From a virus: DNA of 28,136 nt. Below are positions 1-28,136 of the stretch, piece after piece (positions within the stretch are counted from its first letter, which is position 1; every line of letters begins with the position of its first letter). Location: positions 1-28,136 of IMG/VR virus record IMGVR_UViG_3300031603_000022; one strand, written 5' to 3'. The position numbers and the translations under genes are program-made. The notes beneath the pieces were generated by a model that saw only the letters and a list, made by a program, of their open reading frames with translations, searched no databases and was not told where the DNA came from.

Positions 1-71
1 TAGTCTTTTCGGGTTAGTAAATAAAAGTTTGCAATTCCTGCAGCGAGAATAATTATCGGGAGGACTACCAT
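1..71 (-). CDS. Partial small membrane protein (runs off the window)
   Basis: An open frame starts at ATG (71-69) and is still open at base 1. The 23 visible residues begin MVVLPIIILAAGIANFYLL, one hydrophobic membrane helix followed by TRKD. The start overlaps the end of the 57-aa gene by a few bases, which is common in this tightly packed genome. There is no recognisable ribosome-binding site and no AAACACCAC element in front, unlike the two preceding genes. Function unknown. It could also be a chance open frame, since only 71 bases are visible. Confidence 0.3.
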   Translation of the reverse strand, partial: MVVLPIIILAAGIANFYLLTRKD

Positions 72-238
72 GGTGATTCAAAATAAACGTAGTCGTTAGG
101 ATAGCTGTCATGGATATCCATAGCCTCGTCCACGTTATCTACATTAACACAGTCGATCTGGTTGTCTGGATCGTATTGGCTGAAAACTCTCACGTTTACC
201 GAGCCAAATAAATCAATTTTTTCTTGTAGTTCGTTCAT
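65..238 (-). CDS. Hypothetical 57-aa acidic protein
   Basis: This frame encodes 57 residues starting MNELQEKIDLFGSVNVRV and ending YFESPW. It is rich in Asp/Glu and has no transmembrane segment. The start follows the stop of the preceding 56-aa gene by 12 bases, and that gap is essentially the element AAACACCAC plus GCC. The same element precedes three other early genes, which supports this start. The family is not recognised. Its position behind a duplicated early promoter suggests a small early-expressed accessory protein, but nothing in the sequence tells its job. Confidence 0.6.
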   Translation of the reverse strand: MNELQEKIDLFGSVNVRVFSQYDPDNQIDCVNVDNVDEAMDIHDSYPNDYVYFESPW

Positions 239-250
239 GGCGTGGTGTTT

Positions 251-421
251 TTAACAGTCAAACTCTTTACCGTTAAAAAAGTAAGCGATTGTGCCAGCTT
301 CCCAGCGACTAGATATCTGGTAACCCCCATAAGCCTTATCGGCAAGGGCTATGTAGAAATTACTAGTGGATGTCTTTAAGGATAATTCTTTTGCTCTCGT
401 TTTGGCTTGGTCTAAATTCAT
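251..421 (-). CDS. Hypothetical 56-aa protein
   Basis: This frame encodes 56 residues, starting MNLDQAKTRAKELSLKTS and ending FFNGKEFDC. It looks like a small soluble alpha/beta protein with no membrane segment. The start is preceded by AAACACCAC-ATT and, 20 bases upstream, by a TAGATTTAC box that closely matches the promoter of the small gene at 10978-11148. It is therefore probably the first gene of a short separate transcript together with the 57-aa gene. I do not recognise the family; host-takeover or immunity roles are possible for such genes but are not shown here. Confidence 0.65.
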   Translation of the reverse strand: MNLDQAKTRAKELSLKTSTSNFYIALADKAYGGYQISSRWEAGTIAYFFNGKEFDC

Positions 422-441
422 AATGTGGTGTTTTTGTTTAT

Positions 442-476
442 GTAAATCTACACCTTTTTACGGATATAAAAAATTA
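442..476 (-). promoter_or_regulatory. Promoter of the terminal small-gene operon
   Basis: On the minus strand a TAATTTTTTAT box (476-466) lies exactly 15 bases from TAGATTTAC (450-442). The same two boxes with the same 15-base spacing occur at 11174-11208. TAGATTTA differs by one base from the Bacteroidota -7 consensus TAnnTTTG. Both copies lie directly upstream of a gene with an AAACACCAC leader. The start codon is about 20 bases downstream, so the leader would be short. It is placed just after the end of the SNF2 helicase gene. Confidence 0.55.
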
Positions 477-489
477 TTTACATAAAAAA

Positions 490-1863
490 CTAAAAATATT
501 TTTCAATTCGTTGTTTCATTGCTTGCATTAAACCTTCCTGAGTAGTGCCTTTACCCTCAAGAGACTTGACAACGTCCTGATCTGTTGTCTTGTGTGCAAT
601 CAATCTGTTTATAATAACCGTCTGCTTTTGGCCCTGCCTGTTGAGACGAGCGTTAAGTTGTTGATATAGCTCAAGGCTCCAAGTTTGACCAAACCATATG
701 ATCAAGCTCCCGCCAAACTGAAGGTTCAAGCCATGCCCACCTGATGCTGGGTGCATGAGTAATATTTGGATCTTGCCCGCGTTCCAATCTTTGATATCCT
801 GCCCGGTCTCGATTGTCCGGGGCTTGTATTTCTTCAAGCGCTCCTGAAGCCTATACAAGTCGTGCCTGTATGTCCACGCGATTAACACAGGTTTTCCCCC
901 AGCGGCTTCAATAATCTCATCCACAGCGTCCAGCTTCAAGTCGTGGACAACATGATAATTTTTATCCTCATCGTATATGGCACCATTTGAGAACTGCAGG
1001 AGTTTATTTGACAGGGCGGCTGCATTAACCGCTGAGATTTCTGAGTCCACGTTGAATAGCTCCAAGACTTGACTCTTCTCAAACTCATCATACTGGGCCT
1101 GAAGGGCTGGCGGGAACTTGATCGCGATATCATTCATTATAAGCTCAGGCATAGTCAAATAGTCCTCTGCCTTCATGCTCATGCAAATATCCCCGATCTT
1201 ATTATATATCCGATCTTTGCCGTCTTTCTGAATATTATAATTGTAAACTATTGCCCCGTTGCGCTTGCCTGGTTTAAAATAGTCCTCTCTGAAATGTGAG
1301 ATGAATTTCCCTAACCTTTCGCCTCGGTCGAGTAAATAAATTTGACTCCAAAGATCGATTAAGCCATTTGGTGATGGTGTGCCTGTCAGAAGCACAACGC
1401 GACTGAAGGATGGTTGCACCTTACGGAGTGCCTTAAATCTGAGGCTCTTAGGATTCTTAAAACTACTGCTCTCGTCCACCACCAACATATCGAAGGGGAG
1501 TTCTAGTCCTCCGTATTGACCACAAAGCCAGACCACGTTATCCCGGCCAATGGTGTAAATGTCAGCCTTGACCATCAGAGCCGCCTTGCGCTCCCTCTCA
1601 GTCCCTGCGACAACGGATATCTTTAACCTCTTCGTGTGCTCCCACTTCTTACACTCGTCAGACCATACGTTCTCAGCCACACGCTTAGGGGCGATGACCA
1701 GAGCCGTTAAGATATCCAACTCCTCATACATTAGTGTGTAAATGGCTGTGAGTGTGGCAATTGTCTTGCCCAAGCCCATATCTAAAAATAGTGAAAAGTA
1801 CGGGTTGCCGGTTATCTTATCGACTGCTGTTCTCTGGTATTCGTGTAGGTCAGAGCGGTTCAT
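490..1863 (-). CDS. SNF2-family DEAD-like helicase
   Basis: This is a 457-aa superfamily 2 helicase/ATPase of the SNF2 type, as found in many phage replication modules. Visible motifs are Walker A DMGLGKT at residues 28-34, the DEAH-type box VVDES at 128-132, motif III LLTGTPSPNG at about 158-167, and the C-terminal lobe with SGGHGLNLQ (about 375) and the arginine-finger motif LNARLNRQGQ (about 406-415). It likely remodels DNA or DNA-protein complexes during phage replication or recombination. It overlaps the preceding 74-aa gene by 4 bases (ATGA). It is the last gene of the replication operon. The length and motif set are complete, so it appears intact. Confidence 0.94.
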   Translation of the reverse strand: MNRSDLHEYQRTAVDKITGNPYFSLFLDMGLGKTIATLTAIYTLMYEELDILTALVIAPKRVAENVWSDECKKWEHTKRLKISVVAGTERERKAALMVKADIYTIGRDNVVWLCGQYGGLELPFDMLVVDESSSFKNPKSLRFKALRKVQPSFSRVVLLTGTPSPNGLIDLWSQIYLLDRGERLGKFISHFREDYFKPGKRNGAIVYNYNIQKDGKDRIYNKIGDICMSMKAEDYLTMPELIMNDIAIKFPPALQAQYDEFEKSQVLELFNVDSEISAVNAAALSNKLLQFSNGAIYDEDKNYHVVHDLKLDAVDEIIEAAGGKPVLIAWTYRHDLYRLQERLKKYKPRTIETGQDIKDWNAGKIQILLMHPASGGHGLNLQFGGSLIIWFGQTWSLELYQQLNARLNRQGQKQTVIINRLIAHKTTDQDVVKSLEGKGTTQEGLMQAMKQRIEKYF

Positions 1864-2084
1864 TTAGTGGATTCGATAAATTCTTTGAGCTTAGCTTTCA
1901 CTTTTGCACGACCAATAAGATTAGGCATAAAAGGCTTTATAAGTTCAAGCCACTTTATCGCCTCATCCCTCTGCTCTCTGAGTTTAGTCACTTCGTTTTT
2001 TAATTCTGCAACATCCCATTTATCTAAAAATGTTTTTGCAATGTCTTTACCTAGCATCTTTTTTACTATTAAATTTGGATCCAA
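1860..2084 (-). CDS. Hypothetical coiled-coil protein
   Basis: This 74-aa protein is mostly helical and charged, with a likely coiled coil around residues 23-45 (EVTKLREQRDEAIKWLE region). It has no catalytic motif or membrane segment. The end overlaps the SNF2 start by 4 bases. The longest start gives a 38-base overlap with the membrane-protein gene upstream; a second ATG at 2057 (MLGKDIAKTFL) would reduce the overlap to 11 bases and may be the true start. It may work with the helicase it is coupled to, but this is only inferred from position. Family not recognised. Confidence 0.6.
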   Translation of the reverse strand: MDPNLIVKKMLGKDIAKTFLDKWDVAELKNEVTKLREQRDEAIKWLELIKPFMPNLIGRAKVKAKLKEFIESTK

Positions 2085-2259
2085 TTATTCCCAGCACCCC
2101 TCCAGTGATTACCTTCAACAAGTCGGCCAGTAATACCGAGCCTTGCTCTGACGCTGCTGTGCCAGTTATGGCGCGGATAACCAACGTGGCAATAAGCACC
2201 ACCGGCACAGTCAATGTCAGGATAAATAAACTCCACTCAACAGGCGTCCAGTTTTTCAT
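2047..2259 (-). CDS. Small two-helix membrane protein
   Basis: This 70-aa protein has two hydrophobic helices, about residues 8-30 (LFILTLTVPVVLIATLVIRA) and 42-60 (VLLADLLKVITGGVLGIIG), and a basic C-terminal tail NSKKDAR. Such a hairpin topology is holin-like, but it lies inside the replication operon between nuclease and helicase genes rather than with the lysis genes, so a holin role is uncertain. Its ATG follows the stop of the 146-aa gene by a single base, which indicates translational coupling. Other possibilities are membrane tethering of replication or a superinfection-exclusion protein. Confidence 0.6.
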   Translation of the reverse strand: MKNWTPVEWSLFILTLTVPVVLIATLVIRAITGTAASEQGSVLLADLLKVITGGVLGIIGSKFNSKKDAR

Positions 2260-2260
2260 A

Positions 2261-2701
2261 CTATAGAGACTGAGTTATGTGACTTCTGCATATATCGTAA
2301 AATATGTTTCTCGATAAAGCTCCGAGATCGATAAAATCATAATCAGCCTTAGTTTTGTGATATCTACTACAACTCGAAAACATTAATCCACTCTTAATCT
2401 TAGGGTTGTTAAGCTTCTCAATCTCAGGAATAGCCTCAAAGGTATCACTGGAAATATAATCACTTAACTCATTATAGGTAAATTTAGCAACCTTGTCCGA
2501 GGTATCAAATTTCATGGACAAGAATTTATCCCAAGCCTTTAACACCTTAGTAATATTTGGCGTATCATACGGGCTGTGTTGAACTACCCAACCCGCAAAA
2601 GTCCCTAGTAATTCACTCTTCGTTAGGTAAAACTCAGTCCCAGAATACTGCTGACTAATGTCTCTGTTTGTTAATTTGTGTTCAGTTTTCATAACTCTCA
2701 A
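2261..2701 (-). CDS. Hypothetical 146-aa protein
   Basis: This is a soluble 146-aa protein with no recognised domain. It begins MRVMKTEHKLTNRDISQQY; a second ATG three codons in (MKTEHKL, 2692) would shorten the overlap with the VRR-NUC gene from 20 to 11 bases. Its middle has aromatic and Lys-rich helical stretches, and near the end is CSRYHKTKADYDF. It lies between the VRR-NUC nuclease and the small membrane protein, in a three-gene insertion relative to the usual nuclease-helicase neighbourhood of this replication cassette. Function unknown. Confidence 0.65.
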   Translation of the reverse strand: MRVMKTEHKLTNRDISQQYSGTEFYLTKSELLGTFAGWVVQHSPYDTPNITKVLKAWDKFLSMKFDTSDKVAKFTYNELSDYISSDTFEAIPEIEKLNNPKIKSGLMFSSCSRYHKTKADYDFIDLGALSRNIFYDICRSHITQSL

Positions 2702-2966
2702 TTATTTGATTTATATCATTTATGTTATCTAAAACCACAACTTTAAACCCCATTGCTCGGAGTCTGTTGTGTACTAAAGTTTGCATTTTAGTAGGTTTTT
2801 TACCCGTGGTTTTCATCTCAGCAAAGAACATCTTACCACCGGGGAACAAGCAAAGCCTGTCAGGTAATCCCGTCACATGGACAGAGAGGAGCTTTAAACT
2901 CCAGCCCCCGGCTTTCCTGATTTGCTCAGCTAGATATTTTTCTAGTTTCTTTTCTGATTCAACCAT
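2682..2966 (-). CDS. VRR-NUC domain nuclease
   Basis: This 94-aa protein is a compact VRR-NUC (PD-(D/E)XK superfamily) nuclease. The core GLPDRLCLFPGGKMFFAEMK carries D36, E50 and K52 as likely catalytic residues, followed by KKPTKMQ with Q62. Stand-alone VRR-NUC proteins act as Holliday-junction or flap-type nucleases in phage replication modules. I chose the ATG at 2966, giving MVESEKKLEKYL, because it comes one base after the stop of the primase-helicase gene (TAA-G-ATG). The frame is open further upstream to 3050, but that would overlap the primase gene by 83 bases. The protein is normal in length for the family. Confidence 0.9.
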   Translation of the reverse strand: MVESEKKLEKYLAEQIRKAGGWSLKLLSVHVTGLPDRLCLFPGGKMFFAEMKTTGKKPTKMQTLVHNRLRAMGFKVVVLDNINDINQIIESYEN

Positions 2967-2967
2967 C

Positions 2968-5319
2968 TTAGTATAAAGTTCGTGTATAATATTTCTGTGT
3001 GCCGTAAATCTTAAAACTCTTAGAGGATCTGGATTGCTCGAAGTTCTCAAGGCTTCGGAGGATGTCGTTTATCTCCCGGGTTTTGTACCTGTCCATATCT
3101 TCTTTTTCTTTGCCAAGGCATTCACACCAGACCTCTGCAGTGCAAATATACTCGCGTTCGACCCCTTCAGTGTGTGGGTCAGCTAAATACATCCGCCTCT
3201 CCTCCACTCCCAGGCTACCCCAGTTGGCTGGAAGGGGCACGTCCAAATACTTCTCGATAATCCCCTTGCGCTCATCTGACTCGCTGTGCTTACGTTGCTC
3301 AGCTCTGGCAAGCTCCTCGGCATTAACGCTCAGGAACAGACTCTCGCCTGCCCGGTACTTGGTAACCGCCTCAGCCCAAATCTGGTCTATCTCCATGTCT
3401 GGTATAGTGAAAATACTTTTAGTTGCCTTGTGAGGGGCGATATCCACTGGCATGAAACGCCTATTGCCTGAGGGATCCCTGAGAAAATCCTTATTATTAG
3501 TTGTGCCAATAAACACACACTGGCGTTTATATGTCTCGGATGTCCGGGCGTAGGCAGGTCGGAACGTGTCTTCCTGCTTAGATATAAAGTGCTTGATTGA
3601 CTCGACCTCTGCCTTTCGGAGCCCGTCAAGCTCAGCCATCTCGATAAGCCAAGCCCCCTGCAGTTGCTCGAAAGCCTCTTTGCCTTGGACAGTGGTAAAT
3701 GTGTCTGATGACCATCCTTTACCTAATTTAGTGACCATTGTACTTTTCCCCGTGCCTTGGTAACCTACCAAAGTAAGTACCAGATCAAACTTAGCTCCCG
3801 GGTGGAATATTCTGGCCACGGCTCCGACAAGGGTCTTACGTATTGCCTCCCTGGTGTAATGGTCATCGTCAGCTCCAAAGTAATCAATTAGGAAACTGTC
3901 AACCCTCTGGGCGCCATCCCACTCCAAACCTTGAAGATATTCCCGGACAGGATGGAAGGATCTTTTCTCAAATTCCAAAGCCAGGGAGTCATCAACTTTC
4001 AAATGGCCGGTAATCCCGTAAATTGTTTCTATGTAATTCCTGACTCCCGAGTAGTCCACATTCTTAAAAACTTCCGGCTCTTTAACCTTGCGCCAAGGCG
4101 TGGTTCCAAATACATATCTTTTCCCATCAAAATCATTCTGACGAAATAATCCTTTTAACTTTTGATCCTTGGCGAAAATGATATTGAGATTCGCAGCGGT
4201 CGAGGCATACCCTCCCCGGTTGTCAATCTCAAGCTCCTCGGCCCAAGTCAGATCGATAACAATAGGGGTCTCCTCCTTTACAAAGTCATATCTGGCTTCG
4301 TTGATAGTTTCCTCAGCTACTGTCTTTTTAACTCTTTTGTTCTCCCTGCAAAACTGCTCCATCGCTCTCATGCTCTTGACTTTAGTCTCGGCACTGTCCA
4401 AATGTCCATAAAGGTGGAGGCGGACAAGATCGAAGGCGTTACACAACTTCCCTCCGCTCGGGTCGGTGCCGTGATGAGAGTAAGCAAATTTATCATCGTA
4501 TATAACCAGACCGGCTGCGGCAGTTCCCTTCAGATAGGTGTAACGCCCATCGGTGGCTTGGATGTAGCTGTCTTTTAACAGGATGTCAATGGCCTCAGTG
4601 ATTGTGAACGTCCGACAGAACGCGCCAATCATCCCACGTTTAACCTCTGGGTCCTCCTGCTTTAATGCCAGCCCTTGGACTTCCTTAATTTTCTTATCCG
4701 CTGTTGGCCATAGACTTGAGTCCTTCCAATCGATATAGCTCTCCAGGATCTGGTCAACATCGATCCATGGACCGTCTTGCGCTCTGCAGTAATATTCAAC
4801 ATCCTTAGGATTTGACGGCCAGAACATTAAGCGGTTGGTCTCGAAAGTAGTATTATCAAATAACTCGATCCCAAGCTCTCCAGCAATCTTACGACCCACC
4901 GCCACGTACTCGTCTGGTATAACCTCTCGTGAGAGGGGAAGGATAAGCCTGTAACGCGGGCTCTCGTCTGAGTGTGTATGGGTGCCGTGTAACACCGCCG
5001 CGCTATCGAACTGCAGACAGAAGTCATCCCAGAAGTCAAGATGTGCGAAGTCAATGTCGAGGGTAAGGAGTTGACGGTGAACCACGTTCTCGGGCTTCCT
5101 GCGTCCGTTCCTTAAATACCCTCCCACATATCCCCCCACATCCTTTATCTTCGACCTCTCGCCTTTTGTGGCGGACATAAATTCTTTGTGGGTCTCGTTA
5201 GTTTTGGTCTCTGTCTTGAGTTTCTTAACCAGTCCTGACCACTGCCAAGGGGCGTTATTCCAAACTCTGGAGTTAGCTCCGAGTCCTGTTGCGATATCAA
5301 TTGATCCGTCGTATATCAT
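2968..5319 (-). CDS. Primase / VapE-type helicase fusion
   Basis: This 783-aa replication protein has two parts. The N-terminal part resembles a primase-polymerase: TLDIDF with D88 and D90, then THTHSDESPRYRLILPLSR at about 113-131. The C-terminal part is a VapE (virulence-associated E) P-loop ATPase: Walker A GYQGTGKST at 519-527, Walker B region WLIEMAEL at 557-564, and the sensor/arginine region GTTNNKDFLRDPSGNRRF at 605-622. It probably primes and unwinds DNA at the phage replication fork. It overlaps the preceding clamp-like gene by 4 bases (ATGA). Full length and intact by motif content. Confidence 0.92.
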   Translation of the reverse strand: MIYDGSIDIATGLGANSRVWNNAPWQWSGLVKKLKTETKTNETHKEFMSATKGERSKIKDVGGYVGGYLRNGRRKPENVVHRQLLTLDIDFAHLDFWDDFCLQFDSAAVLHGTHTHSDESPRYRLILPLSREVIPDEYVAVGRKIAGELGIELFDNTTFETNRLMFWPSNPKDVEYYCRAQDGPWIDVDQILESYIDWKDSSLWPTADKKIKEVQGLALKQEDPEVKRGMIGAFCRTFTITEAIDILLKDSYIQATDGRYTYLKGTAAAGLVIYDDKFAYSHHGTDPSGGKLCNAFDLVRLHLYGHLDSAETKVKSMRAMEQFCRENKRVKKTVAEETINEARYDFVKEETPIVIDLTWAEELEIDNRGGYASTAANLNIIFAKDQKLKGLFRQNDFDGKRYVFGTTPWRKVKEPEVFKNVDYSGVRNYIETIYGITGHLKVDDSLALEFEKRSFHPVREYLQGLEWDGAQRVDSFLIDYFGADDDHYTREAIRKTLVGAVARIFHPGAKFDLVLTLVGYQGTGKSTMVTKLGKGWSSDTFTTVQGKEAFEQLQGAWLIEMAELDGLRKAEVESIKHFISKQEDTFRPAYARTSETYKRQCVFIGTTNNKDFLRDPSGNRRFMPVDIAPHKATKSIFTIPDMEIDQIWAEAVTKYRAGESLFLSVNAEELARAEQRKHSESDERKGIIEKYLDVPLPANWGSLGVEERRMYLADPHTEGVEREYICTAEVWCECLGKEKEDMDRYKTREINDILRSLENFEQSRSSKSFKIYGTQKYYTRTLY

Positions 5320-5918
5320 TCCTGTACCCTCTTAGCTAACAAAGGCATAATTATTCCTTTAGCTGATGGCCAAGGGCCCTCTGTATTGTGAGTAACGATC
5401 ACAGCATTGTCTGACTCATCAAAGTCGAAGTACAGTCCTGAGTTCTTGGGTAACCCAAAAGCCTTTTGTATAAGTATGAGATAGTCTGGATTGAGACCTA
5501 TATCGGTAAGCCCCAGAGAGACTCTGTCTGAGTCAGGAATTACTGCCGACCAGTTAGGATAACTACCCTCGTCCCCGCCATCAGCTACGGGTCGGACTAA
5601 GCCGTCTGGTGCCTTTTTGCGGTAAGTGATAACTATATTGCCGTTCTCCCAAGCCAGATAATTCACCTTACTGGAGCTCATCTCAGCCCAGAAAGTTTTG
5701 TAAATCAGGAAGGGCTCGTCGGGGAAACCTTCTATAAAAGGCTTAGAGAATACTTCCTCGGTTTTGTGGACCACTGCGATGTGCCCGCTGGTTGCAACTA
5801 TGTGCTCTCGGGTCAGAAAAACGTGCTCCAGAACTGGTCTCATACTGTCGTCAGCACAAGCGAAGTGGATAGGGGGGATCGATGTCCCGTTGTAAACATT
5901 GTGGATTTGGTCTGTCAT
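5316..5918 (-). CDS. Possible sliding-clamp-like replication protein
   Basis: This 200-aa protein sits between the DNA polymerase and primase-helicase genes. It shows short features reminiscent of beta-clamp folds, such as EHIVATSGHIAVVH (a 'variable is read, then acts on' strand pair typical of DnaN-like proteins) and alternating beta strands through the second half. It is shorter than a bacterial clamp subunit (about 370 aa). I chose ATG 5918 (MTDQIHNVYNG), which starts 4 bases after the polymerase stop; the frame extends to 5963 but would overlap the polymerase. The clamp assignment rests on fold impression and position, not on a definite motif. Confidence 0.6.
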   Translation of the reverse strand: MTDQIHNVYNGTSIPPIHFACADDSMRPVLEHVFLTREHIVATSGHIAVVHKTEEVFSKPFIEGFPDEPFLIYKTFWAEMSSSKVNYLAWENGNIVITYRKKAPDGLVRPVADGGDEGSYPNWSAVIPDSDRVSLGLTDIGLNPDYLILIQKAFGLPKNSGLYFDFDESDNAVIVTHNTEGPWPSAKGIIMPLLAKRVQE

Positions 5919-5922
5919 AACT

Positions 5923-7881
5923 TTAGTCTTTTTTGTAAAACGGTGTAATATATCCGTCTGCAATTAGTGGTAATCCTGGAGCCCAAGGAACGGGTCTCCC
6001 CATTATGTTACTGATAGTCCTCAGGTCGTCCTCAGCATCATCAACAGGAACTTCACAATTTGCCTCGTCGTGTACGTGCATAACTATATCAAAGCCCTCT
6101 TTATCCAGAGCATCCATAGCGTAAGCCAAGATGTCCCGGGCAATGGCCTGAACTATATTCTCAGTCAGTTTCCCTCCGTATGTGTCAATGTTAGTCCACT
6201 GTTTTGTATCTTGATCCGTTCCTTTATATTGAATTGACTGTTTACCCCATTTGTTAACTGTGAACGTTGGCTCCAGATAAAACAACTTCCTGCCTGACGG
6301 GAGTTTGACTGTCAGGACATCCTTATTGGAGTCAAAGGTTATGCCGTGGTATTTACTAACTATCTGCTTATGTCCTTTGATTGCTATCTTAGCGCAGTTC
6401 TCTATGCCCTCCCAGAGTTTAACAATCTTAGGGTTGGCCAGCCTCCACTTCTTTACGATCGCTCTCATCTCGGTATCTGTCAGACCCATATCCTCACCTC
6501 CCATTTTCGTTAACGCTCCGATTGATCCTTGATAACCAAGTGCCAGCTCTGCAACTTTGCCCTTTGCTCTCATGTCTGAGCCCTTGGTCACCGATTCGAT
6601 GGGTACGTTGAACATCATAGCCGCCGAGGCCTCGTATATTTTCCCGTGTGAATTGAAAATATCAAGCCTCCACTGCTCACCAGCAAGCCAAGCGATGACC
6701 CTCGCCTCGATTGCTCCGAAGTCAGCCACAGCGAAGGTATAACCCTCCCGGGCAACAAACGCCGTCCTGATAAGTTGTGAGAGGACAGAGGACAGGTCAT
6801 CATACAACAACCCTAGTAAATCGTAATCGCCTGAAGCGACCACGTCACGAGCGCCCTGCAAGTCCTCCAAATGGTTCTGAGGGAGGTTCTGAAGTTGGAT
6901 GAGCCTACCAGCCCAGCGGCCGGTCCTGCTCGCTCCGTAAAATTGGAAAAGTCCGTGAGCCCTACCATCCTCACAAACACAATTTTGCATCGCAACGTAT
7001 TTCTTAGTTGAGGACTTGGCCAGTTTTTTTCTCAGGTTGAGGACATCCGCGGCAGCACCAGGACCAGCCTCTTCGATGAGAGCCGGAATTGAATCTTTTG
7101 CCAATGTTGTTATTTCTTTTTGCATGGCATCACTCAGCCACTTCTTGAGCTGGGCAGTGCTGCCGGGATTGTCCACTCCTGTTATATCTTTGACTCTCTG
7201 AGTTATTCCTGCAGAGAAACGAGTATCCATATCAAAAGCGTTTCGGGCCATTGGTATGTCAATCAGGATCCCTCTATCATTTATCTTCTGGTCGAGTAGC
7301 CAGTTGAGCCTCTCAAATTCTGGAATTTGATACTTTTCTAATCGATTGCCAACTTCCCGCTCTGCTGCAACGTCTCCCCCACAATAGTGTCTAAACTCAT
7401 CCCACTTCTCCAAGTCGTGCTCTGGGAAATTACGGGATCTCTGGCCGTTGGCTTTTGATGGTTTGCACGGCTTGCAAAAGTATTTTATTAGCGCCCTGCC
7501 TGTTGTGAGTTTCCCATAAACCCCGAGATCCATTGCTTTGGATACCTCAGCTAGTGGCAGAGGCCAGCCACAATAAGCGGCTTTAATCATTGAGCAATAC
7601 CATTGCTTGGCGGGAACGTCATAACCGATTGCCTTGAAGGCCTGTCTCTCAAAATTGGCGTTGTGGGCGTGCTTCTGGACCCGGTAATCTATCAAGGCTT
7701 CGATAAATTCCTCGGGCAGTTCTTCGCCTTGAGCCGTGTCGACTATCTGGATGTCCTCGTTATCAAAGGCGTAAGCTACAAGCAGGATCTCGAAGTCTAT
7801 TGATTCGAAATACTTGTAAGCCCCCACGGTTCTGAGGTCCTCCAAGCTGTAAGTCTCAATGTCGATGTGTAGTTTCTTCAT
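5923..7881 (-). CDS. Family A DNA polymerase with 3'-5' exonuclease
   Basis: This 652-aa protein is the replicative DNA polymerase of the phage. The exonuclease domain has DIET (D7, E9), HNANFERQ at 73-80 and YCGGD with D170. The polymerase domain has motif A VADFGAIEAR (D387, E392), motif B with K442 and Y450 (AELALGYQGS), and motif C VMHVHDE (H604, D605). All catalytic residues are present. I start it at ATG 7881 (MKKLHIDIETYSL): exonuclease motif I then sits at the usual distance from the N-terminus, and AAACACCAC lies six bases upstream. The frame stays open to 7929, but the extra 16 residues read through the leader hairpin and U tract. Confidence 0.95.
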   Translation of the reverse strand: MKKLHIDIETYSLEDLRTVGAYKYFESIDFEILLVAYAFDNEDIQIVDTAQGEELPEEFIEALIDYRVQKHAHNANFERQAFKAIGYDVPAKQWYCSMIKAAYCGWPLPLAEVSKAMDLGVYGKLTTGRALIKYFCKPCKPSKANGQRSRNFPEHDLEKWDEFRHYCGGDVAAEREVGNRLEKYQIPEFERLNWLLDQKINDRGILIDIPMARNAFDMDTRFSAGITQRVKDITGVDNPGSTAQLKKWLSDAMQKEITTLAKDSIPALIEEAGPGAAADVLNLRKKLAKSSTKKYVAMQNCVCEDGRAHGLFQFYGASRTGRWAGRLIQLQNLPQNHLEDLQGARDVVASGDYDLLGLLYDDLSSVLSQLIRTAFVAREGYTFAVADFGAIEARVIAWLAGEQWRLDIFNSHGKIYEASAAMMFNVPIESVTKGSDMRAKGKVAELALGYQGSIGALTKMGGEDMGLTDTEMRAIVKKWRLANPKIVKLWEGIENCAKIAIKGHKQIVSKYHGITFDSNKDVLTVKLPSGRKLFYLEPTFTVNKWGKQSIQYKGTDQDTKQWTNIDTYGGKLTENIVQAIARDILAYAMDALDKEGFDIVMHVHDEANCEVPVDDAEDDLRTISNIMGRPVPWAPGLPLIADGYITPFYKKD

Positions 7882-7896
7882 TTCTTTGTGGTGTTT

Positions 7897-7926
7897 AAAA
7901 AAAAGACGACCCTCTGCTTTAAGAGG
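7897..7926 (-). terminator. Weak intrinsic terminator or attenuator before DNA polymerase
   Basis: On the minus strand, CCTCT-TAAAGC-AGAGG forms a 5-bp stem, followed by GTCGTC and then eight T residues (7904-7897). The U tract starts six bases after the stem, so as a terminator it would be weak. It lies between the structured RNA and the polymerase start codon, a position suited to attenuation. The T run also directly adjoins the AAACACCAC leader element. Confidence 0.35.
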
Positions 7927-7941
7927 CATAATGCTTGATGA

Positions 7942-7960
7942 CGGCGGACCGCGCCGCGGG
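7942..7960 (-). other. GC-rich hairpin in the polymerase leader
   Basis: On either strand CGGCG and CGCCG pair around a 5-base loop, in an almost pure G/C block (CCGCGGCGCGGTCCGCCG) within A/T-rich surroundings. It may stabilise an upstream RNA or pause transcription. It has no adjacent T run, so it is not a terminator by itself. Confidence 0.4.
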
Positions 7961-8202
7961 CTTTAGAGATCAAGACTCTGTCATGTTTTACGTTAATATT
8001 TCGTTAACTTCCACAATCATTCTCATTATATGACTGTCAGATACCGATTAGCTAAATCGGAGAATAGAGGCCCTGTCGGCATATTATTCTTTTCTACTCA
8101 GTCAGTCGTCTGATATCAATGAACTAAAAAGATCCTCCCACTTACAGTCTTAACTTAGCTTTTTTCTCAAGGGGTTGAAGCCAAGGAGAAGATCAAAATT
8201 TG

Positions 8203-8327
8203 TGGGGCAAACAGGAGTCGAACCTGTAAATATTATATTTTCTCATCCTTGTCTCCTGCTAGTACTACGCAGGTTAGATTGGCCCACTTTTGAAAATATA
8301 ACGCGTCTACCATTTCGCCACAGCCCC
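8203..8327 (-). tRNA. tRNA-like gene with an enlarged middle arm (degenerate or unusual)
   Basis: The 5' part reads GGGGCTG-TG-GCG-AAATGGTAGA-CGC, a typical D arm of the Leu type. The 3' part is ACAGG-TTCGACT-CCTGT-TTGCCCC-A, a perfect T arm plus the acceptor strand. Acceptor pairing is GGGGC/GCCCC followed by a T-T mismatch and a G-T pair; CCA is not encoded. Between the D and T arms lie 74 bases instead of about 31 for Leu. That insert forms a long stem TTATATTTTC/GAAAATATAA and an inner CCTGC/GCAGG hairpin. No normal 7-base anticodon loop forms; TTCAAAA (anticodon CAA) or a rebuilt UAA loop are candidates. It is too short to hold a group I intron. It may be a functional variant, a tRNA-like regulator or a decayed tRNA. 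Confidence 0.5.
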
Positions 8328-8333
8328 GTAGTT

Positions 8334-8360
8334 GGCGGGACTCTTTGGAAGAGCCCCACC
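8334..8360 (-). other. 12-bp hairpin upstream of the tRNA-like element
   Basis: GGTGGGGCTCTT and AAGAGTCCCGCC pair over 12 positions (two G-U pairs) around the loop CCA. It is followed by no T run, so it is more likely an RNA processing or stabilising element than a terminator. The tRNA-like gene begins seven bases further on. Confidence 0.5.
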
Positions 8361-8363
8361 GAG

Positions 8364-8391
8364 GATAGCATAACCTTTACATCATGCTATC
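8364..8391 (-). other. Inverted repeat around the stop codon of the ssDNA-binding gene
   Basis: GATAGCAT (8391-8384) and ATGCTATC (8371-8364) are a perfect 8-bp inverted repeat with a 12-base loop that contains the TAA stop of the DUF2815 gene. It could protect the mRNA 3' end, mark an RNase cleavage point before the tRNA-like element, or be a protein-binding site. It lacks a terminator T run. Confidence 0.5.
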
Positions 8392-8910
8392 ATCCTCCTC
8401 TCCGAAGTCCTCTTCAGCCGATGAGCCTCCACCACTAAGGCGTTCACCGTCCTCCTCCTTCTTGAGGTTGTTGAGTCCGCAAGCTACTCCTTTATTTCCA
8501 GATACGTTGAACGCATAGAAATTAACTGAAGCTCTCCCAAAGCATCCGCTGTAAAAATCTTCCTTCACCAGAATAGCATCGAGGCTTGCGTCAACAATTC
8601 CTGGTTGACGGTCACTGTTGGCGTTTACAAACATTGCATTCGCATACGCCTCATCGTCTGGTCTTTCCGCGTCCCCATCTCTGAGCGGGTTTTTCCACGT
8701 TGGCGGGATCTTACCCCCAAATTTAACCTTGCCCTCAGTGAGAGCTGTCTGGATTGCGTCCTCGATTTTTTTAAGGGTCATCTTATCACTCTTTGGAACG
8801 ATAATCGAAACGCTATACTTCTCTTTTTGGCCCTGCTCCATTGCGTGAGGGGTGAAAACGTGTGCGTAACTGAATCGCACTTTACCAGTAATAACTTTTG
8901 TAGCACTCAT
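8377..8910 (-). CDS. DUF2815 predicted ssDNA-binding protein
   Basis: This 177-aa protein matches the DUF2815 family of phage proteins, which are regarded as OB-fold-like ssDNA-binding proteins. Seen here: the N-terminal strand KVRFSYAHVFTP, the segment YSVSIIVPKSD, the conserved PLRDGD at about residues 96-101, and the aromatic strand ASVNFYAFN. The C-terminus is a flexible acidic tail (EEDGERLSGGGSSAEEDFGEEDD), as in many ssDNA-binding proteins that recruit partners. It follows the DUF2800 gene, its usual partner, with an 11-base gap. It would coat ssDNA during phage replication. Confidence 0.85.
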   Translation of the reverse strand: MSATKVITGKVRFSYAHVFTPHAMEQGQKEKYSVSIIVPKSDKMTLKKIEDAIQTALTEGKVKFGGKIPPTWKNPLRDGDAERPDDEAYANAMFVNANSDRQPGIVDASLDAILVKEDFYSGCFGRASVNFYAFNVSGNKGVACGLNNLKKEEDGERLSGGGSSAEEDFGEEDDSMM

Positions 8911-8921
8911 ATAATTTGAAT

Positions 8922-10100
8922 TTAGGATTTAAAATCTTCTTTTGCTTGTGCAATACCCAAGGCAGGCCGTTTGTCCGCCTGATCTACTAAGGTAGGTTTT
9001 CCCTGCGGTTTAATAACCATTTGGCCGAGGATGTTCTCAAACACTTTTTTGGTTAAAAATTTCTCCATCTTGCCAATCGGTAGTAATTTATTCTCGGATA
9101 TTTCCCCGAGCGGATAGCGTGTTTTAAGGAATTCAAAAACTGCTTTGTCGTCAGACCATTTCCTGTTGGAACGTCCTTCGACAAGTTTATAACCCTCCCA
9201 AACTTTACCCTCCAACGCCTCGCCGAGGATGAAGTCCCCCACGGCATTAGCCCAAGACGTTAGTTCTGGAATTTGATTAAAAACCTCGAGCACTTGGTCG
9301 TCTGTCAGGAGCTTAGGGTCTGCAAACTCGTGCTTGGCAATAGCGAGGTTTTGGTCTGCCAATGCCTTGCAACGTGCTTTTGCTTTGCACCACCGGCACC
9401 AGTCGCCAGGATTGCAAACTCCCTCACCGGCAAAAGCCTCTTTAGCTCTGGGCTTGACAACTGTCTCCCCCCAAGCAATAAGATCCTCCGCGGATATCCG
9501 CCAAGTTGAGACATGGTCCAGTCGCGGCTGGATAATTCCAAGCTCTACCTGATCGAAGTCGTAGGCCAATTCATGCTCAAGCAAAGCTCCAAGTCCGTAA
9601 AGTTTGAGCTGTGGGTTGTCGTCAGCCATTACGCAGATACCTTTACCATATTTAAGATCGTAAACCCTCAGAACTCCATCGGCTATTATGATAGCGTCGT
9701 TAGTCCCAAACCCGTCTGGGATGTACTCGGTAAGGTCCACCTTCTGCTCGATGAGCAACAAAGCTCCCCCGTCAGTTGCTTTGTTGGCAACCATGAACTC
9801 CTCCATAACAAAGTCTATGTATTTTTGCACTTCGACGGTCATCTCTGGGGTGTAAAGCTCGTGAGCGTGCAAGACTTTCAGCTCCTTGTTGTAATCCTTC
9901 TTTGGCATCTGGCCAGAGATAACTCTCAGACCAATATCGCCAAATTCGTGAGCTAGGGTTCCTTCCTCAGCAAATGAAGAGGAAGGCTTTTCCTTGAATT
10001 TCTCCTCGATCCTGGGGCTGGGTGTGCAATTGATCCAACGGGAAGCTCCCGAGGCTGACAGAAGAGCGTGAGCCCTCTGCTTGTGGTCGGTGCCTGCCAT
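8922..10100 (-). CDS. DUF2800 Cas4/RecB-like nuclease
   Basis: This 392-aa protein belongs to the DUF2800 family of phage PD-(D/E)XK nucleases. Visible motifs: EEGTLAH with H51, the catalytic region around D134 and DLKYG (D148, K150), QLKLYGLGAL (the RecB Q-x-x-x-Y motif) around 164-173, and four cysteines at C229, C235, C238 and C244, a spacing like the Fe-S cluster cysteines of Cas4/AddB nucleases. It probably processes DNA ends in phage recombination or replication together with the DUF2815 protein. Its start abuts the stop of the preceding gene (10100, one-base overlap). Confidence 0.88.
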   Translation of the reverse strand: MAGTDHKQRAHALLSASGASRWINCTPSPRIEEKFKEKPSSSFAEEGTLAHEFGDIGLRVISGQMPKKDYNKELKVLHAHELYTPEMTVEVQKYIDFVMEEFMVANKATDGGALLLIEQKVDLTEYIPDGFGTNDAIIIADGVLRVYDLKYGKGICVMADDNPQLKLYGLGALLEHELAYDFDQVELGIIQPRLDHVSTWRISAEDLIAWGETVVKPRAKEAFAGEGVCNPGDWCRWCKAKARCKALADQNLAIAKHEFADPKLLTDDQVLEVFNQIPELTSWANAVGDFILGEALEGKVWEGYKLVEGRSNRKWSDDKAVFEFLKTRYPLGEISENKLLPIGKMEKFLTKKVFENILGQMVIKPQGKPTLVDQADKRPALGIAQAKEDFKS

Positions 10101-10516
10101 TAGTCCAAAGTGTTTAGGAAGGTCATAAAATCAGCATATTTAGCTGGGTCGAGCTTCGTAACATTTGGAGCTCCGATCTTAACCAGTTCCGCCTTGATAG
10201 CTGTCTTGTGAACTTCAACCTTTTTAGTTAGAAGAGCTCGTACATCTTTGATTAGAATCTCAGATTCTTCAGCTACGGGAGTTTCTTCAACTACGGGAGT
10301 TTCTTCAACTACGGGAGTTTCTTCAACTACGGGAGTTTCTTCAACTACGGGAGTTGGTTTTAAAGCCTCCTCAGCTACCTGAGCTTTTGGTTTTCTGGAA
10401 GCCCTTGGCTTAGTAGTCTCAATTTTAGAAGCCGCATTCATGCTCTTTAAAAATACGCAAGTTGCCTCAATTTGGGCGTCGTTGCTTACATCGATTGATA
10501 AATTAGTTAGATCCAT
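10100..10516 (-). CDS. Hypothetical protein with VVEETP repeats
   Basis: This 138-aa protein has an N-terminal part (MDLTNLSIDVSNDAQIEATC...), a basic linker TTKPRASRKPK, then about five six-residue repeats VVEETP / VAEE in the middle, and a C-terminal helical segment (IKDVRALLTKKVEVHKTAIKAEL...) ending near TFLNTLD. The repeat gives a flexible acidic, proline-rich spacer. It overlaps the regulator gene by 14 bases and abuts DUF2800. It may be an adaptor for the recombination proteins, but no family is recognised and the role is unknown. Confidence 0.65.
   Translation of the reverse strand: MDLTNLSIDVSNDAQIEATCVFLKSMNAASKIETTKPRASRKPKAQVAEEALKPTPVVEETPVVEETPVVEETPVVEETPVAEESEILIKDVRALLTKKVEVHKTAIKAELVKIGAPNVTKLDPAKYADFMTFLNTLD
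10268..10355 (-). repeat. 18-bp tandem repeat, about five copies, in frame
   Basis: The unit ACTACGGGAGTTTCTTCA (plus-strand reading) recurs every 18 bases, with CTACGGGAG at 10273, 10291, 10309, 10327 and 10345. Copies are nearly identical and encode the six-residue unit VVEETP. Exact copies imply recent expansion or slippage, and copy number may vary between related phages. Confidence 0.85.
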
Positions 10517-10919
10517 TTTGCTTGTAGTTTAAGATTAGTGTATTTAATTTTTCAAGGTATTCACTCAGAACGATAAGGCCCGAGTGTAAGATTTCCTCGT
10601 GGAGTAGGGAGTCTTTGTGGAATAGCTTGGTCATCCCAGAAGGGTGGTCAAGTATAGCCAGAAAGTCCCCGTTTGATAGGTAATAATTTCCTTCTTTGGT
10701 TTGTGCCTTCCACTCGCTGCCTTTAAACAGATCGGAAATAGGCACCCCAACTAGCAATGATAGCTTGCTTATCTGATCTGCATCAAGTAAAGCCTCGCCA
10801 GCCATGACTCGATTAAGAGCCAGGACCGGGTGGATGTTTTTGGGGAATAACTGCTGAGCGACTTCCTTCTTATTCAAGTCGGCTCTAGTCATGATTTGCT
10901 GTAGGTCTATTTTACTCAT
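10503..10919 (-). CDS. XRE/Cro-like helix-turn-helix protein
   Basis: This 138-aa protein begins MSKIDLQQIMTRADLNKKEV. Residues about 6-65 fit an XRE-type helix-turn-helix: the pattern ADLNKKEVAQQLFP, RVMAGEALLDADQISKLSLLVGVPISDLF ends in the usual final helix. The second half (YYLSNGDFLAILDHPSGMTKLF...) is unrelated and may be a dimerisation domain. It lies early in the replication operon, so it may regulate the control region at 11149-11593 or act in replication. It starts 59 bases after the stop of the 56-aa gene, with no clear Shine-Dalgarno. Confidence 0.65.
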   Translation of the reverse strand: MSKIDLQQIMTRADLNKKEVAQQLFPKNIHPVLALNRVMAGEALLDADQISKLSLLVGVPISDLFKGSEWKAQTKEGNYYLSNGDFLAILDHPSGMTKLFHKDSLLHEEILHSGLIVLSEYLEKLNTLILNYKQNGSN

Positions 10920-10977
10920 TTTTCTAATTGTTTGGATTGCTAAGCTACAAATTAATTTTGAATAAAAGTGAAAATAA

Positions 10978-11148
10978 TTATTTAATAATTCTAATAACTT
11001 GATCTAAATAAACCGATATGCAATAGTCTAAACTTAGCGTCTGGCGATTTTTATACCAACCAAAGCCGGTTATTGTCCCCTCAGTAATTTGGTCATTTAG
11101 TAGAGCTTGAATCTTTTGTCCTTTTATGTAACTTTCTTGAGTTGTCAT
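10978..11148 (-). CDS. Hypothetical 56-aa first early gene
   Basis: This encodes 56 residues starting MTTQESYIKGQKIQALLNDQ and ending VYLDQVIRIIK, a small beta-rich protein with a GTITGFGWYKNRQ strand-turn-strand, resembling a small SH3-like or DNA-binding barrel but not assigned. I chose ATG 11148, which has AAACACCAC six bases before it and a TATATTTAC promoter box about 25 bases upstream; the frame extends to 11196, but that longer start would begin inside the promoter. It is the first gene of the replication operon. Confidence 0.65.
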   Translation of the reverse strand: MTTQESYIKGQKIQALLNDQITEGTITGFGWYKNRQTLSLDYCISVYLDQVIRIIK

Positions 11149-11173
11149 GGTGTCGTGGTGTTTATTTGTTGCT

Positions 11174-11208
11174 GTAAATATACAGGTATTTTCCACAATA
11201 AAAAATTA
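11174..11208 (-). promoter_or_regulatory. Early promoter of the replication operon
   Basis: TAATTTTTTAT (11208-11198) and TATATTTAC (11182-11174) are separated by 15 bases, identical in layout to the boxes at 442-476. The downstream sequence ACAnnAACAAAnAAACACCAC is also shared between the two sites. It would drive the small gene at 10978 and the genes behind it. Confidence 0.55.
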
Positions 11209-11231
11209 ATCTACAAAATAAATGAAAATAT

Positions 11232-11474
11232 TTTATTGTTTAGGTGTTAAGGGCTTGCCCGTCAATAACTTGCGGAGGTTAAAATAATTTCTAAACAATT
11301 AAACAATAAACCCCTAAAAGCCTAAACCCTATTTTTCCCTTTATCTTATATTTTACTCTAAGGAGGGGGTAAAGTATTGTTATCATTGTTGAGGATTTTG
11401 TAACTTATTTTAGCGCAGTAGGTTACAGCTAAACAAGGCTAAACAAGACTTAAACGATAACTTTTTATTGTTTA
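11232..11474. repeat. Iterons TTTATTGTTTA and CTAAACAA
   Basis: Exact 11-bp TTTATTGTTTA copies lie at 11232-11242 and 11464-11474, with an inverted copy at 11300-11310. The core CTAAACAA occurs at 11291-11298, 11429-11436 and 11439-11446, and inverted at 11236-11243. The 11429 and 11439 copies form a perfect tandem 10-bp repeat. Repeats in both orientations suggest binding sites for an initiator or a regulator such as the XRE-like protein. Confidence 0.6.
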
Positions 11475-11478
11475 AACG

Positions 11479-11512
11479 AAAAAAGGGCTAACTGTGTGCT
11501 AGTCAACCCTTT
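11479..11512 (-). terminator. Intrinsic terminator after the lysis operon
   Basis: On the minus strand AAAGGG (11512-11507) pairs with CCCTTT (11487-11482), with an extra CTA/TAG pairing inside, followed by a run of T residues ending at 11479. It lies about 80 bases after the stop of the last gene (11594) and would end the late transcript before the control region. Confidence 0.6.
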
Positions 11513-11593
11513 CCACTAAACCTAAATCCAAACTATGAAAATTAACCTACGATGTGAAGGTAGGATTAAATTCCTTAATTCAGACTAATCTTT

Positions 11594-11965
11594 TTAAAAA
11601 CTCCGTTCTGCTATACCGAGTTTTGCTAAAAGTCCAGCAATAACCATTGCCATACCGTCAAAAATCATCTTCTCCATGTCGTCGTCGATGCCAGGAATGT
11701 CGATCAACGAGTCTGCAAATGCAGTTGCCATGACGACAGCTTTCTCATAATCCTCCTCCTCAAGAATCACGATCAGCGTGTCTTCGATCTGTTGATTGTA
11801 CGGCTCCGGAATCTTCTCGGCTACATTGTTGTCGAACGCGGCAACCAAGGATGGCGCCAGTGCATTTAAGGCCATTGCAAGCAAGCCCTTTACTTTGAGA
11901 ACCTCGACAAGCTTCCTGCCAACTACCTTTTCCAATTTACTTGATAAAACTCCAATTTCATTCAT
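11594..11965 (-). CDS. Hypothetical acidic helical protein (123 aa)
   Basis: This 123-aa protein is almost entirely helical and acidic, with stretches such as MALNALAPSLVAAFD, IEDTLIVILEEEDYEKAV and a C-terminal MIFDGMAMVIAGLLAKLG. These are amphipathic rather than clear transmembrane helices. It is the last gene of the late operon and overlaps the 62-aa gene by 8 bases. The family is not recognised. It follows the putative lysis genes, so a role in lysis control or in packaging of a small accessory factor is possible but not shown. Confidence 0.6.
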   Translation of the reverse strand: MNEIGVLSSKLEKVVGRKLVEVLKVKGLLAMALNALAPSLVAAFDNNVAEKIPEPYNQQIEDTLIVILEEEDYEKAVVMATAFADSLIDIPGIDDDMEKMIFDGMAMVIAGLLAKLGIAERSF

Positions 11966-12146
11966 GCTTTTTGTTTTTAGTGAATAGTTTAATTAATGCA
12001 GGTTTGGTTGCCTTCCATATTACTTTAACGGCTGGCCAGAGCCAATACCAATTTTCTTTAAGAAACTTTATAACCTCGGCCGGGTCCGCAGCTTCCGCCG
12101 CGAGAATCACCTCAGCTTCTTTGTATGCTTTTTCTCGCCGTGTCAT
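11958..12146 (-). CDS. Small basic protein with a Trp-rich membrane-active helix
   Basis: This 62-aa protein has a charged N-terminal helix (MTRREKAYKEAEVILAAEAA) and a Trp-rich hydrophobic helix around residues 32-55 (NWYWLWPAVKVIWKATKPAL) ending in the basic tail KLFTKNKKHE. It could insert in the membrane interface. It overlaps the DUF5675 gene by 4 bases (ATGA) and the next gene by 8. In its lysis-cassette setting it may be a holin-like or spanin-like helper, but no family is recognised. Confidence 0.6.
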   Translation of the reverse strand: MTRREKAYKEAEVILAAEAADPAEVIKFLKENWYWLWPAVKVIWKATKPALIKLFTKNKKHE

Positions 12147-12562
12147 CCGTTCAAAATTATTAACTCAGTTTCATCTGGTAATATACTCAATAATTCCCGA
12201 AGCGCGTTACCGCTCGAAGTGACGTCGATCAATCCATCCTGGTCAAGGTCTGCCAACTTCTGACCGGGTGCTCCACAACCCCGGAGTTGCTTGGCGTAGT
12301 TTGCAACGTGCCACTTAATCCCAGACCTGCCAGGGACGTTTAACACCTCAAAATGTGGGTAGTCAAAGGCTGGGCTAGATTCTAATTTCTGCAAGGTGTA
12401 TGTGCCCACAGGTATGCAGGAAATATTTGTCTGGTTGAACTGCCAAGACAGCTCCATGAGATAGCAGGAATAGATCATCTCCATGTCCCGAGTTGCGATA
12501 ATGTTAGATATTGTTTCCCTGCCCGGAACGTCGTGCCTTATTTGATAAATCTTGTAACTCAT
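12143..12562 (-). CDS. DUF5675 protein, probable lysis-associated
   Basis: This 139-aa protein carries the DUF5675 pattern: IPVGTYTLQKLESS at about 51-64, HFEVLNVPGRSGIKWH at about 70-85, then NYAKQLRGCGAPG with a conserved Cys near residue 96. DUF5675 proteins are frequent in Bacteroidota phages and prophages near lysis genes, with the chemistry not established. Conserved His and Cys suggest an enzyme acting on the cell wall. It overlaps the membrane-protein gene upstream by 4 bases (ATGA). The C-terminus ends in a short helical segment ELIILNG. Confidence 0.82.
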   Translation of the reverse strand: MSYKIYQIRHDVPGRETISNIIATRDMEMIYSCYLMELSWQFNQTNISCIPVGTYTLQKLESSPAFDYPHFEVLNVPGRSGIKWHVANYAKQLRGCGAPGQKLADLDQDGLIDVTSSGNALRELLSILPDETELIILNG

Positions 12563-12888
12563 TTTTTACTCTTTCCGCTTCTTGGGTTAAACTTATTGTT
12601 AAGATCATCAAGAATAACACTCTCCCCCTTGTCGTTACATATACTGATTACCACCCCCAGAGCATTCTTATTCTCTCGAACGTCCTCACAAGCATTCTCT
12701 ATGAGAGCCTCGTTCTCTCTTATCCTCATGAACCCAGCTGTGAAAACGCCAGTTAATAGGGTCCCAATGATAGCCAGAACCACTAATTGATTACTCACAA
12801 AATGGTTAAATTTAGTGTCGAGCGAAGCTATCCCGTTGTGGATGACGACCAGTAAATCCTCTTTTTCTTCGACTGAGAGTTTAGACAT
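12559..12888 (-). CDS. Single-helix membrane protein in the lysis cassette
   Basis: This 109-aa protein has an N-terminal charged region, one transmembrane helix at about residues 33-52 (LVVLAIIGTLLTGVFTAGFM), and a hydrophilic C-terminal half with two Cys residues (ACEDVRENK and SICNDKGES). Topology and position between a 3-TM protein and DUF5675 are consistent with a spanin- or holin-type partner. It overlaps the upstream gene by 8 bases and the downstream gene by 4. No definite family is recognised. Confidence 0.65.
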   Translation of the reverse strand: MSKLSVEEKEDLLVVIHNGIASLDTKFNHFVSNQLVVLAIIGTLLTGVFTAGFMRIRENEALIENACEDVRENKNALGVVISICNDKGESVILDDLNNKFNPRSGKSKK

Positions 12889-13219
12889 TGAATTTAGTTT
12901 TAAACGCTTTTTTAATTATTGACCCTCCACTATATCCTATCCCTACCAATTGAAACTGCCAACCCAGCGCTAGCCCCATTACATAAAGAGGGGGAGCTTC
13001 TTTTAGTTGGCTTGGACTTGCTGCCATTGCTGCGCAGATAACCACCACAGGCACCAACGAGGCTAAGTATTTGTATTTATTCCTTCGCTTAAAAGTCGAT
13101 AGCTTAAAATCCTTCCTAGTCTTATACGCTGTGTAAAGCTCGCCTGTTACATGAACGGCAATTCCAGACAGCGCCCAAGCCAAATAAATTAGAAAGGTCA
13201 GTAAGCTATAAAGTATCAT
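12881..13219 (-). CDS. Candidate holin (three membrane helices)
   Basis: This 112-aa protein has three hydrophobic segments: residues about 4-25 (YSLLTFLIYLAWALSGIAVHV), 53-69 (LVPVVVICAAMAASP) and 78-98 (LYVMGLALGWQFQLVGIGYSG). Basic clusters (KTRKDFK, KRRNKYK and the C-terminal KKAFKTKF) fit loops on the cytoplasmic side. Size and topology match holins, and it begins the gene set that includes DUF5675. It is separately transcribed from a promoter at 13238-13272. The holin call is by topology and position only. Confidence 0.6.
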   Translation of the reverse strand: MILYSLLTFLIYLAWALSGIAVHVTGELYTAYKTRKDFKLSTFKRRNKYKYLASLVPVVVICAAMAASPSQLKEAPPLYVMGLALGWQFQLVGIGYSGGSIIKKAFKTKFNV

Positions 13220-13392
13220 TTAGTTATTTCAATATTCGTAAATCTATCCCCACTAGTCATGATTATTGTCAATTTATGTAAATTCATAATATTCGCCCGT
13301 TTGATCTTCACAACCAATCTCATTTTATACTTTCTTTTGAAACTTTAAAGTAAATCATAATTTTTAATTATAAAATTCTCGATTACGGGGGC
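13220..13392 (-). other. 173-bp intergenic region with a promoter and a small hairpin
   Basis: It separates the DGR-target gene from the lysis cassette. After the target gene comes an A/T-rich dyad ATAATT-AAA-AATTAT (about 13363-13377), then the promoter boxes at 13238-13272. No RT, template repeat or other gene fits here. Confidence 0.5.
13238..13272 (-). promoter_or_regulatory. Promoter of the lysis cassette
   Basis: TTGACA (13272-13267) and TAGATTTAC (13246-13238) are separated by 20 bases (TTG to TA: 23 bases), matching the Bacteroidota layout of a TTG box and a TAnnTTTG-like box. The ATG of the candidate holin is 18 bases downstream. The box TAGATTTAC is identical to that of the promoter at 442-450. 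Confidence 0.5.
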
Positions 13393-13402
13393 TTACAGCC
13401 CC
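13388..13402 (-). other. GGGGCT hairpin overlapping the stop of the DGR-target gene
   Basis: GGGGCT-GTA-AGCCCC is a perfect 6-bp stem with a 3-base loop covering the stop codon. It sits directly at the end of the putative variable region, where DGRs carry a G/C-rich IMH element and a hairpin needed for homing. It has no T run, so it is not an obvious terminator. Confidence 0.45.
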
Positions 13403-13530
13403 AAACAGCAAAGCCGAGACCCGAAATACGCAGCCGAATACGAATTCGACGCAGCGTAAGACGAGTGCACGCACCCGAACCCCGCATTCACGCCACTATA
13501 CACAGAACCGCCAACGACAGGAGCCCGTAA
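13393..13530 (-). repeat. Putative DGR variable region (VR)
   Basis: This covers the last 45 codons. By my count the terminal 108 bases have about 12 A and 56% G+C on the coding strand, although the rest of the gene is A/T-rich. Loss of A is the mark of A-directed mutagenic retrohoming. Variable-looking positions (V, Y-S, V, V-H-S, A, Y, Y, A-A) fall at the sites that are Asn codons in template repeats of this class. No matching template repeat was found in this window. Confidence 0.6.
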
Positions 13531-15570
13531 TCCTAGATAACTCAGAGCCGTTGAGAAGCAATAGTCCGCCCAATAAGTAAATGACCCACCCCCGTTGTCT
13601 TCTGACATCATTACTCCATTAGCACCGCCAATTAACTGCTTTATATATCCGTTAGTCCTCGTAATCTGGTTGGTTAAAAGAATACTATTTTCATCAATCA
13701 CATCCGTAAAGTTTGACGGGGATTTCACAACGTATAGCAATGACTTACCCCCTTCGACCACCGTTTGATTGTAGATATTACAACCATCAACCCACTCCCA
13801 AATGTCTCCAAAAGGATTCTCAACACCCCGATAACGATTAACTGTCGTTGTGGCGGTTCCTACGTAATCTGGTATGGTGTAGCTCACTTCTCCACTACCA
13901 TTTGCCAATGAATTAGAGGTCCCGCAAGGGATTAGTGGATTGTAACCGTTAAACGTACCCCATTCCCCACTTATTATATTAGTTACTCCACTACCTAAAC
14001 CGCCCTGTTTGTAGCCTTCCGCCGTCAATGTCGCATCAACCGCAGTCTGGCTATTTCGAGTAGCATATTCAACCAAAAACAGCCTCCACACGGCTTGATG
14101 ATTCTCCCAAGATTTTTGATAGAAAGTTGAACCCCGATTATTTGCGTAAGTTCGGTAATTAGTCCTGCTAATTAAAGTGGCGGGCATTCCTAATTGTTGA
14201 TCGGTAGTATTATTTCCCCCTTTATAAGTGGATGTGACATTCTGAACGCTTGCTAGTTCAAGATTAGATCTATTGAGCGCCGCCTTATAAGCGCCTATGT
14301 AGAATTTAACTACTCTTGTAAATCCTGAGATGTTTTCTTCAGATATTTTAATTCTGCGTGTATTGCCAGATTCCTCCCATTTGTAATAGTGAGCAGGAAT
14401 CTCAATCATTACCTGCCCGTCTGTACCATCTAAATTACTTGCATCCCCATTAGCTTTTTTACTCCAATCGGTAGAGTTTAAGTAGTAATTCACTGCCCCG
14501 TTATCAGCAATTAAACAACCCCTCATTTTATTTTGGAGAGGAAGTGAAACGTGCTTATCGAGATCCCCTATACGAGTAACCACAGGGTTAGAATTAGTTA
14601 TATCCCATTCTATTCCATAACTAATATTGTCATCTAAAATAGCTGCATAATAAATTATAATATTCTTGATCCGCTGCCCAGTTGTCAACGTAAACGTCAT
14701 TCTATCACCATTTAGATTGAGCCAAGCACTAGAGGATTCAAGGTCAGCAACTATACCAGAATAAGCTGTCCAACTTGATCCGTCGTAATAATCAAAGGTC
14801 ATCGTTGTAGCGGTCGAACCTGTAAAGTTAAAATAGGTATCCCCGCTTGTTAGACATGAGTAGTATTTTTCACCCTCTAACGTTTCATTCACTTCAAAAG
14901 TTCCGCTAATATTAGTAAACGTTTTTGGTCTTGCATTTAAAACAGGTTCATCAAAAAAAGTATTTCGATATAACAATGTATCCATGTAATTTATCAGGAC
15001 AGTATTGTTAAATATTTTCGTTTCATCTGTCTGAGTAGCTCGAAGCAAATCTAAATACTTATCGTACCGTTGATCGGAAGTTAAAAGATAATCATAAGCA
15101 AAAACAGATAATACATAAGTCCCAGCTGTTGGCGTTATTTCTAAATCAGTTGAAAAGTCTATCCCTGCTGAAAATTCCGATATAACACACTGCCAAGCGT
15201 TTTGAGTGTAAACGTCCGTGTCAGAATTGTTTACATAGTTTTGGGTTAATCCCGTTCCTGAAAATGAACCGCCTGTAATCTCTAATTTATCAGCTCCGCC
15301 GTCAAGTAGCAGTTTTGTATTATCAGCAGGTAAAAGATAGGTTACTATGGTCTTTATACCTGTCAAAGTTACACCGCTATCAAAATCAGTAGAAGTGCCA
15401 TTAAAGTAAACAGCATAGTTTTTATCCGTGCGCTTAAATTCACCGCTTGTTAGGACTCCTTTCGTACCAAAGCTAATAAGCGAACCACTGCCATTTCCAT
15501 TAAATTGATATTTTTGCGCCTGTAACCCAAGCCCGCAGAATAGGAATATTAAAATTATAAGTTTCTTCAT
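13393..15570 (-). CDS. Secreted DGR-target-like adhesin (C-type-lectin fold)
   Basis: This 725-aa protein begins with signal peptide MKKLIILIFLFCGLGLQAQ, predicted to be cut near residue 19. The middle resembles Bacteroidota phage adhesins: around residues 335-400 come IGDLDKHVSLP, NKMRGCLI and GQVMIEIPAHYYKWEE. From about 589 the formylglycine-generating-enzyme/C-type-lectin signature FGDIWEWVDG (W591) appears. The last 45 residues read LRAPVVGGSVYSGVNAGFG then SSYAASNSYSAAYFGSRLC, the layout of DGR variable regions (compare GGSW-NNG-NAG-NNA-S-N-GFR). It is probably a receptor-binding protein with diversified binding site. The 32-aa microprotein overlaps its start (ATGA). Confidence 0.82.
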   Translation of the reverse strand: MKKLIILIFLFCGLGLQAQKYQFNGNGSGSLISFGTKGVLTSGEFKRTDKNYAVYFNGTSTDFDSGVTLTGIKTIVTYLLPADNTKLLLDGGADKLEITGGSFSGTGLTQNYVNNSDTDVYTQNAWQCVISEFSAGIDFSTDLEITPTAGTYVLSVFAYDYLLTSDQRYDKYLDLLRATQTDETKIFNNTVLINYMDTLLYRNTFFDEPVLNARPKTFTNISGTFEVNETLEGEKYYSCLTSGDTYFNFTGSTATTMTFDYYDGSSWTAYSGIVADLESSSAWLNLNGDRMTFTLTTGQRIKNIIIYYAAILDDNISYGIEWDITNSNPVVTRIGDLDKHVSLPLQNKMRGCLIADNGAVNYYLNSTDWSKKANGDASNLDGTDGQVMIEIPAHYYKWEESGNTRRIKISEENISGFTRVVKFYIGAYKAALNRSNLELASVQNVTSTYKGGNNTTDQQLGMPATLISRTNYRTYANNRGSTFYQKSWENHQAVWRLFLVEYATRNSQTAVDATLTAEGYKQGGLGSGVTNIISGEWGTFNGYNPLIPCGTSNSLANGSGEVSYTIPDYVGTATTTVNRYRGVENPFGDIWEWVDGCNIYNQTVVEGGKSLLYVVKSPSNFTDVIDENSILLTNQITRTNGYIKQLIGGANGVMMSEDNGGGSFTYWADYCFSTALSYLGLRAPVVGGSVYSGVNAGFGCVHSSYAASNSYSAAYFGSRLCCLGL

Positions 15571-15665
15571 GTCTTTCTTCGTTTAATCCAGTGCTTTATA
15601 TTCATAACCACCACGTATAAAAATAGTATCATTGCAAATATAGTACCTGCTGGAAGTTCTTTCAT
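15567..15665 (-). CDS. 32-aa membrane microprotein
   Basis: The 32 residues begin MKELPAGTIFAMILFLYVVV, one transmembrane helix (about 7-21), followed by a strongly basic tail MNIKHWIKRRKT. It is too short for usual gene callers. Support comes from position: its ATG overlaps the upstream stop as TAATG, and its own stop overlaps the DGR-target start as ATGA. A hydrophobic helix with C-terminal Lys/Arg predicts N-out/C-in orientation. It may help membrane targeting or export of the adhesin, or be a small lysis/antiholin-like peptide. Function unknown. Confidence 0.65.
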   Translation of the reverse strand: MKELPAGTIFAMILFLYVVVMNIKHWIKRRKT

Positions 15666-16132
15666 TACAACCAAGTTCTATGTGCTAACCAAATCGCTGT
15701 TATGTCAACAACCCTATCTTTATTCTTAGTCCTCCAATCTTTTCGGAAGGCTACAACCTCAGTTTTTCTATCCCAATAGACTGTCTCTGTTACAACCACA
15801 TTCTCTGGATCGGTGTTATCTATACTACCTTGCACTTTTACGGCTGTGCCTGCTAAGAATGGCTTTATATACTCCTTCATTGTCTTTTCTGCAAACTCGT
15901 AGACTTTTTTAAGGTCTGAATAAGCGAACTGCCCGTCTATGCCAGCTTGACAAGCACCTATACTTGGATAATAAAGTAGTACATTCCATATCGCTGTCCC
16001 TTGCTCAAGAGTCATAGGAATAGGCTCTGCTTTGGGTTTTGGAAACATCGAGTTAAAAATCAAAACCTCTTGACTAAATCCTGAGAATGTTATTAGGATT
16101 ATTGCTGTTATTAAAATTGCTAGTTTTTTCAT
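15665..16132 (-). CDS. Secreted protein in the tail/adhesin cluster (155 aa)
   Basis: Signal peptide MKKLAILITAIILITFSGFSQ precedes a mature domain of about 134 residues with segments EPIPMTLEQGTAIWNVLLYY, QAGIDGQFAYSDLKKVYEF and TEVVAFRKDWRTKNKD. ATG 16132 is chosen because it begins the signal peptide and is 7 bases after the previous stop; the frame could start at 16165, but that adds residues that break the signal peptide. Family not recognised. It is stop/start-coupled (TAATG) to the microprotein. Likely a periplasmic or surface protein, or a virion part with a signal peptide. Confidence 0.7.
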   Translation of the reverse strand: MKKLAILITAIILITFSGFSQEVLIFNSMFPKPKAEPIPMTLEQGTAIWNVLLYYPSIGACQAGIDGQFAYSDLKKVYEFAEKTMKEYIKPFLAGTAVKVQGSIDNTDPENVVVTETVYWDRKTEVVAFRKDWRTKNKDRVVDITAIWLAHRTWL

Positions 16133-16139
16133 TATCTTC

Positions 16140-16367
16140 TTATTTTTTAATGATGAGATTACCAAAAGAATCCGAAGCGTCTAACTCTAAAAAGCCTTGG
16201 ATATAATAGTGACTTCCTGAGTGTATCTCATGGTGAGCGTAATCAATACTCATTGCAACGCCCGTTGTAGCATCCACCTTAGACGTTGAAGATACCGCAC
16301 TTCCTGATTGAGCCTGAAGCCCAAAGGAAATAAGTATTAATCCTAGTACAAATAGTATTTTTTTCAT
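16140..16367 (-). CDS. Small secreted protein (75 aa)
   Basis: Signal peptide MKKILFVLGLILISFGLQAQ is followed by about 55 residues, SGSAVSSTSKVDATTGVAMS then a hydrophilic beta-rich part ending DSFGNLIIKK. I chose ATG 16367 (two bases after the stop of the upstream gene, TAA-TC-ATG); the frame begins at 16376. It has no recognised domain. Its mature part is short and could be a decoration or a piece of a multi-part fibre complex with its secreted neighbours. Confidence 0.68.
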   Translation of the reverse strand: MKKILFVLGLILISFGLQAQSGSAVSSTSKVDATTGVAMSIDYAHHEIHSGSHYYIQGFLELDASDSFGNLIIKK

Positions 16368-16369
16368 GA

Positions 16370-17251
16370 TTACCATGCTTTAGAAACAAGTGAAGTAACA
16401 GTTGCATCTGTTCCAGGATCAGTGCCAACTTTAATTTGTGGTTGGATAGCTGGAATCACGTTATCAGTTTGGAAAGTGTAGATTAGTAAAACATCTGCAT
16501 CCGTTCCAAGTTCAATATATTCTACATCAACCGTAATTACAGTAGAAGAAACAGTAGCTATTAACTGACTATATTCGTCCGTAGCTGCTTGAGTTGGTAG
16601 AGCTAAGAATCTTACTTGAAAGTCTGTGGCAGCGTTTATATCTAATATAACCCAATAAGCTCCTTTTCTGTAAGTCCTCATGTCTATTGGATCACCTATA
16701 TCAACCCATGAGGTTGTGACTGCCTGAGAAGTACCTTCGTGATCTACTGGAGATGTATAATGCGAAGAGAGCGGATTAAGTTGTAGAAACTTGAGAGCTT
16801 CGGCTGTGTAATCAACTGTGATTTTCGGACCATTAATAACCACCTCCAAAGCATCCCCCGAGGCTAGCGTGTCACCGACCTCTCCAGTAATAGTAACCAC
16901 CCCAGCCGAATGAGTAAGTGTTATCCCGCTTTGTCCATTTATATAGTAACCACTTGCTCCCGATCTGACATATTTAATGTAGACTAATTGGGCATCGTTT
17001 ACAATACTAACCGGCAGATTAGACAGCGTGAGTGTGGATGCTGAAGTGTACACAGCCGTTCCAACTTCTGTATTAATATAATAAAGTCCTGACGGAGTTC
17101 CACCACCTGACGAAGCGCCAACATCCTGAACGTTAAGCGTGTCACCCGTTGAGATAGCCGAGATATCAATCCCGATAACCTTCTCGTTGACCTGAGCCTG
17201 AAGTCCTAGCCCCAGCCCTATAATCGCGAATAATAATATTAATTTCTTCAT
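16370..17251 (-). CDS. Secreted protein, possible fibre-associated (293 aa)
   Basis: Signal peptide MKKLILLFAIIGLGLGLQAQ is followed by a beta-rich mature region of about 273 residues. Parts such as YTSASTLTLSNLPVSIVND, GITLTHSAGVVTITGEVGD and a later segment with TSWVDIGDPIDMRTYRKGAY look like phage fibre or knob-like beta sandwiches. The start overlaps the upstream stop by 4 bases (ATGA). No clear family. It lies between fibre-like and adhesin-like genes and most likely belongs to the same receptor-binding apparatus. Confidence 0.72.
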   Translation of the reverse strand: MKKLILLFAIIGLGLGLQAQVNEKVIGIDISAISTGDTLNVQDVGASSGGGTPSGLYYINTEVGTAVYTSASTLTLSNLPVSIVNDAQLVYIKYVRSGASGYYINGQSGITLTHSAGVVTITGEVGDTLASGDALEVVINGPKITVDYTAEALKFLQLNPLSSHYTSPVDHEGTSQAVTTSWVDIGDPIDMRTYRKGAYWVILDINAATDFQVRFLALPTQAATDEYSQLIATVSSTVITVDVEYIELGTDADVLLIYTFQTDNVIPAIQPQIKVGTDPGTDATVTSLVSKAW

Positions 17252-17673
17252 TTCGTTTGACTTTTAGTGATTCGTTTATAAGGCATGAATATTTTAGTCA
17301 CCCCGTTAATATCAATTTTTGCACCAATATAATCAAACGGGATGTACCTGTACTGAAAGGAATAAGGGCCGACCTCTGTCAGGGAGTCCACTAACCCCAC
17401 ATTGTAAGGCATGAAAAGGCTGTCAGGGATAAGTGCCGGGTCTGTCGGATAGCCATTCGTGGCAGGATCGCTTGCCACCACTATTTGGATCGTTGCGTTC
17501 AAAGTTCCCTGCAACGTGTCAGCGTAGAAATACCACCCTTCAACAAAATTAGGGTCAAAAACCCTGAAGCGGATGATCGTATCAGTCTCCACGTTTAACG
17601 TGTCAGTAAATACCCTCTGACCCATGACAAGAAGTGGGGCCGTCAGTGCGATAATTAAAAGTAATTTTTTCAT
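17248..17673 (-). CDS. Secreted protein (141 aa)
   Basis: Signal peptide MKKLLLIIALTAPLLVMGQ precedes a beta-rich mature domain with RVFTDTLNVETDTIIRFRVF, a pattern of alternating strands, and DSLTEVGPYSFQYRYIPFDY. Function is unknown. It follows the fibre gene after 20 bases and is coupled to the next gene by a 4-base ATGA overlap, so it is in the same operon. The content looks like a small beta-sandwich domain, consistent with a fibre chaperone or accessory tail protein. Confidence 0.7.
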   Translation of the reverse strand: MKKLLLIIALTAPLLVMGQRVFTDTLNVETDTIIRFRVFDPNFVEGWYFYADTLQGTLNATIQIVVASDPATNGYPTDPALIPDSLFMPYNVGLVDSLTEVGPYSFQYRYIPFDYIGAKIDINGVTKIFMPYKRITKSQTK

Positions 17674-17692
17674 CTTGTTTATTTATTTATTG

Positions 17693-20035
17693 CTAATTTA
17701 GTAATAATCTGCTTAGTAGTCCGTTTTTTTTCCAACTGCCCGGTTTTGCTTCTACTAAAAGCCCTTTTTTATAATATTTTGTTGTCTTTCTTCTTTGCTT
17801 GTAATCGTAGGTGTATTCGATTTGATACTCCGTATGGTCTATTCCTACTCTCCAATCATCTATCGAGGAGGGAACTGGATGCGGGCCGGGTTGGTTTGGC
17901 ATCACAGGGGGCCCGACATAAGTAATGATGCCGCCTGAAACTGTAACCTCATCACCATTAGCAATTAAAAAAGTATCATCAATTCCGGCTGTCCCGTTAT
18001 CTTTAAATCCAGCTGAAGCGTCAACTGTTCCAGTTAGGTCCAAACTTACGTTGGAGGTGAGTTCACTATTGGTTAACGCTAACACTGCAGACGCATCGGG
18101 ACTTCTCAATCCTGTTACTGTTGAACTCATATATAGCCTTACCCAACCTCCAGGACCTGCCAATTGAAGCTGATCGGATGATGATTCATCATACCACATC
18201 TTATAATCTGAAGACGTACCCCAGATAGTGTATATATTATCTTTTGCCATTAAATTACCAGAAGAGTATTCAACCCCTGTAAAAGCACCAAAACTCCCTC
18301 CGTTATTGTACTGCACATCGTTGGTGAGTCCTGCCGGTGTCCCTCCGGATGGCAAAGTTTGCCATGACTTATCCCCTCTCCAATATTGGGCTGTTGTTCC
18401 TGCGGTTATTGACGGCTCTGCGCCGATGTCGCTTAATACATTTGCAGGCGTTCTTTGAGAAATAGTTCCTCCTCCAGTTGGAGCAGTTAAAAAATCACCT
18501 GATCCGTTCACCATGGTTTGAATATTCCCCACCCCATAGATTGTCGCACCTAATGAAGTTGTGGCGAATTTGGTGACATTATTATAATACAGCGCCACTG
18601 CGCCGTCTGGTGTAAATCTAGCCATCGTCTCGCCCCCGAATTTTCTCAGTTGAATGTATCCACTTGCTACATCCCAGCTGGCGTTTCCAGCCGAATTATA
18701 AATATAGCTATCGGAATCTAGGCTTAGTTTGAAGTCGGAAGTAGACCCATTAAAGGTCATTGTTCCTAAATTTGATAATGTGACATTACTATTTTGGAGT
18801 AATTTACCAGTACCACCATCAAAACGAGCTAAAGCATTAACAGTTGAACTTGCTGGACCAACTACATCCCCCGTAGCAATAGGAAGTGTTTGCCATGACT
18901 TATCCCCTCTCCAATATTGGGCTGTTGTTCCTGCGGTTATTGACGGCTCTTTACCGTTAAATGTATTCCAGTCAGTGTTAGATAAGGCCCCGATTGCTGA
19001 GGTGCTGGACAGCCCTAAGCTCATTACCTGAGTTGATAGGCTCAATCCATTTGCTGGCGTTCCGACTGTTACTGGATCGTGGATAGCCGTATAGGCAGCA
19101 TCCCAGTTAGTTTGGCTGGCATCTGTCGGCAACGAATACCCGGCGCTAAAGCCAATCCCTAAAGTTCCCGCCCCCGTGATTGGTGATCCTGATACAGTAA
19201 AACCTGTCGGGACAGTTTGAGCAACGCTTGTTACCGTACCTGTCCCACTAACATCCCCCCATTCGGGAATAAGTCCCGCGCTAACTTTTAGGATTTGTCC
19301 CGCCGTGCCAATCGGCAATCTGGCCGGTACCGTTTGGAAATACATAATATCCCCCAGTGTTGTCAAAGGGGATGTCAATTTACCGTTCCAAGTTGAAGCG
19401 GAAGCAATCCTACCGTCCGCTAATGTCCCTGTCCATCCTGCTGTAATTGATGTAGCGCTTAATAGAGATGTCGTTGGACTTCCTCCTAAAGTGAGTGTAA
19501 CATTTGTATCATCTACTTTAGTTAAAGCTGATGGAGTTAGAGCGTCTTGCTTTCCGTTAAATATATTCCAATCAGTATTACTTAAAGCTCCGATTGTTGA
19601 GGTGCTTGAAAGGCCTAAACTCAGCGCCTGAGTCACCAAACTCAACCCGTTAGCCGTTCCAAGCGTGACAGCATTATGCCTTGATGTTGTGTTAAGATTC
19701 CACTGAGTCGAGTTGTTGGTTATTGAAGCACTCCAAGCGGATCCGGTTGACAAAGCAATTCCTGCGCCCGGATATACCATTGACCCACCCCCTGACGAGA
19801 GAAGAGTCCTGTAATTAACTCCGTCCAACGAGTCAACCGGGTTAGCCATTCGCTTGTAACTGTATTGGCCTGCGCTGTCAGCGTGAGGAGCTATCAGAGA
19901 GTCTACTGCTCCCGATCCGATTCCGTACATCAGTTTCCTGAGCTTCAAAGTCCTCGCATCCACGGCTCCGCCCTGAGCCATTAAGCCAAGGGAGAAAAGG
20001 AGGACTATTGTTGTTACTATTAATTTTCTCATCAT
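17693..20035 (-). CDS. Tail-fibre-like protein with signal peptide (780 aa)
   Basis: Signal peptide MMRKLIVTTIVLLFSLGLMAQ is followed by a long repeat-built fibre. Visible repeats: LSNTDWNxFNGK (twice), GTTAQYWRGDKSWQTLP (twice), LGDIMYFQTVPARLPIGTAG, and TVTSVAQTVPTGFTV, all common in phage fibres of Bacteroidota phages. The C-terminal 65 residues are hydrophilic and basic (YDYKQRRKTTKYYKKGL). A 63-bp stretch is exactly duplicated in the gene. It overlaps the upstream gene by 4 bases. The likely role is a long tail fibre, yet the signal peptide is unexpected for a virion protein assembled in the cytoplasm. Confidence 0.82.
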   Translation of the reverse strand: MMRKLIVTTIVLLFSLGLMAQGGAVDARTLKLRKLMYGIGSGAVDSLIAPHADSAGQYSYKRMANPVDSLDGVNYRTLLSSGGGSMVYPGAGIALSTGSAWSASITNNSTQWNLNTTSRHNAVTLGTANGLSLVTQALSLGLSSTSTIGALSNTDWNIFNGKQDALTPSALTKVDDTNVTLTLGGSPTTSLLSATSITAGWTGTLADGRIASASTWNGKLTSPLTTLGDIMYFQTVPARLPIGTAGQILKVSAGLIPEWGDVSGTGTVTSVAQTVPTGFTVSGSPITGAGTLGIGFSAGYSLPTDASQTNWDAAYTAIHDPVTVGTPANGLSLSTQVMSLGLSSTSAIGALSNTDWNTFNGKEPSITAGTTAQYWRGDKSWQTLPIATGDVVGPASSTVNALARFDGGTGKLLQNSNVTLSNLGTMTFNGSTSDFKLSLDSDSYIYNSAGNASWDVASGYIQLRKFGGETMARFTPDGAVALYYNNVTKFATTSLGATIYGVGNIQTMVNGSGDFLTAPTGGGTISQRTPANVLSDIGAEPSITAGTTAQYWRGDKSWQTLPSGGTPAGLTNDVQYNNGGSFGAFTGVEYSSGNLMAKDNIYTIWGTSSDYKMWYDESSSDQLQLAGPGGWVRLYMSSTVTGLRSPDASAVLALTNSELTSNVSLDLTGTVDASAGFKDNGTAGIDDTFLIANGDEVTVSGGIITYVGPPVMPNQPGPHPVPSSIDDWRVGIDHTEYQIEYTYDYKQRRKTTKYYKKGLLVEAKPGSWKKNGLLSRLLLN
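18357..18950 (-). repeat. Exact 63-bp direct repeat pair in the fibre gene
   Basis: Bases 18357-18419 and 18888-18950 are identical over 63 bp and encode the module EPSITAGTTAQYWRGDKSWQ. Identity at the DNA level, including third positions, indicates recent duplication or recombination within the fibre gene. A second module, LSNTDWNxFNGK, is also repeated (about 18957 and 19552) but has diverged. Confidence 0.85.
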
Positions 20036-21216
20036 GCTGATACTTGAGTTCTGTCAAAATTAATCACAATTCTTAGTATTGCCCCAGCTCCTGTTACCGT
20101 AAAGTACAGAGTCTCGGCGTTGTCTATATTCCTCAACTTGTGTCTTGGGATTTCTAAAAATACCCCGCCTTGCACGTAAGTTGCTTTGTCAATTGTCCCC
20201 TCAGTCGTATCGAAAATGTCATCCCCGCCAACTGTTGTGCCACATTTGACCGTTGCGCTCGCTGCCGCGCTGGTTGTGGCGTGTTGCAGCCAAACCGTGT
20301 GGAGCATATACTCCGCAGGTCGGGTTGCCTGCACTCCTGCGCCTGTCACCGCGTCTTCTCTGACTGTCACTATCGCGTCATCCATATCACTGCTTCCTGT
20401 TTCAATTCCTAAATCGTCAACATTTAATCCTATTGCATTTTTCTCTGTCAGCTCCACAGTAACCTGAAAAAGTGTAGACCCGCCAAATAGTTCTGAGTCT
20501 ATGGCATCCCCTTTGATATACCTAATATCATTAATGGTGAAAGTGTCTAAGCTGGTCACAGTCATCAACCTTTTGACCATATATTTAGGCACTGGTCCTG
20601 TTTTGAGGATGATGCCGGTGTAATTGGTTGCAGATATCAGGGTGTCCGATTGGGAGCCTCTAAGAACCTCGTTTTCATCTGTTAAGAATATTTCTCTGTC
20701 CTGAGCCTCTATGTAAAAAAACATACTGGCAATATTGGACCAATCTATAAAGAATCCCGACAGGTCCGCGTTGCTCCGGTCCTGGTTGTTGTAATCTACT
20801 CGCTTGATCCTACCCTTAGCAATATCCTCAGTTAGGTCACTGATTTTAATTGGCTCGCCGGTTATCACGTCAGCGCCTTGAGTGGCTGTCATCCAAACGA
20901 CTTTACCGTTGTAAGGCGTCATGTCGACACTGAAATTCCAGTAAGTGCGAGTAACCACTCCAACTATTGTATTAATCAGGGTGCCTGCAACCGTGGCCAG
21001 CAAGGTTCCATCTTCGTAAATCTTCAGTGATACGGCTGTGGCTACATCTGAGATGAGTTGAAAGGGTATAGTCTCGCCATTGTTAGCCTTCTGACAGTAC
21101 CCTTTTGAAGTGAATCCTGCTTGCTTGATATTGGCGTGCAAGGTGTTGCTCTCAGTCGGGTAATTCCCTGTGAGGTCTTTGAAGGTTAAGGCGCTATCTG
21201 CTGGACTAACTAACAT
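20032..21216 (-). CDS. Tail-tip or baseplate protein (394 aa)
   Basis: This 394-aa protein has no signal peptide. It is beta-rich with segments such as IPFQLISDVATAVSLKIYED, VTRTYWNFSVDMTPYNGKVV and FFIDWSNIASMFFYIEAQDR, ending EIPRHKLRN and RIVINFDRTQ. Its position between the 720-aa tail protein and the fibre gene, with 11- and 4-base overlaps, fits a distal tail or fibre-attachment protein. I recognise no family. Two halves may be separate domains, one resembling Ig-like beta-sandwiches. Confidence 0.65.
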   Translation of the reverse strand: MLVSPADSALTFKDLTGNYPTESNTLHANIKQAGFTSKGYCQKANNGETIPFQLISDVATAVSLKIYEDGTLLATVAGTLINTIVGVVTRTYWNFSVDMTPYNGKVVWMTATQGADVITGEPIKISDLTEDIAKGRIKRVDYNNQDRSNADLSGFFIDWSNIASMFFYIEAQDREIFLTDENEVLRGSQSDTLISATNYTGIILKTGPVPKYMVKRLMTVTSLDTFTINDIRYIKGDAIDSELFGGSTLFQVTVELTEKNAIGLNVDDLGIETGSSDMDDAIVTVREDAVTGAGVQATRPAEYMLHTVWLQHATTSAAASATVKCGTTVGGDDIFDTTEGTIDKATYVQGGVFLEIPRHKLRNIDNAETLYFTVTGAGAILRIVINFDRTQVSA

Positions 21217-23368
21217 ATTGCTCTATTATTTCGATTACAGCGTCATCGCTATTATTTTTCTTCTTCAAATTTAGTAAGTAACCTGAAAGGCTCGCAGTAA
21301 ATTTGATTAATTTATAAGGATTAGCCTGAAGATACGCGATATCATCCCAGTCAAGTTTGACATTGACTCGGTGCATGAAGGGCTTGAAAATAGGATCTTC
21401 TAAGTCATCCACTACGATATCATCATTCTCAGTTACGGTGTAACCCTCTCCCGTTGTTTTGAGAGTTTGGTTTTTATCTGAGGTTTGGAACCTGATTTTG
21501 CTCGATAAAAACTTGGTCAGCGAGGCCTTTAGCAAACTGCCACGGCGGATCAACATTCTGGCCGGTGTGATAATTAAGTTTAAGGAACCTATGTTAAACA
21601 GCGAGGTCTCGTCATCTACTACCACGTTTTCGTTTGTCTCCGCGTCCCAGTCAATGCCAGAATCCGTGGTGTTTCGTTGGCTTTTTGTGACAAAAATATC
21701 ATTGTCTGACTTCAAGTCCTCCGACCCGTTCACGTGCACTGAATTAGCCAGCGCTTTGGCAAGCCCGCGAGTGTCCCCCCTAATATCTGAGACGTTGTTA
21801 AATTTTGTGCTAGTGTTGACTATCGAAGTTCTTTGACTTCCAACGTTATATTCTCCACGACCGTTAATATCCTCGTAATCAAAAGATTTATATCCACTTG
21901 CAATATCTGCATAAGCCAGCTCAGGCATCCCCTCACTCTCGATGTCGAATACACTGATCCTATCGGATAGGTCGAGCCCGGCAGTCGCATCAAAGAAGAA
22001 CGCGTACTCCTCGACCCGGAGTCTGAGAAACGAGTCGATGACCTCAAAAGTATAGCCAAGATGGAGCATAGATGTCGCCCCTTGAAACCATTTGTCCCAG
22101 CTAAGGGCCAGCGGGCTGTTATTATCGCTCAGCTTCTCGCCCCTGATATGCAACCCCGAGGCGTAGTTGTAAAATCTTAATTGATTCTCACTAGGGTAAA
22201 AATCCCCTGCCAAGTTGTAGGCAGTATCTAACCTGCCTAAATACTCGGAGTAGAAGGTCCACTGCGCGTCTAACATATGACGGGACAACTGCTCCCCTGT
22301 CTCATATATTGGCAACGTCTCTCGGGTTAACTCCGGGCTGGTTATGACCACCTCCTTTAAAGTCAGATTAGAGGAGTTAATTAGCACATCGACTTCTCCC
22401 GCGCCGTCTGGTATGAATAAAAAGTAAACAATTATTGACTGCGTGGCTGCTAGTGTTAAGGAAAGGTCTATGTCAAGATCGTAAGACGCGCTGGATTCTG
22501 GGATAACGAATAGTTGAATTAGGTTAGTGTCGATTAGACTGCTTGAGTTATCAACAACATCGACATAAAGCCCCAGACTCGTATTGCCCGAAGGGTTTGG
22601 TCTATTCCTTAAATAGTTTAATTCGATTGAGACCGTACCTTTTAAAGTGACCGTTCTATCTTCATCAGAGTTAACCAATATCCCGTATAAATAATTCCTA
22701 GCCGTGTCAAGAGTAGGCAGGTCGATCGAGACGGTATCATCAAAATCAGACCGTACAATCAAGTTCGGAAAGTATACGTACTTGGCCACCCCCGCAGATT
22801 GGGTGAAGTTGTAACCCAGATCCCACGACCACACAGCTGTCCGAAAAGCGTTGATCTCAGGATATTTTAAATATTTAGCCAAATCAGCGTAAGGCACAAT
22901 CTCAAAACCTCCGATAGTCGTATATTTAGTAACGTCTATGTCTATTTTCTTCCTAAGATCGAATTTAACCTCTTGCCCGCTTTTTTCTGCGTTGATTTGT
23001 ACCCCAATAGCGTAATCCCCAGACTTAACTACTTTCCTAGTTGGAAATTGCAGGCTGTAACTTGTCGGAAATTCTATATACTGAAGCGTAGTTTTATGCA
23101 GGTAATACTGACGCATCGTGCACTGTGCGTTCATTTCACTTGCCGCGAATAACCGGTTTATAAGATCTGCGCCCTCCTTATAGAATGTCAGTGACTGAAC
23201 GTTAAAAGTAGAAAACACCCCGCCGACTTTAATATCCCGATCCATCTCAAGTTCGCCATCTTCCCATTCTTTGGGAGGGGTAGTCAGATCGATATTCCCA
23301 AGACTTGACTCTAGGCGAACCAAATATTTAGGAGGAGTATTACTTGCCGTTTGGGATTGTATTGTCAT
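21206..23368 (-). CDS. Large tail/baseplate protein (720 aa)
   Basis: This 720-aa protein follows the tape measure gene, the position of distal tail/Tal-like proteins in siphophages. It begins MTIQSQTASNTPPKYLVRLE and has segments typical of baseplate proteins, e.g. SSLGNIDLTTPPKEWEDGEL, SGQEVKFDLRKKIDIDVTKY, DSFLRLRVEEYAFFFD, and a later NVVVDDETSLFNIG. No lysozyme or peptidase motif is visible. It overlaps the tape measure gene by 4 bases and the next gene by 11. The exact family is not assigned. Confidence 0.7.
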   Translation of the reverse strand: MTIQSQTASNTPPKYLVRLESSLGNIDLTTPPKEWEDGELEMDRDIKVGGVFSTFNVQSLTFYKEGADLINRLFAASEMNAQCTMRQYYLHKTTLQYIEFPTSYSLQFPTRKVVKSGDYAIGVQINAEKSGQEVKFDLRKKIDIDVTKYTTIGGFEIVPYADLAKYLKYPEINAFRTAVWSWDLGYNFTQSAGVAKYVYFPNLIVRSDFDDTVSIDLPTLDTARNYLYGILVNSDEDRTVTLKGTVSIELNYLRNRPNPSGNTSLGLYVDVVDNSSSLIDTNLIQLFVIPESSASYDLDIDLSLTLAATQSIIVYFLFIPDGAGEVDVLINSSNLTLKEVVITSPELTRETLPIYETGEQLSRHMLDAQWTFYSEYLGRLDTAYNLAGDFYPSENQLRFYNYASGLHIRGEKLSDNNSPLALSWDKWFQGATSMLHLGYTFEVIDSFLRLRVEEYAFFFDATAGLDLSDRISVFDIESEGMPELAYADIASGYKSFDYEDINGRGEYNVGSQRTSIVNTSTKFNNVSDIRGDTRGLAKALANSVHVNGSEDLKSDNDIFVTKSQRNTTDSGIDWDAETNENVVVDDETSLFNIGSLNLIITPARMLIRRGSLLKASLTKFLSSKIRFQTSDKNQTLKTTGEGYTVTENDDIVVDDLEDPIFKPFMHRVNVKLDWDDIAYLQANPYKLIKFTASLSGYLLNLKKKNNSDDAVIEIIEQYVS

Positions 23369-26262
23369 CTAATAGTATTTACAAATTTGGTTATGCTTCC
23401 GCGCTCCTTAACTCCGATAACATTCCCCGCTCTGTCTACTATCGGTCGGCTACTGTTCTTGACATCTTTGCGAAGTCCCCGAAGTTCTGCTAGCATACCT
23501 GAGTCACTGAATCCTGAAAAGCCTGAGTGCGTGGTCTGTGACATTATCTCCTCAGTCTCTTTATTGTTAAAAATCTTCGACCCCTTAAATGTTGATCCCC
23601 TGAAGTAAGTAGGTTGGTCAACCATCTGCATTTGGCCAGTCGGGAGTCTCATTAGTTCTCTTCCTGCGTCCCCAGCTATAAACTCACCTGGTGCTTTGCT
23701 GGTACCTTTGGCGAATTTTGGAACGGGTTTAGCTGCCACCGCTGCCAACTGAAGTGCCCCAATGATACCTATCACAGCCGCAAGAATTGGGTTAGCCAGA
23801 CTCTTAGACACCGCGACCGCTGTGTTTATGCCGATACTGAATATCGCTGCAATCTTCTCATTTATCGCTTGCTTACGCTGGAAAACTACGAGCTTTTCAT
23901 TATACTTGGCGTTGACTGTCTCCTTAGCCTTAGTCTTGGCTTCTTCCGTGCGAGAGCTGTTCTCAATTCCTGCAATCTCAATATCTCGGGCTTGCTCGTC
24001 AGCTACAATTTTACGCTCGATAAAAGTGTTAGCCAGATTGAACCCCTCGGTTACCAAGTCTGAAGTTGCGAAAGCTAAATCCTCTTTTGCTTGCCTTTCT
24101 TCCTCGATAAGGTCCAGAGTTTTGTCGTGTTCGTATTCTTTCGCATCGAGGCGTTTTTTAAGCTCTTTTTCTAAGTTCTTAGTTATATCATCCTGAGCGT
24201 CTTCATCTTCATCGACTAGTTCCTGTTCAAGGCCTTCGAGCACTTTAAGAGCTTGCTCCTGCGCCTTGGCCCGGTCTAGTCCTCCCTTGCGCTCTAGCTC
24301 TAAACTTTCTTTGAGTAGTTTTTCCAACTCAGCGAGAGCTTTCTCCTCTGCTTTTTTATTAATCTTTGCCGCTTTCGCAGCTGCGACTCTTGCACTGTCA
24401 GCCTTAGTCAGAGCTGCTTTTTTAAGTGCATCTTCTTTTGCTTCTTCAGCATCTATAACAGCTCTTTTCTCAATTTCAATTTGAGCTATTCTCCGTTTGA
24501 CAAACTCATCGTATATATTTATAGCCTCTTTTTTCCCAAAGCCTATATCTCTTAACTCTTCTTGAAATGCGGCTTTTCCTACTTCGAGAGAGGTTGCCGT
24601 GGCTTTTTCGTAATCTGCTAGTAATTCTTTTAGTGCTCGTGATCTTTTTTTATTCTGCGATAGGGTAAAATCAAAAAAGCGAGAAGCTTGATCGCCAGAC
24701 AGTTTTGCTGCTCTCTTGAAAACCAAATCTAAATTGCTCGCTTGGATCACCAAATTGTTGGTAAATTTAACCACACCCCTCAGCGCACTGACGCCCCCTT
24801 CAGCTTTGCGAACCATCCCCTCCCAAGCACTGGACAGTTTAGTTATGTCCCCTGCCAAGTTGTCGAGCTTCTTATCGACCATTATCTGAAGTTCCTCATT
24901 TACGTCAGTGATGCTGTTTCTTAATTCGCCAGCTCCCTCAGCTCCCTCCAAGAAAGTATTAAAGGCGGCCACAGAACGTTTATCAGTCAACTCAAGTGTC
25001 TCATTCAACGAAACCCCTTTTTCTCTCAATTCGATTAACCCTTCGATCAATTCGTCTGAGTTTGTAACAGTTCTGCCAAGAGCTTTAGCAAGGTCCCCAT
25101 TTGCGTCGGCTAAATTGAGCATGATATTCTTGAAGGCCGTAGAAGCTTTAGAAGCATCAAATCCAGAATCTTTCAACTTACCCGTAAAAGCGATCAGATC
25201 TTGCAGACTAAAGCCGTAGGCTTTTGCAATCGGACCAGCTGTAGATAGTATGGTATTATAATCACTAAACTGTAAAGCTGATTTAGTGGTCGCTACTCCA
25301 AGCGTTGCTACAAATTCCCCCATCCTGGAAGCGTCTGCTCCAAATACGCGTAGAGATGTTGCGGCTGTAGTGGCTGCATCTCCTAAGTCAGCCCCTACCG
25401 CGGTAGCAAAGTTTAGGATATCTTTAGTCGAAAGATCGATCTCGTCAATGGTAAGACCCATCTTTGCAAGCGATATCTGTAGCTCAGTAACTTGCGTAGC
25501 TGTAAATTCAGTTTGACTACCTAATAACTTAGCTTGTTTGGTTAGCTCTTTTAGCTCATCTTTAGTTTTTCCAGATACTGCTTGAAGGCTACTCTGAGCT
25601 TTTTGATAGTCCATAATAGCTGCAAGAGAGTCTTTTAGAACTTTCGCAAACATCATCACTCCTCCAACTAGCCCAAAGGCTCCAGTCAAGGACTTAGCAC
25701 TAGACATTATCGCACCTTTATAATTCCCCACTTTACGCTGACTCCTGCCAAGTTGCCCGTCTAAACCTTTGAGAGCTTTGTCCTGTGCTTGGATCGACCG
25801 CAGTAAGGACTTCCCGGCTTTACTGTTGTTCCGTTGCTCCGCGCTGAGAGCTTTGTATTTATTTATATTGGCATTAAGTGCGGCGTTAATAGCCTGGTAA
25901 CTCCCTTTGAGCGCGTTCTCTTGAATAATCGCTCTCTTGGTCTCCGCGGTGACTTGTTGCAGTTTAACCTTCTTGGCGACCAATAGCTTACCTGAGGCAG
26001 ACTGAACTTCGTTTATCTTTTTCTCTGTGGCAATCACTTGTTTCCCCACCTTGTCCACTTCCTTGGAAGTTTTAACGGCCTTATCCTGTCCTTTGGTCAA
26101 AGATTCGAGGGATGTCGCGTTAGTGGTTATGGTCTTAGCCAAAGACTGTAAATCCTTGTCGAGTTTAATGACCTCTTCGTCCACAGAAGTAATCCCGCTA
26201 TCGATATCCTTTAGAAGCTTTCTAAGCGTTTCTAGGGAGGCTATTTCTTTTAAATCAGCCAT
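23365..26262 (-). CDS. Phage tail tape measure protein (TP901 type)
   Basis: This 965-aa protein determines tail length. Residues about 1-190 are coiled coil (EEVIKLDKDLQSLAKTI, EVDKVGKQVIATEKKIN). The TP901 core (PhageMin_Tail) spans about 215-480, with LGSQTEFTATQVTELQISLA, GADLGDAATTAATSLRVFGA and STAFKNIMLNLADANGDL. A second long coiled coil rich in Lys/Glu follows (about 590-790). Two membrane-type helices lie at about 825-870 (IFSIGINTAVAVSKSLANPI, AAVIGIIGALQLAAVA). By the family rule of about 1.5 angstrom per residue, the tail would be near 145 nm. Intact. Confidence 0.93.
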   Translation of the reverse strand: MADLKEIASLETLRKLLKDIDSGITSVDEEVIKLDKDLQSLAKTITTNATSLESLTKGQDKAVKTSKEVDKVGKQVIATEKKINEVQSASGKLLVAKKVKLQQVTAETKRAIIQENALKGSYQAINAALNANINKYKALSAEQRNNSKAGKSLLRSIQAQDKALKGLDGQLGRSQRKVGNYKGAIMSSAKSLTGAFGLVGGVMMFAKVLKDSLAAIMDYQKAQSSLQAVSGKTKDELKELTKQAKLLGSQTEFTATQVTELQISLAKMGLTIDEIDLSTKDILNFATAVGADLGDAATTAATSLRVFGADASRMGEFVATLGVATTKSALQFSDYNTILSTAGPIAKAYGFSLQDLIAFTGKLKDSGFDASKASTAFKNIMLNLADANGDLAKALGRTVTNSDELIEGLIELREKGVSLNETLELTDKRSVAAFNTFLEGAEGAGELRNSITDVNEELQIMVDKKLDNLAGDITKLSSAWEGMVRKAEGGVSALRGVVKFTNNLVIQASNLDLVFKRAAKLSGDQASRFFDFTLSQNKKRSRALKELLADYEKATATSLEVGKAAFQEELRDIGFGKKEAINIYDEFVKRRIAQIEIEKRAVIDAEEAKEDALKKAALTKADSARVAAAKAAKINKKAEEKALAELEKLLKESLELERKGGLDRAKAQEQALKVLEGLEQELVDEDEDAQDDITKNLEKELKKRLDAKEYEHDKTLDLIEEERQAKEDLAFATSDLVTEGFNLANTFIERKIVADEQARDIEIAGIENSSRTEEAKTKAKETVNAKYNEKLVVFQRKQAINEKIAAIFSIGINTAVAVSKSLANPILAAVIGIIGALQLAAVAAKPVPKFAKGTSKAPGEFIAGDAGRELMRLPTGQMQMVDQPTYFRGSTFKGSKIFNNKETEEIMSQTTHSGFSGFSDSGMLAELRGLRKDVKNSSRPIVDRAGNVIGVKERGSITKFVNTIR

Positions 26263-26887
26263 TTTTTTCTCTTGCGTATTTTTTCAGGGCTAAGTCCTGA
26301 AGAGTTGCATACTGAGTTAGCTTCATATCGCCGTCAAAGGTCGTACCCATAAAAATGAATATTCGCATAACAGTTACCATGAAGGGCGTAGGTGTGTCGG
26401 ACTTCTTTTTCTTTTGATGGTTTTCTACAAATTTATCCTGTTTAAACTCCAGATCCTTCAGTACGTCGATAAGATCCTTGGGGACTTTTATCTCGATCCC
26501 AGTGAGTTCCTTGATCGTTTGAATATACTGAGCGAGATTGGTGCCTGGAAGTTCTTTTATTTTCCTCCGCTTAAAATAAGGGGAGAGTTTCCCTCTGAAT
26601 ATATTCGCCCTCACCCTATCCCTGAGCAAGTTAACGATGCCGTAATAGTTAACCTTTATCCGATTGATAAGAATAAAGCTAGTCAGCATCCAGTGCCTTT
26701 CTTCGAATACGTCCTCCTTATCTTGGGAGGAAAATAACTCCAGAACCTCGTTCAATAAATCAGCGATCTGCTTTTCATAAAATTTAACAGGCAGGAAGTT
26801 GTACCGCTTTCTCAGGTGGTCCACTTTCCCGGTCCTCTCGACTCGATCATGGTCGTTTATCGTTAAGTCTTCTATACTTTTGACCAT
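26255..26887 (-). CDS. Pre-tape-measure protein, candidate tail assembly chaperone (210 aa)
   Basis: This 210-aa helical, basic protein lies directly before the tape measure gene and overlaps it by 8 bases, the place usually held by tail assembly chaperones. It contains YNFLPVKFYEKQIADLLNEV, several Lys/Arg clusters and NHQKKKKSDTPTPFMVTVM. No programmed frameshift product is evident: a single frame covers the gene, and the AAG-AAA-AAG run is not a standard slippery heptamer. The chaperone role rests on position only. Confidence 0.6.
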   Translation of the reverse strand: MVKSIEDLTINDHDRVERTGKVDHLRKRYNFLPVKFYEKQIADLLNEVLELFSSQDKEDVFEERHWMLTSFILINRIKVNYYGIVNLLRDRVRANIFRGKLSPYFKRRKIKELPGTNLAQYIQTIKELTGIEIKVPKDLIDVLKDLEFKQDKFVENHQKKKKSDTPTPFMVTVMRIFIFMGTTFDGDMKLTQYATLQDLALKKYAREKNG

Positions 26888-27318
26888 ACTGTTTTTATGT
26901 AGTCGGTTAAAATTGCCTTGCCTGTAATCGCCTTTGCTTTGTCTCGGTTCTTGGACGCTATCCCAAAAAGTCCTTTGTACATCGCGTTCAAAAATCCCTG
27001 CTTACTGTCTGAGCTTTGGGTAAAATACTGTTTTTTAAACACCCTAAAGTCCGTAAACATATCGAACTGGAAATTCCCTTTTAGCTTCAGATTAGGGGTT
27101 ACCTTCCCGGTTTTTTTAGCGTAAGCTGATGATAGTTTGGTGCTTCCCGTTTTGGTATTTACCAGGGGGGCACCCTTGTTGTCCTGTGAACTCAATAACT
27201 GCTTCCTATTAAGGTTCGTTACCTTCTGCTCAACCTTGTCCAGCGAGTTCTCCATTTGAATGTCCATGCTCGCCATGTAAGCATTAGACTTTAGTCGTAT
27301 GTCGTGGAGTGATCTCAT
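26872..27318 (-). CDS. Hypothetical tail-region protein (148 aa)
   Basis: This 148-aa basic protein starts MRSLHDIRLKSNAYMASMD and has a helical N-terminal half and a C-terminal part with GNFQFDMFTDFRVFKKQYF and LNAMYKGLFGIASKNRDKAK. It overlaps the next gene by 16 bases and starts just after an intrinsic terminator. It could be a tail completion or assembly factor by position. Family not recognised. Confidence 0.6.
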   Translation of the reverse strand: MRSLHDIRLKSNAYMASMDIQMENSLDKVEQKVTNLNRKQLLSSQDNKGAPLVNTKTGSTKLSSAYAKKTGKVTPNLKLKGNFQFDMFTDFRVFKKQYFTQSSDSKQGFLNAMYKGLFGIASKNRDKAKAITGKAILTDYIKTVWSKV

Positions 27319-27319
27319 A

Positions 27320-27352
27320 GAAGAAAAATAGGAGGGCAGTCTCCCGCCCTTC
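27320..27352 (-). terminator. Intrinsic terminator/attenuator inside the tail operon
   Basis: On the minus strand GGAAGGGC-GGGAGACT-GCCCTCC forms a 7-bp G/C-rich stem (one bulged A), followed at once by TATTTTTCTT. It lies between the stop of the 62-aa gene (27357) and the start of the 148-aa gene (27318). Partial termination would keep tail-tube transcript high and lower tape measure and assembly proteins. Confidence 0.7.
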
Positions 27353-27356
27353 CATT

Positions 27357-27545
27357 TTATTTTTCATCTGAAGTTTCCTTCTTAGTCGTTTTCTTTCCGT
27401 TGAATACCAGCCAGGCTTCCTCAGCTGTTACCCCTGTGGCAACCGCTTGAGGAGTTTCGCCGTAAACGCGGACGAATTCCGTCTTTTTCAGCTTACCCCA
27501 ACTCCCGTCAAACCAAGCATTCCCTATTTTAGTTCCTCCAGCCAT
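27357..27545 (-). CDS. Hypothetical 62-aa protein
   Basis: This encodes 62 residues, beginning MAGGTKIGNAWFDGSWGKLK, with aromatic residues and a Lys/Glu-rich C-terminal tail (FNGKKTTKKETSDEK). It follows the tail-tube gene after 3 bases and precedes the terminator, so it is in the highly expressed part of the tail operon. It could be a decoration or tube-associated protein, but no family is recognised. Confidence 0.65.
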   Translation of the reverse strand: MAGGTKIGNAWFDGSWGKLKKTEFVRVYGETPQAVATGVTAEEAWLVFNGKKTTKKETSDEK

Positions 27546-27548
27546 CGC

Positions 27549-28136
27549 TTATACTCCTAAGATTCTGAAAACTGTAGATGTGTAAGTAAAGAAGCCTGTA
27601 GCGCTGTCCTTGCCTTGAACGTCGATGTAATCACCGGCGGCAAGATTGGCAGGGGATGCGCCCTTCTTAGCTGTCAAGGTGTATAGGCCAGCTGACTCAG
27701 CTACCACCGTAATGGCAGGAGTGTCCACGTTGGACCCGATAACCTCCCACTTCGCAGTAGTCGCAAAACCACCCGTGTAGAGCGTGTTTGTACATCTTTT
27801 CAAGGCCTTGAGGATTATATCCCCGGCTGCATAAGCGGTATTCAGAGAAAGATCAATTCCGACAGGAACCGCGTCCTTAATCTGGGTTACCGTGGTCTCA
27901 AGACGTCCCAGATAGAAATCTTTAAACTCTTCCACATCATCAAAATAAATCCTGATCATGTAAGAATTAGCCGCGTTGTCGCTAGGCGGAAGGCCAAACT
28001 TAACCGCTATCCTGCCACGGAATCCTTTAACAGTCCCGTCGTCCTGATTGGTTCCCATTTTCAGGTTGTCATTCAGGATTAACTGGATGTCAAACGGCTT
28101 GCCGTCGGCATCGAAAAGGGTTTTGTAATCGCAGGC
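27549..28136 (-). CDS. Partial tail-tube-like protein (start outside the window)
   Basis: The frame is open from 27549 to the window edge, so the true start lies upstream; 195 residues are visible. Visible parts include FDADGKPFDIQLI, DDGTVKGFRGRIAVKFG, YMIRIYFDDVEEFKDFYLGR and GLYTLTAKKGASPANLAAGD, giving a beta-sandwich-like pattern. A methionine at 28058 exists, but the coding pattern continues before it. Position two genes before the tape measure neighbourhood and beta content fit a major tail (tube) protein. It could instead be a minor tail completion protein. Confidence 0.5.
   Translation of the reverse strand, partial: ACDYKTLFDADGKPFDIQLILNDNLKMGTNQDDGTVKGFRGRIAVKFGLPPSDNAANSYMIRIYFDDVEEFKDFYLGRLETTVTQIKDAVPVGIDLSLNTAYAAGDIILKALKRCTNTLYTGGFATTAKWEVIGSNVDTPAITVVAESAGLYTLTAKKGASPANLAAGDYIDVQGKDSATGFFTYTSTVFRILGV

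What the first reader, a model, noticed from the sequence alone, without database searches (positions are those of the whole stretch)
13393..13530. DGR-like variable region at the end of a tail-locus adhesin, with no RT or template in the window
The last 45 residues follow the C-type-lectin/FGE pattern of diversity-generating retroelement targets (GG-S, NAG, repeated A/S/Y sites, then GFR-like FGSRLC). The coding strand is depleted in A (about 12 in the last 108 bases by my count) and about 56% G+C in an A/T-rich gene, as expected after A-directed mutagenesis. No reverse transcriptase motif or template repeat occurs here. Either they lie elsewhere in the phage or this is an orphan target driven in trans. 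Seen: sequence pattern and base bias. Known: DGR target fold. Inferred: active diversification.
Basis: partly seen in the sequence, partly recalled or inferred. Interest (0 to 1): 0.82.

Follow-up and report, generated by a model that had tools for sequence, protein, structure and literature searches.

The report
Phage adhesin hypervariable tip, mutator missing
The end of this phage adhesin gene is a genuine "variable repeat" of the kind rewritten by diversity-generating retroelements, but the reverse transcriptase and template that sit beside it in about 90% of its relatives are absent from this 28 kb fragment, and, unusually for a phage target, the protein starts with a predicted secretion signal.

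Summary
The last ~117 bases of gene 13393-15570 (-) are a diversity-generating-retroelement (DGR) variable repeat (VR). Homologues share the C-terminal ~410 residues (phrog_5302 "tail protein"); about 100 carry a template repeat just downstream whose mismatches to the VR fall almost only on template adenines, and 92 of 101 loci with >2 kb downstream have a reverse transcriptase (RT) within 5 kb. Mapped to those templates, all 10 adenines of the window VR lie in the 12 codons expected to be AAY/TAY, all 12 end in C/T, and no constant codon has an A. The predicted fold matches the DGR protein TaqVP (Z 23.9). In near-identical homologue pairs differences concentrate in this block. The record holds no template and no RT; the usual cassette site is a 172-bp gap, and ~15-19 kb of the phage is probably missing. 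A minority of relatives are also cassette-less. So this is a VR separated from its cassette: remote in the unsequenced part, supplied in trans, or lost recently; ongoing activity is not shown. Extra finding: the target and five neighbours carry Sec-type signal peptides; no homologue does, and phage DGR targets were reported to lack them.

The parts
13393..15570 (-). Target gene: adhesin/tail-locus protein, 725 aa, phrog_5302
   Evidence: ORF; PHROG match residues 302-723, E 3.6e-108
15517..15570 (-). Predicted Sec signal peptide MKKLIILIFLFCGLGLQA|Q
   Evidence: Hydropathy 3.0 with KK n-region and AQ end; no SignalP available
14671..15516 (-). N-terminal region, no relatives found, fold unknown
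   Evidence: Homologues align only from about residue 300; single-sequence model pLDDT 32
13396..14532 (-). C-type-lectin/FGE-like domain carrying the variable face
   Evidence: AlphaFold2 pLDDT 86.7; TaqVP 5vf4 Z 23.9, Mtd Z about 10.5
13396..13512 (-). Variable repeat (VR)
   Evidence: A-depletion; mapping to homologous template repeats
13426..13506 (-). Span of the 12 predicted variable codons (11 AAY, 1 TAY in the template)
13396..13425 (-). Constant 3' end of the VR, at the place of the homing (IMH) end in relatives
   Evidence: Position by homology with TR/VR pairs; function inferred
13388..13402 (-). Short inverted repeat GGGGCT-GTA-AGCCCC over the stop codon; possible target-recognition hairpin, weak evidence
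   Evidence: not significant against shuffles (z -1.25)
13220..13392 (-). Gap where relatives carry template and RT; A/T-rich, no template
15665..20035 (-). Five neighbouring tail-locus genes (15665-16165, 16140-16376, 16370-17251, 17248-17673, 17693-20035), each with a predicted Sec signal peptide

Best explanation
Bases 13396-13512 are the variable repeat of a diversity-generating retroelement target: a phage adhesin whose C-terminal lectin-like domain displays about 12 hypervariable residues. The block was last written from a template in which those codons were AAY (one TAY): the template RNA was reverse-transcribed with errors at adenines and the copy homed onto the 3' end of the gene. The cassette (template and RT) is not beside the target, where relatives keep it; it lies in the unsequenced part of this phage, is supplied in trans, or was lost recently. 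Shown: base pattern, homology to TR/VR/RT loci, predicted fold, absence of the cassette from 28.1 kb. Inferred: past mutagenic homing in this lineage and a receptor-binding role. Not shown: present activity.
For: Homologues with template (63 of 84 viral and 37 of 46 genome loci) and mismatches almost only at template A; RT within 5 kb in 92 of 101 loci; near-identical homologue pairs differ mainly in this block; 10 of 10 A in predicted AAY/TAY codons, 12 of 12 ending in a pyrimidine, 22 of 22 constant codons A-free; fold of TaqVP and Mtd; A minimum of the whole record lies here.
Against: No template or RT in hand, so the template is predicted, not seen. The window VR has two extra residues relative to most relatives, whose placement was chosen by me. 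No reads, so no direct variation data.
Confidence: 0.9

Rival explanations
1. Remote target in cis: the cassette lies in the unsequenced ~15-19 kb of the same phage and serves the VR at a distance.
For: The record is a fragment; flavophages with similar genes are 41-43 kb. Remote VRs are documented in Bacuni phages (PMC8143477), induced gut prophages (PMC12629997) and cyanobacteria (PMC7517822). In cr50_1 the RT lies upstream of the target. The VR carries no off-target A, as if still maintained.
Against: In the family the RT is nearly always within about 1 kb. In the longer cassette-less relatives searched (38.7, 62.4 and 34.7 kb) no RT was found anywhere in the record.
Confidence: 0.42
2. Orphan target: the phage has no cassette. 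Either the VR is rewritten in trans by a DGR of the host, a prophage or a co-infecting phage, or it is a recent relic after loss of the cassette or acquisition of the target gene alone.
For: Cassette-less VRs of the same family exist: L018/L122, L041, L070, L083/L084 fresh-looking, L095 and L115 decayed; for Bacteroides reticulotermitis no cognate template was found in the draft genome although another DGR is present.
Against: No donor cassette known; zero off-target A leaves little time since the last copying or implies continued service.
Confidence: 0.48
3. No DGR involved: ordinary lectin-like tail protein whose base bias comes from composition or codon usage.
For: No template in hand.
Against: Codon-level agreement with templates of homologues, A-free constant codons against the gene's own usage, and base bias confined to the VR.
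Confidence: 0.03

Closest known systems
phrog_5302 tail-protein DGR targets of Bacteroidota phages (crAss-like cr55_1, cr50_1; Bacteroides phage Versailles; IMG/VR loci L017-L094)
   Same: Homologous C-terminal domain at 30-49% identity, same VR architecture and position at the 3' end of a tail-locus gene
   Different: They have RT and usually template beside the target; no signal peptide; different N-terminus; VR two residues shorter in most
TaqVP of Thermus aquaticus (5vf4) and Mtd of Bordetella phage BPP-1
   Same: Fold of the variable domain
   Different: Sequence identity 14-20%; both known with their cassettes
Remote DGR targets (Bacuni phage VR1; gut prophages with a second distal VR; cyanobacterial remote variable proteins)
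   Same: VR not next to the RT
   Different: There the cognate template is known in the same genome; here it is not
Signal-peptide-bearing DGR targets of bacteria (surface-displayed variable proteins)
   Same: N-terminal export signal on a DGR target (PMC6199706; PMC8144416)
   Different: Those are cellular; this one lies in a phage tail locus

Membership tests
DGR target (variable protein) | VR at the 3' end of the gene, adenine-depleted, with variable codons at AAY positions | tested here: met
DGR target (variable protein) | C-type-lectin/FGE-like fold carrying the variable residues | tested here: met
DGR target (variable protein) | Homology to targets with demonstrable template repeats and RT | tested here: met
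DGR target (variable protein) | Cognate template repeat with adenine-only mismatches | tested here: inconclusive
   None in the 28.1 kb record; the record is a fragment
DGR target (variable protein) | Variation confined to the VR among copies of the same phage | not testable with these tools
   No reads and no near-identical record of this phage; shown only for relatives
Complete DGR cassette (target, template, RT, often accessory protein) | DGR-type reverse transcriptase in the element | tested here: inconclusive
   Absent from 28.1 kb, rest of genome unseen; so not filed as a complete cassette
BPP-1-type target recognition | GC-rich hairpin of 7-10 bp with a GRNA loop 4-34 bp after the VR (PMC3240598) | tested here: inconclusive
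   6-bp stem with 3-nt loop over the stop codon, z -1.25; stem and loop do not fit the BPP-1 pattern; most relatives lack a clear one (17 of 79)

The most novel reading that the evidence does not exclude
A phage encodes a hypervariable DGR-type adhesin that is exported by the host Sec pathway, as one of six consecutive signal-peptide-bearing tail-locus proteins, rather than simply built into the tail in the cytoplasm, and relies for its diversification on a cassette that it does not carry itself.
Probability: 0.15. Interest if true: 0.75.

Novelty: new variant of a known kind. Interest (0 to 1): 0.5.

Why it matters
DGR surveys find targets by looking next to the RT, and one large survey states that remote targets would be missed (PMC8144416). 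A VR recognised from base pattern and homology alone, without its cassette, shows how such targets can be found, and the family offers natural cassette-less cases at different stages of decay, in which loss, remoteness and service in trans can be told apart. A signal peptide on a phage DGR target departs from the published statement that phage DGR proteins lack them (PMC6199706) and raises the question of where the variable adhesin acts.

Tried and rejected
Template search in the window by adenine-tolerant ungapped scan and by blastn with the predicted template: non-self hits are short and near the level of a shuffled sequence. De novo self-comparison of the window for TR/VR pairs found only an 18-base tandem repeat (10261-10354) and a repeat within the fibre gene (18353/18884), both without a DGR pattern. 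Exact searches of viral contigs for the 3' end of the VR and for the 3' half of the predicted template: none. The 5' half of the predicted template hit one contig only, L175, where it lies in a genuine template between another target and an RT: an unrelated phage, so no donor, but a check that the predicted template looks like a real one. Full-length target, tail protein and tape-measure protein as single queries found no relatives in viral contigs. Polymerase relatives L006-L015 have neither an RT nor a match to this target. A draw of 395 Bacteroidota genomes gave three with a homologue, none closer than 51%. The N-terminal structure model was useless (pLDDT 32). Pfam has no model for the target, and no PDB sequence matches the profile. 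The hairpin at the stop codon was considered as evidence and downgraded.

Full report
What is there. Gene 13393-15570 (-, 725 aa) lies at the end of a siphovirus tail locus (tape measure 23365-26262, structural protein 21206-23368), before small membrane-type and DUF5675 genes (12143-13219) and a replication block with exonuclease and PolA. Its residues 302-723 match phrog_5302 'tail protein' (E 3.6e-108). PolA is closest among named phages to Croceibacter phage P2559Y (62%), which has the same order exonuclease, binding protein, PolA, helicase, endonuclease, helicase, and the structural protein to Tenacibaculum and Leeuwenhoekiella phages, so the host is most likely a flavobacterium (inference). 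The window is the whole IMG/VR record, a linear fragment. The comparable flavophages are 41-43 kb, so about 15-19 kb is probably missing (estimate).

The observation. The coding strand of the last 138 bases has 13 A while the gene has 30% A; the lowest-A 129-base windows of the record, on either strand, are exactly here. G+C rises to 57-58% over 13400-13550.

Homologues settle the nature of the block. 80 viral loci and 46 bacterial-genome loci carry the same domain. A scan that tolerates mismatches mainly at template A found a template downstream in 63 of 84 viral loci (one only 33 nt) and in 37 of 46 genome loci. The template peptide is typically GVLFGGNANNGANAGFAYANSNNTPSNTNANIGSR, and mismatches to the VR are almost all at template A (58 aligned pairs). 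With more than 2 kb of downstream sequence, 92 of 101 loci have an RT within 5 kb, nearly all within about 1.1 kb after the target. Pairs identical over 940 nt before the block differ by about 9-12% in the last 160 nt (L048/L100, L021/L037, L005/L126), so the family is actively diversified.

The window VR read against these templates. GGSVYSGVNAGFGCVHSSYAASNSYSAAYFGSRLCC reads as template GGNVNNGVNAGFGYVNSNNAASNSNSNANFGSRLCC. All 10 A of the 38 codons lie inside the 12 codons predicted AAY/TAY (p 3.7e-6), all 12 end in a pyrimidine, and all 22 constant codons that have an A-bearing synonym avoid it (about 10^-5 at the gene's own usage). Caveat: the window has two more residues here than most relatives; I placed the insertion, so about two of the 12 codons are post hoc. 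Off-target A is 0 in the window; cassette-bearing relatives have 0-4, the fresh-looking cassette-less ones 0-3, and two decayed cassette-less ones 8 and 12. So the block has not been long without template copying (inference).

Fold. AlphaFold2 of residues 301-725 with 36 sequences gives mean pLDDT 86.7 and pTM 0.90. The best match is TaqVP, a DGR variable protein (Foldseek E 1.1e-7; Z 23.9 over 263 residues), followed by formylglycine-generating enzymes (Z about 12) and Mtd (Z about 10.5).

No cassette. No second copy of the block, no RT by PF00078 or by tblastn with three DGR RTs, no template by A-tolerant scan or by blastn with the predicted template. The usual site of the cassette is a 172-bp A/T-rich gap. 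Relatives in the same state are L018/L122 (the same Bacteroides reticulotermitis locus), L041, L070, L083/L084, L095 and L115 (L130 has a template, so its RT was probably missed). For B. reticulotermitis no cognate template was found by blastn in the draft genome, nor by A-tolerant scan near two RTs; one of these belongs to a separate DGR about 17 kb away with three VRs of its own. Remote VRs as such are known. I cannot decide between a remote cassette in the missing part (0.42) and an orphan or trans-served VR (0.48).

Signal peptides. The target and the five genes before it each begin with a Sec-type signal peptide, mostly with the AQ end common in Bacteroidota (12-residue hydropathy 2.7-3.1, against at most 1.1 in the preceding tail genes). 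Of 130 target homologues none has one, apart from one weak internal hit in L024 (some loci are cut off upstream). Two polymerase relatives have a large ORF with such a peptide (L169 573 aa, L009 1086 aa), so this may be a habit of the phage group. Benler et al. [quoted passage not shown] report them for cellular targets (PMC8144416). This is a hydropathy prediction without SignalP, and where the protein acts is unknown.

Most likely working. The adhesin binds a host surface ligand through the variable face of its lectin-like domain; template copying with adenine errors rewrote that face. Shown: pattern, homology, predicted fold. Inferred: binding role, past homing. Open: source of the template, current activity, and whether the protein sits on the virion or is exported.

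Noticed in passing
window 13393-20035 (-): Six consecutive tail-locus genes, the DGR target included, begin with Sec-type signal peptides; phages JQ and Arctus_1, related by the structural protein, show none in the matching region.
   Followed up: partly
L169:5786-7507 and L009:417-3677: Large ORFs with signal peptides in phages related by polymerase, suggesting that such proteins recur in this phage group.
   Followed up: no
L164 (Bacteroides reticulotermitis, G018:C90:86000-104000): A separate DGR with one template and three VRs (template at about 8091, VRs at about 3679, 6876 and 7509 on the minus strand), about 17 kb from a cassette-less target of this family.
   Followed up: partly
L163 (G018:C51:1-9000): A further RT locus with repeats of about 160 bases showing adenine-only mismatches in one direction (13 of 14), apparently another DGR.
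   Followed up: no
L175, IMGVR_UViG_3300031760_000061: Complete DGR (target VR, template, RT) in an unrelated phage, found only with the template pattern predicted from the window.
   Followed up: partly
window 10261-10354: Tandem 18-base repeat encoding PVVEET repeats in gene 10100-10516.
   Followed up: no
L018 and L122: Two assemblies of the same B. reticulotermitis target differ by one base in length (1260 against 1259 nt match), splitting the frame in L122; probably an assembly error.
   Followed up: no
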